64,000 nt of DNA from Streptomyces humicola (GTDB lineage: Bacteria; Actinomycetota; Actinomycetes; Streptomycetales; Streptomycetaceae), in assembly GCF_024436035.1 (NCBI RefSeq), contig NZ_JANFNG010000006.1, positions 62,001 through 126,000 of the forward strand, written 5' to 3'. How positions within the stretch are numbered: position 1 is the first letter of the stretch; each line of letters starts with the position of its first letter. Shown here piece after piece: positions 1-64,000 of the stretch. Under the pieces are notes generated by a model. It saw only the letters and a program-made list of their open reading frames with translations. It did no database searches and was not told the origin of the DNA. Both the position numbers and the translations under genes were made by a program.

Positions 1-1501
1 CGAGCAGCCCGAAGTACGTGGCGCTACCGGGCAGCAGCGGCCCGATCGCGGCGGTGACGTAGGGCAGCGCGGAGGCGAAGCGGTAGCGTGAGAGCAGCTG
101 CCCGAACAGGCCGACGAGTCCGGCGGCGATGGCGGTCGCCGCGATCGGCGACATGTGCGCGTTGAAGTGCAGGACACCGTAAGTGACCCACGCGACGCCG
201 CCGTTGAGCGCCACGACCGCGAGCACACTGCGCTCGCACTGCAGCAGCACGGCGAAGGCGAGCGTCAGCAGCATCGCCGCGATCAGCTGCACGAGCGGGC
301 TGTCGTAGACCTGCAGCGCCTGGTCGGGGTTGAGCCGCGCACCGATGCTGACGCCGAAGTAGAGCACCATCGTCACGCCGACGACGATTCCGACGATGAG
401 GTACAGCACTTCGAGCAGGCGCGCCGATGCGGTGATGTAGAAGCCAGTGAGGCCGTCCTGCACCGCGGCGACCAGCGCACGGCCGGGAATCAGCGCATAC
501 AGCCCACCGGTGATCACCGCCGAGGTCTGGACGTGGCCGCCACCCGGCAGGTGGCTGCCGTAGAGGGTCATCAGCACGCCCATCGCGGCGGCGGGCATCG
601 CTGCCGAGACGAACTGGTAGAACTCGGGCAGCCCGCGGCCTGCGCACAGCCACGCCAGCCGGTCGCCGAGCATCGCGCCGAGCGCGGCGGCGACGAAGAC
701 GGTCGGGCCGCCGCCCACCAGCATGCTCGCCGCGCCGGCGAGCACACCGGCGGCGGCGGTGAGCAGCCAGCCGGGGTAGGGGTGCCGGTTGCGGCGGATC
801 TCGGCGAGGGCGCGGTAGGCGTCCTCGAGCGTCGCCTCGTGGGCGGTGATGTCGTCGATGAGCCGGAAGACGGCGGCGAGGCGGGTGTAGTCGGTGCCGC
901 GGCGGCGTACGGTGCGCGACGCGGTGACGGGGTCGTCGACGAGGGACGGCTGGTGGCTGATCGAGAGCAGGGTGAAGGTGACCGTCGGCTCGCAGCGGTC
1001 GAGGCCGTAGGCGTGCGCGACGCCGAACATCGCCGCCTCGACGTCCTCGGCTCCCTCACCGCCGGCCAGCAGCAGCTCGCCGATGCGCAGCGTCAGGTCG
1101 AGGATGCGCGGCACGGGCAGGGCGTCGGCCTCGGCGCGTTCGGCGAGCTCGGGGGACGGGCGTTCGGCGACGGGGATGCGCAGCATGGCGCGCATGCGGT
1201 CCTGCCAGGGGGCGTCGGCTCCCAGCCGGACGACGGGGATGCCCTCGGGCGGGGTGAACGCATGCCGGAAGGGCTGGACCGGCAGCGGGTGGGTGCCGGT
1301 GGTGCTTGCGGTGGTCGAGCCGGCACCGGGGGGCGTGAAGGCCGAGCCCTCGGGTTCGGGCGGGGGCGGCAGCGGAACTCCGAGGGGAGGGGTGAACGCG
1401 GAGTGTGCCTCGTCCGATTCGGGCTTGGTGTCCTGTGTGCCGGGGCCGGACGTGCCGATGTCACCGGTCCGCCTGTTCTCCGCCACCTGAGCCGCTCCCA
1501 T
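1..1501 (-). CDS. ThrE-family threonine/serine exporter (C-terminus cut by window start)
   Basis: This is an open frame of about 500 codons that runs off the left edge. The start chosen is the ATG at 1499-1501, reading MGAAQVAENRRTG. The first ~95 residues are Pro-rich and low complexity. They are followed by a soluble domain with IGELLLAGGEGAEDVEAAM and the SRTVRRRGTDYTRL stretch, then many hydrophobic helices (GWLLTAAAGVLAGAASMLVGG onward). That is the architecture of the DUF1212/ThrE family, in which a cytoplasmic domain precedes about ten membrane segments. Members export threonine, serine or small peptides. The C-terminal few residues lie outside the window. There is no visible operon partner, and the specific substrate is inferred from family only. 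Confidence 0.85.
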   Translation of the reverse strand, partial: MGAAQVAENRRTGDIGTSGPGTQDTKPESDEAHSAFTPPLGVPLPPPPEPEGSAFTPPGAGSTTASTTGTHPLPVQPFRHAFTPPEGIPVVRLGADAPWQDRMRAMLRIPVAERPSPELAERAEADALPVPRILDLTLRIGELLLAGGEGAEDVEAAMFGVAHAYGLDRCEPTVTFTLLSISHQPSLVDDPVTASRTVRRRGTDYTRLAAVFRLIDDITAHEATLEDAYRALAEIRRNRHPYPGWLLTAAAGVLAGAASMLVGGGPTVFVAAALGAMLGDRLAWLCAGRGLPEFYQFVSAAMPAAAMGVLMTLYGSHLPGGGHVQTSAVITGGLYALIPGRALVAAVQDGLTGFYITASARLLEVLYLIVGIVVGVTMVLYFGVSIGARLNPDQALQVYDSPLVQLIAAMLLTLAFAVLLQCERSVLAVVALNGGVAWVTYGVLHFNAHMSPIAATAIAAGLVGLFGQLLSRYRFASALPYVTAAIGPLLPGSATYFGLL

Positions 1502-1599
1502 GTGCCCAATCGCTCTGCCGTTCAAACCCTGAATTTCCCACACCAGTGTGCAGCAGGTACTTCGGGTACCCACTCAGAGGCGGTCAGCGATTCGTCCGC

Positions 1600-1963
1600 T
1601 CAGCTCTCGGAGCGCGCCGACGCGCAGCGCCGTGCGCTCAGATACTCGACGCCGATCGGGACGACGGAGACCAGCACGAGGACGTCGAATGTGATGGACG
1701 TCCGGTAGTCCATGGCCCACCCCGGCGATGACCGGGGTGAAGGTGCGCACGATCGGAACGATGCGAGCAAGGATGATCGACTTCGGCCCGTGCCGCTCGA
1801 AGAACGCATGCGTCCTCTCGATGTTCTCCTGTCTGAACAGGGTCGACTCCGGACGACGGAAGGGCAAGGCCCCGGCCTTGCGGGCCTTGCGGCCGAACGG
1901 ACAGCCGGCCTGGTCGCCGAGGACGGCCGCGATCACCACCGGCACGCTGTGGTTTTGCCGCAT
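1600..1963 (-). pseudogene. decayed DedA-family membrane protein
   Basis: Two minus-strand frames must be joined to recover DedA-like sequence. The first reads VVIAAVLGDQAGCPFGRKA, RPESTLFRQENIERTHAFF and ILARIVPIVRTFTPVIAGVG. Near 1716 the reading passes to MDYRTSITFDVLVLVSVV and then IGVEYLSARR. The N-terminal third is missing. The membrane segment normally found between FDVL and the final VLVSVVPI helix has been deleted, on top of the frameshift. It cannot make a working DedA protein. An intact DedA gene lies at 10404-11081, so loss here may be tolerated. Confidence 0.75.
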
Positions 1964-1982
1964 GGGGAAGACGTGAGGTGCC

Positions 1983-2005
1983 GGCCCGGGGGCGCCTCCC
2001 GGGCC
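1983..2005 (-). terminator. hairpin after tipA-like gene
   Basis: An 8-bp perfect stem, GGCCCGGG / CCCGGGCC, with a 7-nt loop sits 6 bp past the stop codon of the MerR gene at 2012. No U-tract follows, as is common for streptomycete terminators. Confidence 0.55.
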
Positions 2006-2011
2006 TGCAGC

Positions 2012-2770
2012 TCAGGCGTGGCGTGCAGCGTTGGCGAGGATCGCCTCACGGACGTAGGCCGCAAGCCCCGGCTTGAGCGCGTCGTAGGTGGCGGTGAACC
2101 GCTCGTCCGCGATGTACATCTCGGCGAGACCGGTGTGGATCGCGTACGAGCAGTCGTAGAAGTTCCGGCGGATGTGCTGGCGGTGCTCCTCCGCCAGCTC
2201 CATCGCGGCCTCGCCCGTGGCCGGTTGACCGGCCTCCATCAGTGCGATCATGCCCTCGTTGACGGCGTCCGCCTCGGCCTTGATCCGCAGCCAGTCCTCC
2301 TTGGTGTACGAGGCCGCCCTGCGCTGCGACTGCGCCCAGGCCTGTGTGCTGCCCCAACGCCGTTCGGCCTCCTCGGCGTAGTCGTCGGGGTCATGGTCGC
2401 CGAAGACCTCGAACTTCTCCTCGGGCGTGAGATTGATGCCCATCTTCCGTGCCTCCATGGTTCGTTCGACGGCCGCTGCCATCTCCTGGAGCTTGCCGAT
2501 CCGGTCGGTCAGCACCTTGTGCTGGCGGCGCAGGTGCTCCATCGGATCGGTGTCCGGGTCGTCGAGCAGGACCGCGATCTCGTCGAGCGGGAAGCCGAGT
2601 TCGCGGTAGAACAGGATCTGCTGCAGCCGGTCGAGATCGGCGTCCTCGTATCGCCGGTGGCCCGCATGGCTGCGGCCGCTGGGCGAGAGCAGTCCGATCT
2701 CGTCGTAGTGGTGCAGCGTGCGCACCGTGGTCCCGGCGTAGCCCGCGACCTGTCCCACCGAGTAGCTCAT
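2012..2770 (-). CDS. tipA: TipAL-type MerR regulator
   Basis: This 252-aa protein has a MerR winged-helix domain (residues 1-70: SVGQVAGYAGTTVRTLHHYD), a coiled dimerisation helix (75-110) and a TipAS-like drug-binding domain (111-252) opening with MGINLTPEEKFEVFG. TipA proteins of Streptomyces sense thiostrepton-type thiopeptides and activate their own promoter. TipAS can also be made from the internal Met at residue 110. The start is fixed by AAGGAGGA 10 nt upstream. The Cys at residue 207 is kept (NFYDCSY). The position aligning with TipA Cys214, the reported covalent thiostrepton attachment site, is Gly (HTGLAEMY). Thiostrepton sensing may therefore be non-covalent or altered. Confidence 0.9.
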   Translation of the reverse strand: MSYSVGQVAGYAGTTVRTLHHYDEIGLLSPSGRSHAGHRRYEDADLDRLQQILFYRELGFPLDEIAVLLDDPDTDPMEHLRRQHKVLTDRIGKLQEMAAAVERTMEARKMGINLTPEEKFEVFGDHDPDDYAEEAERRWGSTQAWAQSQRRAASYTKEDWLRIKAEADAVNEGMIALMEAGQPATGEAAMELAEEHRQHIRRNFYDCSYAIHTGLAEMYIADERFTATYDALKPGLAAYVREAILANAARHA

Positions 2771-2807
2771 GGCCCGCCACTCCTCCTTGTGTTGTGCAAG
2801 CGCGACC

Positions 2808-2838
2808 AGCGTGCGGCCTCACGTCGCGTGAGGTGCAA
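2808..2838 (-). promoter_or_regulatory. tipA promoter with MerR operator
   Basis: Reading the minus strand, the -35 is TTGCAC (2838-2833) and the -10 is CACGCT (2813-2808). They are separated by 19 bp, the long spacer typical of MerR-activated promoters. The spacer carries the perfect palindrome CCTCACGTCGCGTGAGG (2817-2833). This closely matches the known tipA promoter as I remember it. The element overlaps the 3' end of the upstream phosphatase gene, whose stop codon is at 2819-2821. Confidence 0.8.
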
Positions 2839-4567
2839 GTCCTGCACGTCCGCGGCGGAAGCGGGCCGCGAGGACGGCGACGTCGTCCTCCGCGGGGCCG
2901 GGCACCAGCATGGAGAGCAGGCGGTCGAGGAGCGCGTCGAGGCCGCCTTCCGACGGCAGGCTCACCTGCGAGAGGCGGCCGAGCGAGACATCGATGTCCT
3001 CGCCGCGGCGCTCGATCAGGCCGTCGGTGTAGAGGAGCACCACGCGCCCGGGTTCCAGCTCGGCAGTGACCAGCTCGTAGCCGCCGATGCCGGTGCCGAG
3101 CGGCGGGCCGACGGGGAGGTCGAGCAGCTCGGTGTGGTCGTCTGTGCCGAGGATGGCGGGCGGCAGATGTCCTGCGCTGGCGAACGAGCACCTGCCGCGC
3201 GCGGGGTCGGTCAGGGCGAGCACGCAGGTGGCGGGGCGGTCGCGCTCGCTCTCCGCGATCATGGTGTCGAGCCGCCGCAGGATCCGGTGCGGCGGCAGGT
3301 CGGCGGAGGCCACGAACCGCAGCATCGAGCGGTACTGGCTCATGTCGACGGAGGCCTCGACGCCGTGACCCATCACGTCGCCCAGGGCGAGCAGCGTACG
3401 GCCGTACGGCAGCCGGACGGTGTCGTACCAGTCGCCGCCGACCAGCGCACTGCTGCCGGCCGGCTGGTAGCGGAAGGCCACCTCGACGTCCGGGTGCGGA
3501 CTGCCCGGTTCGGAGAGCAGGGCGCGCTGGAGCTCGACGGCGATGCCGTGCTCGCGGGTGTAACGCCGGGCGTTGTCCAGGCTGATGGCGGCGCGGCCCG
3601 CGAGGTCCTGGGCGGCGACCACGTTCTCGCTGGTGAAGGCGGGCGAGTCGCCGGCCCGGACCATGGTCACGGTGCCGATGGGGTGCCCGCGGGCGGTGAG
3701 CGGGACGACGAGGGCGGAGTGGATCCCGATCTCGCGGTAGAGCGCGACGCGGTCGACATTGGGTGCCTGGCGGCCGAGCTCCTCGTCGTCGAGCAGGTTG
3801 AGCAGGACGGGCTCGCCGTTCCGCAGGCAGTTCGGGATGGAGGAGTCCTCCTGGTACTCGACGTACTCGCCGGCAGTGCCGAAAACCTCAACGCGTCCGC
3901 GCAGCTTGGGCACCGACGCCATCGCGGCCCGGCGCAGCCGCAGCGGCATGCCGCCGGGCACCTCATAGGGGCGCGGTGCGTCGGCCTGCTCCGGCGGTAC
4001 GACCTCGACGGTGGCCACGTCGGCCAGCACCGGCACCAGGAATTCGGCGAGCTCGCGGCAGGTGGTGTCCATGTCGAGCGAGGTGCCGATGCGGGTGGCG
4101 GCCTTGTCGAGGAGCGCGAGTCGCTGCCGGGCGCGTTCCAGATCGCGTTGCTGCTGGTGGGAGGCGGTGACCTCGACGACGATGCCGACGATGCCGATCA
4201 CTGTGCCGCCCTCTTCGAGACGGTGGTAGGCGCCATGGAAGTAACGGCGGTCCAGGGGGAAGGCGGCCTGGGTCTGGCCGCTGGAGGTGACCTCGCGGGG
4301 ACGGCCGTCGGCAAGCACCGCGCGCAGCACGTCCTCGCGGGCGTCGAGCTCGGGGAGCACCTCGGCGACGGTGCGGCCGGTGTGGTCGGCGGCCGGCACG
4401 CCGTTCATCACGGCGAGCGCGGGGTTGACATAGAGGTAGCGCAGCTCGGTGTCGAGGATGCCGATGCCGGCCGTCGTGCCCTCGACGAGTTCGAGCAGGA
4501 CGGACCTCCCCGGCGGCTGCGAGGCGTCGCGTCGGGGGGATTCGGGCCGTGAGGCGTCGGTTCCCAC
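2819..4567 (-). CDS. PAS-GAF-PP2C (SpoIIE/RsbU-type) serine phosphatase
   Basis: The 582-aa protein has a PAS domain (~25-135, ILDTELRYLYVNPALAVMNG), a GAF domain (~170-335) and a PPM/SpoIIE phosphatase domain (~370-570). Metal-binding acidic motifs are visible: VGGDWYDTV, ALGDVMGHG, YTDGLIERR and EDDVAVLAAR. Such proteins usually dephosphorylate anti-anti-sigma factors in response to a sensed signal. No anti-sigma or STAS gene is adjacent, so the target is unknown. No transmembrane segment is seen, so it should be cytoplasmic. The start is the GTG at 4567, with GAGGAGG 6 nt upstream. Confidence 0.85.
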   Translation of the reverse strand: MGTDASRPESPRRDASQPPGRSVLLELVEGTTAGIGILDTELRYLYVNPALAVMNGVPAADHTGRTVAEVLPELDAREDVLRAVLADGRPREVTSSGQTQAAFPLDRRYFHGAYHRLEEGGTVIGIVGIVVEVTASHQQQRDLERARQRLALLDKAATRIGTSLDMDTTCRELAEFLVPVLADVATVEVVPPEQADAPRPYEVPGGMPLRLRRAAMASVPKLRGRVEVFGTAGEYVEYQEDSSIPNCLRNGEPVLLNLLDDEELGRQAPNVDRVALYREIGIHSALVVPLTARGHPIGTVTMVRAGDSPAFTSENVVAAQDLAGRAAISLDNARRYTREHGIAVELQRALLSEPGSPHPDVEVAFRYQPAGSSALVGGDWYDTVRLPYGRTLLALGDVMGHGVEASVDMSQYRSMLRFVASADLPPHRILRRLDTMIAESERDRPATCVLALTDPARGRCSFASAGHLPPAILGTDDHTELLDLPVGPPLGTGIGGYELVTAELEPGRVVLLYTDGLIERRGEDIDVSLGRLSQVSLPSEGGLDALLDRLLSMLVPGPAEDDVAVLAARFRRGRAGLAPHAT

Positions 4568-4885
4568 CGGCGTCCTCCTCGTCTGCCCTGCTGTTTTCGG
4601 TCCGCGCGCGAGTGCACGGGCTACGCCGTCCGGCCTCCATGGTGAGCCGTTGCAGTGCGGTCCGCATCCGGTGCGCCACCAGGCGCTCCGGCGTCGTACA
4701 TGGCCCGATTCGTATGTTGCCTGAGGCGACCGGTGGCGAATGCAACTAAGTGGGCGTACGGTTGATCACGGCGGCCCGTTGCAGGGATACGGCGACCGGC
4801 CGTGGCAGTACGGGGCTGAGCCGCGCCCCGCCCTTCCTCGACGGGACAGGGCCGGGGCCGCCGACCGGAAAGGGGAAGACCGCGC

Positions 4886-6736
4886 ATGTGCGGGATCACC
4901 GGATGGATCGCCTACGACAGGGACCTCACCGCAGAGAGGGCCACGCTCGACGCGATGACGCAGACGATGGCGTGCCGCGGGCCGGACACCGGGGGCGTCT
5001 GGCTCGACACGCACGCCGCTTTCGGCCACCGGCGCCTCGCCGTCATCGACATCGAGGGCGGCAAGCAGCCGATGTCGGTGGAGCAGGACGGACGCACACT
5101 GCTCGTCACGACGTACAGCGGGGAGATCTACAACTACCGTGAGCTGCGGGCCGAGCTGACCTCCCGCGGCCACACCTTCCGTACCAGCAGTGACACCGAG
5201 GTCGCGCTCCATGCCTACCTCGAATGGGGCGAGAGCTTCACCGAACGGCTCAACGGCATGTACGCCTTCGCCCTGTGGGACCCGCGCGAGGAGCAACTGC
5301 TGCTGGTGCGCGACCGCATGGGCATCAAGCCGCTCTATTACTACCCGACCGCGGACGGTGTCCTGTTCGGCTCCGAGCCGAAGGCGATACTCGCCCACCC
5401 CGAGGTGCGTCCCGTGGTCGACGCCGAGGGGCTCGCGGAGCTGCTGGCGTTCACCAAGACGCCGGGGCATGCCGTCTACAAGGGCATGCACGAGCTGCGG
5501 CCCGGCCACATGGTGCGGGTGCGCCGCGAGGGGCTCACGGTCAAGCGCTACTGGGCGCTGGAGGCACGCGAGCACACCGATGACCTGGACACGACCGTCA
5601 GCACCGTGCGGGGACTGCTCGACGACATCGTCGCGCGCCAGCTGATCGCGGACGTGCCACTGTGCACGCTGCTGTCCGGCGGTCTGGACTCCTCGGTGAT
5701 CACGGCGCTCGCGGCCCGCGGCCTCGCCGAGAGCGGCAACGGACCGGTGCGGTCGTTCTCGGTGGACTTCATCGGGTACACCGAGAACTTCAAGGCCGAC
5801 GACCTGCGGGGCACGCCGGACGGCCCGTATGCGCACGCGCTCGCGGAGCACGTGCGCTCGGACCACTCCGACATCGTGCTGGACACGACCACGCTGATGG
5901 ACCGGGCGCACCGCAGGGCCGTGCTCGGGGCGCGTGACCTGCCCTACGGGCTCGGTGAAGGCGACACCTCGCTCTACCTTCTGTTCAAGGCGATCCGCGA
6001 GCAGTCGACGGTGGCTCTGTCCGGCGAGTCGGCGGACGAGGTGTTCGGCGGCTACCGCTGGTTCCACGACGCGGAAGCCGTCAAGTCGGACACGTTCCCG
6101 TGGCTGACCGCGCTCGGCATCAACAGCTTCGCGGGCGCGCGGGCCGGCCGACGCGAGTCCCTGCTCGCGCAGGGGCTGCTCGACAAGCTCGACCTGGACG
6201 GTTACCGGGAGGCCCGCTACCGCGAGGCTCTCGCCGAAGTCCCGTACCTGGACGGCCAGTCGGGACACGAGCGGCGGATGCGGGAGGTCTCGTATCTGCA
6301 TCTGACACGCTTCGTGCAGTTCCTGCTCGACCGTAAGGACCGGATGAGCATGGCCGTCGGGCTCGAAGTACGCGTGCCGTTCTGCGACCACCGGTTGGTG
6401 GAGTACGTCTTCAACACCCCATGGGCGATGAAGACGTTCGACGGGCGCGAGAAGTCGCTGCTGCGCGCGGCGACCGTGGACATCCTGCCCGAGTCCGTGT
6501 CACAGCGCGTCAAGAGCCCCTACCCGAGCACCCAGGACCCGCGCTACACCGAGGCGTTGCGCGCCGAGATGAAGCAGACCCTCGGCGACACGGACTCCCC
6601 CGTGCGTCCGCTGGTCGACACGGCGGCTGCCGTCGAGGCGGCCGACACCCCGGGCGAGGGCTTCCGCTCGTCCATGGAGGTCGTACTCGGCCTCGACGCG
6701 TGGCTGCGCCAGTACGGCGCCGAACTGCAGCTCTGA
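4886..6736 (+). CDS. asnB: asparagine synthetase (glutamine-hydrolysing)
   Basis: This 616-aa enzyme makes asparagine from aspartate, glutamine and ATP. The N-terminal glutaminase domain begins MCGITGW, so Cys2 is the nucleophile once Met is removed. It keeps RGPD, GHRRLAVID, YSGEIYNY and SSDTEV. The synthetase domain (~230-600) has the PP-loop SGGLDSS and the SGESADEVFGGY motif. Length and motifs are complete. The gene stands alone with a good ribosome site (AAAGGGGAAG). It is separated from the convergent transporter gene by only about 60 bp. Confidence 0.95.
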   Translation: MCGITGWIAYDRDLTAERATLDAMTQTMACRGPDTGGVWLDTHAAFGHRRLAVIDIEGGKQPMSVEQDGRTLLVTTYSGEIYNYRELRAELTSRGHTFRTSSDTEVALHAYLEWGESFTERLNGMYAFALWDPREEQLLLVRDRMGIKPLYYYPTADGVLFGSEPKAILAHPEVRPVVDAEGLAELLAFTKTPGHAVYKGMHELRPGHMVRVRREGLTVKRYWALEAREHTDDLDTTVSTVRGLLDDIVARQLIADVPLCTLLSGGLDSSVITALAARGLAESGNGPVRSFSVDFIGYTENFKADDLRGTPDGPYAHALAEHVRSDHSDIVLDTTTLMDRAHRRAVLGARDLPYGLGEGDTSLYLLFKAIREQSTVALSGESADEVFGGYRWFHDAEAVKSDTFPWLTALGINSFAGARAGRRESLLAQGLLDKLDLDGYREARYREALAEVPYLDGQSGHERRMREVSYLHLTRFVQFLLDRKDRMSMAVGLEVRVPFCDHRLVEYVFNTPWAMKTFDGREKSLLRAATVDILPESVSQRVKSPYPSTQDPRYTEALRAEMKQTLGDTDSPVRPLVDTAAAVEAADTPGEGFRSSMEVVLGLDAWLRQYGAELQL

Positions 6737-6751
6737 GCGACGGCTGGGCCC

Positions 6752-6791
6752 GCCGGGCGTTTCACGCGGCTTTCCGCAGGGACCGCCCGGC
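6752..6791. terminator. possible bidirectional terminator
   Basis: The 8-bp inverted repeat GCCGGGCG / CGCCCGGC flanks a 24-nt loop in the short gap between the convergent asnB and SBF transporter genes. The long loop keeps confidence low. Confidence 0.35.
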
Positions 6792-6797
6792 GCCGCT

Positions 6798-7922
6798 TCA
6801 CGCACCCGCTACGGGCGTTCGGGGCGGGCCCGTGCCGGAGGGCCGGTCGCGGCTGAGCAGTCCGTCCACCACGCAGGCGGCGATCTTCTGGATCATGCTG
6901 TAGGCGAGGACGGGCACCAGCACCGCAGGCTGGTCGGCCAGCCGCGTCACCGCCAAGACCGCGGACGCACTGGAGTTGTTCATCCCGGAGGTGACCGTCA
7001 CCGCGACCGCCTCCGGCCGGGCGAGTTTCAGCGCGCGTCCCAGCCAGTGCCCGCACGCCAGCGACGCTGTGCACACGGCCGCCGCGGCGACGACGTCCGC
7101 GGCGAGCAGCGGCAGATCCGGCTGTCCGACCACCGCGCCCAACGCGCCTGCCGCGTTGAGGTAGGTGAGCGCGACGCCGGCGGCGAGTGCGGCGAGCTTG
7201 ACCCACGGCAGTACCCACCGGACGTGCCGCTCGGGCGACAGCCTGCGGGCGGCGAGCGCAGCGACGCACGGCAGCACCACGGAGACCAGGGCGAACGCCC
7301 CGCCTCCGGTACGGCTGAGCCTGCGCAGGCTGCCGGAGGCCGCACCGCCGGTCAGCCGTGCCGCCTCGGCCAGGGTGAGCGGGAGGGTGACCGGGCTGAG
7401 GGCCGTCGAAGCCAGCACCACCGCAACCGTGAGCGCCGCATTGGCACCGGCCCGCGCCCCGTACACCGTCGCCCCCGCGGCGACCGGCATCGCGCCGATC
7501 AGCGCGATACCGACCAGCAGGCTGGCGCTGCGCCCGCCGTACGGCCACAGATGGACGCCGAGCGCGAGCAGCGGCAGGGCGAGCAGCGGCAACACGACGT
7601 TGGCGCACACCCCCGTGATCAGCGCCACCGGTCTGCGGGCCAGATCGGCGAGCAGGCCAGGCTGGATGCCAAACGCCGCGGTGAAGAGCACGAAGCCGAG
7701 CAGCGCCGCCGACATCGTCAACGGCACCTCGCCGAGCACGGGCAGCACGGGCCTGGCGAGCACGACGACGCGCAGTGCGAGTCCGGGCCCGGGCAGCAGC
7801 GCCGCGCAGACGTACGCGGCGAGCACGGCCCACAGCAGCCTGCGGCGTGCTCCGTCCAGCAGACGGACGGAAATCGGAGGAGACGGGGCGGACGGCGGCG
7901 AAAAGCTCGGCTGATCGGACAT
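6798..7922 (-). CDS. bile acid:sodium symporter (SBF) family transporter
   Basis: The 374-aa, very hydrophobic protein has about ten predicted membrane helices. Family-like segments include AALLGFVLFTAAFGIQPG, a VALIGAMPVAAGATVYG helix and SGMNNSSASAVLAVTRL near the C-terminus. These resemble the discontinuous helices that bind Na+ and substrate in the SBF/BASS superfamily. Streptomycete members are annotated as organic-anion symporters with unknown substrate. There is no operon partner: it is convergent with asnB and separated from the PAP2 gene. Confidence 0.75.
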   Translation of the reverse strand: MSDQPSFSPPSAPSPPISVRLLDGARRRLLWAVLAAYVCAALLPGPGLALRVVVLARPVLPVLGEVPLTMSAALLGFVLFTAAFGIQPGLLADLARRPVALITGVCANVVLPLLALPLLALGVHLWPYGGRSASLLVGIALIGAMPVAAGATVYGARAGANAALTVAVVLASTALSPVTLPLTLAEAARLTGGAASGSLRRLSRTGGGAFALVSVVLPCVAALAARRLSPERHVRWVLPWVKLAALAAGVALTYLNAAGALGAVVGQPDLPLLAADVVAAAAVCTASLACGHWLGRALKLARPEAVAVTVTSGMNNSSASAVLAVTRLADQPAVLVPVLAYSMIQKIAACVVDGLLSRDRPSGTGPPRTPVAGA

Positions 7923-8057
7923 GCCATCGAGGGTTCCAGTCCGTGATCAGCCTGTCACCGCCTGTGGATAACTCCCCTGGCTCCCCGGCCCCCCTGTGGA
8001 CAACTCCCCGTCATCGGCACCGGGGACTGGGCCCCCGTGCCCTCGGGCATCGCCCCC

Positions 8058-8723
8058 TCAGGGATTGACCAGCAGCGGCCGCAGCCGCCCGCCGCGCGCC
8101 CGCTCCACCAGCGCCTCCGCATACCGCCCTGCGAGCACCGTCAGCGGGACCGCCACGAGCACCCCGATCAGTGCGCCCACGACCACGTCGTGCGGATAGT
8201 GCACGCCGACGTACACCCGTGACACACCCATGGCGACGGCCGCGAGCAGGGCCAGCCACCCGAGCCTGCGATGGGCGATGAAGAGCGCGGCGGCAGTTGA
8301 GAAGGCGACCACCGTGTGGTTGCTCGGAAAGGACCAGTCACCCGTGCCGGGGCAGGCTTCGAGGGTGAAGCTGTGCGCGATCTGCTGACACGGCCGCGCC
8401 TCCTGCACCATCGACTTGATCACGTCGTTGACGACGTAGGCCACGACCACCACGACCGGCGAGGCGAGCACGCGCGCCATCGTCGCGGACGGCTGCCGCC
8501 GCGCCCACCACCATCCGATCACCATGAGCACGGCGAAGATCCCCACACCCAACGACGACCAGTACTTGATGATGTCGTCGAGCCACGCCGGAGCGGTGCG
8601 CGCCCAGCCGGTGACCTGCGTGTACAGGCCGCCGTCGATGTGCGAGCCGTTGAAGGCGAGAGCGTTCACGGCATGGACGCGCAGGGTGCTGTGGGCCACA
8701 TCGGCAGCGGGCAGTGTGGGCAC
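8058..8723 (-). CDS. PAP2-family phosphatase (undecaprenyl-diphosphatase type)
   Basis: The 221-aa membrane protein carries the three PAP2 catalytic motifs: KSMVQEARP, SFPSNHTVV and SRVYVGVHYPHD. About five hydrophobic helices surround them. Bacterial members remove a phosphate from undecaprenyl pyrophosphate at the outer face of the membrane, regenerating the lipid carrier for cell-wall synthesis. I chose the GTG at 8723 because GGAGGAA lies just upstream; longer reading would run into the divergent blaI gene. The promoter overlaps a BlaI-type operator (8780-8797), so control by the neighbouring repressor is likely. Confidence 0.85.
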   Translation of the reverse strand: MPTLPAADVAHSTLRVHAVNALAFNGSHIDGGLYTQVTGWARTAPAWLDDIIKYWSSLGVGIFAVLMVIGWWWARRQPSATMARVLASPVVVVVAYVVNDVIKSMVQEARPCQQIAHSFTLEACPGTGDWSFPSNHTVVAFSTAAALFIAHRRLGWLALLAAVAMGVSRVYVGVHYPHDVVVGALIGVLVAVPLTVLAGRYAEALVERARGGRLRPLLVNP

Positions 8724-8779
8724 GAGCGAAGTTCCTCCGATAATCGATTCGGCGCCGCGCCTCGCGGCCCGCCCCGAAT

Positions 8780-8797
8780 GTCTACAGGCTCGTAGAC
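8780..8797. promoter_or_regulatory. BlaI-type operator between PAP2 and blaI genes
   Basis: The dyad is GTCTAC-AGGCTC-GTAGAC. On the minus strand it overlaps a good promoter for the PAP2 gene: -35 TTGGCC, 17-bp spacer, -10 TAGACA. The same 18-bp architecture recurs at 10321-10338. Assignment to BlaI is inferred from position and from the TAC/GTA dyads known for BlaI/MecI repressors. Confidence 0.7.
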
Positions 8798-8837
8798 TGT
8801 GGGCCAACTTTAGTCGACGGGAGAGGGGACGGAATCC

Positions 8838-9221
8838 ATGACGGACGCCGCGCGCCGCCCGGCGGGTGAGCTCGAAGCAGAGGTCCTCGCCGCCCTGTGG
8901 GCCGCCCATGCCCCGCTCACGCCGCCACAGGTCCAGCAATCCCTCGGGGGCACCCTGGCCCGTACGACCGTGGCCACGATCCTGGCCAGACTCCATGACA
9001 AGGGCACGGTGATACGCAGCCGGTCCGGTCGCGCCTACGCCTACACCCCGGCCGTCGAGGACGAGGCCGCGCTCGCCGCCCGCCGCATGCACACCGAGCT
9101 GGAGAAGGGCGACGACCGATCCGGCGTCCTCGCCCGCTTCGTCTCCCGGCTCTCGCCCGACGACGAACAGCTGCTGCGCGGCCTGCTGGCCCGCGCCGAG
9201 GAGCCGGGGAGCCGCCCGTGA
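8838..9221 (+). CDS. blaI: BlaI/MecI/CopY-family repressor
   Basis: This 127-aa winged-helix protein has the family signature AELEVLAALWAAHAPLTPPQ-like N-terminus (here GELEAEVLAALWAAHAPLTP), followed by LARTTVATILARLHDKGTV and RSGRAYAYTPAV. BlaI repressors bind as dimers and are cleaved when a partner M56 protease senses a signal. Its stop codon overlaps the GTG of the downstream protease gene by 4 bp, so the two are translationally coupled. It probably controls its own promoter, the divergent PAP2 gene and dedA through the shared operator. Confidence 0.92.
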   Translation: MTDAARRPAGELEAEVLAALWAAHAPLTPPQVQQSLGGTLARTTVATILARLHDKGTVIRSRSGRAYAYTPAVEDEAALAARRMHTELEKGDDRSGVLARFVSRLSPDDEQLLRGLLARAEEPGSRP

Positions 9222-10231
9222 CCTGGGCCGTCTGGGCTCCGCTGCTCGCACCGCTGCTCGCGGTGCCGTCGGCGCGCCGGCTGGCCGACATCCTTCCGCC
9301 ACGTGCCGCCGCGCTGCTGCTCGCCTCGACCGCCACGCTGCTCGCGCTGCTCAGCGCCGGCGCTCTGGCGATGCTGACCGCGGCCGGACTGCTGCGGTTG
9401 CCGCTGATCGCCGGACTCGCCCACATGTCTGCCGCGGACATGCGGCGCAGCACCCCGGTCGTCCTGCCGATCGGCGCGCTGGCCGCGCTCACGCTCGCGG
9501 TCGCGGCGGTGGCCCTGCTGCGTACGGCGCAGCGGCACCGCCGCGACCTGCTGCGTGCGACCGACACAGCGGAGCGCCACGGCGGCGCAGGCGATCTGAC
9601 CGTGCTGCCCGACCCCGGCGCCGACGCCTACGCGCTGCCGGGATTGCCCGGCCGGCCCGGCCGGGTCGTCGTCACCGCGGGCATGCTGCGGCGGCTCGAC
9701 GCGCGTGAGCGCGAAGTGCTGCTGGCGCATGAGCGCGCCCACCTGAAGTGCCGGCATCACGTGCTGATCATCCTCACCGATCTCGCGAGCTGCCTGCACC
9801 CGGCGCTGCGCCTGCTGCGTACGCCGCTCACGTTCCACTTGGAGCGGTGGGCGGACGAGTCCGCGGCCCGGGCGGTGGGCGACCGAAAGCTGACCGCGCG
9901 GGCAGTCGGCCGGGCCGCGCTCGCCGCATCGGCGGCGCCCGCCCTGCCCCGGCCCGCGATGGCGCTCGCCGCCTCCACCGGGCCCGTGCCACGCCGGGTG
10001 GCGGCGCTGCTCGCGGCGGAGCAGCCGCGGCCGCACTGGTCGTCGCGGTTGCGCACGACGCGGCCCGCAGCGGCGGTGGCGGCGCTGCTCACCGCGTGCG
10101 TGCTCGCCTCGGGCGTATGCGCGCTCGAAGCCGCGACCGATCTGCATGCCAATATCGAGTCGGCGCAGGGTGCGGTCCTGGCCCACGACGGGCACTGGCA
10201 TGTCCACCACGACGAGCACTTCACGGCGTGA
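9218..10231 (+). CDS. M56-family (BlaR1-like) membrane zinc metalloprotease
   Basis: The 337-aa protein has two or three N-terminal membrane helices, the zinc motif HERAH at residues 171-175 in LLAHERAHLKCRHH, and another helix near 280. It is much shorter than BlaR1 and has no C-terminal penicillin-binding sensor domain. It ends in a short His-rich tail, HDGHWHVHHDEHF, beyond the last helix and probably outside the cell. Coupling to blaI indicates that it inactivates that repressor. The signal it senses is unknown; a metal or another envelope cue is possible given the tail. Confidence 0.85.
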   Translation: MTWAVWAPLLAPLLAVPSARRLADILPPRAAALLLASTATLLALLSAGALAMLTAAGLLRLPLIAGLAHMSAADMRRSTPVVLPIGALAALTLAVAAVALLRTAQRHRRDLLRATDTAERHGGAGDLTVLPDPGADAYALPGLPGRPGRVVVTAGMLRRLDAREREVLLAHERAHLKCRHHVLIILTDLASCLHPALRLLRTPLTFHLERWADESAARAVGDRKLTARAVGRAALAASAAPALPRPAMALAASTGPVPRRVAALLAAEQPRPHWSSRLRTTRPAAAVAALLTACVLASGVCALEAATDLHANIESAQGAVLAHDGHWHVHHDEHFTA

Positions 10232-10320
10232 TCACAGCCTGATCCCGTAGTTTTGGCCATGACGGCCCCGCCCTGCCCGCGAGGCATCACAGCGCCGCGA
10301 ACCAGCGCGCCCCGAGCTGC

Positions 10321-10338
10321 GTCTACACTCGTGTAGAC
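10321..10338 (+). promoter_or_regulatory. BlaI-type operator upstream of dedA
   Basis: GTCTACACTCGTGTAGAC is a perfect 8+2+8 palindrome and shares the GTCTAC-N6-GTAGAC frame with the operator at 8780-8797. A -10-like TACACT lies inside it at 10324-10329. It sits 65 bp before the dedA start. Confidence 0.7.
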
Positions 10339-10403
10339 CTTCAGAGCCCAGAGAACCCCCAGACACCACCCAGCCTGCACCCACCGCCGCAGAGGGGCGC
10401 GAC

Positions 10404-11081
10404 ATGAACGCACTGACCCACGGGTCACAGCTCGCCGTCAACGTGATGGATCCGACCTCACTGCTGTCGACATTCGGCGCGCTTGGCATCCTGGTCGTGC
10501 TCTTCGCCGAAACCGGCCTGCTGATCGGCTTCTTCCTGCCCGGCGACTCGCTGCTGTTCACGGCCGGCCTGCTCACCACGACGACCGCGAACTCCACGAT
10601 CCACCTGTCCCTCACCTGGGTGCTGCTCGCGGCGGCCGCCGGTTCACTGATCGGCGCGCAGACCGGTTACTACATCGGGCGCCGCGGCGGCCCGGCGCTC
10701 ATCGCGCGTATCAAGAACCCCAAGCTGCACCACGGGATCAAGCGCTCCGGCGAGATCCTCGACCAGTACGGGCACGCCAAGGCGATCGTGCTGGCCCGGT
10801 TCATCCCGGTGGTGCGCACGGTGCTCAACCCGATGGCCGGTGCGCTCGGCGTGCCGCCGAAGACGTTCGCCCTGTGGCAGGTCCTGGGCGGTGTGGTGTG
10901 GAGCATCGGCGTCACGATCGCCGGACACGCGCTCGGCTCGTCGATCCCCAACATCGACAGCTACCTGCTGCCGATCATCGCCCTGATCGTCGTCGTCTCG
11001 CTGATCCCGGTGGCGCTGGAGATCCGCAAGGCCCGCCGCGCCCCGGCGGCGGACATCCGCGAGTACAGCACGCCCGAGTAA
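10404..11081 (+). CDS. DedA-family membrane protein
   Basis: The 225-aa protein has DedA hallmarks: FAETGLLIGFFLPGDSLLF, GAQTGYYIGRRGGPAL, AIVLARFIPVVRTVLNPMAG and a C-terminal helix VVSLIPVALEIRKARR. About five membrane segments with re-entrant loops are expected. Several DedA proteins have been shown to flip undecaprenyl phosphate or other phospholipids back across the membrane. The gene follows the blaI-protease pair and has its own copy of the operator, suggesting a shared envelope-stress role with the PAP2 phosphatase. Confidence 0.9.
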   Translation: MNALTHGSQLAVNVMDPTSLLSTFGALGILVVLFAETGLLIGFFLPGDSLLFTAGLLTTTTANSTIHLSLTWVLLAAAAGSLIGAQTGYYIGRRGGPALIARIKNPKLHHGIKRSGEILDQYGHAKAIVLARFIPVVRTVLNPMAGALGVPPKTFALWQVLGGVVWSIGVTIAGHALGSSIPNIDSYLLPIIALIVVVSLIPVALEIRKARRAPAADIREYSTPE

Positions 11082-11126
11082 TCGTTTTCCGTCGACTTTC
11101 CGCTGGAACCGTTCCGTAGAGTGCGT

Positions 11127-11164
11127 CGATCGGGTGATACTCCGTGCGGAGTATCACCCGATCG
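11127..11164. promoter_or_regulatory. perfect 17-bp inverted repeat before tatA-like gene
   Basis: CGATCGGGTGATACTCC (11127-11143) is followed by the loop GTGC and its exact complement (11148-11164). It lies 45 bp after dedA and ends 25 bp before the tatA-like start. It could be the dedA terminator, since the stem is strong, but it has no U-tract. It could equally be an operator or 5'-UTR hairpin. A GGAAC-N16-TC pattern at 11105-11127 resembles an ECF sigma promoter, which would favour a regulatory role. Confidence 0.6.
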
Positions 11165-11189
11165 CCCCCGGCGAGAGCGAGGCTGCAGG

Positions 11190-11474
11190 ATGTTCCGGAA
11201 CGGGCTTGAACCCTGGCACGTGATCCTGGTTGTCGTGGTGTGCCTATTGCTGTTCGGCTCCAAGAAGCTGCCGGACGCGGCCCGCGGCCTCGGAAAGTCG
11301 CTGCGCATCCTCAAGGCCGAGACGCGCGCGCTGCGTGAGGACGGCAACGAGGGCACCGACGAGGCGTCCGACTCCGCCCCGCCCGCGCGGGAGACCGGTC
11401 CCCGCGAAGCCCTGGAGCCCGCAGACCGCGAGCCCGAGCCGGCGGCCGCACCCGGCGAACGCCGCCAGGCCTAG
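11190..11474 (+). CDS. TatA/E-like protein (Sec-independent translocase component)
   Basis: This 94-aa protein has a short N-terminal helix, EPWHVILVVVVCLLLFGSKK, the TatA motif FGSKKLPDAARGLGKSLR and a charged amphipathic region. A disordered acidic, Pro/Ala-rich tail follows. The start is the ATG at 11190, matching the usual short N-terminus. The chromosomal tatAC operon is probably elsewhere, because no tatC is next to it. The gene is convergent with the DUF1254 gene; the two stop codons nearly touch. Confidence 0.85.
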   Translation: MFRNGLEPWHVILVVVVCLLLFGSKKLPDAARGLGKSLRILKAETRALREDGNEGTDEASDSAPPARETGPREALEPADREPEPAAAPGERRQA

Positions 11475-11480
11475 GCCTAG

Positions 11481-12773
11481 CTAGGGCGGGGATTCCCGCC
11501 GGAAGGGCCGCGGCACAAGCGGCGGAAGCGACCAACGCCCGTCGCGCACCGACGCCTCAGGCCCGTAGATGCTCATCGCGAGCGTGAACGGACCGGCAGG
11601 CGCGGGAAGCCAGTTCGCGGCCTCGTCCGGCTTGCCGGGACGCTCGCGCTGCACATACAGCGTCAATCCGCCGTCAGGGTCCTGGACCAGGCCGGGCGTG
11701 TGGTCACCGATCCAGTGGCGGCTCTCGGGGTTGTCGACGAGAGTGCGCCGGGGCAGTTGCCGGATCGCGACCGACCAGAGGAAGCGCGCGGGCGGCAGTG
11801 CTCCGGACGCGAAACGAATGGTGTAATCGCGCACCCCGCCGTCCGGAGGCGCGGTGCCCTCGCTGTCGGCGGTCCAGCCGCCGTACCAGGCCTCGTCGAC
11901 CGGCAGCCCGTACAGTCCGAGGTGGGCGCCGACGGCGCGGGCGAGGATGTTCCCGCGGTGCTCGGCACGGGTGCCGTACCAGGGTGAGGAGTCGGTTGCC
12001 CGGGCGGTGGCGGTGCGCATCAGCTGACGTGCGTCGACGACGCCGAGCTCGACCGCGGTGCGGATCTCGTGGGTGAGCGCGTCGAGTTCGAAGGTGCCGC
12101 TGCCGTCGACGCCCAACTCGTTGAGAGCGCTGCGCAGTTCCGCCTCCTCCGGCAGGGTGGGGAAGAAGCCGAGGAGAAAGTCGAGCAGGCGGAAGCAGGC
12201 GGCACTGCGCAGCGACTCCTCGTCCCAGACGGGCCAGTCGGTCCCGTCCCACGCGGATCGTGGCGCGGGCTCGCCGAGGCGTTCGCTGAGCGGCGTGAGG
12301 CGGTACCCCTCCTGGACCGTACGCAGGCCCGTCATGTCGTCGGGGCCGGCGAGGAAGGTGCGGCCGACGATGCCGACGAGGAAGGTGTCGGCGCACAGCA
12401 CGCTGTCGATGCCATCGGGTACGGGGTCGCTCCAGTCGGGGCCGGTGATCAGGTGGCTGCCGGGCTGCGCCCCCGTGGTCCGGGTACCGACGAGGCCGAC
12501 GTAGCAGGTGTCGAGGTCGTGGACCGGCAGGACGTAGTAGCGATCGGTGGCCGGCACCGAGAGGATCCACGGTCCCGCCCGCAGATCCAGCCACGCCCAG
12601 GAGTACGGGGTGTCGCTGACGGGCCGCATGTCGTGCCGGAAGCGGCCGAACTCGCCGTCCACGGGTTCGATGACCTGCCGGTACATCGTGCGGTAGTTCA
12701 GCAGCATGGGGTATGCGTAGATCCAGGCCTCCGCGGCCGTGCGCCGCACGATGTCGACTGCCGGAACACCCAT
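11481..12773 (-). CDS. DUF1254/DUF1214 domain protein
   Basis: The 430-aa protein starts with a DUF1254 domain (EAWIYAYPMLLNYRTMYRQV, WAWLDLRAGPWILSVP, RYYVLPVHDLDTCYVG). It ends with a DUF1214 domain (FLWSVAIRQLPRRTLVDN, then LTLYVQRERPGKPDEAANWLP). These two domains usually occur together, often in secreted or membrane-linked proteins of unknown function. No signal peptide is evident here. No neighbouring gene suggests a role. Confidence 0.85.
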   Translation of the reverse strand: MGVPAVDIVRRTAAEAWIYAYPMLLNYRTMYRQVIEPVDGEFGRFRHDMRPVSDTPYSWAWLDLRAGPWILSVPATDRYYVLPVHDLDTCYVGLVGTRTTGAQPGSHLITGPDWSDPVPDGIDSVLCADTFLVGIVGRTFLAGPDDMTGLRTVQEGYRLTPLSERLGEPAPRSAWDGTDWPVWDEESLRSAACFRLLDFLLGFFPTLPEEAELRSALNELGVDGSGTFELDALTHEIRTAVELGVVDARQLMRTATARATDSSPWYGTRAEHRGNILARAVGAHLGLYGLPVDEAWYGGWTADSEGTAPPDGGVRDYTIRFASGALPPARFLWSVAIRQLPRRTLVDNPESRHWIGDHTPGLVQDPDGGLTLYVQRERPGKPDEAANWLPAPAGPFTLAMSIYGPEASVRDGRWSLPPLVPRPFRRESPP

Positions 12774-12902
12774 GCCGACTACCGTCCTCCCGACCTTCTG
12801 TTACGGATAGTAGTCGTACGGGAATGCTGACGCGCGGCGGGCGGCCACCAGCCGGGCCTCACACCCGGAATCGCCCAGTACGTTCAGCACCAGGAGCATC
12901 CG

Positions 12903-13595
12903 ATGGTCCAGCCACCCGCCCGCCAGAACGTCACCTTCCCCAGCGCCGCGGGCACCGCCCACGGCTACCTCGCCCTGCCCGCCGACGGCGGCGGTCCCGG
13001 TGTGATCGTCATCCAGGAGTGGTGGGGCCTGACCGGGCACATCGCCGACGTCGCCGACCGCCTGGCCGCCGCCGGATTCACCGCGCTCGCCCCCGACCTG
13101 TTCGGCGGCACCGTCGCCCACGACGCGGCCGAGGCCCGCCGGATCTCCGCCGGGCTGCCCGCGGGACGCGGCGTCGAGCTGCTCTCGGGTGCCGTCGACT
13201 ACCTGCTCTCGCGCGACGAGGTGACCGGCGACCGGGTCGGCGCTGTCGGCTTCTGCATGGGCGGCGGTTTCGTGCTGCTGCTCGCCGCCCGCGACCCGCG
13301 CATCGCCGCCGCCGTACCGTTCTACGGGGTGATCCACGGTGATCTGCCGGACTTCTCGGCGCTCAAGGCCGATGTGCTCGGCCACTACGGCCGTACCGAC
13401 CGCACTGTGCCGCCGGAGTCGCTCGACGAGCTCGCCTCGGCGATCCGCAGCCAGTCCGGCATCACCCCGCAGTTCCACCTCTACCCGGCAGGCCACGCCT
13501 TCTTCAACGACAGCCGCCCGGAGACCCACGACCCGGCTTCCGCCTCGCTCGCCTGGGACCGCACGCTGGAGTTCCTGCGGACGCATCTGTCGTGA
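12903..13595 (+). CDS. dienelactone hydrolase family protein
   Basis: The 230-aa alpha/beta hydrolase carries the Cys nucleophile motif GFCMGGG, the early VIQEWWGL loop, an acid region GRTDRTVPPE and the catalytic His in YPAGHAFFNDSRPE. This is the dienelactone hydrolase pattern. It is a single gene without other aromatic-ring cleavage genes nearby, so the substrate is unknown; many such stand-alone copies have general ester or lactone activity. AGGAG lies 6 nt before the ATG. Its stop codon overlaps the first unit of a short repeat array. Confidence 0.88.
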   Translation: MVQPPARQNVTFPSAAGTAHGYLALPADGGGPGVIVIQEWWGLTGHIADVADRLAAAGFTALAPDLFGGTVAHDAAEARRISAGLPAGRGVELLSGAVDYLLSRDEVTGDRVGAVGFCMGGGFVLLLAARDPRIAAAVPFYGVIHGDLPDFSALKADVLGHYGRTDRTVPPESLDELASAIRSQSGITPQFHLYPAGHAFFNDSRPETHDPASASLAWDRTLEFLRTHLS

Positions 13596-13653
13596 GCTGT
13601 CCTGAGCTGTCCTGAGCTCTCCCGAGCGGGTGTCCCGAGCGGTTGTCCCGAGC
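13589..13653. repeat. six-unit 10-bp degenerate repeat TGTCCYGAGC
   Basis: Units start at 13589, 13599, 13609, 13619, 13631 and 13644. The first three are contiguous, and the last two are separated by GG or GGT-type spacers. The first unit contains the stop codon of the dienelactone hydrolase gene. Confidence 0.75.
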
Positions 13654-13775
13654 CCGGTATCGAGTCTGGCATGTCCCTGACGAGTTGGTAGGGTGATCCG
13701 GCCGTCGCGGCGGGGCAGCCGTGCTCTTGCGTGTACATGCCCATCTGTGTACTTGCGTTACGACTTGGAGCTTTC

Positions 13776-14225
13776 ATGAACAGGACTCTTGCCGTCATAG
13801 CCGCAGCCGTCTGCCTGGGCGCCGGAGCCGTCGGCTGTTCGTCGGGCACCAAGGCCACCAGCTCGTCGGCGCCGAGCAGCGCCGCCGCGTCCACGCCGGC
13901 CGCCGCCGCCCCGGGCCAGGGGTGCAACGCCCCGGTCCTGAAGCAGGCCACGCAGGCGATGGACAGCGAGAAGGACGCCATGAACCAGGAGCTGAACACC
14001 GCCGGCACGGGGGTGAAGATCACGAAGATCACCTCCGACGATTCGTGCTACCTGGTGATGGAGACCAACGCGAAGACCAGCGACGCCCAGGCGAAGAAGG
14101 AGTTCCAGTCCGTGGGCCAGGGCTTCGCCGGCGCCATCCCCACCTCCGGCGCAAGCGCGATCAAGGGCGTGAAGATCGTCGCCGCCGACAACAGCGTCAT
14201 CTTCGAGCAGGGGGCGTCGAAGTAA
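13776..14225 (+). CDS. small putative lipoprotein, unknown function
   Basis: The 149-aa protein starts at the ATG after a GGAG-like site (MNRTLAVIAAAVCLGAGAVG). It has a lipoprotein signal peptide ending in AVGCSS, then a Ser/Ala/Pro linker. The remaining ~100-residue domain contains two Cys (QGCNAP and DDSCYLV) that could form a disulfide outside the cell. I do not recognise the domain. It is a single gene, followed by a strong hairpin terminator. Confidence 0.75.
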   Translation: MNRTLAVIAAAVCLGAGAVGCSSGTKATSSSAPSSAAASTPAAAAPGQGCNAPVLKQATQAMDSEKDAMNQELNTAGTGVKITKITSDDSCYLVMETNAKTSDAQAKKEFQSVGQGFAGAIPTSGASAIKGVKIVAADNSVIFEQGASK

Positions 14226-14289
14226 CGCAAGCCTCGGGGGAGACCGTGGTCGGCGATCTGCTCGGTCAGCGCCCCGCTCGTGTGCCCGC

Positions 14290-14315
14290 CGCGCCCCCGA
14301 GGTGCCGGGGGCGCG
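14290..14315. terminator. bidirectional terminator
   Basis: A perfect 10-bp stem, CGCGCCCCCG / CGGGGGCGCG, with loop AGGTGC separates the convergent lipoprotein and ABC-F genes. Confidence 0.7.
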
Positions 14316-14403
14316 TGAGCCAGACGCTCTCGCGCGGTCGCGAGGCCCGCTTGCCGGCCACGAGGCCCTCCCGGCGCTCGTTCCTTTGGTTACACGGCAG
14401 ATG

Positions 14404-16014
14404 TCACAACGGGTCGATCTCGGTCAGCTCGCCGTCGAGCCGCAGCCAGCGTGTGATGCCCAGATCGCGCAGGAACGGGACGTCATGACCGGCCACGATC
14501 AGCGCGCCCTCGTACGACTCCAGCGCCGTGGAGAGCTGCCGCACGCTCGCCAGATCCAGGTTGTTGGTCGGCTCGTCCAACAGCAGGAGCTGCGGCGGTG
14601 GTTCGGCGAGCAGCAGCGCCGCCAGGGTGGCCCGGAAGCGCTCGCCGCCGGAGAGGGTGCCCACCTGCTGGTCGGCACGACGCCCCCGGAAGAGGAACCG
14701 GGCCAGCCTGGCGCGGATCGTGTTGTCGGCCACCGCAGGCGCGAACCGCGCGGTGTTCTGCGCCACCGTCAGCCCATCGTCGAGGACGTCGAGCCGCTGC
14801 GGCAGATAACGGACGGGAACCGACGCCCTCACCTCCCCTGCCACCGGCGGGAGTTCACCGGCGATGGTGCGCAGCAGCGTGCTCTTGCCCGCTCCGTTCC
14901 TGCCGACGAGGGCGATCCGTTCGGGGCCGCGCACATCCAGATCGGCCCGGTCGCCGCCCCACTGCGGCTGCAGCCCAGTGAGGGTGAGCACCGTCCGTCC
15001 GGCCGGGACGCAGGTCTGCGGCAGGTCGATGCGGATCTCGTTGTCGTCACGCACGGCCGACTCCGCCTCGCTGAGCCGCTCCTTGGCCTCTTCGAGCTTC
15101 TCCATGTGCATCGTGCGGTGCTTGCCCGCGGCCACCTGCGCCTGGCGCTTGCGTTCCTTCATCACCACCTTGGGCTCACGCTTGGTGTCGTACATCTTCT
15201 GCCCGTAGCGGACGCGCCGGTCGAGCTTGATCCTCGCCTCGCTCAGTTCGCGCTTCTGCTTGCGCACATCGGACTCCGCGACGCGCACCATGCGCTCGGC
15301 CGCCTCCTGCTCGGCGGCCACCGCCTCCTCGTAGTCAGTGAGGTTGCCGCCGTACCAGCGGATCTCGCCCGAGCGCAGATCGCCGATCTGGTCGACGAGT
15401 CGGAGCAGCTCCCGGTCATGGCTGACGATCACCATGGCGCCCGTCCACTGGGCGACGGCATCGTAGAGCCGGTGGCGGGCGGTCAGGTCGAGGTTGTTGG
15501 TGGGCTCGTCGAGGAGCAGGACGTCGGGCCGCCGCAGGAGCTGCGCGGCGAGGCAGAGCAGCACCGACTCGCCGCCGGAGAGCTCGCCGATCGGGCGCTG
15601 CGGCGTGACGTGCTCCAGGCCGAGCCGGTCGAGAGTGGCCCGGGCCCGCTCCTCGACGTCCCAGTCGTCGCCGACGACGGCGAAGTTCTCCTCGCGCACG
15701 TCCCCGGCTTCGATCGCGGCGAGTGCCTTGCGGATCTCGGCGATCCCGAGCGCTTCCTCGACGCGTACGTCGGTGCGGAGTGTGATGTTCTGCGGAAGGT
15801 AGCCGAACTCACCGGTGACCTTGACCGAACCGCCGGCCGGGGTCAGCTCCCCGGCGATCAGCCGGAGCAGCGTCGACTTACCTGACCCGTTGACGCCGAT
15901 CAGTCCGGTACGGCCGGGACCGATCAGCAGCGAGAAGTCGGTGAACACGGGGGTGCCGTCGGGCCAGGCGAAGGTGAGGTCGGCGCAGACGACGGACGAG
16001 GTTGACGTACTCAT
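14404..16014 (-). CDS. ABC-F family ATPase (ribosome-associated, possible antibiotic protection)
   Basis: This 536-aa soluble protein has two ATP-binding cassettes and no membrane domain. Walker A motifs are GVNGSGKST and GRNGAGKST; signatures are LSGGES and LSGGER; Walker B regions are LLLDEPTNN in both halves. A charged inter-domain linker (~245-330, [20 protein letters not shown]) matches the P-site tRNA-interaction motif of ABC-F proteins. Some actinobacterial members protect ribosomes from macrolides, lincosamides or pleuromutilins; others are housekeeping translation factors. Sequence alone does not decide. GGAGG precedes the ATG. Confidence 0.9.
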
Positions 16015-16389
16015 GGAGGCCTCCGGTCGGGTTCGCGGTGTTCGATGACGCGGGAAACCTCAGATGAGCAATGGTCTTCTCCAGTCGGCGGCAATGAGAC
16101 TTCTGCACCGTAGAGGCAACGGTCGCCGCCGAGCGACCGAATTTCGTAGGCCCACTGTTCGGGCCCCGACAGCGGGGACGCCTGCCGGCCGGCGCGGCTG
16201 CCCCGAACTCGGCCGCGAGCACGCACCGGGGCGCAGCCGGCCTCGGGCCCACCCGCTACAGAGCCACCGTCACCGTCTGGGTGGCGCCCGCCGCTCCGCG
16301 CCGCCGCGTCGCCGTCCTGCCCGAGCTGCGGGTTCGCGCATCGCGCGGCTCGAAAGCCAGCGGACCGGCGGCTGATTCCTCAACAATGC
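16015..16389. other. intergenic stretch upstream of ABC-F gene
   Basis: No gene is convincing in this stretch. It probably holds the promoter and 5' leader of the minus-strand ABC-F gene. A short dyad, CGGTCGC / GCGACCG, is present around 16115-16140, but no clear attenuator or leader peptide could be defined. Confidence 0.3.
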
Positions 16390-16887
16390 CTACGCCAGGT
16401 CGGCTTCGGTGTTCGTGGGACGGTAGGCGCCCACCCAGATTTCGGTGATCGCGCTGACGTACCGCGCTCCGCAGGCATCGCTCGGGACGACGAGCTGGCT
16501 GCCTTCCGCATCGAGCGGGTTTCCGTCCAGGCTGGTGGCGAGCAGCACGGGGGCGTTGCCGAATTCGGCGTCGATTTCCGGCCAGGACAGCACTGCTCGA
16601 TGGCCGTCCCTGCCGAAGACCGCGACGAGGAAGCGCGAGCGGTCCTTGCGGCGGCGCACGTCGAAGGCCGGTTCGGCCCGGGTGATGACGTCCCTGAGCA
16701 GGGGTCCGGTGAAGGCGTGGTGCTGGGCGCCGTTGGTGGCACAGTCGAAGACGACGTCTGCCTGGTGGGCGGAGAAGTGCCGTAGCTGTTCCACGGTCAG
16801 GTCGGCGGGGTGGCGGAGGTCGCCGTGAAGGCGCAGGGGCCCGGTGCGGACCGTTGTTGTCAGGGGCGGTGCTGTGGTGCGGCTCAT
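16390..16887 (-). CDS. molybdopterin-oxidoreductase-like small protein
   Basis: The 165-aa protein resembles the oxidoreductase molybdopterin-binding fold in short form: LHGDLRHPADLTVEQLRHF, VVFDCATNGAQHHAFTGPLL and GRDGHRAVLSWPEIDAEF. The LVVPSDACGARYVSAITEIWV end is also typical. The family's usual cofactor Cys is not obvious; a Cys is seen in FDCATNG. Short members often sit beside molybdate uptake genes. Here a TOBE-domain regulator lies upstream. GGAGGG lies 8 nt before the ATG. The function is probably molybdenum-linked, but this is inference. Confidence 0.75.
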   Translation of the reverse strand: MSRTTAPPLTTTVRTGPLRLHGDLRHPADLTVEQLRHFSAHQADVVFDCATNGAQHHAFTGPLLRDVITRAEPAFDVRRRKDRSRFLVAVFGRDGHRAVLSWPEIDAEFGNAPVLLATSLDGNPLDAEGSQLVVPSDACGARYVSAITEIWVGAYRPTNTEADLA

Positions 16888-16996
16888 CGGCGTCCCCTCC
16901 GACCATCCGTGCGACGGGTTGTCCGGAAGACGTCATGCCCGTTCACCATGGTCGCGAACCGCACATGCTGCAGCTTTCGGCGACTTTGCCTCATGA

Positions 16997-17030
16997 ATGT
17001 GTGCCGTATTAAAGAATATGGCTCACACAT
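16997..17030. promoter_or_regulatory. AT-rich dyad upstream of molybdopterin-like gene
   Basis: ATGTGTG (16997-17003) and CACACAT (17024-17030) flank an AT-rich 20-bp core. Such AT-rich DNA is rare in this genome and suggests a promoter or operator for the minus-strand gene starting at 16887. Confidence 0.35.
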
Positions 17031-17043
17031 GCGGGCATCCTGG

Positions 17044-17274
17044 TCATGCCGAGCCTTCGTGTGGGGGGTGCCTCCTGGACGGCCGGTCCGGCGTTGCGTC
17101 CTGAGCCCGGTGTTCCTCGAGGGCCAGCCACACCTTGGCGCGTAGCAGCGGGACCTCTGTGAAGCGCACTCCGGTCGCGTCGCGCAGGGCGTTGGCGAAG
17201 GCGGGGTCGGGCGCAACCTGTCCCGCCTGACGGACCGGCTCGATCTCCGCGCGGCACTCCTGTGCCACCCGCAC
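17044..17274 (-). pseudogene. probable C-terminal remnant of a xanthine-dehydrogenase-type molybdenum subunit
   Basis: A GTG-started 76-aa frame contains AFANALRDATGVRFTEVPLL and RAKVWLAL. It resembles the extreme C-terminus of the large molybdopterin-binding subunit of xanthine/CO dehydrogenases (pattern NA..DATGVR.T..PLT...V). Everything upstream of that is missing, because the TOBE gene ends only 8 bp before it. It could be a remnant left by deletion, or a small gene of unknown role. Confidence 0.45.
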
Positions 17275-17282
17275 GGCCCGCG

Positions 17283-17681
17283 CTACAAGGGCCGGTCGAT
17301 GTGAACGTTCGTCGACTTCACCCGCGCCGTCGCCACAACACCCACCGCGAGCCCCAGGTCCTCGACCGCCTCGCGCGTCACCACCGAGACCAGCCGATGC
17401 GGACCCGCCTGGATCTCCACCTGCGCCACCACATCGTCCACACGCACCGCGGTGACGATGCCGCGGAACGAATTGCGGACCGAGGTCAGGACGTCGTCAC
17501 TTTCGAACCCGGCATCCTTCGCCCGATCCGTGGCGAAGCCCGCAAGACTCACCCCGTCGATCACGCGATTCCCCGCCTCGTCCCGCTCGGTGACCAGCCG
17601 CCCCGCATCGGCCCACCGCCGGACCGTCTCCCCGCTCACGCCCAGCAGCCGCGCAGCCTGGCCAATGCTGTAAGAAGGCAT
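17283..17681 (-). CDS. helix-turn-helix TOBE-domain molybdate-responsive protein
   Basis: The 132-aa protein combines a MerR-like excisionase-type helix-turn-helix (residues 1-45, YSIGQAARLLGVSGETVRRW) with a TOBE/Mop domain (~65-132, SVRNSFRGIVTAVRVDDVVAQVEI, ending VKSTNVHIDRPL). The domain pair is known from molybdate/tungstate-binding regulators and storage proteins of actinobacteria. The neighbouring molybdopterin-type gene and the molybdenum-enzyme remnant fit a role in sensing molybdate. No modABC transporter genes are in the window. Confidence 0.85.
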   Translation of the reverse strand: MPSYSIGQAARLLGVSGETVRRWADAGRLVTERDEAGNRVIDGVSLAGFATDRAKDAGFESDDVLTSVRNSFRGIVTAVRVDDVVAQVEIQAGPHRLVSVVTREAVEDLGLAVGVVATARVKSTNVHIDRPL

Positions 17682-18050
17682 GACCGCACTCTAACGACGG
17701 CGGACGGTGACAGCCGCGTCGCCTGCTGCGAACCGGCAGATCAGCCGGTTGGCTATCGGCTCGGGGACGGTACTGGACACGTGGCGCGCGGCGATTCCAG
17801 CTCCGGATGGATCGCGGCCAGCATCTCGCCCGAGGCGTCCATGACCTCAGCCGGGGTGCGCTAGTTGACCGTCAGCCGCTCCAGACGCCAGCGATCGCCG
17901 AAGTGCGGGCGCAGCGCCTGCGCGGGACTGCGCCGCGTCTGTGCGTTGTTCCGCTTCGGACGCCGGTTCCGGCTTGCGGTTTCCGCTGCGTCAACTCCTA
18001 CGGTCGTCTGTGTGGCCGGAGAGACCGGCCCGGCGATGGGAGGCACGGCA
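17682..18050. other. intergenic stretch
   Basis: No convincing gene is present. Short minus-strand coding-like scraps appear (for example RPHFGDRWRLERL), but I cannot assign them. The stretch should hold the promoters of the divergent TOBE and MerR genes. Confidence 0.3.
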
Positions 18051-18818
18051 ATGGCCTGGTCGATCGCGGATGTGGCCCGGATGTCCGGGGTGACGTCCCG
18101 GACGCTGCGGCATTACGACGAGATCGGTCTGCTGCCGCCCGCGTGGATCGGAAGCAACGGGCACCGCTACTACGAGGAGGCCGATCTGCTGCGGCTGCAG
18201 CAGATCCTGCTGATGCGGGAGTTGGACCTCGGGCTGCGCGAGATCCAGGCGGTCCTGGACAGCCACGTCGATCAGGTGACCGTGTTGCGCGAGCACCACC
18301 GGCGGCTGCTGAGGGAGCGGGACCGGCTCGAGACGCTCGCCCGCACGGTCGGGCGGACCATCGCCGAACTGGAGGAAGGTAAGGACAACGACGACATGAC
18401 AAAGATCAACAGGCCGGAGAACCTGTTCGAGGGATTCGAGCCCTCCCACTCCGAGGCCGAGGCCGAGGTACGGGAGCGGTGGCCGCAGGCGTGGGAGCAG
18501 TCCCAGCAGGTCATCGAGGCGATGACCGCAGAGGACATGGAGCGGTGGCAGCGTGAGGTGACGGCGCAGATGATCCGCATGGCGGAGTTCATGGTGGTCG
18601 GCACATCGGTTGCCGATCCTGCGGTGCAGGCCGAAGTGGACGCCCACTACCAGGGCGTCTGTCGGTTCTGGACCCCGAACGCCGCCGCGTACGAGGGACT
18701 GGGCCAGACCTACGTCGAGGACCCGCAGTTCCGCTCGAATTTCGACAAGATCGCCGAAGGGCTGGCCGTCTACCAGCGCGATGCGATGGTCGTCTACGCC
18801 GATGCCCGGCTGAGCTGA
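18051..18818 (+). CDS. MerR regulator with TipAS-like effector domain
   Basis: The 255-aa protein begins MAWSIADVARMSGVTSRTLR (start fixed by GGGAGG 8 nt upstream), followed by HYDEIGLLPPAW and YEEADLLRLQQILLM. It then has a coiled helix and a TipAS-type domain (~125-255, NLFEGFEPSHSEAEAEVRERW). It is a diverged paralogue of the TipA-like gene at 2012-2770. It too lacks a Cys at the thiostrepton attachment position (YEGLGQTYVED). A drug-sensing activator role is likely; ligand and targets are unknown. Confidence 0.85.
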   Translation: MAWSIADVARMSGVTSRTLRHYDEIGLLPPAWIGSNGHRYYEEADLLRLQQILLMRELDLGLREIQAVLDSHVDQVTVLREHHRRLLRERDRLETLARTVGRTIAELEEGKDNDDMTKINRPENLFEGFEPSHSEAEAEVRERWPQAWEQSQQVIEAMTAEDMERWQREVTAQMIRMAEFMVVGTSVADPAVQAEVDAHYQGVCRFWTPNAAAYEGLGQTYVEDPQFRSNFDKIAEGLAVYQRDAMVVYADARLS

Positions 18819-19237
18819 CCGACGGTTCACACTGCCGGGGGGCTGCAGACCCCGGCAGCAGCCACCGTTCGCGGAAGGAGGCCCGACGCCGGGGTGGCCG
18901 GGCGGGCGCGCCACCCTCAACGCGATGCCTCGTGCTGCACCGTCCAAAGGCCTCCGTCCATCGCTTGTCCACCAGGGACCACAGTCGGAGGGCCTGCCCG
19001 ACTCGCGGGCGTCTTGCCATCCTCCTCCAGGGGGCGCCGGGTACCCCGGGGCACGGCGGCGGGCGAGTTCGGGCCCCGGTGTCGTCCGGCGTCGGGGCCC
19101 GGCCGGGCTCTCGGCATCTCTGTACGCGGCATGGTGGGAGCCGGATTCGCGGCTGTCAACAAAGTGCGCACGCCGCGGTCGAAATACCCTGAATGTCCTT
19201 CAGGACGTTAAGGCGGGCTCAGCACCGCCCGCAGTGG
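18819..19237. other. intergenic stretch with repeat copy A
   Basis: Apart from the dispersed repeat and a small CCTGAA/TTCAGG hairpin at 19188-19204, I see no gene here. Confidence 0.4.
18927..18979. repeat. ~51-bp dispersed repeat, copy A
   Basis: This stretch, around CTGCACCGTCCAAAGG, matches 52210-52263 at roughly 43 of 51 positions. On the minus strand both copies read a similar protein end, with DGGLWTVQHEASR here, and then a stop. Confidence 0.6.
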
Positions 19238-20503
19238 TCAGCGGGCGGCGGCAGCGGCGCGCCCCACCTCGCGAGTGGTATTCGGCGGCAGTGCGGGCAG
19301 TTCCCCGCCGGCGTCCAGGAAGCGCGCCACGGGCAGGGTGGCCGCGCCCCGCGCGACGGCGTCGGGGCCGAGCGCGCCCAGTTCGATGGATGTCTGCGAG
19401 AAGGGCAGGCGCAGCGCGTGGTCCCGGGTGGCCTCGCGGATGGGGGCCAGCAGCGCGGGGGCCATGGTCAGTCCGGCCCAGCCGCCGATGATGACCCGCC
19501 GCGGGTTGAAGAGATTGACCAGGCCGGCGATGCCCACGCCGATACGGAGGGCTGTCTCCTCCAGGACCGACCTGGCCGCCTCGCCCGCCGGGGAGCGGTC
19601 ACGCTCGGCCAGCAGCATGATCCTGCTGAGCGCTTTCTCCTCGTCGGCCGGATCCAACTCCGCAGCGCCCTCGGCCTCCTGGTAGCGGGCGATCACGGCG
19701 GGCGCGCCGACGTAGGCCTCCAGGCAGCCCCGTGTGCCGCAGCGGCACAGCCTGCCGCCGACCTGGACGTTCGTGTGGCCCCACTCGCCCGCGCTGGTGC
19801 TCGAGCCGCGCAGCGGCTTACCGCCCATGATGAGCGACGCCCCGGTACCGGACCCGATCAGCAGGAAGACGGCGCTGCCGGAGGTGCTGCCCGAGCCGAA
19901 CCACAACTCGGCCTGGCCCATGGTCGTGGCGCCGTTGTCGACGAACAGAGGCAGTTCGGTGTGGGCGCGCAGCAGCTCCTCGAGCGGGACCGCGTCCCAG
20001 CCCACCGTCTGCCCGTACACCACGGCGTACGGCTCCCGCTGGACGATACCGGGCACGCCGATGCCGACTCCGAGGATCCGCCGCTCCTGTCCCGCGGCCA
20101 ACTCGCCAAGACCCGAGGCGATGCCGGCGACCACCTGGTCGGGGTCCGGACGTCTTCCGACGATGGGCACGTCGATCGACGCCTGCTCGCGCAACCTGAG
20201 GTCGAAGCGTTCGAGCCGGATCCGGGTCTCGCCGACGTCCACACCGATGACCTGGTAGCGCGCGTTGTCGGCATGGAGGAGGATCCGCGGCCGGCCACCG
20301 TCGGACTCGACCGAGCCGGCTTCGACGACCACCTTCGCCTCCAGCAGGTCGGCGACGACGTTGCTGACGGAGGCGGAGCTGAGGCCGGTGGCGTGGATGA
20401 GGTCCTGTCGGCTGAGCGGCCCGTGGAAGTACAGGTGACGCAGGAGCCGGGCCCGGTTGGCGCGCCGCAGGTCGCGGACGTTTCTGTTCCCCTCGTTGGT
20501 CAT
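19238..20503 (-). CDS. ROK-family transcriptional repressor
   Basis: The 421-aa protein has an N-terminal winged helix (residues 10-75, LLRHLYFHGPLSRQDLIHAT) and a ROK sugar-kinase-like domain: VIGVDVGETRIRLERFD, VGIGVPGI, FVDNGATTMGQAELWFG. It also has the zinc motif CRCGTRGCLEAY. ROK/NagC-XylR proteins repress sugar operons and release DNA on binding a sugar. It is divergent from the sugar ABC transporter operon, which it most likely controls in place of the LacI-type CebR found in some streptomycetes. Confidence 0.92.
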   Translation of the reverse strand: MTNEGNRNVRDLRRANRARLLRHLYFHGPLSRQDLIHATGLSSASVSNVVADLLEAKVVVEAGSVESDGGRPRILLHADNARYQVIGVDVGETRIRLERFDLRLREQASIDVPIVGRRPDPDQVVAGIASGLGELAAGQERRILGVGIGVPGIVQREPYAVVYGQTVGWDAVPLEELLRAHTELPLFVDNGATTMGQAELWFGSGSTSGSAVFLLIGSGTGASLIMGGKPLRGSSTSAGEWGHTNVQVGGRLCRCGTRGCLEAYVGAPAVIARYQEAEGAAELDPADEEKALSRIMLLAERDRSPAGEAARSVLEETALRIGVGIAGLVNLFNPRRVIIGGWAGLTMAPALLAPIREATRDHALRLPFSQTSIELGALGPDAVARGAATLPVARFLDAGGELPALPPNTTREVGRAAAAAR

Positions 20504-20580
20504 GCGCCAACCCTTCTGCTCGTCGGCGGCCGCCTCCGTTCAGGGGGGGCACCGGCCGACCGTCAATTTTGCGCGATGTC

Positions 20581-20609
20581 TTGACGGTTGATTGTCTCAC
20601 AAGTTAGAT
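20581..20609 (+). promoter_or_regulatory. promoter of sugar ABC operon
   Basis: The promoter is -35 TTGACG (20581-20586), a 17-bp spacer and -10 TTAGAT (20604-20609). A GTTAG/CTAAC dyad (20603-20607 and 20621-20625) overlaps the -10 and start region and is a candidate ROK operator. Confidence 0.6.
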
Positions 20610-20816
20610 CACACCGCGAACTAACCCTTGAGGAAAGGGCGTTCACGAACCGCCCGGCGGGCCCCGTCATCCGTCGCAGCGGTCCGGTCACCGGTCAACC
20701 ACCCACGCGCGCCTTGCAACCCCGCCCCCTCTCGGCCCACCGTCCCGCACCTCGCAGCCCCGGCACCCTCTCGACCCGTCATGCCACCGCGCCTACCGCC
20801 CGTTGAAAGGTCCGCC

Positions 20817-22142
20817 ATGCGCCGTCCGTTGCACCGCAGACCCGTCGTGCTCGCCCTCGCCGCCGCGACCGCCCTGCTGACCGGCGCGTGCGGCAGCGGC
20901 TCCGGCTCCTCCTCCGCCTCCGGCGGGCATCCGACGATCACCTACTGGGCCAGCGACCAGGGCAGCTCGATCTCCGACGACGTCAGGGTGCTCACGCCCG
21001 AACTCACCAGGTTCACCAAACAGACCGGTATCAACGTCAAGCTGGAGGTGATCTGCTGGAACGACCTGCTCAACCGGATCCTGGCCGCGGCCAGCTCGGG
21101 ACAGGGACCGGACGTGGTCAACATAGGCAACACCTGGTCCGCCTCGCTCCAGGCGACCGGCGCCTTCCAGCCCATGTCCAGCGACGTGATGAAGCAGATC
21201 GGCGACAGCGGACGCTTCCTGCCCGGGGCGCTGGCGGCCACCGGCGCACCCGGCAAGGAGCCGGTAGGCGTCCCCCTGTACTCCATGGCCTACGCGCTGT
21301 ACTACAACAAGGCGATGTTCCAGGCGGCGGGCATCGCCAACCCGCCCACCACCTGGGATGAGTTCGTCACCGACGGCAAGAAGCTCACCCATGGCAACCA
21401 GTGGGGCGTCAGCGTCGAGGGTGCAAGCACCTCGGAGAACGCCCACCACGCCTTCACCTTCAGCCAGCAGCACGGCGGCAGCTTCTTCGACGCCTCCGGC
21501 AAACCCACCTTCGACACGCCCCAGAACGTCGCCGCCATCAAGCAGTACGTCGACTTCATGGCCGCCGACAAGATCGCCAACCCCAGTGACGCCGAGTACT
21601 CCAACGGAACGGAGGCCGTGCAGGACTTCGCTACCGGCAAGGCAGCCATGCTGCTGTGGCAGACCGCTGACGCGTCGCTGGCCAACTACGGCATGAAACC
21701 CTCCCAGTACGGCGTGGTACCCGTGCCCTTCCCGGCCTCGCTACCGCCCGGCGGCAAGCGCGCCGACTCGATCGTGGCCGGCATCAACCTGTCCGTCTTC
21801 GCCGACACCAAGAACAAGGACGCCGCCCTGAAATTCGTGAAGTACATGACCAGCAGGCAGACCCAGATCGAGCTCAACAAGGCCTACGGCTCGCTGCCCT
21901 CGGTCACCGACGCCTACTCCGACCCGGCGTTCCAGACGCCCACGGCCCAGGTGTTCCAGAAGGTACTCGACAACTCGGCCGCGCCGATGCCCGCCGTACC
22001 CCAGGAGAGCCAGTTCGAGACGGCCATCGGCGGGGTACTGAAGAACCTGTTCGCCGACGCCGCCAGCGGCAAGGCCGTCACCGATCAGACGGTGGCCGCC
22101 CAGCTCAACCAGGCGCAGCAGCAGTTGCAGGCAGGTGGCTGA
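20817..22142 (+). CDS. sugar ABC transporter substrate-binding lipoprotein
   Basis: The 441-aa lipoprotein starts at the ATG after GAAAGG. Its signal peptide ends in LLTGACGSG (lipobox). A cluster-1 solute-binding fold follows: ITYWASDQGSS, GPDVVNIGNTWSASL, PLYSMAYALYYNKAMF and PTTWDEF. It captures an oligosaccharide outside the membrane and delivers it to the permeases encoded next. The ATPase gene is missing from the operon, so a shared MsiK-type ATPase encoded elsewhere is expected. The adjacent beta-glucosidase suggests a beta-linked glucoside as substrate. Confidence 0.9.
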   Translation: MRRPLHRRPVVLALAAATALLTGACGSGSGSSSASGGHPTITYWASDQGSSISDDVRVLTPELTRFTKQTGINVKLEVICWNDLLNRILAAASSGQGPDVVNIGNTWSASLQATGAFQPMSSDVMKQIGDSGRFLPGALAATGAPGKEPVGVPLYSMAYALYYNKAMFQAAGIANPPTTWDEFVTDGKKLTHGNQWGVSVEGASTSENAHHAFTFSQQHGGSFFDASGKPTFDTPQNVAAIKQYVDFMAADKIANPSDAEYSNGTEAVQDFATGKAAMLLWQTADASLANYGMKPSQYGVVPVPFPASLPPGGKRADSIVAGINLSVFADTKNKDAALKFVKYMTSRQTQIELNKAYGSLPSVTDAYSDPAFQTPTAQVFQKVLDNSAAPMPAVPQESQFETAIGGVLKNLFADAASGKAVTDQTVAAQLNQAQQQLQAGG

Positions 22143-22295
22143 CCGGCGACTGCCACACCGCCTGGCGCCGCACGCCTCCGTCTCGCGGGAGACCCGTCCG
22201 CCGACCCGCCTCCCGGACGGACCTTTCGCAACTGTCCGTGCACCGCACCACTGCCACCCGAGCGAGCAGCGCACCGCCTGGAAGGACCCACGCCG

Positions 22296-23285
22296 ATGGC
22301 CGCAGCCACCGAAGCCGCCCGCGCCAGGGTGTCCGCGCCGCCGCCCACGCCGCCACCTCCGACACGCCGTTCATGGGAACGCGTGCGGCGGATCGGCCTG
22401 CCGTACCTGCTCCTGCTGCCGGCCGTGCTCTTCGAGCTGCTCGTCCACGTGGTGCCGATGCTCGTCGGCATCTTCATGAGCTTCAAGCAGCTCACCGAGT
22501 TCTTCATCCGCAACTGCAGCGCCGCCCCCTCCGCGGGCCTCGGCAACTACCGCTTCGCGCTGGACGTCAACAGCGCGGTCGGCCGCAATCTGCTGCACTC
22601 CTTCTGGATCACCTGCGGCTTCACCGTCCTGACGGTGGGCCTGTCCTGGCTGATCGGAACGGGCGCCGCGCTGCTCATGCAGGACCCCTTCCGCGGCCGC
22701 AGGCTACTGCGCACCTACTTCCTGATCCCGTACGCCCTTCCCGCCTACACCGCCGCGATCACTTGGGAGTTTATGTTCCAGCGGGACACCGGGCTGGTGA
22801 ACACCCTGCTCGTGCACGACCTGCACCTGTTCAAGCAGCCGCCGTTCTGGCTGCTCGGCGGCAACAGCTTCTGGGCCCTTGTGATCACCGCGGTCTGGCG
22901 AACCTGGCCGTTCGCCTTCCTCGTCGTCACCGCGGGCCTGCAGAACATTCCCGGCGATCTCTATGAGGCGGCCGCCATCGACGGGGCGGGCGTGTGGCTG
23001 CGGATCCGCTCGATTACCCTGCCGCAGCTCCGCCCCGTCAACCAGGTTCTCGTCCTGGTGCTCTTCCTATGGACCTTCAACGACTTCAACACCCCCTACG
23101 TCCTGTTCGGCAACGTGCCACCGCCCCAGGCGAACCTGCTCTCCCTGCAGATCTACGACACCTCCTTCCAGAGCTGGAACTTCGGCTCCGGCTCGGCGAT
23201 GTCCGTCCTGCTGCTGGTCTTCCTGCTCCTGGTCACCGCCGCGTATCTGCTCGTCACCAACCGGAGGGGGAACGCCGATGCCTGA
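22296..23285 (+). CDS. sugar ABC transporter permease (MalF type)
   Basis: The 329-aa protein has six or more membrane helices and a Pro-rich cytoplasmic N-terminus. The EAA loop is EAAAIDGAGVWLRIRSITLP, which contacts the ATPase. It starts 153 bp after the binding-protein gene and overlaps the next permease by 8 bp, so translation is coupled. Confidence 0.9.
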   Translation: MAAATEAARARVSAPPPTPPPPTRRSWERVRRIGLPYLLLLPAVLFELLVHVVPMLVGIFMSFKQLTEFFIRNCSAAPSAGLGNYRFALDVNSAVGRNLLHSFWITCGFTVLTVGLSWLIGTGAALLMQDPFRGRRLLRTYFLIPYALPAYTAAITWEFMFQRDTGLVNTLLVHDLHLFKQPPFWLLGGNSFWALVITAVWRTWPFAFLVVTAGLQNIPGDLYEAAAIDGAGVWLRIRSITLPQLRPVNQVLVLVLFLWTFNDFNTPYVLFGNVPPPQANLLSLQIYDTSFQSWNFGSGSAMSVLLLVFLLLVTAAYLLVTNRRGNADA

Positions 23286-24159
23286 CCGGTCGCCGTCACG
23301 GTCCCGACACCGGCCCCCGATGGCGCCGCCGCCATCGTTCGTGTGGACCCGCAGGATCGGCCTGACCCTGGTCGGCCTGCTGACGTTCCTCCCGCTCTAC
23401 GTGATGCTCAGCAGCTCGATCAAACCGCTGCAGGACGTGCAGGCCGGCTTCGAATGGATCCCCGCGCATCTGACGCTCCGGCCGTACGCGGACATCTGGA
23501 GCACGGTGCCGCTCGGGCACTACTTCCTCAACAGCCTGATCATATCCAGCTGTTCGACCGTCGTCTCCGTCGTCATCGCGATCCTGGCCGCCTACGCGGT
23601 CAGCCGCTACCGGTTCCCGGGCCGGAGGCTGTTCAGCGTGACCGTGCTGTCCACCCAGATGTTCCCCGGCATCCTGTTCCTGCTGCCGCTCTTCCTCATC
23701 TATGTCAACATCGGCGCCGGCACCGGGGTGCAGCTCTCCGGCTCCCGGCTCGGGCTCGTGATCACCTACCTCACCTTCACGCTGCCGTTCTCGATCTGGA
23801 TGCTGGCCGGGTACTTCGACTCGATCCCGCGCGAGTTGGACGAGGCGGCCCGGGTCGACGGCAACGGCCCGATCGGCTCGCTGTTCCGGATCATCCTCCC
23901 GGCCGCCGTGCCCGGCGTCGTCACCGTCGCCGTCTACTCCTTCATGACCGCCTGGGGCGAGGTGCTCTTCGCCTCCGTCATGACCGACGACTCCACCCGC
24001 ACGCTGGCCGTCGGCCTGCGCAATTACGCGTCGCAGAACGACGTGTACTGGAACCAGATCATGGCTGCCTCGCTGGTCGTCAGCGTGCCCGTGGTAGCGG
24101 CGTTCCTGCTGCTCCAGCGCTATCTGGTCGCCGGGCTGACGGCTGGATCGGTCAAGTAA
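23278..24159 (+). CDS. sugar ABC transporter permease (MalG type)
   Basis: The 293-aa permease has six helices. Its EAA motif [20 protein letters not shown] lies near residue 195. The start at 23278 follows CGGAGGGGG inside the preceding gene's end; the genes overlap by 8 bp. A C-terminal helix ends AGLTAGSVK, typical of MalG-type partners. Confidence 0.9.
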
Positions 24160-24238
24160 CCCTGCGAGCGATCTCTACGGCCGCCGCGCCCTGACCTCCT
24201 TCCCCTCCCTTCACCCGAACCGTGAGCTGAGGAGCCCG

Positions 24239-25606
<1,368 letters not shown>

Positions 25607-25737
25607 CGCCGTTCGGGTTGCGCCCGGCCCGGGACGCGAACACATCCGCCACGTCGACAACGACCTCGACCAGCCTGCCGCACGCACCCGCCGATCGCAC
25701 CCGGCCGACGCCGCCGGAGGCCGGACGTCCTCTCGGC

Positions 25738-26715
25738 TCACGATGTTGTCGGCGCTGGGCAACGCGGTGGTCCTGACCACATTGCCCATGTCGGTGTCCA
25801 GGTCTCGGCGTCAGAGTGCTCGAAATGCCCGGAGCATAGGTGGTCGCGGAGCGCGGCAAGTGTCGGGCGCGGGTTGTCGCGGTGCCACACCAGCGAGTGC
25901 GGGTAGACCGGTGCCGGGTCGCGCACGGCGATCCGCCGCAAGCCGTGGTCGGCGGGCCAGACGAGGCGTGTCTGCTCTCCGACGAAGGTCGCCAGCGACC
26001 GGGAGTCGGCGATGGTGTCCAACAGGGGCTCGGTGCCGAAGTCCGGGCCGGTGATCTCGATGGTGAGCCCGAACGCGGCAGCGAGGGCATCGTAGTAGGC
26101 GGCCCACTCGGTTCCGGGAACGATGCCGGGCATCCAGATCCGGTGCCCGACGAGCTCGGCGGGCGTGACCGCGCGGGCGGCGGCGAGCTCGTGGGCCGGT
26201 CCAGTGAGAAGCTGGACAGGCTCGTCGAAGGCCCGGACGACCCCGATGTCGTCGGGGAGCTGCCGGCCGGGCATGGTGACGGCGCGGAAGGACGCGTCGA
26301 TCGTGCCGGACCGGATAGCGTCGATGGCCGCGTCGGCGTCGAAGAGGGTCACGACATCAAGTTCGACCTCGGGGTGCGCGCGATGGAAGTCGCGCAGCAG
26401 GGCAGCCGGGGCGAGTCGTCGGCCGATCACGTCGACGCGCAGCGCGCGGCGGCCGGGACAAACGGAGGCGACTGCCCGCTCTTCGGCCCGTAGAAGGTCG
26501 CGGGCGTGGGGCAGGAACGACTGCCCGTCGATGGTGAGCTTCGCTCCGCGCGCGGTGCGGGTGAACAGCCGCACGCGGAGGATCCTCTCCAGCGTGGCGA
26601 TGCGTTTGGAGACTGCCTGCTGGGTGATCGACAATTCGGCGGCGGCGTCCTGGAACCGCCCCGCGTCGGCGGCGGCCACGAACGTGCGCACAGCATCGAG
26701 ATCCACGCCGACCAC
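25738..26715 (-). CDS. LysR-family regulator
   Basis: The 325-aa protein has an N-terminal winged helix (DLDAVRTFVAAADAGRFQDA, ITQQAVSKRIATLER) and a LysR substrate-binding domain. The start is GTG at 26715 or, more family-like, the GTG at 26706 giving MDLDAV. It is divergent from an MFS transporter gene, with a palindrome between them, so it probably controls that transporter. The effector is unknown. Confidence 0.88.
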   Translation of the reverse strand: MVGVDLDAVRTFVAAADAGRFQDAAAELSITQQAVSKRIATLERILRVRLFTRTARGAKLTIDGQSFLPHARDLLRAEERAVASVCPGRRALRVDVIGRRLAPAALLRDFHRAHPEVELDVVTLFDADAAIDAIRSGTIDASFRAVTMPGRQLPDDIGVVRAFDEPVQLLTGPAHELAAARAVTPAELVGHRIWMPGIVPGTEWAAYYDALAAAFGLTIEITGPDFGTEPLLDTIADSRSLATFVGEQTRLVWPADHGLRRIAVRDPAPVYPHSLVWHRDNPRPTLAALRDHLCSGHFEHSDAETWTPTWAMWSGPPRCPAPTTS

Positions 26716-26723
26716 GGTATCGA

Positions 26724-26740
26724 CACAACCAATGGTTGTG
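26724..26740. promoter_or_regulatory. palindromic operator between lysR and MFS genes
   Basis: CACAACC-AAT-GGTTGTG is a perfect 7+3+7 palindrome. A further GGTTG half-site follows near 26756. The position fits LysR autoregulation and activation of the divergent transporter. Confidence 0.6.
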
Positions 26741-26840
26741 CTTTCCTGGCTGATCGGTTGTTTGATCTCGCCATCTGCTACTCGCTTTGATGCCGATAGT
26801 CAGGGTGTGGTTGTTCAGATCGGCGAGAGGTGCGTTGGGT

Positions 26841-28085
26841 ATGCCGGGTAGGCGGGCGCTGGGGCGGCGGTTCGGGTGGTTGTGGGCGGCGTATGCGGTC
26901 AGCTCGTACGGCTCGGGGATCGGGTTCGGTGCGTTTCCCTTGATCGCGGTCCTCGTGCTGCACTCCGGGCCGACCCAGGTGGCGGCGCTGTCTGCCGCGG
27001 GGCGGGCAGTAGGGGCCGTGGTCGCGGTGCCGCTCGGTCCATGGGTGGAGTTCCGCCGCAAGCGGCCGGTCATGGTGGCGATGGACCTGACCCGGTTCGC
27101 GGCGATTATGAGCGTCCCCGCCGCGTTCGCGCTCGGCTGGCTCAGCTTCGCCCAACTCCTCGTCGTCTCCGTCGTCGTCGCTGCGGCCAACATCGCCTTC
27201 AAGACGGCCAGCGGTGCGTATCTGAAGGCGCTCGTGCCGCCGGAGGACCTGCTCGTCGCGAACGGCCGGTTCGAGTCCACGACGTGGACCGCGACTGTGG
27301 TCGGACCACCGCTCGGCGGGGCCGCGATCGGGATGTTCGGCCCGGTGACCAGCGTGGTGGCCGATGCGGTCAGCTACCTGCTTTCGGCGCTGGGCATCCG
27401 CGCTATCGGCGGGAGCGAGCCGCGCCCCGCGCGGACCGGTGCACCGCGGCTGCGAGCAGGCGATCTGCTCGAAGGCTGGCGCTACATCCTCACCCACCCC
27501 GCGCTGCGCCCGCTGTTTTTCAACACAATCGTGGTCAACGGCCTGATCATGGCGACCGAGCCGCTGCTCGCCGTACTCCTGCTGGGCCGCCTCGGGTTCG
27601 CACCTTGGCAGTACGGTCTCGCGTTCGCGGCCCCTTGCGTCGGTGGTCTCGTCGGCTCACGCCTGGCGCGCCGACTCGTCGCGCGATTCGGGCAGCACAA
27701 GGTGATGCTCACCGCCGGGGCGCTGCGTGCGTGCTGGCCTGTCGGATTGGCGTTCGTCCGGCCCGGTGTCCCCGGGATCGTACTCATCATCGCCGTCCAA
27801 CTCGGCCTGGTGACCTGCTACGGCGTGTTCAACCCGGTGCTGGCCACCTACCGGCTCGACCACACCGACCCCGACCGGGTCGCCCGCACCCTGTCCGCGT
27901 GGTCGGTCAGCAGCAGCGCCATCATCGCGGCGCTGACCGCCCTGTGGGGTCTGCTTGCCGCCATCACCAGCCCCCGCGCCGCGATTGCAGCCGCCGGAGT
28001 CCTCCTCCTCACCACCCCGTTGCTGCTCCCGCGCCGGGAGAACGCGCCCCAGAACACAAGGGAACAGGCCGCGAGCCTCACATGA
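26841..28085 (+). CDS. MFS transporter (MdfA/Ent-S-like exporter type)
   Basis: The 414-aa protein has twelve predicted helices, beginning RFGWLWAAYAVSSYGSGIGF. The A-loop-like motif is PLGPWVEFRRKRPVMVAMDL, and helices 5-6 contain RFESTTWTATVVGPPLGG. It resembles streptomycete multidrug or macrolide-type efflux proteins. The start is either 26841 (GAGAGG 10 nt upstream) or an in-frame ATG at 26787. It is paired with the divergent LysR gene. Substrate unknown. Confidence 0.85.
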   Translation: MPGRRALGRRFGWLWAAYAVSSYGSGIGFGAFPLIAVLVLHSGPTQVAALSAAGRAVGAVVAVPLGPWVEFRRKRPVMVAMDLTRFAAIMSVPAAFALGWLSFAQLLVVSVVVAAANIAFKTASGAYLKALVPPEDLLVANGRFESTTWTATVVGPPLGGAAIGMFGPVTSVVADAVSYLLSALGIRAIGGSEPRPARTGAPRLRAGDLLEGWRYILTHPALRPLFFNTIVVNGLIMATEPLLAVLLLGRLGFAPWQYGLAFAAPCVGGLVGSRLARRLVARFGQHKVMLTAGALRACWPVGLAFVRPGVPGIVLIIAVQLGLVTCYGVFNPVLATYRLDHTDPDRVARTLSAWSVSSSAIIAALTALWGLLAAITSPRAAIAAAGVLLLTTPLLLPRRENAPQNTREQAASLT

Positions 28086-28137
28086 CATGCCGCAGCTCGA
28101 CACTGATCCCTTCGCTGAAGTCCGGCCCCGGGATTAG

Positions 28138-29919
<1,782 letters not shown>

Positions 29920-30263
29920 GCGCGCAGTTGCGGCTCGAAAGGGGTGGGACCTGTCTCCTCCGGCCGAGTTCGGCGCGGTCCGGTGCCCTGCCCCGCCGGC
30001 TCGAACCCCCCGAAGCACGCCGTCAGCAAGATCAATCTCAGCGTCAACGCAGCTGAACGGTTCGACGACGGCGGCCGATTCGGCGAGCTCTGGCATATCG
30101 CAGAAGCTATCGCGGCTGGGTAGCGCCGATCAGCCCGCGCAAGGCGCTGCCGGACTTCCCCGGCAGCCCATGGTGACGACGGCGTCGGAGGCCAGGACCC
30201 TCGGTGGACCTGCACGACCGAGAAGTCACCGCGTTGGTGGCTGACAGAAGCTGAACAGCTGAG
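29920..30263. other. intergenic stretch between convergent genes
   Basis: I see no recognisable gene or strong terminator here. Weak coding-like frames on both strands look like noise or decayed sequence. Confidence 0.3.
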
Positions 30264-31430
30264 TCACGGGCGTCGCCGCAGAGCCGAGGGGCCGAGGTCC
30301 GCGATCTTCGGGTAGCCGTCGACCGCCATGAGGAGGTCGGCCTCCGCAAGGAGAGACCGCAGCACGTGGACGATTCCGTCCTCGCCCCCCAGCGCCAGAC
30401 CGTAGACGTACGGTCGCCCCACCGCCACCGCTCGCGCGCCCAGCGCCAGCGCTTTGACGACGTGGTCGCCGGAGCGCACCCCGGAATCGAAGATCACCGG
30501 AGTCTCGTCGGCGGCTTCGACGACATCTGGCAGCATGTCGAGCGAGGCAAGGCCACCGTTGGCCTGGCGTCCACCGTGGTTCGAGCAGTAGATCGCATCG
30601 ACACCGCCGTCAATCGCCTGCTTGACGTCCTCGGGATGCATGATTCCCTTGAGGATGAGCGGCAGGTCGGTCATGGAACGGAACCAGGCGAGGTCGTCCC
30701 ACATCAGGCTCGGGTTGCCGAAGGTCGTCGCCCAGGCGCCCACTGCGGCTTGGAGGTCCTGTGCCGGGGGCTTGGCCAACCGGGACCTGAAAATCGGGTC
30801 GCTGAAGTAGTTCTCAAGGACCAGCCCTCGCAGCTGGGGGAAGTTCGAGCGGCTGAGGTCACGCGGCCGCCACCCGGGGATCCAGGTGTCCAGTGTGACG
30901 ACGATCCCCTTGAAACCCGCCTGCTCGGCCCGGTTCACCAGGCTTTCCGCAAGTTCTCGGTCGTTCGGGGTGTAGAGCTGGAAGAAGCCCGGGGTGTCAC
31001 CGAACTGAGCAGCGACATCCTCCATCGGGTCGACTGTGAGCGTGGAGGCGATCATCGGCACACCAGTCCTGGCCGAGGCTCGCGCCACGGCCAGGTCACC
31101 GTGGCCGTCTTGCGCGCACAGGCCGATCACACCCACGGGCGCCATCAACAGCGGGGACGGCAGCGACAGCCCGCACAGCTCGATGGACAGGTCTCGCTGG
31201 GCTCCGTCGACGAGGATCCTCGGGATCAGCCCCCAGTCGTCGAACACCGAGGCGTTGAGGTCCTGAGTGCGCTCGTCGCCCGCCCCGCCGGCGACGTAGG
31301 AGAGGAGCCAGGGGTCCAACGCCTGGGAACCTCGCTCCTCCAACTCGGCGTAGGTCATCGGCATCTTCGGCATGATGCCGGAGAGTCCGTCGAGGTAGAT
31401 CTCGAACTGGTAGTCGCCGAAGTTTGCCAT
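30264..31430 (-). CDS. FMN-dependent alpha-hydroxy acid oxidase (lactate 2-monooxygenase-like)
   Basis: The 388-aa protein matches lactate 2-monooxygenase along its length: WLLSYVAGGAGDERTQ, LMAPVGVIGLCAQDGHGD, DTWIPGWRPRDL and LILKGIMHPEDV. The catalytic His-Gly-Gly-Arg is in YCSNHGGRQANGG. FMN-binding regions IFDSGVRSGDHVVKALALGA and VGRPYVYGLALGG are intact. The enzyme would oxidise a 2-hydroxy acid, with or without decarboxylation. It is the last gene of a TetR-hydrolase-aldolase operon, which suggests a 2-hydroxy acid intermediate is made there. Confidence 0.88.
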   Translation of the reverse strand: MANFGDYQFEIYLDGLSGIMPKMPMTYAELEERGSQALDPWLLSYVAGGAGDERTQDLNASVFDDWGLIPRILVDGAQRDLSIELCGLSLPSPLLMAPVGVIGLCAQDGHGDLAVARASARTGVPMIASTLTVDPMEDVAAQFGDTPGFFQLYTPNDRELAESLVNRAEQAGFKGIVVTLDTWIPGWRPRDLSRSNFPQLRGLVLENYFSDPIFRSRLAKPPAQDLQAAVGAWATTFGNPSLMWDDLAWFRSMTDLPLILKGIMHPEDVKQAIDGGVDAIYCSNHGGRQANGGLASLDMLPDVVEAADETPVIFDSGVRSGDHVVKALALGARAVAVGRPYVYGLALGGEDGIVHVLRSLLAEADLLMAVDGYPKIADLGPSALRRRP

Positions 31431-31475
31431 GTGCGCTCCTGCCTCCTCTGGTTGGTTCTGACGAAGCCGGGAGCC

Positions 31476-32303
31476 TCAGTCGAACAGGTCCGGTGACGAG
31501 GCAACGATCTGGTCCCACAGCGGACGGAACTGGAACCAGCCCGCGAGCGGCCCGCCGATCTGTGCGCGGACCAGCTCCGCGGTCTCCCGATCGATCTCGT
31601 GCGGGGTGCCGGCGGCCATGGCAAGCAGCTGCGCCTGGCACGACCGCTCCATCGTGATGAACCACCACGCGGCAGCGGCAACCGACTGGCCGATGGTCAG
31701 CAGGCCGTGGTTCTTCAGAATCACAGCCTTCGCCGAACCGAGCGCCTCGCCGATACGGCGCCCCTCCTCGGAGTCGCTCACGACGCCGCGGTAGTCGCAG
31801 TAGAGGCCCTGGTCCTCGAAGAAGGCGCAGGCGTCCTGGGTGAGAGGTGCCAGCGGGATCCCGAGCGTCGAGAACGCCTTGCCGTGGAGGGAGTGCGCGT
31901 GCGCGGCTGCGACGGCGTCCGGGCGGGCCTTGTGGACCTCGGAGTGGATGCAGAAAGCAGCACGGTTCACCGGTCGCTTTCCGTCCAGGAGGTTGCCTTC
32001 ATGGTCGACACGGATCAGGTCGGAGACCTTGATCTGGTTGAAGCTCATCCCGAATGGGTTGACCCAGAACGTGTCGGGGAACTCCGGGTCGCGGGCGGTG
32101 ATGTGCCCGGCGACCCCCTCGGAGAAGCCCAGCTTGCCGAAGATCCGGAAGGCGGCGGCGAGTTCCTGCTTGCGTATGTCGCGCTCTTCTTCGACCGAGG
32201 GATCCATGGGCGGGAGCGGGAGATCGAAGTCGTCGGGTATCGGGCCGACGTTGGCCCGGATCAGGTCGAGGATCTCGGGGGCGTAGCGCTGCGTGGTCGT
32301 CAT
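31476..32303 (-). CDS. class II aldolase/adducin family protein
   Basis: The 275-aa protein carries the zinc-binding His pattern of class II aldolases: AAAHAHSLHGKAFS and ILKNHGLLTIGQSVAAAAWW. Family segments HITARDPEFPDTFWVNPFG and VDHEGNLLDGKRPVNRAA are also present. This subgroup includes decarboxylases and aldolases acting on small hydroxy acids. It lies 45 bp upstream of the FMN oxidase gene on the same strand. Confidence 0.88.
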   Translation of the reverse strand: MTTTQRYAPEILDLIRANVGPIPDDFDLPLPPMDPSVEEERDIRKQELAAAFRIFGKLGFSEGVAGHITARDPEFPDTFWVNPFGMSFNQIKVSDLIRVDHEGNLLDGKRPVNRAAFCIHSEVHKARPDAVAAAHAHSLHGKAFSTLGIPLAPLTQDACAFFEDQGLYCDYRGVVSDSEEGRRIGEALGSAKAVILKNHGLLTIGQSVAAAAWWFITMERSCQAQLLAMAAGTPHEIDRETAELVRAQIGGPLAGWFQFRPLWDQIVASSPDLFD

Positions 32304-32388
32304 GCTCTTCGTTCCTCTCGATGTGCGGAGACCGATGTACGTAGACGTGGTCAGGCCGTGCGCCCCGTGACGCCGGCACAGGGAAACT

Positions 32389-33267
32389 TCAGCTGCTTCC
32401 TCCCGCGGCGAGAATCAGGGCGGCGACGCGTTGCGGCGCCTCCAGTGGGGGCCAGTGCCCGACGTCCCCAAGGGCGTGGAGCGGCGCGTCCGGCATGCGC
32501 TCGGCGATCCGCTCGGCCATGTGGGCACCCGAGATGGGGTCGCGCAGGCCCCAGATGAACGTCTTGGGCAGGTTGCTCGTCTCCATGGCGTCCACCCATC
32601 GGTCTCGGTGGGTGGCCCGGTCGGTGATGTAGCGGATCAGCCGGTGGGCGTTCAGGTGGCCGTCACCGCGGCTCACGCCCTTCCACATCTCGGCTACGTC
32701 GGCGCTCGGGTCGTAGCCCTCGGCGAATGTCGGTGCGAGGGCGGATGCCATGAGCTCTGCGTTCAGCGATGCGCTGAGCTGGGGGCCGATGTCCGGGTCG
32801 AGCAGCGCCGACTGGACCGGTTCCGGTCGGTGGAGTTCCGGGTAGATGCCGCCGTTCAGCAGCGTCAGGCTCGTGATCCGACTCTTCAATGACCCGTCGG
32901 CGCTGCGCGCGAGCAGCTCCTGCGCCACGGTGGTGCCGTAGTCGTGTGCCACGAGGTGCGTCGAGGCCACCGCCTCGTGCTGCCACAACGCGACCACCAG
33001 GTCGGCCTGTTCGTGGATCGAGTAGTCGTGATCGGCTGGCTTCTCGCTCGCACCGAAGCCGAGGAAGTCCGGCATGAGCAGGGTGTGGTGAGCAGCGAGA
33101 TCAGGTACCACCTGGGCCCAGTCGTGCGACGAACTGGGGAAACCGTGGAGCAGGGTCATCACGGGGCCGCTGCCGATCCGGCGAACGAACACCTCGCGTG
33201 AGACTCCGGCAACGGTGAGCGGGACCAGGTCGCCCCCGGACCACCACTGCTCGATACCGGTCGTCAT
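32389..33267 (-). CDS. alpha/beta hydrolase (epoxide hydrolase / haloacetate dehalogenase-like)
   Basis: The 292-aa protein has the oxyanion motif LLHGFPSSSHDW, an Asp nucleophile in LVAHDYGTTVAQE, an acid in IWGLRDPISG and the catalytic His in DVGHWPPLEAP. An Asp rather than Ser nucleophile fits epoxide hydrolases or dehalogenases. Either could produce the hydroxy acid used by the downstream oxidase. Its ATG overlaps the TetR stop by 4 bp. Confidence 0.85.
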   Translation of the reverse strand: MTTGIEQWWSGGDLVPLTVAGVSREVFVRRIGSGPVMTLLHGFPSSSHDWAQVVPDLAAHHTLLMPDFLGFGASEKPADHDYSIHEQADLVVALWQHEAVASTHLVAHDYGTTVAQELLARSADGSLKSRITSLTLLNGGIYPELHRPEPVQSALLDPDIGPQLSASLNAELMASALAPTFAEGYDPSADVAEMWKGVSRGDGHLNAHRLIRYITDRATHRDRWVDAMETSNLPKTFIWGLRDPISGAHMAERIAERMPDAPLHALGDVGHWPPLEAPQRVAALILAAGGSS

Positions 33268-33866
33268 CCGCGTCCTCCGAACAGCGCGGGCAGGAACCGG
33301 CGTTCCAGCTCGCCGTGCGGAAGAGCTGTCGGCTCCACCAGACTCTGTGCCAGCCCGCCTTCCCGGACAGCGACGACGAAGCGCAGCAGCATGTCGAGAT
33401 CCGCCTCGGCCACCCCGCTCGGCGCGGTCGCGAGGAGCGGCGCGATCAGCTCCGCGATGGCCGCCCGGATCGCCGCGTCGTGGCGAGCGAGCACTTCGGC
33501 CACCTCGGGGTTGCGGATGGCGTAGAGAGTGAACTCGGTGGATATGAGGAACCAGGTTCTTGTCTCCTCGTCCACGACGCTCGCCAGCTCGATGAACACG
33601 GCAACCGGATCCCCGGAGACAATGGCCTGGTCCACCGCCTCCCCGAGCTGTTTGAGGACGACCTCGGAGCGACGAGTGAACAACGCGAGGAAGAGCTCGT
33701 CCTTGGAGCCGTAGTTCGAGTAGAACGCGCCGGTCGTATAGCCGGCCCGTGCGCACAGCTCCGCGATCGAGACCCCGTGAAACCCATGCTCGGCGAACGC
33801 CTTCTCGGCCGCATCAAGCAGTCGCTCGTTCGTCTCCAGTCGCCTCTTGGTCACGCGTTTTGCCAT
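33264..33866 (-). CDS. TetR-family regulator
   Basis: The 200-aa protein has a TetR DNA-binding domain (residues 12-58, LLDAAEKAFAEHGFHGVSIA, then CARAGYTTGAFYSNYGSKDE) and a ligand-binding helical domain. It heads the catabolic operon and overlaps the hydrolase gene by 4 bp. An in-frame GTG at 33875 is an alternative start. Tandem palindromes just upstream (33906-33943) are its likely operators. Confidence 0.9.
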   Translation of the reverse strand: MAKRVTKRRLETNERLLDAAEKAFAEHGFHGVSIAELCARAGYTTGAFYSNYGSKDELFLALFTRRSEVVLKQLGEAVDQAIVSGDPVAVFIELASVVDEETRTWFLISTEFTLYAIRNPEVAEVLARHDAAIRAAIAELIAPLLATAPSGVAEADLDMLLRFVVAVREGGLAQSLVEPTALPHGELERRFLPALFGGRG

Positions 33867-33905
33867 GCGTCCCACCTGCTCTCGTCATGACGACCGACGA
33901 TCATG

Positions 33906-33943
33906 GATAGGGCTACCTATCCGATAGTAATACATATCCGATA
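33906..33943. promoter_or_regulatory. iterated TetR operator
   Basis: Overlapping dyads occur here: GATAGG-GCTA-CCTATC (33906-33921), CTATCCGATAG (33917-33927) and TATCCGATA (33935-33943). A further CTATCGA half follows at 33951. The AT-rich patch lies just upstream of the tetR start. Confidence 0.7.
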
Positions 33944-33956
33944 GGGTAAGCTATCG

Positions 33957-34211
33957 AATGAGGGTGGTGCGACACAAGGCCGCGACAGACGCAACCCGGC
34001 CTCCCGGCACGACCGTGAACAACACGGCTTCCGGCACGACCGTGATCGACGGGCAGCGCTCTGCATCCCCGCCAGCCAGCCAGCAGCAGTTCCGCACGCA
34101 AACCGCCGTGGATGCGGCGATCCCGAAGCCGACAGCCGCGATCCCGATACCGAGGGTCACTAAGGAGCCGGGCGCGGGCAGGAACCCGTACTCGTAGTAG
34201 TCCCCATCACC
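33957..34211. other. intergenic sequence beside the ATPase remnant
   Basis: I see nothing assignable. A minus-strand frame with GSLVTLGIGIAAVGFGIAAS hints at a decayed membrane segment, perhaps more of the ATPase or another gene. Confidence 0.3.
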
Positions 34212-34408
34212 GGACCGGCCTGCATCAGCGCGGGGGCGTCGTTGTTGCCGTCGCCGACCATGGCCACCCGCTGACCGTCTGTCCGGAGGTCGCCGGATGA
34301 TGGCGGCTTTGTGATCGGGGTGGACCTCGGCGTGGACCTGGTCGATGCCGACGGCCGCGGCGGTGTGGGCGGCCCGGTGGTTGTCGCCGGTGAGCAGGAT
34401 TCCCGTGA
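34212..34408 (-). pseudogene. remnant of a heavy-metal P-type ATPase
   Basis: The minus strand reads TGILLTGDNHRAAHTAAAVG and VHPDHKAAIIRR, then with a frameshift RTDGQRVAMVGDGNNDAPAL. These are the hinge and GDGxNDAPAL motifs of CopA/CtpV-type ATPases. The phosphorylation domain, membrane helices and C-terminus are gone. The fragment begins directly after the clc stop codon at 34416. Confidence 0.75.
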
Positions 34409-34415
34409 CTGGCCG

Positions 34416-36239
34416 TCAGGTATGTGCTGGCTGCGGTGCTTGCTTCGGGCCGTTGTGGAGGACGGTGAGGACGGCCTGGTGGGTGACCCAGCCGATCAGG
34501 CGGGTGCGGTCCTCGTCGAGGACAGGCACGCCTGCGCCGTCGGTGGCGACCAGGGCGTCGAGCGCGTCGGCGACCCCGGTGCCGGTGGTGACGGGCTTGG
34601 GCAGGTGGGTGATGGCGGCGACGGTGGTGGTGTTGTGGGTGCCGTCGGCGAGGGTTTCGGCGGCGGTGCGGGCGGTGGCGCAGCCCAGATAGCTGCCGTC
34701 GGCGGCGAGGACGGGTAGGACACCGTGCGGGGAACGGGCCAAGGCACCGGCGGCCTTGGCCAACGGCAGGTTCTCATCGAGCGTTGCCGGGACCGGCTCC
34801 ATCACCGTGCCCACCGTGATCCCGGCCAGCGGTGCGGTGGCCGGGGTGTGGTCGATGTCGATGCCGCGGCGGCGCAGCTTGAGGGTGTAGATGGTGTCCT
34901 TCGACAGCGCCCGGCTGATGCCGGTGGCCAGCACGATCGCGGCCATGAGCGGCAGGATGATCGAGTACTCGCCGGTCAGCTCGAACATGATGATCACGGC
35001 GGTGATCGGGGCGCGTGCGGCTCCGGCGAAGACCGCGCCCATGCCGATCAGAGCGTACGCCCCGGGCTGCCCCGTAATGCCGGGCGCAAGGTCGTGGGCG
35101 GTGGCGCCGAAGGCGGAGCCGAGCATGGCGCCCATGAACAGGGAGGGCGCGAAGACCCCGCCGGAGCCGCCGATGCCGATGGTCAGGCTGGTGGCGACGA
35201 TCTTCCCGACGAGCAGGACGAGCAGGAAGCCGATCACGTACTTGCCGGCGACGGCGTTTTCCAGCACGGGGTAGCCGACGCCGTACATCTGCGGCAGCAC
35301 CAGCAGCAGACCGCCGAGCAGCAGACCGCCGACGGCGGGGCGGGCCCACTCCGGCCAGCGCCAGGCGAAGTCGCAGGCGTCCTCGATCCAGTACAGGATC
35401 CGGGTGAAGGCCACCCCCACGGCACCGGCGATCACACCGAGCAGCGCGAACAGCAGGTAGTCGGCGAGGTTGTGGACCGTGAAGGGCGGCAGGTGCAGGA
35501 ACGGGGTATTGCCGAAGGCGGCCCGGCCGATCACGGACGCGGTGACCGAGGCGAGGACGACCATGCCGAAGGATTCTGCGGTGAAGTCGCGCAGGATCAG
35601 CTCCATCGCGAAGAACACCCCGGCCAGTGGGGCGTTGAAGGTGGCCGCGATGCCGCCGGCCGCACCGCAGGCGACCAGCACCCGCATCCGGTCCTCGGCC
35701 ACCTTCACCACGCGCCCCAGCGTGGAGCCGAAGGCGGAGCCGATCTGCACGATCGGCCCCTCGCGACCGACCGATCCGCCGCCGCCGATGCACAGCGCGG
35801 AGGCGAGCGACTTCACGATCGCGACCTGCGGGGCGATCCGTCCGCCGCGCCGGGCGACCGCGTACATCACTTCGGGCACCCCGTGGCCGCGCGCCTCGCG
35901 GGCGAAACGCTGCACCAGCGGCCCGTACGCCAGCCCCGCCAGCACCGGTGCCGCCAGGACGAACCAGGGGCCCAGCCACGGCACATGCGGGTTGGCCGGA
36001 TGCCCGGTCACCGCCGAATAGTCGGCGTGACCGGACAGCAGGGAGGTGAAGGTCTTGATCAGCCAACGGAAGACGATCGCCCCGAGGCCCGCGACGGCTC
36101 CGACGAGCAGTGCCATCGCCAGCAGTCCGCTCTTCGCCTCGCGCAAAGCGGCAAGCCCGGCGGGCAGGCCACGCCGCACGGCGGGCGCGGCGCCGCGTAT
36201 GGAAGCTGTGGTGGGTCCCGTGGTCGGTCGGCTCATCAT
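34416..36239 (-). CDS. ClC-family chloride transporter with CBS domains
   Basis: The 607-aa protein has a ClC membrane core: GHGVPEVMYAV, GGGGSVGREGPIVQIGSAFG with the gating Glu in REGP, and GIGGSGGVFAPSLFMGA. Two C-terminal CBS domains follow (~485-600, VGTVMEPVPATLDENLPLAK). The gating Glu suggests Cl-/H+ antiport, not a passive channel. I start at ATG 36239, six nt after a -10-like CATACT, so the mRNA may be leaderless; a TTG at 36254 also opens the frame. It shares a palindromic operator with the divergent marR gene. Confidence 0.9.
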   Translation of the reverse strand: MMSRPTTGPTTASIRGAAPAVRRGLPAGLAALREAKSGLLAMALLVGAVAGLGAIVFRWLIKTFTSLLSGHADYSAVTGHPANPHVPWLGPWFVLAAPVLAGLAYGPLVQRFAREARGHGVPEVMYAVARRGGRIAPQVAIVKSLASALCIGGGGSVGREGPIVQIGSAFGSTLGRVVKVAEDRMRVLVACGAAGGIAATFNAPLAGVFFAMELILRDFTAESFGMVVLASVTASVIGRAAFGNTPFLHLPPFTVHNLADYLLFALLGVIAGAVGVAFTRILYWIEDACDFAWRWPEWARPAVGGLLLGGLLLVLPQMYGVGYPVLENAVAGKYVIGFLLVLLVGKIVATSLTIGIGGSGGVFAPSLFMGAMLGSAFGATAHDLAPGITGQPGAYALIGMGAVFAGAARAPITAVIIMFELTGEYSIILPLMAAIVLATGISRALSKDTIYTLKLRRRGIDIDHTPATAPLAGITVGTVMEPVPATLDENLPLAKAAGALARSPHGVLPVLAADGSYLGCATARTAAETLADGTHNTTTVAAITHLPKPVTTGTGVADALDALVATDGAGVPVLDEDRTRLIGWVTHQAVLTVLHNGPKQAPQPAHT

Positions 36240-36241
36240 AT

Positions 36242-36277
36242 TTGCAGTATGCAAGACCTACCATTGTCCTATGCAAG
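36242..36277. promoter_or_regulatory. MarR-type operators between clc and marR
   Basis: Site 1 is the perfect palindrome TTGCA-GTA-TGCAA (36242-36254), overlapping the clc -10 region. Site 2 is TTGTCCTATGCAA (36264-36276). Related sites are seen at 36958-36971 and near 41598. Assignment to the adjacent MarR protein is inference from position. Confidence 0.6.
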
Positions 36278-36344
36278 GGACGCTCACTATGTGAGACGCA
36301 GTGGCCCGCGGCCTCCGGCGAGGCGGTGGAGAGGAGGTAGAAAG

Positions 36345-36890
36345 GTGCACATGCCGAAGCGCCCACCCCACACCGCCCCCTCACCGCGCGATCAAGGACG
36401 CTCAAGCCCCGCCGGTGCCGATGCCGAGAGCGCCGACGAGGTGGTCACCGCCGTCCTGACCGCATCACGACTACTCGTGGCGGTCTCCGCGCGATCTCTC
36501 GCCTCCGTCGAAGAGGCGCTGACGCTGCCGCAATTCCGCATGCTCGTTGTCCTCGACAGCCGCGGCGCGATGAACATCTCCCGCCTCGGCGAACACCTCG
36601 ACGTCATCCCCTCCACCGCCATGCGCATGGTCGACCGGCTCGTGGCCTCCGGCATGCTGGCCCGCACGCCCAATCCGGCCAACCGGCGCGAGATCCTCAT
36701 CGACCTGACCGACGCCGGACGACGCGTCGTCCGCGAGGCCACCGAACACCGCCGGGACGAGATCGCCCGCATCGTCGCCGCCATGCCGCCCGACCGGCGT
36801 GCTGGTCTGATCGAAGCGCTCAACGCGTTCACGCAAGCCGGCGGGGAGCCCCCAGCGCACGTCAAACCGTCCCTCGACGTCGGCTGGTGA
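36345..36890 (+). CDS. MarR-family regulator
   Basis: The 181-aa protein has a winged-helix core: EALTLPQFRMLVVLDSRGAM, ISRLGEHLDVIPSTAMRMVD and RTPNPANRREILIDLTDAG. GAGGAGG lies 7 nt before the GTG at 36345; an in-frame ATG at 36351 is the alternative. It is divergent from clc and probably represses it and itself through the TTGC-N5-GCAA sites. Confidence 0.88.
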   Translation: MHMPKRPPHTAPSPRDQGRSSPAGADAESADEVVTAVLTASRLLVAVSARSLASVEEALTLPQFRMLVVLDSRGAMNISRLGEHLDVIPSTAMRMVDRLVASGMLARTPNPANRREILIDLTDAGRRVVREATEHRRDEIARIVAAMPPDRRAGLIEALNAFTQAGGEPPAHVKPSLDVGW

Positions 36891-36957
36891 GGCTGGTGAG
36901 CCGGCGAGCGAGCGGCGGGGCTTACCCGGGGTGCGGGTGCAAGACCGTCGACCAATG

Positions 36958-36971
36958 TTGGCATAATGCAA
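36958..36971 (+). promoter_or_regulatory. promoter and MarR-like site for PCuAC gene
   Basis: The -10 CATAAT (36962-36967) lies 6 nt before the ATG, so a leaderless mRNA is likely. TTGGCATAATGCAA overlaps it and resembles the clc/marR sites with one extra base. Confidence 0.5.
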
Positions 36972-36973
36972 AA

Positions 36974-37513
36974 ATGACCCGCGACAGCCTCCTCATCCGA
37001 ACCATTCGCGCGGCCGCCGTCTCGGCAGTCTTTGCCGCGCTGGCAACGGCGTGCTCCGTAAGCCCGAGCGAGCCGACGGCGCCGACCACGTCCACCAGCG
37101 GCTCGACGAGCCCAGCCTCCACCCCGGGGCGGATGGACGTCACCGCGCCCGGAATCGACCTGCGCCTGAGCGACGTGACCGCCCGCCTCAACGCCTCCGG
37201 GACCGGCGAGGTGACCATGACCATCCGCAACGACGGCAGTGTCCCCGAGCATCTCGACATGATCGCCGCCCCCGGCGGAAGCAGGGCCACCCTTCAAGGC
37301 GGCAGCGCTGTCGACGGCTCCATGACCTCCGCCGGGATCCTGCTGCAGCCGGGAAGCACCACCACGTTCGGCGGCCACGGTCCGCATGTTCTCTTCCAGG
37401 ACGTCCACGGCACCACGGCCATCCACACGCTGCCACTGACGCTGGAGTTCGGAGTCGCCGGCCTGGTCCATGTCCAAGCCGTCGTCACCACCCAGTCAAC
37501 TACTCTGCCGTAA
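36974..37513 (+). CDS. PCuAC-like copper chaperone lipoprotein (diverged)
   Basis: The 179-aa lipoprotein has signal and lipobox LATACSVSP, a Ser/Thr/Pro linker and a DUF461/PCuAC-type beta domain: LRLSDVTARLNASGTGEVTM, IRNDGSVPEHLDM and TTTFGGHGPHVLFQDV. Classic copper ligands (H-M...M...HxM) are only partly kept: the final HxM reads HVL. It may bind copper weakly or have another role. A second, canonical PCuAC gene lies at 49408-49890. Confidence 0.75.
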   Translation: MTRDSLLIRTIRAAAVSAVFAALATACSVSPSEPTAPTTSTSGSTSPASTPGRMDVTAPGIDLRLSDVTARLNASGTGEVTMTIRNDGSVPEHLDMIAAPGGSRATLQGGSAVDGSMTSAGILLQPGSTTTFGGHGPHVLFQDVHGTTAIHTLPLTLEFGVAGLVHVQAVVTTQSTTLP

Positions 37514-37596
37514 CCGAGCTTGTTGACTCGGTTCGGTACGGCTCTGTTTATGCTCCCGACTGCCCCCTACGACAGGGCGGCCACGGGTCACATCTA

Positions 37597-37621
37597 CCGG
37601 TCCCCGCTATGCGGGGACCGG
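37597..37621 (-). ncRNA. end hairpin of IS200/IS605 remnant (possible omega-RNA 3' end)
   Basis: CCGGTCCCCGC-TAT-GCGGGGACCGG is a perfect 11-bp stem with a 3-nt loop. It overlaps the stop codon of the TnpB remnant. IS200/IS605 elements carry such a subterminal hairpin, and TnpB guide RNAs end at this place. Whether it is still transcribed is unknown. Confidence 0.4.
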
Positions 37622-37880
37622 AGCGGGCATGTTGACGAATACCCACGCCGTGGCCCCTCGCTGAGCGATGTTGACCCCGGCGACGTGGTCGGCTCGCCCA
37701 GCGAGGCCGCAACGACGACAGGAGAAGTTGTCCCAAGTCGGCCGGTTGGCGCGCTCGGTGTGGTCGCAGCGCGGGCAGCGCTGCGAGGTGTAGGCGGATC
37801 CACCTCGATGAACGGCACCCCGGCGCGGCGGATGTTGCCCGTCCCGACCTGCCGAACGGCCGCATCCCGCGCCTCCGATC
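37607..37880 (-). pseudogene. C-terminal remnant of an IS200/IS605 OrfB (TnpB) transposase
   Basis: One frame has RRAGVPFIEVDPP and, after a frameshift, another has YTSQRCPRCDHTERANRPTW then FSCRRCGLAGRADHVAGVNI. This is the OrfB zinc-ribbon end (four Cys in two CxxC pairs) with the final D/N-containing active-site segment. The RuvC domain upstream is missing, so the protein is inactive. Confidence 0.8.
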
Positions 37881-38254
37881 GGCGCGTTTACATCGCACGG
37901 CAGGCACGACCGAAAGCCGATAATCCGAAGACAAGAGACCGGTTGCGGCAGGCATATGAGGTGTGCCATCGTAAATTTCGACGCGCAGCGCCCATAGATT
38001 CCAACAGCTCCCACGAGTGAAGAACCCTTCATTCACAGGAGTTCAGGTTCCTTGCACTCGACTCCTTTGAGACCAATGCATTTCTGCACATCCTGGGACG
38101 ACCCGGGGGAGGCGGAGCATTGGTCATACCTGCGCCGCATCAGCTTGGACTCGGGCTTATAGCACCCGTTCGATGCAGCCATTGCAGCGCGGGACTCGTG
38201 GTGAGTCCGCGTGCCCCATTCTCCCGTGCCTGAATTCAGAAGGGGCGGACTTGG
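37881..38254. other. intergenic stretch before sulP
   Basis: No gene is recognised. It contains a small TGAAG/CTTCA hairpin near 38020 and moderately AT-rich DNA, consistent with decayed mobile-element sequence and the sulP promoter. Confidence 0.3.
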
Positions 38255-40009
38255 ATGAATCGCACCGGCCATGGCAGACCGTGCCGGATGCGCGGAGTTG
38301 TCCGGCGCATTGCAGCGGTCCGGCCTGCGTGGCATGACCTCACCGCGATGTGCTGCTCTCCGCGCAGGGACATCATGGCCGGAGTTGTCGTGGCGATTGC
38401 AACGCTCCCCGCAGCACTGGGTCTCGGGGTCGCGTCCGGGCTGGGTGCCTCCGCCGGAATCGTCAGCGCCGTGGTGGCCGGAGCCGTCGCAGCTCTGCTC
38501 GGGGGTTCGAATCTCCAGGTCACCGGTCCAACCGGAATCCTGTTGCTGATCCTGACCCCCGTCACCCGCACTTACGGCCCGTCAGGGACACTCACCGCCG
38601 GACTACTGGCCGGAATTCTACTGATCGTCCTGTCCGTCAGCGGCGCCGGCCGCTTTATGCGCTATGTGCCCGTGCCGGTTGTCCAGGGATTCACGGTGGG
38701 TGGCGCCATCGTGATCGTCCTCCGTCAACTCCCCGTGGCATTGGGACTGGCCGCCAGGCACACTGGCATGGCCGTCGTCACGGCGGTCAAAGCGGTCGTG
38801 CACTTTCCGGCGCATCCCCACTGGGTGACTGTCGCCGTGGCCGGTGGCGCGATGGTCGTGCGGCTGATCGAGAGCCAGTTGCGGCTGCCCGGACCGTTCA
38901 CGGTCCTGGCCGTGGCCACCATCACGGCGCTGGCTCAGACCGCACATCTGCCGTTGCAGCGCATCGGTCACGTCGCGGCGGGCTTGCCTGTCCCGTCCCT
39001 GCACTTCCTGAGATTCTCCTCGCTGTCGGCTCTCTTGCCCTCGGCGGCGCTGCTGGCGGTGCTGGTGGCATTCGAGTCACTCATGGCGGTCTCGGCTGCG
39101 GAAGGTATCAGCGGGGACGACCGGCACGACGCAGACCGAGAGTTGTTCGGGCAGGGCGTCGCCAATCTGGCCGCGCCACTGTTCGGGGGGCTTGCGGCCA
39201 CTGGCGCCGTCATGCGCACGGCTGTCAACGCCCGTATCGGCGCCACCTCTCGCCTCGCATCCTTGGTGAATTGCGCTGTCCTGGGCATCCTGGCCTACGC
39301 CGTCGCCCCGCTGACCGCCGCGATCCCACGTGCCGCGCTGACCGGAGTGATGATCGCCACCGTGATCCGCTTGATCGACTTCGGCGCACTGTGCTCTCTG
39401 GCCAGGGCCGACCGCGGCCAGGCCGCCGTCGCCGGGGTCACTGCGGTGACCCCTCTTGTCTTCAACCTCGTCACCGCTATCGCTTCCGGTGTCGCGGTGG
39501 CCACGGCGTTGGCGCTGCACACTCTGGTGCGCTCCGCCCGCACCGAGCCTGCGTTCCATGACATGGAACCGGTACACCTTGAGTCACTACCCGTCAGCTG
39601 GGCTCCATGGCAGACCCGTCCGGACCGCCGGATGGCCGCATACGATATTGACGGACCGCTGCTGTTCGCCACCGTCGACCGCCTCTTGCACCCGGTGAAG
39701 GGATCCCAGGCCTCGTTGATTGTGCTGCGCATGTCACGGGTCTCCGCCGTCGACGCCACCGGCATCCTCGCGCTACGGACCACCATTACCACGCTCGCCC
39801 GCCGCGGGACCCACGTCCTGCTGTGCGACCTCCGCGACGAGCACGTGAAGATCATGGACGCCATGGGCGTCTTGGACGCGCTGCGTGCCGGCGGGCACCT
39901 CGTCGCCGACGCCGCCCACAGCGACGTCCACGGCCGAGCAGCGGGCATGCATTCATCCGTGTTTCCACCGGAGCACAGCGATCACACGGACACCGCTTCG
40001 ACGTTTTAG
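38255..40009 (+). CDS. SulP-family anion transporter with STAS domain
   Basis: The 584-aa protein has a ten-to-fourteen-helix SulP core starting ~residue 35 (DIMAGVVVAIATLPAALGLG). It includes the family region LGGSNLQVTGPTGILLLIL and VNARIGATSRLASLVN. A C-terminal STAS domain follows (~450-560, MAAYDIDGPLLFATVDRLLH, VSAVDATGILALRT). Such proteins import sulfate, bicarbonate or related anions. A broken CsoR/CstR-type repressor lies just downstream. The true start could be later than the ATG at 38255. Confidence 0.9.
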   Translation: MNRTGHGRPCRMRGVVRRIAAVRPAWHDLTAMCCSPRRDIMAGVVVAIATLPAALGLGVASGLGASAGIVSAVVAGAVAALLGGSNLQVTGPTGILLLILTPVTRTYGPSGTLTAGLLAGILLIVLSVSGAGRFMRYVPVPVVQGFTVGGAIVIVLRQLPVALGLAARHTGMAVVTAVKAVVHFPAHPHWVTVAVAGGAMVVRLIESQLRLPGPFTVLAVATITALAQTAHLPLQRIGHVAAGLPVPSLHFLRFSSLSALLPSAALLAVLVAFESLMAVSAAEGISGDDRHDADRELFGQGVANLAAPLFGGLAATGAVMRTAVNARIGATSRLASLVNCAVLGILAYAVAPLTAAIPRAALTGVMIATVIRLIDFGALCSLARADRGQAAVAGVTAVTPLVFNLVTAIASGVAVATALALHTLVRSARTEPAFHDMEPVHLESLPVSWAPWQTRPDRRMAAYDIDGPLLFATVDRLLHPVKGSQASLIVLRMSRVSAVDATGILALRTTITTLARRGTHVLLCDLRDEHVKIMDAMGVLDALRAGGHLVADAAHSDVHGRAAGMHSSVFPPEHSDHTDTASTF

Positions 40010-40271
40010 GGCCCGTCTCCACGGGAGACTGCGCATATCCGACGACGACGTGGTTCCGCCCGAGCCGGGCCACCGTCAGCGGATCGCCCTCGTGCACCAA
40101 GGGCAGGGGCAGTCCGCCATCCCTGCTTCTGTGCGGATGGGGCCCAGCGGCCTTCGCGGAGGGCAGGGTGGGCCTACCCTCCCCCGGTCGGGTTGGCTTG
40201 CCTGGAATACGCGCGCCTTGCGGGCCGCCTCCTGGGCCCGAAGCGGACCCAGGGCGGCTGAGGGAGGCGTG
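40010..40271. other. intergenic stretch after sulP
   Basis: No gene is seen. A C/G-tract dyad around 40174-40195 (CCTACCCTCCCCCGGTCGGG) loosely resembles CsoR/CstR operators, but the match is weak. Confidence 0.25.
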
Positions 40272-40480
40272 ATGGCGGGTGGTCCCGTGAACAAGGCCGC
40301 GCACAGGCTTTCGGGGCGGCCGGCCCTGGCATACAGCGCCGTCGGCCAGGAGGGACCGACGGCCGCGCTGCGGAGGTTGCGCACGGCGCGCGGCCACGTG
40401 GACGCGGTGGTGCGTGTTGGAGAGCGACCGGTACTGCGTGGATGTCCTGCAGCAGCTGGCCGTGGTCTTCGGTGACCGGC
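40272..40480 (+). pseudogene. frameshifted CsoR/CstR-family repressor
   Basis: The first frame ends ALRRLRTARGHVDAVVRV; after a one-base shift at about 40418 the next frame continues LESDRYCVDVLQQLAVVFG. Together they match the DUF156 helix pair (LRRLRRIEGQVRG...V..D.YCIDVL.Q). The first sulfur ligand Cys is present. The C-terminal half with the His and second Cys is lost. Such repressors sense Cu(I) or persulfide and often sit beside sulfur-related SulP transporters. Confidence 0.75.
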
Positions 40481-40619
40481 CGCCCACCGGCCGGGACGAG
40501 AACAAGGCCATCCCATTGGACGAAGGCCCGGCCGACGCAGCGGCCGCTGCGCACCCGGCCGGGCGCCTGAGCGCCACGGATGGTGTCGTCCACCGGTCCG
40601 CGCGGATTCCGCGACGCTC

Positions 40620-41144
40620 TCAGGGGCGCGCCTCGGCCGAGGGCCGTCCAGGACCCCTGGCCGCCTTCGGCGTTAGTCTGACGAAGCGAATGTGATCCCG
40701 TCCGGCCTGATAGAAGTCCGTCTCGCTCCCGTCCACGTGCAGTCCGCACACGCGCATCAGCTGCGCCGCGGCATGCGGATGGCGGGCGGCGTACTCCGCC
40801 ATGGCACCGGCGCACTCTTCGGGCGTGAGCAAATCGGCCACCGCAGCCGTGCGCCAGCCGCCGACCTGGATGGTGACGGCGGGATCCTGGCGTACGTTCC
40901 GGTACCACTGGGCGTTGACGCCGAACCCGGAGGCCACCAGATAGGCGTCGGTTTCGGGTGCGCGCCCGGCAACTTCGAGCAGGACTTGTCGGCTTTGCCC
41001 GGTCAGACGCCCGGTATGGGTGAGGAGTACGAACCGCTGGCCGAACAGCCACCCTAGATGCCAGCGGTACAGCAGGATGGGAGCGCGGACCAGCAGGCGG
41101 CGCAGCCCGGTCGGTGACGGAACGTCTCTCACCTTGTGCAGCAA
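40620..41144 (-). CDS. deazaflavin (F420)-dependent nitroreductase family protein
   Basis: The 174-aa protein has the DDN-type split-barrel pattern: LLTHTGRLTGQSRQVLLEV, YLVASGFGVNAQWYRNVRQD and PAVTIQVGGWRTAA. Members reduce substrates with F420H2. The start is a TTG at 41144 with AAGGGAG upstream; a GTG at 41132 is possible. It stands alone. Confidence 0.85.
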   Translation of the reverse strand: MLHKVRDVPSPTGLRRLLVRAPILLYRWHLGWLFGQRFVLLTHTGRLTGQSRQVLLEVAGRAPETDAYLVASGFGVNAQWYRNVRQDPAVTIQVGGWRTAAVADLLTPEECAGAMAEYAARHPHAAAQLMRVCGLHVDGSETDFYQAGRDHIRFVRLTPKAARGPGRPSAEARP

Positions 41145-41255
41145 GCCAGTCTCCCTTCACCCGTCGGGCTCAGTAGCGGCCCGGCGCCGGTCGAGTCGGT
41201 GCCCGGCCGACCCGCTCCGTGTAACGGACCGGACCGTCGAGGCGGTAACGCCGCC

Positions 41256-41483
41256 TCAGTGCCGCCCGTTCAGCCTTCCGATCACACGCCTTCCGCATCG
41301 CACGCATCGCGGTGCGCCGGCGGCGGTGTAGGGCGGCAGCACCCAGAGCCCTCCGATCTGGAAGTACTCCCGCACCTCTCCGCTCGGGGTCTCGCAGTGC
41401 CGCACCCCGTACTGCCGCTCCCACTGATGCCCGCACTTGGGACATATGAACTCGACATGATCGACACCCGTCTCGACAGGCAT
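41256..41483 (-). CDS. small zinc-ribbon protein
   Basis: The 75-aa protein has two CxxC pairs, CPKCGHQW near residue 14 and CVRCGRR near 60, with another Cys in VRHCETPSG. It likely binds one zinc. GGGAGGGGG precedes the ATG. I do not know its function. A TTGC-N5-GCAA site like those at clc/marR lies ~115 bp upstream. Confidence 0.7.
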   Translation of the reverse strand: MPVETGVDHVEFICPKCGHQWERQYGVRHCETPSGEVREYFQIGGLWVLPPYTAAGAPRCVRCGRRVIGRLNGRH

Positions 41484-41832
41484 GCGTCCCCCTCCCCTGG
41501 CAACGACACATACCCGACGAAGCCGTTGACGGCAGCCACCTGGCCGCGCCGCTCAACCGCGACCGCGTCGCCGTCGAGCGGCGCTCCGCCCTACCATTGC
41601 CATACGCAAAATTAGCATAGAGCAAAACCTGTCGGAAGGCATGCCGGGCAGCTCATGCTCGACCGGCATTGACGAACATGTTTGCGGTTCAGTCACTCCC
41701 TCGTCGCGGCAAAGACCGCAACCTGCTCCCCGAGAACTCCAATGGCCGCCAGTTCTCTCGCCGGGTCGCGACCCGCCACATAACTGCTTACGTTGATGGG
41801 GAGATCCCTTCTCTTGCCCAACGGAGGTTTCG
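41484..41832. other. intergenic region between divergent genes
   Basis: It holds the MarR-like site and an ATGCCGG/CCGGCAT dyad near 41643-41670. No gene is recognised. Confidence 0.35.
41597..41609. promoter_or_regulatory. MarR-like site upstream of zinc-ribbon gene
   Basis: TTGCCATACGCAA keeps TTGC-N5-GCAA. The preceding bases CCTACCATTG are identical to those at the clc/marR site, giving 17 of 20 matches over the block. Confidence 0.45.
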
Positions 41833-43125
41833 GTGCGTCGGCCAGGTTTCCGTGCCGTTGTGGTGTGCGGTCTGACTCTGACGGGCGGGGCTCTGGCGGC
41901 GGGCGTCGGAGCGAGTTCCGGCCACTCGTCCTGGGCCGCGGGGTCCACGTCCAGCCGCCTGATCCGACCGATGCGCGATCCCCACTTGCCGCCTCCGCTG
42001 GCCGACCTGCGCAATGTGGTCGTACCCGGGTGGCTGCGAGCCGCCACCGGCGACCGGTCCGCCCATCGAGGAGCCCAGGTCGCGGGGGCTGCGGGAATCT
42101 ACAGATACGCCGGCGCCGGCATGTTCAGCCCGGCCGTCGCAGGTGACCCCCAGTTGGTGTACGTGCCTAATAGCGGCGAGCCCGGCATGGGCGGAGGAGA
42201 CCCCTCGGACAATCCCGACCGCGACACGGTCACCGTCATCGATCCGAAGACCTTCAAGATCGTCGCCCATTTTCCGGTCGGGACTATGCCGCAACACGTC
42301 ACCCCCTCCTGGGACTTGAAGACCCTCTGGGTCGACGCCAGCGGCAGCAACCAACTCGTCCCGATCAACCCGCGCACCGCCAAACCCGGCAAGCCTGTCC
42401 CCGTCGGCGCCCCCTACAACCTGTACTTCACCCCGGACGGCAACAGCGCCCTGGCCTTCGCCGAACGCCGCAACCACATCGAAGTGCTGGATCCGCGCAC
42501 CATGCGACTGCGGCGTACCGTCGCCGTCCCCTGCCGGGGCATCAACCACGCCGACTTCTCCGCCGACGGCACCTACTTCATCACCACCTGCGAGTTCTCC
42601 GGCCAGCTGCTCAAGTACGACACCAAGACGCTGCAACTCCTCGACGACATCCGCCTCGGCCCGCACGTCGTACCCCAGGACATCCGCCTCGGTCCGGACG
42701 GGCATACCGTCTACGTCGCCTCCTTCACCAAGGGCGGAGTGATCGTCGTCGACGGCACGTACATGAAGGTCGAGGGCTTCATCGCCACCGGGGCCGGTAC
42801 GCACGGCATCTACCCCAGCCGCGACGGCAGATTGCTGTACGTCTCCAACCGGAACGCCGGCACCGTCAGCGTCATTGATCCCGCCACCCGGAAGGTCACC
42901 AGCACCTGGACCATCCCCGGCGGGGGATCCCCCGACATGGGCAGCGTCAGCGCCGACGGCACCCAACTGTGGCTCTCCGGACGCAACACCGACCAGGTCT
43001 ACGTCTTCTCCACCCACGACGGCCACCTGCTCGCCCGCATCCGCGTCGGCGCAAACCCCCACGGCCTGGCCTTCTTCCCCCAACCGGGTCGCTACAGCGT
43101 CGGCCACACCGGCAACTACCGCTGA
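41833..43125 (+). CDS. secreted YncE-like beta-propeller protein
   Basis: The 430-aa protein has an N-terminal signal peptide (RAVVVCGLTLTGGALAAG). Seven-bladed propeller repeats follow, such as DTVTVIDPKTFKIVAHFPVG, NHIEVLDPRTMRLRRTVAVP, GGVIVVDGTYMKVEGFI and GTVSVIDPATRKVTSTWTIP. Such proteins act outside the cell, often as binding scaffolds, and some are copper- or iron-repressed. CGGAGG lies 6 nt before the GTG start. Function is not known more precisely. Confidence 0.85.
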   Translation: MRRPGFRAVVVCGLTLTGGALAAGVGASSGHSSWAAGSTSSRLIRPMRDPHLPPPLADLRNVVVPGWLRAATGDRSAHRGAQVAGAAGIYRYAGAGMFSPAVAGDPQLVYVPNSGEPGMGGGDPSDNPDRDTVTVIDPKTFKIVAHFPVGTMPQHVTPSWDLKTLWVDASGSNQLVPINPRTAKPGKPVPVGAPYNLYFTPDGNSALAFAERRNHIEVLDPRTMRLRRTVAVPCRGINHADFSADGTYFITTCEFSGQLLKYDTKTLQLLDDIRLGPHVVPQDIRLGPDGHTVYVASFTKGGVIVVDGTYMKVEGFIATGAGTHGIYPSRDGRLLYVSNRNAGTVSVIDPATRKVTSTWTIPGGGSPDMGSVSADGTQLWLSGRNTDQVYVFSTHDGHLLARIRVGANPHGLAFFPQPGRYSVGHTGNYR

Positions 43126-43234
43126 GACGGTGCCCCGCCACGCGCTCCTCACAGACGCGTATCGCCGACTCACCACCACGGTGGATCCGCCTTGCCGGTC
43201 GTCCGGCAACGAGGCGGTCGACCGCAGACGTGGT

Positions 43235-43341
43235 GGACCGGTCTCTGCCTGGTTGTCATCGCCGTCGGCGAAGCCATGGCGGTCTTCGGGATGTTCCCCG
43301 TCGACATCCACGGCCCACTCCACTACCTCGGAATCATGTGA
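43235..43341 (+). pseudogene. short membrane-protein remnant
   Basis: A frame without a start reads TWWTGLCLVVIAVGEAMAVF then GMFPVDIHGPLHYLGIM and stops. It is one membrane helix plus a loop, perhaps from a DUF998-like protein. The rest is missing. Confidence 0.35.
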
Positions 43342-43395
43342 TCGACACCCACCCGCGGCTACCGACGTGCCGCGGCTACCGACGTGGAGGAGACC

Positions 43396-43566
43396 GTGAA
43401 CGAATGTGCGTTCGTCGCCGTGTTGACCGGGTTCCCGGGCTCGGGCAGGACCACCCTGGCCGACGGCATTCGCATCGACCAGCACCAACGTTCGGAGCGG
43501 TCGGCTTGGACGGCGCTCGCCGAGGAAGAGAACTTCCTGACGACCCGGCTCGGCCGCAGCGTGTGA
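43396..43566 (+). CDS. truncated P-loop protein fragment
   Basis: This 56-aa frame contains a Walker A motif, GFPGSGRTTLADG, and then ends. GGAGGA precedes the GTG. A full P-loop NTPase would be far longer, so it is probably a remnant, though a small protein cannot be excluded. Confidence 0.35.
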   Translation: MNECAFVAVLTGFPGSGRTTLADGIRIDQHQRSERSAWTALAEEENFLTTRLGRSV

Positions 43567-43670
43567 CCTCTTTGCGCGCTGAGCACGCTGGGCATAAGGC
43601 AGGACCCGGCTCCCCTTCCCGACTGGCCGGGAAGGGCAGCCGGGCTCTGTCTTAACCGGTCGCTCGCGGC

Positions 43671-44456
43671 CTACGGCGTGACAAATTGATAGCCGGCGTC
43701 GATCAAGCGGGGAAGCACGACCCGCAAGGCGGCCACCGTCTGGGAGCGGTCGCCCCCGCCGTCGTGTTCAAGGATGATCGACCCCGGATGGGTGTGGGCC
43801 ATGATGCGCTCGACGATGCGGGAGGTGCCCGGCCGGGACCAGTCGCGCGGGTCGACCGACCAGTCCAGCGGACGCATGTCCAACTCCCGGCAGGTGGACA
43901 GGGTCTGTTTCGACCAGGCCCCGTAGGGCGCACGGTAGAGGGCGGGCCGGTGGCCGGAGACCTTCTCTATCTCATCGCTGGTGCGCTCCAGCTGGGAGCG
44001 GACGGTCGCCGCCGAGGCGCGGGCCAGGTCGGCGTGGGTCCAGGTGTGGTTGGCGATCAGGTGGCCTTCGGCGGCCACCGCCCGCACCAGGCCGGGATAG
44101 GCGCTGACTTGGGCTCCGACCTGGCAGAACGTGGCGGTGATCCCGTAGCGGCGCAGAAGGTCCAGGACCTGTGGGGTCCATTCCGGGTGCGGGCCGTCGT
44201 CGATGGTCAGCGCGATCGCGTGCGGTCCCCGGTGGACGTAGAACTCCGGCTTGCCTGCCGGTGCGGCGTCGGGCGGGTCGCTGGGTGGCGGCGGGCTGGG
44301 GTGTGAGTCGCCCGGCACGGTGGTGGGCTGCGGGGTCTTCGACGCCGACGTAGGTGGGGGCGTGCTGGCGTGCGCCGCGCAGGCGCTGAGCAGCACCAGC
44401 CCACCGAGCGACATCAGGGCTCGGCGGGTGACCTGTGGATTGCCTGTGACCTTCAT
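43671..44456 (-). CDS. polysaccharide deacetylase lipoprotein (NodB domain)
   Basis: The 261-aa protein has a lipobox signal (LGGLVLLSACAAH), a Pro/Thr/Ser linker and a NodB domain: ALTIDDGPHPEWTPQ, ANHTWTHADLARAS, LYRAPYGAWSKQ, DWSVDPRDW and SIILEHDGGGDRSQTV. All five catalytic motifs are present. It should remove N-acetyl groups from peptidoglycan or chitin-like polymers at the cell surface. Confidence 0.9.
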   Translation of the reverse strand: MKVTGNPQVTRRALMSLGGLVLLSACAAHASTPPPTSASKTPQPTTVPGDSHPSPPPPSDPPDAAPAGKPEFYVHRGPHAIALTIDDGPHPEWTPQVLDLLRRYGITATFCQVGAQVSAYPGLVRAVAAEGHLIANHTWTHADLARASAATVRSQLERTSDEIEKVSGHRPALYRAPYGAWSKQTLSTCRELDMRPLDWSVDPRDWSRPGTSRIVERIMAHTHPGSIILEHDGGGDRSQTVAALRVVLPRLIDAGYQFVTP

Positions 44457-44889
44457 GCCATCAAAGACTGCAATCACCCGGATGGCGGTTTCATTCCGCG
44501 AGTCAGCACCCGAAATGAAATCCGCCACCGCCCCGATTCGGGCCACAGGCGGGTCCCCTCGGGCGGCTGCTCACACCTCACCCGACATGCCGGACACCCG
44601 GGGGCCTGTATGGGCCCGGCTCTCGGCCCCTGGGGTCTCCTCTGCCGACAGGGGTGGGCCGCCTTCGGCGGGGGGCTGTTGGGCCAGCCGGCGGAGCGGG
44701 CGGACACCCTGCGGCAGGCCATTCCCAAGGTGCCGTTGCGCCGCAGCCCGATCCATTTGACATTGACTTCCGTTGGCTCGGGGTCGGCCAGTGGCCGGTC
44801 GCTGGTGAGCGATGCCGGGCCACGGTCGGCGAAACGATGCCAGAGCGACCACCTTCGCGCCCCCATGCACACCAGGCCCCGCAGACACC
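44457..44889. other. intergenic stretch
   Basis: Only a decayed minus-strand scrap (VNVKWIGLRRNGTLG) is visible. It resembles the start of a small streptomycete hypothetical protein but is not intact. Confidence 0.3.
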
Positions 44890-45642
44890 TCAGAGCATGG
44901 TGACGAGCATGTAGCCCATGGTGATGCCCATGGCGATCTTGTAGCAGGCCGCGGCGCGTGGAGCGAGAATCGTCCTGCCCGACGCGGAGGTGTGCCCGGT
45001 CGGCTGTGTGCCGCAGCCGGCGGTGCCGCGCGCCGCGGTTCGTGCGTTTGCGCGGGTGATCCAGCCGAGGTCGCCCGAGGACCCGGCCGGGTTTTCGTCT
45101 GCGCTCCGGGCTGCCCTGCCGGTCGATGCCGGGCTCACCAGCGTGAGCCGGTCGCCGAGCCACACCACGTAGCCGACCATGAAGACCGCCAGGAGGAGCG
45201 CGAGGGCGGGGAAACGCGCCAAGCCGGTGCCGGCCGTTGCGCCCATGCCGGGCATGGCCATGCTCTTGCCGGTGTTGTCGGGGGCCGGGTTCTGGGCGGC
45301 GAGCAGCATGTAGAGCATGGCGCCGCTTTCGACCAGATGGGGCAGGGGGTGCGGGCAGCGCCAGCCCGTGGCGGCGTTGCCGCGCCAGGCCCGGACCGTT
45401 CGGGCAGCGAACCACGCTGCCGCGAGTGCGAAGGCCGCATCCCACACGCCGTTCGGTGCCGGGTCCAGCCGCGGTACGAGCATCCCGGCCATCGATATGC
45501 CCATGACGAGGTGGACCGCATCGGCATCCAACTCGACCTCCCGCCGTCGGAGCGAGGAGGTGAGCAGCCGGGCCACGCAGGAGAGGGCGATCACGAGCAT
45601 GATCGCGGCGAAGGTGTCGGTCAACCAGGAGGGTGACGCCAT
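44890..45642 (-). CDS. DUF5134 membrane protein
   Basis: The 250-aa protein has about six helices, beginning WLTDTFAAIMLVIALSCVAR. It includes HLVMGISMAGMLVPRL, HLVESGAMLYMLLA with Met/His residues in helices, and the C-terminal KIAMGITMGYMLVTML. This matches DUF5134. GGAGGAG precedes the ATG. It ends the copper-associated minus-strand gene run; Met- and His-rich helices fit a metal role, by inference. Confidence 0.8.
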   Translation of the reverse strand: MASPSWLTDTFAAIMLVIALSCVARLLTSSLRRREVELDADAVHLVMGISMAGMLVPRLDPAPNGVWDAAFALAAAWFAARTVRAWRGNAATGWRCPHPLPHLVESGAMLYMLLAAQNPAPDNTGKSMAMPGMGATAGTGLARFPALALLLAVFMVGYVVWLGDRLTLVSPASTGRAARSADENPAGSSGDLGWITRANARTAARGTAGCGTQPTGHTSASGRTILAPRAAACYKIAMGITMGYMLVTML

Positions 45643-45694
45643 GATCTTCTCCTCCGCATCGGTCGGGCCCGGCTGCGGTTCAGCGGGCCACGAT

Positions 45695-46699
45695 TCAGGA
45701 GTTCGCCGTCCCTTCACCGCTGGTTGCCGCGGATTGCTGCAGGGTGGACGGCCAGTAGGCGAGGGCGAGCAGGGCCAGCAGCGGCCCGGAGTTGGGGTCG
45801 GTCCCCTGACCGGTGAAGATGCCGCCGAGGGCTTCCCCGACGACCCAGATCACCAGTGCCAGCGCCAGGGCGAGCATGACGGCGACGCGGGCGGCGGGCC
45901 TCGGCAGGAACACGCCGACGGCGACGACGGTCAGCAGGACGGTCAGGGCGATCGAGACGGGCAGGCCCTGGTGTGCGACGAGGTTTGCGGCGTGGGTTTC
46001 GATCGAGGCGAGCCAACTGGGCTCACCGGAGGCCATCTGCGCGATCATGTCGTGCAGCCCCTGTGGGCTGCGGTTGCTGCCTTGGATGGCGAAGTACGCC
46101 AGGCTGCCCCACAGCACCAGCCACAGCACGCGTGCGGCAGTTGCACCGAGCGGGCGCTCGGCGACGAACCGAGACGGCGCCACGTCGTGATCCGTACGGG
46201 CGGTCGGCCACAGGAGCACGGCGAGCAGCGCGTAGAGGATGACGGCTCCGGGGGCGCCCATGACGGGGTTGGTGGTGCCGGTCAAGACGCCGCCGAGTCC
46301 CTCGCCGAACCACCACACGCCCAGCGACCAGGCGATCGATGCGGCGAGGGCGGGCTTGAGTGTGGGGCGCCAGGCGATGCCGAGGCCGAGCAGCACCTGG
46401 ATGGCGGCGAACGCGGCGTTGGTGGGGACGGGGTGGTGGGTGACGATCCCGGCGACCCAGGTGATGGGCTGGGCGATCACCTGCGGGTTGCCCTGTGCCG
46501 TGACGGCGAGCAACTGGGTGCCGAAGTTCTTGGTGAACATGTAGGGCTGGAACTGCAGCACGCCGTCGAGGAGCCAGATGGCTGCCAGGGCGAGCTGCAG
46601 CCACCGTCGGGCATCGCGCGCCTGCCACTCCGCTGCCGCCGCAGTTGTTGCTGGTCGCCTGGACCAACGTGCGCTGCCGACGGCGGTGTTGTCACTCAT
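45695..46699 (-). CDS. multi-pass membrane protein of copper cluster
   Basis: The 334-aa protein has eight or more helices, such as WLQLALAAIWLLDGVLQFQP, ALAASIAWSLGVWWFGEGLG and VALALVIWVVGEALGGIFTG-like repeats (VWWFGEGLGGVLTG and IWVVGEALGGIFTG). The two halves appear to be internal duplicates. I do not recognise a named family. It lies between DUF5134 and ctaG, so a role in oxidase assembly or copper handling is plausible. Confidence 0.7.
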   Translation of the reverse strand: MSDNTAVGSARWSRRPATTAAAAEWQARDARRWLQLALAAIWLLDGVLQFQPYMFTKNFGTQLLAVTAQGNPQVIAQPITWVAGIVTHHPVPTNAAFAAIQVLLGLGIAWRPTLKPALAASIAWSLGVWWFGEGLGGVLTGTTNPVMGAPGAVILYALLAVLLWPTARTDHDVAPSRFVAERPLGATAARVLWLVLWGSLAYFAIQGSNRSPQGLHDMIAQMASGEPSWLASIETHAANLVAHQGLPVSIALTVLLTVVAVGVFLPRPAARVAVMLALALALVIWVVGEALGGIFTGQGTDPNSGPLLALLALAYWPSTLQQSAATSGEGTANS

Positions 46700-46941
46700 G
46701 AGGTCATTCCTTCCCGGGATGGGGGGTGGCCGACACCATCGAACGGAGGTGAGGCGGCCTGAACTGTTGGAAAAATCAAGGGATTTGAGGGAGTTATCCG
46801 GCCTGTTCAAGCTGGCTGCTGCGGCCGGGGTTGCATTCGGGCTCTGGTCGTGACGGTCGGTCTGGCTACGGCGTACGGCGTACGGCGTGCGGGGTGGCGA
46901 ACGAGGCGTTCGCTCACGCCGGGGTAAGCGTCGTTGGGGCA

Positions 46942-48045
46942 TTACCCGAGGTCTTCTCGGGCGGCGAGGCGGGTCAGGTAGGCGTTGTAGGCGGTGAGTT
47001 CGGCGTCGTGGTCGCGGTCGGCCTGGCGGTCGGCGCGGGCTGCCGCGCGGCGTTCGGAGGCGGCCCAGGAGACGAGCAGGGCGAGCAGCACGAGGATGGT
47101 GGGGACTTCGCTGAAGGCCCAGGCGATGCCGCCTCCGGTGTTCTGGTCGGCGAGCGGGCTGAGGTGCCAGGCGGCCGGGGGGTGGGCGAAGAAGCCGACG
47201 ATGAGGGTGCTGGACATCATCACGGCGATGCCGAAGAAGGCGTGGAAGGGCATGCCGATGAACAGCTCCAGCATTCGCATCACATGGGAGGGGCGGCGCG
47301 GTGCCGGATCGACGCCCATGATCGGCCAGAAGAACAGCAGGCCCGTGGCGAGGAAGTGCGCGAGCATCCACTCGTGCCCGAGCCAGCTGCCCATCGCGGC
47401 GTCGAACAGCGGGGTGAAGTACAGGCCGTACAGGCTGGCGATGAACAGCGGCAGCGTGAACAGCGGTGAGGAGACGATCCGGGCCAGGCGGCTGTGCAGG
47501 AGCCGGATCAGCACCTCGCGCGGCCCGGTACGACCACGAGGTGCCGAGGGCAGGGCCCGCAGCGCCAGGGTGAACGGCGCGCCGAGCAGCAGCAGGATCG
47601 GGGAGAGCATGGACAGCACCATGTGCTGCACCATGTGGACGCTGAACAGCTCCATGCCGTACCCACCGGCCCCGGTGCAGGTGACCGCGGCGATGCTGAG
47701 CACCCCGGCCGTCCAGGCCAGGGTGCGGTGCAGCGGCCACTTGTCACCGCGCCGTCGCAACCGCCACACCCCTACCGTGTAGATCACCAGGGCCAGCACG
47801 CAGGCGGCCGGTTCCAGCGGGATCGGCTGGGGATGCCAGGCCAGCAACCGGGCCAGGGTCGGCGGGTCCATGGGCATCCACATCGGCCCGCTCATGGAGC
47901 CGTGCATGTGCATCGTCCCAGAGCCCGGCGCGTGTGGGCAGCCCGGCATCGGCATAGACGGCATGCACGGCATCGACCCCATACCGGACTTCGGGGGCGT
48001 CGCAGAGGCAGCCAGCAGGCCGAGCGCGTCATTTATCGCGGGCAT
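46942..48045 (-). CDS. ctaG: CtaG/Caa3-type cytochrome c oxidase assembly protein
   Basis: The 367-aa protein has a Met/His-rich N-terminus (MGSMPCMPSMPMPGCPHAPG, MHMHGSMSGPMWMPM). Seven helices of the CtaG_caa3 family follow: ELFSVHMVQHMVLSMLSPIL, YGLYFTPLFDAAMGSWLGHE, FHAFFGIAVMMSSTLIV. It is thought to help copper insertion into cytochrome oxidase. It starts 4 bp after the dyp gene ends, so the two are coupled. Confidence 0.88.
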   Translation of the reverse strand: MPAINDALGLLAASATPPKSGMGSMPCMPSMPMPGCPHAPGSGTMHMHGSMSGPMWMPMDPPTLARLLAWHPQPIPLEPAACVLALVIYTVGVWRLRRRGDKWPLHRTLAWTAGVLSIAAVTCTGAGGYGMELFSVHMVQHMVLSMLSPILLLLGAPFTLALRALPSAPRGRTGPREVLIRLLHSRLARIVSSPLFTLPLFIASLYGLYFTPLFDAAMGSWLGHEWMLAHFLATGLLFFWPIMGVDPAPRRPSHVMRMLELFIGMPFHAFFGIAVMMSSTLIVGFFAHPPAAWHLSPLADQNTGGGIAWAFSEVPTILVLLALLVSWAASERRAAARADRQADRDHDAELTAYNAYLTRLAAREDLG

Positions 48046-48049
48046 CGCT

Positions 48050-49291
48050 TCATGCCTCCAGCAGGTGTTGGCCGACGTACTCGCCGGGCTGGGCCCCGCC
48101 GGGCACGGCGAAGATCGCGCTGGACTCGTGCCGGATGAACCGGGTCAGGTGGTCACTGCCGTCGAGCTTGAGCTGGATCTGGATGAAACCGGTGGTCGGA
48201 TCGGCCTGCCAGCAGATGAACAGCAGCCCGGCATCAGGGCTGCCGTCCGCACGGTAGCCGTCGTGGTACGAGAACGCGCGCCGCAGGATGGTGGCTCCGG
48301 CGTTGGACTGGGCAGCCGCGACCCGGATGTGGGCGTCGCCGGGGATGGCGAGCGAGCCGTCCGGGTTGACCTTCTCCAAGTCCACCGGGGTGGTCTCGAT
48401 CCCGGTCGGTGCCGGGGCCGACAGCGGGGCGCCGTTGGACTTGCGCCGTCCGATGACCTGCTCCTGCTCGGTTTCGGTGAGGTCGTCCCAGGGGTCGAGC
48501 AGCATGCGGATGCGGCGTACGACGGCGTAGGAGCCGCCGTTCATCCACGCCTGCGGCCCGCTCTTGTCGGGCACGAAGATCTTGGCGTCGAAGTCCTTAT
48601 CAGTTGGTTTGGGGTTGTTGGTGCCGTCGATCTGGCCCATCAGGTTCCGGACCGTCATCGGACGGGCGGTAGCGCCCGGCGTGCGGTTGAACCCGTTCAT
48701 CTGCCACCGGGGCGTCGCCACCCCGGCGGCCTCCTTCTGCAGGATGCGCAGCGCGTGGAAGGCGACCAGCGGATCGTCCGCGCCGATCTGGATCCACAGG
48801 TCCCCGTTGCTCTGCTTGGGGTCGATCGCGTCAGAGGGGAACGCGGGCATCGGCACCAGTGCCGCCGGGGCGTGGTCGGCCAGGCCGGCCTTGGGGAAGA
48901 AGCTCGCGCCGAAGCCGAAGGTCACCGTCAGCGAACAGGGGCCCGCATCCAGTGCGATCTGGTCGTCCCCGGCCGGGGTGCGGCCTGCGGTCATCGCCTC
49001 GGCCGCCGCCGACCAGCGGCGCATCAGCCCGGCCGCCGCCTTGCGGTCGGCGCCGGGTGCGAGGTCGAAGGCGACGATGTGGCCCCGGGCCTGGGCCGGG
49101 GTGGTGATGCCCGCCTGGTGGGTGCCGTGGAACGGGACCATCGTGCTGCCCACCGCTGTCAGCGGCGTGGAGTGATGTGCGGCTGTGGAGCCGAGCACGC
49201 CGCCCGCTCCGCCGACCGCCAGGCCGGCCGCTCCGGCGGCGCCCGCCGTGCTCAGCAACCGCCGCCGGGAAATGCTGTGTTGATCCGTCAT
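48050..49291 (-). CDS. Tat-exported DyP-type peroxidase
   Basis: The 413-aa protein has a twin-Arg signal (SISRRRLLSTAGAAGAAGLA) and a dye-decolourising peroxidase fold. The distal motif is GQIDGTNNPKP (GxxDG), with FGFGASFF near the front and the proximal His region in DAHIRVAAAQSN. The C-terminal end is LLFICWQADPTTGF and FIRHESSAIFAVPGG. It uses haem and peroxide outside the membrane. In Streptomyces a DtpA-type DyP works with Sco and a copper radical oxidase; the sco gene here is in the same run. Confidence 0.9.
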   Translation of the reverse strand: MTDQHSISRRRLLSTAGAAGAAGLAVGGAGGVLGSTAAHHSTPLTAVGSTMVPFHGTHQAGITTPAQARGHIVAFDLAPGADRKAAAGLMRRWSAAAEAMTAGRTPAGDDQIALDAGPCSLTVTFGFGASFFPKAGLADHAPAALVPMPAFPSDAIDPKQSNGDLWIQIGADDPLVAFHALRILQKEAAGVATPRWQMNGFNRTPGATARPMTVRNLMGQIDGTNNPKPTDKDFDAKIFVPDKSGPQAWMNGGSYAVVRRIRMLLDPWDDLTETEQEQVIGRRKSNGAPLSAPAPTGIETTPVDLEKVNPDGSLAIPGDAHIRVAAAQSNAGATILRRAFSYHDGYRADGSPDAGLLFICWQADPTTGFIQIQLKLDGSDHLTRFIRHESSAIFAVPGGAQPGEYVGQHLLEA

Positions 49292-49407
49292 CTTCCTTAT
49301 TCCGCTTCTTTTGGACGCCACTTGCGGGTGTCGCTCCAAGGCCGGCTCGCGCGCTCCCCCGCGCACACCGCGGCCGCCGGGCTGCCGCACGCAGTGGGGG
49401 CGCCGGC

Positions 49408-49890
49408 TCAGCCCTTGGGCTGGTAGGTGGCAGGTTCGACCGGCGCCCGCACAGTGATCGGGGCCGAGGTGGCGAAGCGCAGGTGAAAGGCGACCGCCTG
49501 GCCGGCCACCGGCTTGTGCTTCAAGCCCATCAGCATCAGGTGGTTGCCCCCGGTGCTCAGCACGAGCCGGCCGCCCGCCGGAATCGTGAAGGAGGCCACC
49601 GGCTTCATCTGGTCGGACGCGGTCGTGGTGTGCATCGAGACGTCGGAGGCGATGTCGCTGGTGACCCCGGTCAGCCGGTCCGGGGCCGTGCCGGAGTTGG
49701 TGATGGCGAAGTAACCGGCGGCCATGTCGGCCATTGGCGGCTGCGGCACATACGCGCCCGTCACCTTCAGCTCCGGGCTGCCACCGGCTGGGGATGCGGC
49801 TGACGACGAGGTGGAGCAACCGGTGAGCGCGGTGGCGCCGACCACAAGGGTGGCCACGGCGACGGCTACGTGGGGTGCGAGGTTCTTCAT
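49408..49890 (-). CDS. PCuAC copper chaperone lipoprotein
   Basis: The 160-aa lipoprotein has lipobox ALTGCSTSS and the full copper motif: MHTTTASDQMKPV, then after ~20 residues NHLMLMGL. AAGYFAITNSGTAPDRLTGV is also family-typical. It would carry Cu(I) to the Cu-A centre of oxidase together with Sco. It overlaps the sco stop by 4 bp. Confidence 0.9.
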   Translation of the reverse strand: MKNLAPHVAVAVATLVVGATALTGCSTSSSAASPAGGSPELKVTGAYVPQPPMADMAAGYFAITNSGTAPDRLTGVTSDIASDVSMHTTTASDQMKPVASFTIPAGGRLVLSTGGNHLMLMGLKHKPVAGQAVAFHLRFATSAPITVRAPVEPATYQPKG

Positions 49891-50564
49891 GGCGTTTCTC
49901 CTTTGACGATCTTCGGCAGGTCCTGGGCGTACTGCGACTCCGGCACCCCGGAGGTGTAGAGCAGGTGGGCCTTGTCGTCCTTCGGCGAGAAGACGATGAC
50001 CTCGGCGCCGTGGCTGACGGTGTAGCTGCCGTCCGCGTGCTTGACCGGCGCGGAGATGCCCACACCAACGCTCTTCGCCGCGGCCTGGATCTGGCTGAAG
50101 TCGCCGGTCAGGCCGATGAAGGCGGGGTCGATGGCACCCAGCCACTGATTCAGCCGCTGCGGGGTGTCCCGGGCGGGGTCGGTGGTCACGAAGACCACCT
50201 GAAGGCGCTGCTGCTCCGCCGTGGGCAGCGTACGCGTGGCAGCCGCGATGTCAGCCATGGTCGTCGGGCACACATCGGGGCAGTGGGTGTAGCCGAAGTA
50301 CAGCAACAGCGGCTTGCCAGCGGTCTGCTTGACCAGGTTGTAGCTCTGACCGTGGTCGTCGGTCAGGGTCAGGCTCGGCTTGGTGTAGGGCGGGTCGAGG
50401 GTGATCGAGCCACTGGAGGCGGTGGGCGCGTTCGCGGGCACCGAGATCGAGGCGATCGGCTGATCGCCGGAGGAGCTGCCGCAGGCGGTCAGGGCCACAG
50501 TGGCCGTCGCGGCGAAGGCTGCAGCCGTCGCAAGACGGCGGGCGGATGACGCGAGGATACGCAT
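49887..50564 (-). CDS. sco: SCO1/SenC copper metallochaperone
   Basis: The 225-aa lipoprotein has lipobox ALTACGSSS and a thioredoxin-like Sco domain: LLLYFGYTHCPDVCPTTMAD with the CxxxC copper motif, FVTTDPARDTPQRL and a distal His in VSHGAEVIVFSP. It delivers copper to cytochrome oxidase Cu-A and, in Streptomyces, to other copper enzymes. It heads the sco-pcuAC pair. Confidence 0.92.
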   Translation of the reverse strand: MRILASSARRLATAAAFAATATVALTACGSSSGDQPIASISVPANAPTASSGSITLDPPYTKPSLTLTDDHGQSYNLVKQTAGKPLLLYFGYTHCPDVCPTTMADIAAATRTLPTAEQQRLQVVFVTTDPARDTPQRLNQWLGAIDPAFIGLTGDFSQIQAAAKSVGVGISAPVKHADGSYTVSHGAEVIVFSPKDDKAHLLYTSGVPESQYAQDLPKIVKGETP

Positions 50565-50913
50565 CAGGGAACTCCTGCACGTGGGTACGGCACGCGGCGG
50601 TCACCGCCGTCCAAAGGGGGCGGTGGGCTGCGTGCAGGACTGCACGACGAGACGAATCACCAAGCACGCACCGGTCCACACCCCCACGGCCACCGTCAGC
50701 ACGGGCATGGGAGATGAGGGAGCCGGTCAGGCAGCAGCCGAACCGTCGCAGGGGCCGAGGTTCTCCGGCGCACGGCGCGACCGAGGCAGGCCCGGACTGC
50801 CGCTTGATGAGCCCACGGTGGCGCCGCCGCCATCGAGGCGGTGAGTGTCTCGCCGAATGGCACGAGGACGGCCGCATGCACCCTGAGCGCGCGCAAGGCG
50901 CAGGCAGGGAGTT
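50565..50913. other. intergenic stretch upstream of sco
   Basis: It should hold the sco promoter. A 35-codon minus-strand frame (50601-50708, MPVLTVAVGVWTGACLVIRL) encodes one hydrophobic segment and could be a small membrane protein, but evidence is thin. Confidence 0.3.
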
Positions 50914-51714
50914 TCAGGCCGCCAGGGCCACGGCGGGCGGACCCCGCCGGATCACGCAGTGCTGCAGCGCGACAACCCGAAACCGCCCGGCCTGGTACTC
51001 CACGCGCGCCGGGCGCAACGCGGACAGGCCCTGCTCCAGCAGCCCAGCCACCAGCGCCAGCACGCGCATGGCAGCGAGGAGTCCGCTCAACGGCACCAGC
51101 AGAGCAAGGTGTTCCGCAACCACCGCATACAGCCGGACGAGCTGCCAGAGCGCGGCCTCGCCGCGGCGCAGCATCCAGCCGACGATGACGGCGGCGGTCA
51201 GATGCGCGGCGAGCATCGCCGCAGTGAACATCGCGCTCAGCGACATCGCGTGCGCGCCATGACCCACCATCCCGGCCATACCTGACATACCGGGCATACC
51301 GCCCATGGCTCGCGCCGGATTGATGCCCGATTGACGTACGATCTGCGCCGCGCGCTGCGGGGTTAGATGTGTCGGCTGCCCATTGCACAACAGCCGCTCG
51401 GCGAGGGCCATGACACCGCCGGAATTGTCCGCCGGGACGGCCATGGCGGAGCTCTGCCCGAGGCAGAAGAGCAGGTGTAGGCCGAGCTCGCCCGCCAGCA
51501 GAGTGGACGCGATGCCGGGCAGCGAACGCTCCCGTCCGGCCAGCGGCGCGGCCACACACAGCACCCCGGCCCAGCCCGCCGCCAAAGTCCACAGCGGGAC
51601 CCCAGCCCCCGAGGCCATCGCGTGCCCGGCCGCGGACAGCGTGACGCAGACCGCCGAGAACACCACGGCTCTCAGCAGTCTCAGATCGGCGCCGGCACGC
51701 ACGGGGACCGTCAT
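50914..51714 (-). CDS. Met-rich multi-pass membrane protein
   Basis: The 266-aa protein has about six helices. Between helices 3 and 4 is a Met-rich loop, ARAMGGMPGMSGMAGMVGHG, followed by AHAMSLSAMFTAAMLAAHLT. Such loops bind copper in other systems. Its family is not clear to me. It lies upstream of sco on the same strand but 349 bp away. A role in copper handling is inferred. Confidence 0.7.
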   Translation of the reverse strand: MTVPVRAGADLRLLRAVVFSAVCVTLSAAGHAMASGAGVPLWTLAAGWAGVLCVAAPLAGRERSLPGIASTLLAGELGLHLLFCLGQSSAMAVPADNSGGVMALAERLLCNGQPTHLTPQRAAQIVRQSGINPARAMGGMPGMSGMAGMVGHGAHAMSLSAMFTAAMLAAHLTAAVIVGWMLRRGEAALWQLVRLYAVVAEHLALLVPLSGLLAAMRVLALVAGLLEQGLSALRPARVEYQAGRFRVVALQHCVIRRGPPAVALAA

Positions 51715-51845
51715 AGCGCCGTCATCATTCCATCCGGCCCCCCGGCCCCCTGCGGCGGGGCCACCACGGAACCGCGGTCTCCCCGACGCTGAACCACCGG
51801 CTGTGGCTCAGTAACGCCAGGAAGCTACCCCCACCGTCGCGGCAC

Positions 51846-52197
51846 CTGCTGCGATTGCGGGAGGAGTACCGGAAGGAGACGGAAGGACCGCATATCGTCG
51901 CGGCCGGTCCGCCCATCACCCGCACCGGTGGACACTGTTGGTATCTCGGTGGCCAGGCCGACGGCGAGAAGGGGGTTATCGCCGCAGTCATCGAGCGGGA
52001 TCGGAACGGGGCGGACCTGGTCAAGATCATGGCGACCGGGGGCATGTCCACCATCGGCTCCGACCCGGGCGGTTCCCAGTACACCGCGGCGGAACTCGGC
52101 GCGGCAGTCCGTGCCGCACACAGGCTGGGCCCGCCTGTCACCGGACACGCGCATGGGGCCGCGGGGATCGCCGACGCGGTCGCGGCCGGGTGCGGCG
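51846..52197 (+). pseudogene. internal fragment of a metal-dependent amidohydrolase
   Basis: The frame reads LREEYRKETEGPHIVAAGPP, ITRTGGHCWYLGG, DLVKIMATGGMSTIGSDPGG and GHAHGAAGIADAVAAG. These include the carboxy-Lys and His regions of prolidase-like amidohydrolases. It lacks both the N-terminal barrel start and everything after ADAVAAG, where the sequence switches abruptly to repeat copy B. Confidence 0.75.
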
Positions 52198-52209
52198 TCC
52201 TGACCTATG

Positions 52210-52263
52210 ACGCGTCGTACTGCACCGCCCAAAGGCGTCCGTCCACCGGCTGTCCACCGGGGG
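52210..52263. repeat. ~51-bp dispersed repeat, copy B
   Basis: This is the counterpart of 18927-18979. On the minus strand it reads PVDGRLWAVQYDAS and then a stop, against MDGGLWTVQHEASR and a stop in copy A. The changes are conservative, suggesting both derive from the end of a coding region or element. Confidence 0.6.
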
Positions 52264-52386
52264 CGTCACTGAGCAGCGAAGCGAGGTATTCAGGTCGAGT
52301 TGTCGGGGTCCTGCAACAAGCGGCTTGCCGACCTTCACCAGCACGCCCGTGCGTGCTGAGCCAGCGGCCCCACAGCCGCGCCGCCG

Positions 52387-52797
52387 TCAGTTCGAGCCCA
52401 AGACCTCGATGACGCATTTCGCGGCACCGCTCCGTTCGATCCTCGCATCACTGGTGATCAGCGTTGCGGCGAGGGCCTCGGCCAGGGCGACGTACTGGGC
52501 GTCGTAGGCGCTCAGGTTTCCGTGGAGCGCCTGAACGCGGTCCCAGAGGAAGAGCGTCTCGTGTCGGACGAGTGGGAGCTGCCGGTATGCATCGATGGCC
52601 TTGCCCACTTCCCGTTCCGTGAGCTTGCCCCCTCTCCTCATGCCGAGCAGTGCGGACTGGATCTCGTAGTCGATGAGCGTGGGTACGGCGACGGCGTCGG
52701 CGGCGCCCACCCGGGTGCGGACGGCAACGCCGAGCGGGTCGTGGTTGGTGAGGAAGTGCACAAGGGCGGAGCAGTCGATGACGACCGCCTGGCTCAC
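52387..52797 (-). CDS. vapC: VapC-type PIN-domain toxin
   Basis: The 136-aa protein has the PIN layout: VVIDCSALVHFL with the first Asp, LIDYEIQSALLGMRR with the Glu, and NLSAYDAQYVALAEALAATL with a late Asp. A final LITSDARIER carries another acidic residue. It should be a ribonuclease held inactive by the antitoxin whose gene overlaps its start by 4 bp. Confidence 0.88.
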   Translation of the reverse strand: MSQAVVIDCSALVHFLTNHDPLGVAVRTRVGAADAVAVPTLIDYEIQSALLGMRRGGKLTEREVGKAIDAYRQLPLVRHETLFLWDRVQALHGNLSAYDAQYVALAEALAATLITSDARIERSGAAKCVIEVLGSN

Positions 52798-53024
52798 CGC
52801 CCGGTCCTCGCCTCGTCGATCGCGGCCAGCACGTCCTCCGTGCTGACGCTGGCCGTGGTCTCCCGGTTCAGGCGCGCCACCATCTCCGTCATGGTGGGCT
52901 TGGATGTCTCGCGCGCGATGAGATCGAGGAAGTAAGCCTGGAGGGACTTGCCGGCCTGTGCAGCACGAACCTTCAGGGTCTGGATCTGGTCATCCGGGAC
53001 GTCCCGAATCGTCAGAGCAGTCAT
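52794..53024 (-). CDS. vapB: VapB/FitA-type antitoxin
   Basis: The 76-aa protein has an N-terminal ribbon-helix-helix (TALTIRDVPDDQIQTLKVRA, AGKSLQAYFLDLI) and a C-terminal toxin-binding tail. It precedes and overlaps vapC. A -10 TATACT lies 6 nt before the ATG, so translation may be leaderless. Confidence 0.88.
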   Translation of the reverse strand: MTALTIRDVPDDQIQTLKVRAAQAGKSLQAYFLDLIARETSKPTMTEMVARLNRETTASVSTEDVLAAIDEARTGR

Positions 53025-53030
53025 GAATGC

Positions 53031-53036
53031 AGTATA
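53031..53036 (-). promoter_or_regulatory. -10 element of vapBC, probably leaderless
   Basis: TATACT on the minus strand is followed by six bases and then the ATG. TGCATGCA, a palindrome just upstream (53044-53051), could be part of the antitoxin operator. Confidence 0.5.
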
Positions 53037-53397
53037 GCGTCAATGCATGCAAAGTGCAGATATCCGGGGACCGCCACCACCTCACGGGCCAGCGGAGATC
53101 GTCCTCGATCCCTCCGCGCCAGCGCCCGGTAACCACAGGAGATGCAGGCCGACACCGGAGTCCACGGGCAGGTCCGACGCAGGAGGTCCATCCAGGTGAT
53201 GAAGGCACGCTCGGCTGCGAACGTCGCTTGAAGCCGGGACGCCGCCCGAGCACGCCGCCGCCAGGGCTGAGGATTCTCTGCCAGCTGAACGTGTCGTCGT
53301 GGGCCGCGCAGGCACGGCTGTGCCGACGGGCGGTGCTGCAACGACGAGTTTCCGGTTCGCGGCCGAGCAGGTGGCGGGTTCTGGGAGACTGGGGTGC
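53037..53397. other. intergenic stretch between vapBC and jetA
   Basis: A minus-strand frame (AFITWMDLLRRTCPWTPVSA, CISCGYRALARR) looks partly coding but is not assignable. The jetA promoter must lie here; no clear -10/-35 pair was found. Confidence 0.3.
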
Positions 53398-54978
53398 GTG
53401 TCCGACGCTCCGCCGCCTCAGCCGTTCGCCTATCTGCAGGCGCCGAACGCCGCCCTCTACGGCCAGGTCCTGGCCGTGTTCGCGCAGGCACGGGAGCGGT
53501 TCATCGTCCATCTGCGGCCGGAGGACGTGGCCGCCGAGCTGCGCCAGGGCTCCGACGACGCGGCGGCGGTGCCGGTCGAGGCCGTCGGCGCGGCGCTGGA
53601 GAAGCTGGTCGAATGGAGCAACCTGCGGGCGGACGCCGACACCGGCCGGGTGACTTCGGTCGAGGACTTCCACCGGGCGCGCTATCTGTACCAACTCACC
53701 CGCCACGGTCAGGCCGCGCTGCGCGCGATAGCCGTGTACGAGCAGGCGCTGGGCCAACGCGGCCAGTTGCAGTCGGTCGCGCTGGCGGACATCGCCGAGC
53801 AGCTCGGCTCGCTGCTGGTCCTCGCGCAGGCGGAGGACCCCGATCCGGCGAAGACGCACCTGCTGCTGCTCCAGATCGCCGAGCGGTTCGGCAGCCTGGC
53901 GGACAACGCCCAGGCGTTCATGGCCTCGCTGCGCCGCACCATCGACTTCCAGGACGGCGACGAGGAGGCGTTCATCGCGTACAAGGACCGGCTGGTCGAG
54001 TACATCGAGCGCTTCATCGCCGACCTGGCGGGCCGCGGCGCGCAGATCGCGGATCTGCTCACCCGGCTGAACGCGGCCGACGTGCAGCGGCTGCTGGTGA
54101 CCGCCGCCCGTCGGGAGGCCGGTGACGCCGTACCCGACTCGGACGAACCGGAGGCGGAGCAGGCCCGCGCCGAGGCGACGCAGGCGGCGCTCATCGCGTG
54201 GGAGAACCGCTGGCGGGGCCTGGCCGACTGGTTCCTCAGCCGGTCCACGCGGCAGCCCTCGCAGGCGAAGCTGCTGCGCGGTGCGGCGGTCAGCGCGATC
54301 ACTGGCCTGGTCAACACGGTGGCGGCGCTGAACGAGCGGCGTGGCGGGCGCTCGGACCGGTCGGCCGACTTCCGGGCGCTGGCCCGGTTCTTCGCGCAGG
54401 CCCCGGATGATGCCGCCGCGCACCGCTTGTGGCGGGCGGCCTTCGCCCTCACCCCGGCCCGGCACCTGACGGTCGACGCCGCGACCGAGGCAGCCTGGCA
54501 GGACGCGGACCTCGCTGCCACCACGCCATGGGCCGAGGCCCCGCCGCTGGAGATCAGCCCGCGGCTGCGCGAGACCGGTTCGTACGAACGGCGCGGTATG
54601 CCTACCCGGGTCGCGGACCGCACGGCGGCGCGGCAGGTGCTGGCCGAGCAGGTCGAGCTGGAGGCCGCCCAGACCGCCGCCGCCCGGGCCCGGCTGGCCA
54701 CCGACGGCCCGGTGCTGCTCTCCGAACTGGCCGGCCCGGACGGGCTCGACCCGCACGCCTTCCGTTTGTTCCTCGCGGTGCTCGGCGACGCGCTGTCGGC
54801 ACGGGTGCCGGGCGAGAGCGAGTCCTCGGCGCTCACCGGGGACGGCACGATGGAGGTCCGGCTGAAGCTGGTGGACCCGGACACGGTGGTCGAGATCCCG
54901 ACCGCGGACGGCGTGCTCTCCGGGCCGGAACACATCATCGAGATCATCGACCTCGTGTCCACGGGAAGTGCGGCATGA
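53398..54978 (+). CDS. jetA: Wadjet JetA (DUF2397, TIGR02677)
   Basis: The 526-aa protein begins at the GTG giving VSDAPPPQPFAYLQAPNAAL. It has the family segments LVHLRPEDVAAEL-like (IVHLRPEDVAAELRQG), VEWSNLRADADTGRVTSVED and ARYLYQLTRHGQAA. It is the kleisin-like subunit that bridges the SMC-like JetC dimer. ATGA overlap couples it to jetB. The long C-terminal half includes LRETGSYERRGMPTRVADRT, typical of TIGR02677. Confidence 0.9.
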   Translation: MSDAPPPQPFAYLQAPNAALYGQVLAVFAQARERFIVHLRPEDVAAELRQGSDDAAAVPVEAVGAALEKLVEWSNLRADADTGRVTSVEDFHRARYLYQLTRHGQAALRAIAVYEQALGQRGQLQSVALADIAEQLGSLLVLAQAEDPDPAKTHLLLLQIAERFGSLADNAQAFMASLRRTIDFQDGDEEAFIAYKDRLVEYIERFIADLAGRGAQIADLLTRLNAADVQRLLVTAARREAGDAVPDSDEPEAEQARAEATQAALIAWENRWRGLADWFLSRSTRQPSQAKLLRGAAVSAITGLVNTVAALNERRGGRSDRSADFRALARFFAQAPDDAAAHRLWRAAFALTPARHLTVDAATEAAWQDADLAATTPWAEAPPLEISPRLRETGSYERRGMPTRVADRTAARQVLAEQVELEAAQTAAARARLATDGPVLLSELAGPDGLDPHAFRLFLAVLGDALSARVPGESESSALTGDGTMEVRLKLVDPDTVVEIPTADGVLSGPEHIIEIIDLVSTGSAA

Positions 54979-56150
54979 CCGACGCCGACGTCCAGGCCGA
55001 GCGGCGCCGGGCCACCCGCGCGCTGCTCGCCTCGCCGCTGATGACCAGCGGAAGCGAGGAGTTCCGGCTGGTCCGCAAGCACGCTGGCGAGCTGGCGGCC
55101 TGGTTCACCCAGGAGACCGGTTGGCGGCTGGTGGTCGACGCCGAAACCGCGCGGTTGTACAAGTCGCCCGTCCGGCTGGATGACGCGACCCGGCCTGCCC
55201 GGGCGCCGCGGACCAGGGTGCCGTTCACCCGCCGCCGCTATGTGCTGCTGTGCCTGGCGCTGGCCGTGCTGGAGCGGGCCGACGCCCAGATCACCCTGGG
55301 CCGGCTGGCCGACGGTGTGCTGACGGGTGCCGGTGACCCGGTGCTGGTGGCGGCGGGGACCGAGTTCCGGATGGACCGCCGCGAGGAGCGCTCCGACCTG
55401 GTGGCCGTGGTACGGCTGCTGCTGGACCGGGGCGTCCTGCACCGGGTTGCGGGCGACGAGGAGGCGTACCTGTCGGAGGCGTCCAACGACGTGCTCTACG
55501 ACGTGCGGCGGCGCGTCCTGGCCGCACTGCTGGCCGCGACCCGTGGCCCGTCCACGGTCGAAACCGCCGCCCCGGACCAGCGCCTGCCTCTGCTCACCTG
55601 CGAAGTCATGCCCGACACCGAGGAGTTGCGGCTGCGGGCGCTGCGCCACCGGCTCACCCGCAGACTGCTGGACGACCCGGTGGTGTACTACGCCGAGCTG
55701 CCGGAGAACGAGCGCACCTACCTGGTCTCCCAGCGCCACGCGATCACCCGCCGGATCACCGAACTCACCGGTCTGGTGGCGGAGATGCGCGCCGAGGGGA
55801 TCGCCATGGTCGACCCGGATGATGAGCTGACCGATCTGCGGATGCCCGAGCAGGGCACCGACGGCCACGCCACTCTGCTGGTAGCCGCCCACCTCGCCAC
55901 CGCCCAAGGCACCCGCACCGAGCCGCAACTCGTCGAGTTGGTACGGCAACTAGCGGTGCAACACCGCTCGTACTGGCGCAAGGGCGCCGCCGAGCCCGCC
56001 GCCGCAGCGGAATTGCTCGCCCAGGCTCTCGACCGGCTCGCCGCCCTCGACCTGGTGACCCGCGAGGGCGGGACCGTCACCGCCAAGCCGGCGCTGGTCC
56101 GCTACGCCCTGGCCGCCCCGACCATCCGAAAGGCCCGCTCCCGCTCATGA
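54975..56150 (+). CDS. jetB: Wadjet JetB (DUF2398, TIGR02678)
   Basis: The 391-aa protein contains RALLASPLMTSGSEEFRLVR, PFTRRRYVLLCLALAVLERA and ELPENERTYLVSQRHAITRR, characteristic of TIGR02678. It is the KITE-like winged-helix subunit that binds JetA. It overlaps jetA by 4 bp and jetC by 4 bp, so stoichiometry is probably set by translational coupling. Confidence 0.9.
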   Translation: MTDADVQAERRRATRALLASPLMTSGSEEFRLVRKHAGELAAWFTQETGWRLVVDAETARLYKSPVRLDDATRPARAPRTRVPFTRRRYVLLCLALAVLERADAQITLGRLADGVLTGAGDPVLVAAGTEFRMDRREERSDLVAVVRLLLDRGVLHRVAGDEEAYLSEASNDVLYDVRRRVLAALLAATRGPSTVETAAPDQRLPLLTCEVMPDTEELRLRALRHRLTRRLLDDPVVYYAELPENERTYLVSQRHAITRRITELTGLVAEMRAEGIAMVDPDDELTDLRMPEQGTDGHATLLVAAHLATAQGTRTEPQLVELVRQLAVQHRSYWRKGAAEPAAAAELLAQALDRLAALDLVTREGGTVTAKPALVRYALAAPTIRKARSRS

Positions 56151-59100
56151 CCCTGCCACAGCCATCCAAGAACCGCTGGCAGCCATTGCGCGCGGGGCTG
56201 GTCGACCTCTTCTACTACGACGCCGAGGAGTTCCGCTTCCACGACGGGCGGCTGCTGCTGCGCGGCAACAACGGCACCGGCAAGTCCAAGGTCCTCGCGC
56301 TCACCCTGCCGTTCCTCCTGGACGGCGAGCTCGCCGCGCACCGGGTCGAACCGGACGGCGACCGCGCCAAGCGGATGGAGTGGAACCTGCTGCTCGGCGG
56401 CAAGCACCCGCACGACGAGCGCACGGGCTACACCTGGCTGGAGTTCGCGCGGATCGGCGAGGACGGGAAGCCGCAGTACCGGACGGTCGGCTGCGGTCTG
56501 AAAGCGGTCAAGGGCAGGGGCATCGCCAAGCACTGGTTCTTCACCACATCTCTGCGCGTCGGACCGGAGCTGCCGCTGATGTCCGCCACCCGCGTCCCGT
56601 ACACCCGAGAGCGGCTGCGCGAGGCACTGCAGGGCCATGGGCTGGTCCACGACACGGCCGCCGAGTACCGCAGGGCGGTGGACGAGCAGCTGTTCGGCCT
56701 CGGCCCGGGCCGTTACGAGGCTCTGGTCAACCTGCTGATCCAGCTGCGCCAGCCGCAGCTGTCCAAGAAACCCGACGAGAAGCTACTGTCCAAGGCGCTC
56801 ACCGAGGCCCTGCCCCCGCTCGACCCCGCCCTCGTCGGCGAGGTCGCAGAGGCGTTCCGCGGCCTGGACGAGGAACGGCACGCCCTTCAGGCGCTTGCCG
56901 AGGCATCCGGCGCCGCTGCCGACTTTCTGACCCACTACCGCCGTTACGCGCGGATCGCGGCCAAGCGGCAGGCCGCCGTGGTGCGCGCCGCGCACAGCCG
57001 GTACGAGCACCTGGGCCGCGACCTCGGTGAGGCCGAGGCCGAACACGGCGCTGCCGAGGAGCGGTTGGCGCAGGCCGAGACGCGTCTGGCGGAACTGGAG
57101 GACGCCCGGGAGACCCTGGCCGCCGCCCGGGACGCGCTCACCCGCAGCCCCGAGATGGATGCCGCCCGCGAGCTGGAACAGGCCGGGAAGACCGCGGAGG
57201 CCCTACGCGCCGTCGCCGACGACCGCACCGGTGCCTGCCGTACCGCGCGCCGCCAGGCCGACGACTGGCAGCGCCGCGCCGCTGCCGCCCACGTCCAGCA
57301 CGAGGCCGATCGAGCAGCCCTCGCCGCAGCCGACAACGCCGCACGCCACGCCGCCGAAGCGGCCGGAATCGACCACGCGCCGGTGGCCGAGACGCTGGAG
57401 CGCGACCATGCTCCGTTCCAGGACACCCGCCGGGTGGGTGAGCGGGCGGTCGAACGCCGCCGCCAAGCCGTCACCGGCCTGGCCACGCTGCTCGCCGCGA
57501 CCGAGCGGGCGCACGAGCGGTCTCGTACGGCGCAGACCGAGGCCACGCGCCGCTCCGCCGACCTCGCGACCACCCGCGAGCGGTCCGCCGAGGCCGCGCA
57601 GGCCGTCGCCGAGCAGGGCACGGCCCTGACCGCGGCCTGGCGTACCTGGGCCGCCGATACGGTCGAGCTGCGCCTGCCCGACCCCGACCAGGCCCTGGCG
57701 GCCCTGGAAGCCTGGACGGACACCCTGGCCGGGCCCAACCCGGCGGCCGAGGCCGCCGCCGCGGCGTACCGCACGGCCGTGGGCGCGCTCACCCGCCGCG
57801 AGGCCGAACTCGACGCCGAGCACACCGCGGTACGGCGCGAACTCGCCGCCGTGGACGACGAGATCGCCCGCCTGGAATCCGGCGGCCACGACGCCCCTCC
57901 CTTGGCGCACACCCGCGATCCGCGGGCCCGCGCCGACCGTCCGGGAGCGCCCCTGTGGCGGGCCGTCGACTTCGCCGACGCGGTACCGGCCGAGCACCGC
58001 GCCGGGATCGAGGCCGCGCTGGAGGCCACCGGGCTGCTGGATGCCTGGCTCACCCCGGACGGCACCCTGCTCGACGCCGACGACGCCGCCCTGCTGCCCG
58101 GCGGCAAGGCCCCCGCCACCAGCCTCGCCGCCGTGCTGCGCCCGGCCGTCGACCGTGCCGACCCGCTGGCTGCCGCCCTCGACGACGAAGCGGTTCAGGC
58201 CGTGCTCGCCGCGATCGCCCTCGGCGGGGACGCCGACCACCACACCTGGGTGGCCACCTGTGGCCGGTACCGGATCGGCGCCCTGACCGGCCGCTGGACC
58301 AAGCCCGCCGCCCACTACATCGGCGAAGGCGCCCGGGAGGCCGCCCGCCGCACCCGGCTCGCCGAGCTGGCTGCGCAGCGCGGCGAACTCACCGCCCGAC
58401 TCGAGAAGTTGGACGAGCAGCGCGGCGTCGTCCGGGCCCGGGCCAATGCGCTGGCCGCCGAGCAGCAATCCCAGCCCTCCGACCACGCACTGCGCGAGGC
58501 ACACGCCCGCGCCGGTCACGAGGCCGAGTCCGTACACCGCCTGACGGACCGCCTGGCCGAGGCCGAGCACGAGGCCGCCGCCCGCCAGAAGGACGCGGAG
58601 CGCGCTGACCGGGAGGTCCACGAGTACGCCCAGGACACCGGCCTGCCCACCACGCGCGCGGAACTCGAACAGGTCCGCGACGCCGTGTCCGGCTACGCCG
58701 CCGCCCTCGCCGCGCTGCTTCCGGCCGCCGTTGCCCAGGCTCGTTCCGCCGCCCTCGCGGCCGAGACCGCCGCCGAGGCCGAGGCCGCCGCCGCCGCTCT
58801 CGCCGAGGCCGAGGAGGCTGAGACCGCCGCCCGTCGTACGGCCGACGCGGCGGCCGCGCGTCACCGAGTGCTGGCCGAGACGGTCGGTGCGAGCGTCGAG
58901 GAGCTGTACCGGCGGCTGGCCGAGGCCGACGCGGCGATCACCGCCCGGGACGCCGAGGAGAAGACCACCCGCCGCACCCGGGACGAGGCCATGACCGCCC
59001 GCGCCCGCGCCGAGGGCCGCTGCAGCGAGATCCGCGCCCGGATCGAGGAGGCCACCGCCGAACGCGACCGGGCCGTGACCGCCCTTAGCGCCTTCGCCGC

Positions 59101-60247
59101 CACCGGCCTGCTCACCGCAGCCCTTCCCGAACTCGACGTCCCGCCCCTGGACGAGCCCTGGGCCCCCACCCCGACAGTGGCCCTGGCCCGCACGATCAAC
59201 CAGGAACTCGACGGCACCGACGACTCCGAGCGTCGCTGGGAACTGATCCAGCAGCGGATCTCGGCCGAGCACAAGACGCTCACCGACGCCCTCGGCCGCC
59301 ACGGCCACTCGGTCGGCATGACCCTGCACGACGGCATCATGATCGTCGACGTGGTCTTCCAGGGCCGCACCCACGACGTGCCCGCCCTCGCCGCATCGCT
59401 GCGCGAGGAGGTCGGGCAGCGCACCCGGCTGCTGTCCGCCAAAGAGCGCGAACTGCTGGAGAACCACCTGGTCGGAGAGGTCGCGGGAGCCCTCCAGGAA
59501 CTGATCGCCACCGCCGAGGAACAGGTGCAGGCGATGAACGCGGACCTGGCCGACCGGCCCACCTCCACCGGCATGACCCTGCGCCTGCGGTGGCAGCCCG
59601 CCAAGGACGCCCCACCCGGCCTGGAGGCCGTCCGCAACCGCCTGCTGCGCCAGTCCTCCGACGCCTGGACCCCGGCCGACCGGGCGGCGGTCGGCGAGTT
59701 CCTCCAGGCCCGAATCGCGCAGGATCGGGAGAACAACCCCGGCGACTCCTGGGCCGACCAGCTCACCCGCGCCCTGGACTACCGCACCTGGCACGCCTTC
59801 ACCATCCAGCGCCGCCAGGACGGCCAGTGGCGCCCCGCCACCGGTCCGGCCTCCGGTGGCGAACGCGTGCTGGCCGCCTCCGTCCCGCTGTTCGCCGCGG
59901 CCTCCTCGCACTACTCCTCCGGCAGCCCGCACGCCCCGCGCCTGATCGCCCTGGACGAGGCGTTCGCCGGCGTCGACGACGACTCCCGTGCCAAGTGCCT
60001 CGGCCTGCTGGCCTCGTTCGACCTGGACGTGGTGATGACCAGCGAACGCGAGTGGGCCTGCTACCCGACCGTGCCCGGCATCGCCATCGCCCAGCTGAGC
60101 CGCCGCGAAGGCATCGACGCCGTCCTGGTCACCCCCTGGTGCTGGAACGGCACCGCACGCACCCGCGAGACCCGGCCCGTCCCGCATATCCCCGCCCAGG
60201 CCACAGCAGCCGGACAGACTCAACCGTCCCTCCTCGACGGTGAGTAG
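56147..60247 (+). CDS. jetC: Wadjet JetC (SMC-like ATPase, TIGR02680)
   Basis: This 1366-aa SMC/MukB-like motor has Walker A GNNGTGKS at residues 40-47 (preceded by RFHDGRLLLRG). Long Ala/Glu/Arg-rich coiled coils (~260-1080) flank a hinge near 590-720. The signature is GPASGGERVLAAS and the Walker B is LIALDEAFAGVDDDS near 1265. Length fits the family. ATP hydrolysis drives loop extrusion on circular plasmid DNA, which JetD then cuts. It is complete, with no frameshift. Confidence 0.93.
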   Translation: MTLPQPSKNRWQPLRAGLVDLFYYDAEEFRFHDGRLLLRGNNGTGKSKVLALTLPFLLDGELAAHRVEPDGDRAKRMEWNLLLGGKHPHDERTGYTWLEFARIGEDGKPQYRTVGCGLKAVKGRGIAKHWFFTTSLRVGPELPLMSATRVPYTRERLREALQGHGLVHDTAAEYRRAVDEQLFGLGPGRYEALVNLLIQLRQPQLSKKPDEKLLSKALTEALPPLDPALVGEVAEAFRGLDEERHALQALAEASGAAADFLTHYRRYARIAAKRQAAVVRAAHSRYEHLGRDLGEAEAEHGAAEERLAQAETRLAELEDARETLAAARDALTRSPEMDAARELEQAGKTAEALRAVADDRTGACRTARRQADDWQRRAAAAHVQHEADRAALAAADNAARHAAEAAGIDHAPVAETLERDHAPFQDTRRVGERAVERRRQAVTGLATLLAATERAHERSRTAQTEATRRSADLATTRERSAEAAQAVAEQGTALTAAWRTWAADTVELRLPDPDQALAALEAWTDTLAGPNPAAEAAAAAYRTAVGALTRREAELDAEHTAVRRELAAVDDEIARLESGGHDAPPLAHTRDPRARADRPGAPLWRAVDFADAVPAEHRAGIEAALEATGLLDAWLTPDGTLLDADDAALLPGGKAPATSLAAVLRPAVDRADPLAAALDDEAVQAVLAAIALGGDADHHTWVATCGRYRIGALTGRWTKPAAHYIGEGAREAARRTRLAELAAQRGELTARLEKLDEQRGVVRARANALAAEQQSQPSDHALREAHARAGHEAESVHRLTDRLAEAEHEAAARQKDAERADREVHEYAQDTGLPTTRAELEQVRDAVSGYAAALAALLPAAVAQARSAALAAETAAEAEAAAAALAEAEEAETAARRTADAAAARHRVLAETVGASVEELYRRLAEADAAITARDAEEKTTRRTRDEAMTARARAEGRCSEIRARIEEATAERDRAVTALSAFAATGLLTAALPELDVPPLDEPWAPTPTVALARTINQELDGTDDSERRWELIQQRISAEHKTLTDALGRHGHSVGMTLHDGIMIVDVVFQGRTHDVPALAASLREEVGQRTRLLSAKERELLENHLVGEVAGALQELIATAEEQVQAMNADLADRPTSTGMTLRLRWQPAKDAPPGLEAVRNRLLRQSSDAWTPADRAAVGEFLQARIAQDRENNPGDSWADQLTRALDYRTWHAFTIQRRQDGQWRPATGPASGGERVLAASVPLFAAASSHYSSGSPHAPRLIALDEAFAGVDDDSRAKCLGLLASFDLDVVMTSEREWACYPTVPGIAIAQLSRREGIDAVLVTPWCWNGTARTRETRPVPHIPAQATAAGQTQPSLLDGE

Positions 60248-60250
60248 CCG

Positions 60251-61510
60251 ATGACGGATCTGCCGCGGCTGCGTCGCCTGCTCGGCGGTCCCGAGACCGC
60301 CTGGCTACTCGACCGAGCCCGCGACCGTATCGCCACCGGCCGGCCCCTGGACACCCCCGCCACGCTCAAGGCCGCCACCTCCGAACAACGTCGCGCGGTC
60401 GAGCTGCTGCTCGGCCGCCGGCTACGCTCGGGCAGCTCCCTGAGCGTGCCACTGGCCGAGGTCGACCGCGTGCTGCGCGAATCGCTGGCCTGCCCGGACG
60501 GCCTCGCAGCGGCGGTGGTCGCCCTGACCGGCCCGGTGACCGACCGGCGGGCCCAGGACGCCGCCCTCACGGCCGCCTGGCAATGTGCGCTGGCCGAACT
60601 CGACCACCCCGCCATCGCCGACCGGGCCGAACTCGCGCCCTGGCGAGCCAAGGTGGAGGCCACCGGCCTGCTCAAGCGCCTCTCCGGAGGCGACCCCGCG
60701 GCCGCACGGCAGCTCGCCGCCGACGCGGTACGGGTACTGTCCGCGCTCCCCGCCGACGGCCTCACCCTCCCCGTCCTCGCCGCCCGCACCCTCGGCGACG
60801 CCCACGCTCTCGATGACGGCCGCCCGCTGAGCGCACTCGTCCTCTCCGCCGTCCGCGCGCTCGCCGCGCTGCCCGCCGGGTCAGCCACTGGTGCCGAGGG
60901 CCGCCGAACCGCCTGGGCCGCGCTCGGAGTGGCACTGGACGACCTCTCCTCCCGCGTCCTCGTCCTGGGCCTGCCCGGCTCCACCCGCACCTCGACCGGC
61001 CGCATCCTCGCCGCCGCCCGCGATGGCGGCGAACCTTGCGTTCTGACGCTGCGCCAGATCGCCGCGCTACCGCCCGAACTCGGCCTGCCCGAACACACCA
61101 TCGTCCACGTCTGCGAGAACCCCGCCGTCCCCACTGCCGCAGCCGACGAGCTGGGCCCCGACTGCCCGCCGCTGGTCTGCGTTGAAGGCAACCCGTCCGC
61201 CGCCGCCCGCACCCTGCTCACCCACATCGCCGACCAGGGCCACCCGATCGCCTACCACGGCGACTTCGACTGGGGCGGCATCCGCATCGCCACCGGCATC
61301 CTGCGCCTGCCGACCGCCGCGCCCTGGCGCTACGACACCCCCTCCTACCTCGCCGCCGTCGAACGCGGCCTCGGCACCCCGCTCACCACGGGCATCCCGG
61401 CCCCCACCCCCTGGGACCCCGCCCTCGCACCCGCCCTCACCCAACACAGCATCCGCGTCGAGGAGGAACACCTCCTCGACCAGCTGCTCGCCGATCTCCA
61501 CGGGCACTGA
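60251..61510 (+). CDS. jetD: Wadjet JetD (DUF2399/TIGR02679, Toprim nuclease)
   Basis: The 419-aa protein has the DUF3323-like N-terminus (LPRLRRLLGGPETAWLLDRA) and a C-terminal Toprim-like DUF2399 domain. Metal-binding residues are visible in HVCENPAVPTAA (~282) and YHGDFDWGGIRIATG (~338). It is the topoisomerase VI-A-like nuclease that cleaves DNA recognised by JetABC. It starts 3 bp after jetC. Confidence 0.92.
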   Translation: MTDLPRLRRLLGGPETAWLLDRARDRIATGRPLDTPATLKAATSEQRRAVELLLGRRLRSGSSLSVPLAEVDRVLRESLACPDGLAAAVVALTGPVTDRRAQDAALTAAWQCALAELDHPAIADRAELAPWRAKVEATGLLKRLSGGDPAAARQLAADAVRVLSALPADGLTLPVLAARTLGDAHALDDGRPLSALVLSAVRALAALPAGSATGAEGRRTAWAALGVALDDLSSRVLVLGLPGSTRTSTGRILAAARDGGEPCVLTLRQIAALPPELGLPEHTIVHVCENPAVPTAAADELGPDCPPLVCVEGNPSAAARTLLTHIADQGHPIAYHGDFDWGGIRIATGILRLPTAAPWRYDTPSYLAAVERGLGTPLTTGIPAPTPWDPALAPALTQHSIRVEEEHLLDQLLADLHGH

Positions 61511-61895
61511 GCACCCGAACCCGCGAACCCGTACGACCTTGCTGCTCCGACCCGGACGGCGTGGCCGTCGCACGGGTAGAGCGGCAGAAGGACAGCACCC
61601 GGCGGGTGCGCCCCGTCGCCACAGACCAGGGGGCGCGGGCCTGCCCGGAGGTGATCACCGTTCACCGAGCAGGTGCCGCAGCTCCCCGCCCGCGCCGGGA
61701 TCACGTCCCGGCCGCGCCAGGTGGGCACAGGGGTCTGCGATGGCTGAGACCCGGGCCGCGTACACATTATTCACGCTCCGTACTGCTGCGGTTCACCATC
61801 CCGCACCTGACACAGCCTCACCCGCAGGTGCGGCTCGTGCCGGGCATCCACCCCTGCCGGGCAGGCACCAGGCCGCCAACACGGCAAAACACCTC
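61511..61895. other. intergenic stretch after jetD
   Basis: No gene or clear terminator is recognised. An ATG at 61740 opens a frame that later becomes coding-like, but its first part looks random. Confidence 0.3.
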
Positions 61896-62093
61896 CAGAT
61901 GCCTCACTATGGGCGACACCGAGCTGGACCGGGCATCGAAATCGTCCTCCTCGATGCCTACGGCGAGGAGGAAGAAACAGTCGCTTTGGAGACCGTTGCG
62001 GAAGACGTCATCGACGTCCCGACACAGGCAGAGCTTCTCGGCCAGACGGTGACCGTCACCCAGATAGGGTCGTCGTCGGCCATGCCTAGGTGA
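61896..62093 (+). CDS. small hypothetical protein
   Basis: This frame, from an ATG near 61896, includes GIEIVLLDAYGEEEETVALE and TVAEDVIDVPTQAELLGQTV. The acidic, codon-biased sequence looks real, but I know no family. Its stop overlaps the GTG of the next small frame by 4 bp. The start could be upstream at 61740. Confidence 0.4.
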   Translation, partial: QMPHYGRHRAGPGIEIVLLDAYGEEEETVALETVAEDVIDVPTQAELLGQTVTVTQIGSSSAMPR

Positions 62094-62263
62094 CCGCCCG
62101 CTGCCAACGGCAGCGGGACACGCAGGGCGAAGTGGCCTTCGCCGATCTCGCGTTCCCTCCCGAAAGCGAGGCCGCATCGCTCCACGCCGCCTACCGGCGT
62201 TGCCTCAGGCTGCAGCCCTTCCCCGCCATGCCGCGCCCGGACTGGACCTGGCCTGACCGATGA
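62090..62263 (+). CDS. small hypothetical protein, coupled to previous
   Basis: The 57-aa frame starts at a GTG in a GTGA overlap with the preceding frame. It contains VAFADLAFPPESEAASLHAA and ends FPAMPRPDWTWPDR. The overlap and composition support a genuine pair, but there is no recognisable domain. Confidence 0.4.
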   Translation: MTARCQRQRDTQGEVAFADLAFPPESEAASLHAAYRRCLRLQPFPAMPRPDWTWPDR

Positions 62264-62791
62264 CCCCGGGCGCCGACGGCCGCTCCGCCGAGAGAAGGCC
62301 GACGGCGCTGCCTCCGTCAATGTGGCGCCGACACCCCCAGTCACCCGTGACCGCCGACGTAGGTGCAAGCCGCAGGAGGGGCTGAACATTTGCCAGACAC
62401 CGCGTACTTGTGGACGTACAACAACTTCTTGCCGCTGTTCACTCCTCCGCGCCGCCGTCTGCTTCTATCCCAGTTGCAGCACCCGTGCAGTCTCGTCCAC
62501 CGCTCGTCCACCGGAGCTGCTCGCCGAGGGCGTTCGCGACCTGCCGTCGTCGGGAAATGACCAGGCCAGAGCCTTGGCCGTACAGCTTCGCCACAGAAAC
62601 GAAACCGCTAACCTACGCACTGCGATGCACAGAACGAGGGCGCCCGATCTGTAGCGGCCGGGCGCGGGCCGCGTCTTTGTCGCGCTCTCGTACGCTACCG
62701 TCTTCGTCGCCCTGGCGTACTGCGGCTTCCGGACGAAGGACATCATCTCCTGACAGGACATGGCGGCGCTGGTCGATGATCTGCCCACCGG
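62264..62791. other. intergenic stretch
   Basis: No full gene is seen. A start-less plus-strand frame ending at 62753 encodes one membrane-like helix (VALSYATVFVALAYCGFRTK), probably a remnant. The sequence is otherwise non-coding or decayed. Confidence 0.3.
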
Positions 62792-63289
62792 TTATACCCG
62801 AGCCGACTCCAGTGCCAGCTGGGTGAACGTGCGCCCGCAGTAGACCAGCGGCTCGCCGCCGGTGGTGACGGCCTGCTCGACGCGCCCGACGAGGATTGAG
62901 TGATCACCACCGTCGAGGACTTGGTGCAAGGCGCACACCAGGCGTACGACAGCGTCCGGCAGGCCGGGCAGGCCGGCTTCGCAGTCACCCATGTCGCCTG
63001 CCGAGAAGCGGTCGATGCGGGGAGCGGCAAACCTGCGTGCGATGTGGCCGTGGTTGTCTGCGAGGACATTTACCATGAATTGTGCGCAGCCGGTGAACGC
63101 GGCATGAGTTGACGCTGTCTTGCTCAGGCAGATCATCACCATGGGTGGGTTTGCGGACAGCGACGTGAAAGAGCTTCCGGTGAAGCCCCAACGCTTGCCC
63201 TGTCGATCGATGGTGGTGGCAATGGTGACCGGCGCCGGTACAGCAGCCATCGCGTCGAGGAACGCGGTCGGCGGGGATATATCGGGCAC
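62792..63289 (-). CDS. flavin reductase family protein (HpaC-like)
   Basis: The 165-aa protein shows the flavin-reductase split barrel: PVTIATTIDRQGKRWGFTGS, FTSLSANPPMVMICLSKTAS, FMVNVLADNHGHIARRFA and VGRVEQAVTTGGEPLVYCG. It supplies reduced FAD/FMN to a two-component monooxygenase or halogenase. It lies 58 bp downstream of an adenylation enzyme gene on the same strand, suggesting a biosynthetic operon. Confidence 0.9.
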   Translation of the reverse strand: MPDISPPTAFLDAMAAVPAPVTIATTIDRQGKRWGFTGSSFTSLSANPPMVMICLSKTASTHAAFTGCAQFMVNVLADNHGHIARRFAAPRIDRFSAGDMGDCEAGLPGLPDAVVRLVCALHQVLDGGDHSILVGRVEQAVTTGGEPLVYCGRTFTQLALESARV

Positions 63290-63347
63290 AGGGGCTCCAC
63301 TCCAAGGTTCTGTCCGAGAACCCAGCGGTCAGTTGGACCTCAGCAGT

Positions 63348-64000
63348 TCACGAGGGGCTTACTGCCTGGTTGAGAATGTCGCCGACAGCGGCTCGGTCCA
63401 CCTTGCCGTTGGCGTTGAGTGGAAGGGCCTCCATCACTGTGAGCGTGGCAGGAATCATGTAGGCGGGTAGGTACTGTTGCAGGCCTTTGCGCAACGCCTC
63501 CTCGGAACCTGGGGCCGCGCTGCAGGCGGCGGCCAGCTCGATGGAGCCGTCGGTGCCGGTCACCGGGGTCACCACCGCATCGAGGGCGCCCGGTTGTGCG
63601 CGCAGCGCGGCCTCGACCTCTGCGAGTTCGACGCGGTAGCCGTGCACCTGGACCTGCTGGTCGAGGCGGCCGAGGTGGAGGAGGTCGCCACCCGGCATGC
63701 GGCGGACGCGGTCGCCCGTGCGATACCAGTGGGCGTCGGTCAACTCCGTCGCAGGATCATACGGTTCCCCTTCCGGGGTGAGGAAGGGGCCGGCGTTGTT
63801 GGCCGGGTCGAGGTAGCCGGAGAACCGCTGCGGGCCGCGGACGCACAACTCCCCGTCCTGGATGCGGATCTCCAGTGCCGGATAGCTCGTTCCGACCGGC
63901 ACGGTGCCATTGGCGGTTTTCGGCCACTGCGAGCGCTCGGCCGGTAGCCGGTATGCGGTGCAGGTGACGGTGAGCTCGGTGGGACCGTAGGCGTTCTCCA
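63348..64000 (-). CDS. NRPS-type adenylation enzyme, N-terminus beyond the window
   Basis: The visible ~216 residues are the C-terminal part of an AMP-binding enzyme: ENAYGPTELTVTCTAYRL (A5 region), DAHWYRTGDRVRRM (A7), HLGRLDQQVQVHGYRVELAE (A8) and LPLNANGKVDRAAV with the A10 Lys. It stops soon after A10 with no carrier-protein domain, so it is a stand-alone adenylation enzyme or the last domain of a larger one. The substrate pocket is outside the window. Confidence 0.9.
   Translation of the reverse strand, partial: ENAYGPTELTVTCTAYRLPAERSQWPKTANGTVPVGTSYPALEIRIQDGELCVRGPQRFSGYLDPANNAGPFLTPEGEPYDPATELTDAHWYRTGDRVRRMPGGDLLHLGRLDQQVQVHGYRVELAEVEAALRAQPGALDAVVTPVTGTDGSIELAAACSAAPGSEEALRKGLQQYLPAYMIPATLTVMEALPLNANGKVDRAAVGDILNQAVSPS

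Follow-up and report, generated by a model that had tools for sequence, protein, structure and literature searches.

A probable second, modified sco/dtpA copper-delivery cluster in Streptomyces humicola with a tandem-duplicated membrane protein paired with DUF5134

The closest described system is the sco/dtpA cluster of Streptomyces, SCO3968-SCO3963 and SLI_4214-4211 (PMC4736821, PMC3603459). In S. lividans, both DtpA and Sco are required for the maturation of GlxA at low copper according to the available text of PMC4736821, where a link between DtpA and oxidase activity appears in one sentence, citing a reference and unpublished data. A consensus role for bacterial Sco has not been reached according to the available text of PMC3603459, which assigns to S. 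lividans Sco the role of a copper chaperone and not that of a thiol-disulphide reductase. Small DoxX-type membrane proteins have been described in copper-stress operons, and for GigT a transfer of electrons from Cu(I) into the quinol pool has been put forward as an untested proposal (available text of PMC10304878, PMC12452194).

We analysed a window of 64,000 nucleotides from Streptomyces humicola (GCF_024436035.1, contig NZ_JANFNG010000006.1), in which the genes studied here lie at 44890-51714. The seven genes of the first-pass annotation were all found at their places on the minus strand, each with an ATG start, and this layout stands, except for the start of the DUF5134 gene, for which 45642 was preferred over 45717. 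The genes are, in order of transcription:

50914 to 51714, minus strand: Met-loop membrane protein, 266 aa, five predicted transmembrane segments, without a Pfam/NCBIfam family
49887 to 50564, minus strand: Sco, lipoprotein-type copper chaperone (PF02630, SCO1-SenC, 119.6 bits), with CPDVC and a downstream His in the translation
49408 to 49890, minus strand: PCuAC (ECuC) copper chaperone (PF04314, 105 bits)
48050 to 49291, minus strand: predicted Tat-exported DyP peroxidase of the DtpA/SCO3963 type (PF04261/PF20628, TIGR01412 and closest solved relatives)
46942 to 48045, minus strand: Caa3_CtaG oxidase-assembly factor with a Met/His-rich N-terminus (PF09678, 295.2 bits)
45695 to 46699, minus strand: dup, tandem-duplicated membrane protein, 334 aa, without a family above cut-off
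44890 to 45642, minus strand: DUF5134 membrane protein with conserved Met/His (PF17197, 73.3 bits)

GC3 was of coding type across the seven genes (0.84-0.91), and a purine-rich stretch resembling a ribosome site was present upstream of six of them, being weak for 50914-51714. The Sco and PCuAC genes overlap by 4 bp, and gaps of 349 bp and 242 bp lie upstream of Sco and dup, respectively; a scan of 44600-52100 for sigma-70 promoters and intrinsic terminators found none, with shuffled sequences yielding 0.3 and 1.7. The earlier claim of two membrane proteins without a named family was upheld, as 45695-46699 had no Pfam/NCBIfam family above cut-off and 50914-51714 had no match whatever.

As in the published Streptomyces cluster, sco is followed by the PCuAC gene (ecuc), a DtpA-type, Tat-exported DyP is present and a membrane protein leads the genes at the SCO3968 position. 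The copper-delivery role first annotated for these genes is well supported, and their core has already been published as the sco/dtpA cluster (PMC4736821, PMC3603459, available text). The canonical order MetLoop-YcnI-Sco-PCuAC-CopCD-DyP was seen at 20 of 20 relative loci uncut by a contig end, each being the best Met-loop locus of its genome among 21 genomes picked non-randomly from the top of the match list, with L141, which is cut after YcnI, left out. Unlike these loci, the window has neither YcnI before Sco (SCO3967 position) nor CopC-CopD between PCuAC and DyP (SCO3964): no match to YcnI or CopCD better than E 0.7 was obtained in 44001-52500, and the stretches between the genes held no remnants of them. 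We therefore filed the cluster as a variant, in which YcnI and CopC-CopD are gone and CtaG, dup and DUF5134 have been added after DyP, and which, judged from its sequence, appears to be a second, modified copy of the actinobacterial sco/dtpA copper-delivery cluster.

The DyP scored 123.6 and 153.6 bits with the N- and C-terminal Dyp_perox families (scan from residue 8 on) and has a GQIDG motif visible in its translation. With the start at about 49291, the translation contains a Tat-type motif (SRRRLL), which agrees with the Tat export predicted before. Its best solved relatives were SCO3963 (4gt2, 530.7 bits) and DtpA (5mjh, 508.8 bits), the remaining DyP chains within the limit of E 1e-30 reaching 171.9-286.6 bits. 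The protein also scored above the EfeB equivalog TIGR01412 (465.1 bits, cut-off 428); the simple identification as EfeB was dropped, as the chains named deferrochelatase or EfeB are much more distant from it than SCO3963 and DtpA, and neither efeU nor efeO was found by Pfam among the seven genes.

The upstream membrane protein was correctly described as Met-rich, with eight Met in residues 130-170 and a loop at about 137-157. Its gene heads the sco/dtpA cluster at the best-matching locus of all 20 relatives with the locus uncut, and by its position it is a candidate counterpart of SCO3968 (available text of Blundell 2013, Fig. 1 legend). Matches were found in 51 of 61 genomes, the own genome included. 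An alignment of 17 sequences, which included truncated or near-identical ones, showed His171 and RGPP (257-260) in all and His31 and His80 in 76% and 71%, respectively. No solved relatives were found by sequence at E up to 1, and hhalign gave no signal of homology to DoxX, HTTM, CtaG, CopCD, YcnI or DUF5134. Comparing coordinates by eye, we found that in 8 of 60 other genomes the gene has CtaG and DUF5134 nearby. Paralogues elsewhere often lie outside such clusters, for example two in the own genome (L037 and L038) without the other families alongside.

CtaG lies well over the curated Caa3_CtaG cut-off (295.2 vs 27.7 bits for PF09678), and its Met/His-rich character was confirmed by 12 Met, 4 His and 2 Cys in the first 75 residues. 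With the caa3_CtaG equivalog TIGR02737 it reached 35.6 bits, below the cut-off of 279, and it is at most a putative functional counterpart of Bacillus CtaG. The first-pass annotation had taken the 4-bp gap between DyP and CtaG as evidence that peroxidase and oxidase assembly are linked. The gap is there (48046-48049), but the adjacency was seen only in the own genome, in the window and in a decayed copy, whereas among the coordinates listed 0 of 60 relatives had it; the gap is therefore not supported as evidence of such a link, and a conserved DyP-CtaG adjacency was dropped. Two further CtaG homologues are present in the own genome, besides a split copy (C55). In Corynebacterium CtiP, the part other than the Caa3_CtaG domain is CopD-like. 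As in the window, Caa3_CtaG and PCuAC-type copper delivery are linked in CtiP and its PCuAC/CopC operon, again in an actinobacterium; unlike CtiP, which is a fusion protein, the window CtaG is stand-alone, and the available text on the CtiP operon mentions no DyP, dup or DUF5134 partner (PMC9145763).

The two last genes, dup and DUF5134, are a coupled pair. Of 72 loci in which dup was called, 41 had DUF5134 as the next gene, within 30 bp in 38 and with a 4-bp overlap in 21; the 72 loci (68 with at least 600 bp downstream) are the best 80 of 196 relatives minus eight without a called dup below 450 aa, called with a home-made gene caller tuned to GC-rich DNA that under-calls low-GC loci, and with dup loci cut by a contig end counted as found. 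DUF5134 of the window exceeds the PF17197 cut-off (73.3 vs 29 bits), and in 42 dup-paired sequences H44, M47, M51, M54, H98, H102, M109, M112, M133, M238 and M242 were each conserved at 74-95%. Its AlphaFold model had a pLDDT of 78.8, with a best Z of 4.6 among 95 chains in the fold search, and hhalign gave no signal to DoxX, HTTM, CtaG, CopCD, YcnI or the Met-loop protein. Our search of open-licence papers found none on DUF5134.

At six loci in six other genomes (L054, L057, L058, L061, L068 and L100) dup and Sco domains are fused in one protein, an arrangement of which no description was found among the open-licence papers listed. The Sco parts scored 44.9-48.8 bits with PF02630 in the three that were scanned (cut-off 22.8), and all six keep CxxxC and a candidate His. 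D45, Q51, M54, W124, W129, P150-G151, Y156, W285 and T300-D301-P302 are kept in all six dup parts and E133 in five, while W193 and the residue at G292 are not kept. The outcome that the first-pass annotation had named as refuting, no co-occurrence of the family-less genes with sco/ctaG in other genomes, was not seen, given these fusions, the pairing of dup with DUF5134 and the Met-loop gene order (20/20); co-occurrence of dup with stand-alone sco or ctaG was patchy.

Building on the observed gene content, duplication, pairing, Sco fusions, copper neighbourhood and predicted fold, we give about an even chance to the reading that the cluster is a rewired sco/dtpA copy in which dup and DUF5134 form a membrane module working with Sco, with cytochrome c oxidase as the client. 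The pair would then most likely be a membrane partner of Sco. By homology, PCuAC would hand copper to Sco outside the membrane, the DtpA-type DyP may use peroxide to set the redox state of copper or Sco, and CtaG would aid the loading of the oxidase core. With its two DoxX/HTTM-like helical units, dup would most likely dock Sco and, with the quinone pool of the membrane, exchange electrons or a copper redox equivalent, and DUF5134, with its conserved helical MxxxM and HxxxH motifs, would most likely hold or pass Cu(I). There is no agreed account of the reduction, oxidation and loading of Sco proteins at the membrane. As a candidate partner of Sco, the dup family can be tested directly, and its natural occurrence as a fusion to Sco in some genomes and as a separate protein elsewhere offers a concrete lead to the job of dup.

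Copper genes flanked 20 of 41 dup-DUF5134 pairs (up to 10 kb on each side) vs 0 of 20 control stretches drawn from two other genomes (Fisher p 7.3e-5), although the Cu-ATPase profile was built from dup loci and favours them, and 12 of 41 remain without it, six of these through the fusion Sco itself. At 57 of the 80 dup loci (best 80 of 196 relatives) no copper gene was in reach, and at those without a DUF5134 call one was in reach in only 3 of 39. Nearby Cu-type P-ATPases had the motifs YN..P (19/20) and MxxSS (14/20). It is possible, if doubtful, that the pair is instead a copper-tolerance module which, together with a CopA-type ATPase, exports Cu(I) or detoxifies it outside the membrane, and which was recruited by chance and is unrelated to oxidase assembly. 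A Cu-ATPase was indeed the commonest copper neighbour (16 of 41 pair loci, from which its profile was built), E1-E2 ATPase domains were found in 18 of 108 near neighbours (the Pfam scan covered 212 of 226 listed neighbour genes, those of L095, L107, L117 and L128 being left out), and DoxX-type proteins are reported from copper-stress operons of the Gig and bufferin clusters (available text of PMC10304878, PMC12452194). However, the six fusions join dup to Sco, an assembly chaperone, and in the window, L090 and L125 there is co-location with Sco, PCuAC, CtaG or DyP, which speaks against this reading.

The internal duplication first noted for 45695-46699 was clearly recovered, the half-profiles aligning over 134 columns (99.4% probability, E 3.7e-21), and the same helix run appears twice in the AlphaFold model (pLDDT 88.8, pTM 0.87). 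In 58 aligned sequences (64 called dups of 270-400 aa, minus four near-duplicates and L117, L131 and L133, giving 57, plus the window) the invariant residues were W42, L48, Q51, M54, P72, L118, W124, W129, E133, G136, P150, G151, Y156, W164, P165, W193, W197, W285, G292, D301 and W316, and neither Cys nor His was conserved. HTTM and DoxX-like domains occur in GGCX and TMEM35A, respectively. The dup model resembled best the gamma-carboxylase (GGCX) membrane domain (Z 11.4 over 240 residues, rmsd 6.2 A) and NACHO/TMEM35A (Z 9.1, 115 of the 133 NACHO residues, 3.4 A), where about 13 is advised for helical bundles, which may reach Z 11 by chance. Unlike these proteins, to which identity is 8-15%, dup has no HTTM or DoxX profile match and no carboxylase domain. 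Pfam gave no match to DoxX (PF07681) or HTTM (PF05090) at E up to 1, Foldseek no E below 0.001 and the sequence search no solved relative at E up to 1; hhalign gave 0.1-0.2% probability to DoxX/HTTM and 0.1-0.8% to unrelated membrane profiles, a comparison that is powerless, as HTTM-DoxX itself reached 0.6%. DoxX/HTTM membership of dup is at most tentative, and in the open-licence literature no paper was found on HTTM together with DoxX or on combinations of gamma-carboxylase, HTTM, DoxX-like and TMEM35A. Like GigT and the DoxX of bufferin clusters, dup is a small membrane protein in copper operons (available text of PMC10304878, PMC12452194), but it is duplicated, lacks a PF07681 match, is paired with DUF5134 and is fused to Sco in some genomes.

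We regard it as unlikely that dup is a structural or lipid- or ion-handling protein, with a DoxX/HTTM likeness reflecting a common helical arrangement and the Sco fusion serving membrane anchoring, not redox exchange. Such a protein would fit the lack of a DoxX or HTTM profile signal beyond that obtained with unrelated membrane families, the Z values within reach of chance for helical models, and the report that S. lividans Sco works in copper delivery and not in thiol reduction (PMC3603459, available text); on the other hand, the gamma-carboxylase rows scored above unrelated rows, NACHO is covered over most of its length, and the polar Q51, E133 and D301 are strictly conserved, D45 nearly so, which suggests an active or binding site.

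A bolder form of the Sco-partner reading would make dup the founder of an undescribed family, a quinone-linked DoxX/HTTM-fold enzyme that recharges either the CxxxC thiols of Sco or its bound copper. DUF5134 would then be a Ctr1-like Met/His path giving Sco Cu(I) across or along the membrane, and the fused form would be the same machine in one chain. We hold this to be quite improbable; the chaperone role of S. lividans Sco, as opposed to that of a thiol-disulphide reductase, speaks against thiol recharging by dup (PMC3603459, available text).

As to the client, the canonical DyP and the GlxA-type gene of the own genome are decayed and the window copy is intact. The sole GlxA-type (GO-like) domain found in the genome is a remnant, a short frame of 134 aa with no intact gene, so cytochrome c oxidase, and not GlxA, is the likely client. 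Of the 20 relatives whose canonical cluster is complete, 7 gave no PF09118 (GlxA-type) match; the DtpA cluster persists there, and GlxA therefore cannot be its sole client in them. It is improbable that the client of the entire second cluster is a secreted copper enzyme of another, unknown kind, with CtaG, dup and DUF5134 as bystanders, a parallel to the canonical cluster and GlxA in S. lividans, where DtpA and Sco are needed at low copper (PMC4736821, available text), but at odds with the remnant state of the only GO-like domain (in a search that, among copper enzymes, covered GO-like domains) and with CtaG being an oxidase factor by family. Against the favoured reading of the cluster count the further CtaG homologues and six other DyP-domain matches in the genome, four of them in frames of 449-662 aa.

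The seven minus-strand genes of the first-pass annotation were confirmed, and its reading of them as a copper-delivery cluster was right.

Genes of the copper cluster in the window and their matches to family models
50914-51714, minus strand, Met-loop membrane protein, no Pfam or NCBIfam model above cut-off
49887-50564, minus strand, Sco, Pfam far above cut-off
49408-49890, minus strand, PCuAC, Pfam far above cut-off
48050-49291, minus strand, DyP peroxidase, Pfam far above cut-off
46942-48045, minus strand, CtaG, Pfam far above cut-off
45695-46699, minus strand, duplicated membrane protein (dup), no Pfam or NCBIfam model above cut-off
44890-45642, minus strand, DUF5134 protein, Pfam far above cut-off

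Neither dup nor the Met-loop protein matched a solved structure by sequence. The internal duplication of dup was borne out, as its halves align by profile (99.4%, E = 3.7e-21, 134 columns).

According to one study (PMC4736821), the operon of S. lividans starts with sco and ecuc (PCuAC) and also contains dtpA, which encodes a Tat-exported DyP, and SLI_4212, a putative copper transporter gene. Sco, ECuC and DtpA take part in copper trafficking and in the maturation of GlxA, and a lowered oxidase activity of the dtpA mutant is mentioned from a reference and unpublished data. By sequence the window DyP is of the DtpA/SCO3963 type, with SCO3963 (530.7 bits) and DtpA (508.8 bits) as its nearest solved relatives and at most 286.6 bits for non-DtpA chains. 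The combination of peroxidase, Sco and PCuAC is therefore already known. The window cluster is a so far undescribed variant of this known cluster, and the connection between dup, DUF5134 and Sco is the one really interesting lead. In comparison to the canonical sco/dtpA cluster, YcnI and CopCD were not found in the window cluster, which has CtaG, dup and DUF5134 instead. The 4-bp spacing of DyP and CtaG had been proposed to link peroxidase and oxidase assembly. However, this adjacency occurred in 0 of 60 relatives among the coordinates listed, and looks like a local rearrangement rather than a conserved signal.

Both uncharacterised proteins co-occur with copper genes, as anticipated, each in its own way. 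Homologues of the Met-loop protein were detected in 51 of 61 genomes, the own genome included, mostly in several copies. Gene order was scored on the best Met-loop locus from 21 relatives, one of which (L141) was cut after YcnI by a contig end, and the order MetLoop-YcnI-Sco-PCuAC-CopCD-DyP was present in all 20 uncut loci. Other copies map elsewhere, and two in the own genome (L037, L038) had none of the remaining cluster families alongside. A figure legend of Blundell 2013 (PMC3603459) names 3968 as integral membrane, 3967 as hypothetical membrane, 3966 as Sco, 3965, 3964 as CopC/CopD, 3963, and 3962 as prephenate dehydratase. The order in the relatives matches this legend gene for gene, and the Met-loop protein is therefore, by position only, the counterpart of SCO3968. 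In an alignment of 17 sequences, some truncated, His171 and an RGPP tail were present in all, His31 in 76% and His80 in 71%; because of these residues and the Met-rich loop, it is plausible that this is a copper-binding membrane protein.

For dup, a search with one genome per species gave 261 candidate stretches, 196 of them encoding relatives. The best 80 of these 196 were analysed, and by their record titles came from Actinomycetota of various groups (79, including Streptosporangiaceae, Acidimicrobiales, Trebonia, Streptacidiphilus, Actinospica and a Mycobacterium) and a Melainabacteria bin. Within these, DUF5134 was the next gene in 41 of the 72 loci with a called dup, at 30 bp or less in 38 of the 41 and with a 4-bp overlap in 21: the two genes form a pair. 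In a set of 60 relative genomes, dup was rare (6, two being short partial matches) and DUF5134 common (45). By eye comparison of coordinates, a CtaG homologue lay within 7 kb of DUF5134 in 12 of the 60 (G003, G038, G039, G041-G047, G049, G054), and in 8 of these 12 a homologue of the Met-loop protein was located between the two genes or next to them.

Eight copper-handling families were counted in flanks of up to 10 kb on each side of dup. At least one was found near 20 of the 41 dup-DUF5134 loci vs 0 of 20 control stretches (20 kb, two relatives), with a Fisher p of 7.3e-5 that takes loci as independent and ignores relatedness, and copper-handling genes occurred in only 3 of the 39 dup loci lacking a called DUF5134. 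The dup loci themselves were the source of the Cu-ATPase profile; without it 12 of the 41 loci retained copper genes, and in 6 of these 12 the Sco match was a dup-Sco fusion protein itself. By Pfam, the 108 near neighbours in loci L054-L088 included 18 P-type ATPase and 13 HMA domains, while kinases and regulators were the commonest domains among 104 neighbours in L090-L133 (4 cupredoxins, 2 HMA). In ten loci (L091, L093, L095, L106, L107, L115, L117, L120, L128, L132) the gene standing tail-to-tail with a distant dup was sensor-kinase-like and had a response regulator gene after it; several of these loci also had cupredoxin-like and NrfC/NrfD genes. In four others (L104, L105, L113, L114) a convergent gene 21-26 bp from the end of a distant dup resembled, by eye, a sulfide:quinone reductase-type flavoprotein.

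The fusion is the strongest support for dup as a membrane partner of Sco, and the most telling of the dup-neighbourhood data. It is a separate protein, present in six loci, whose dup domain shares 30-32% identity with the window dup and whose Sco domain has PF02630 scores of 44.9-48.8 bits in the three scanned. All six retain the CxxxC motif and a candidate His in the Sco part and D45, Q51, M54, W124, W129, P150-G151, Y156, W285 and T300-D301-P302 in the dup part; E133 is retained in five, and W193 and G292 are not retained. Additionally, Sco, CtaG and dup were consecutive in L090, and the order in Actinospica durhamensis (L125) was MetLoop-PCuAC-Sco-DyP-MetLoop-MauE-DsbA-dup-DUF5134. The MauE-like membrane protein and DsbA-type thioredoxin genes between MetLoop and dup-DUF5134 (L125, 8260-9818; L043, 11546-13104) again put thiol-redox genes next to this module.

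The AlphaFold model of dup was confident (pLDDT 88.8, pTM 0.87), with one run of helices occurring twice. The top-ranked solved structure was the gamma-carboxylase membrane domain (Z 11.4, 240 residues, 6.2 Å), and the N-terminal unit of dup resembled NACHO/TMEM35A (Z 9.1, 115 of 133 residues, 3.4 Å); gamma-carboxylase and NACHO probably belong to a wider DoxX/HTTM superfamily. Foldseek gave no match with E < 0.001 for the dup model, and with hhalign neither dup against DoxX/HTTM nor HTTM against DoxX scored better than dup against unrelated membrane families. The DUF5134 model had six helices, a confidence below that of dup and no convincing match in the fold search. Its conserved residues were strikingly Met and His (H44-x2-M47-x3-M51-x2-M54, H98-x3-H102, M109-x2-M112, M133, M238-x3-M242), each present in 74-95% of 42 dup-paired sequences.

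From homology with the published model, PCuAC and Sco would be responsible for copper delivery outside the membrane, with DtpA tuning the redox state of the copper. By the function of its family, CtaG would help to load copper into the oxidase, a role called tentative in PMC9145763, and DUF5134 may handle Cu(I). As the proposed membrane partner of Sco, dup would most likely be redox-active via the quinone pool, since such a role was proposed on paper for GigT, which is of the DoxX type and encoded in a copper operon (PMC10304878); this quinone coupling is the weakest step. As S. lividans Sco is described in PMC3603459 as a copper chaperone rather than a thiol-disulphide reductase, exchange of a copper redox equivalent would be likelier for dup than a thiol role.

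The window set was the sole intact one among four in the own genome. Contig C10 (L035) carries a canonical cluster with a DyP remnant, and C11 (L036) a decayed dup-DUF5134. The C55 copy (L034) of the window arrangement has lost a stretch that starts within Sco and extends into the gene for DyP, and in it CtaG is split across two frames and dup terminates early. The single GO-like domain found in this genome, PF09118 (the GlxA-type C-terminal domain), lay in a 134-aa frame around C20:8238-8528 (L183/L184) with no intact gene there; of one galactose-oxidase-type query from a relative, no more than roughly the 100 C-terminal residues aligned at this site (33% identity). A PF09118 match was absent in 7 of the 20 relatives with a complete canonical cluster (G001, G008, G012, G014, G018, G024, G031), and GlxA is thus not the sole client of the cluster in relatives lacking this domain. 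The natural alternative would be cytochrome oxidase, which the presence of CtaG also suggests.

The cluster is adjoined by a YncE-like beta-propeller (41833-43125, plus strand), which also matches lactonase-type NosZ far below cut-off, and a polysaccharide deacetylase (43671-44546, minus strand). A PIN-domain protein (52387-52797, minus strand) and the short open frame just upstream (52794-53024) are possibly a toxin-antitoxin pair. A complete Wadjet-like type II anti-plasmid defence operon (JetA-JetB-JetC-JetD; 637.1, 474.8, 1544.6 and 473.5 bits with PADLOC) was found at 53398-61510 on the plus strand.
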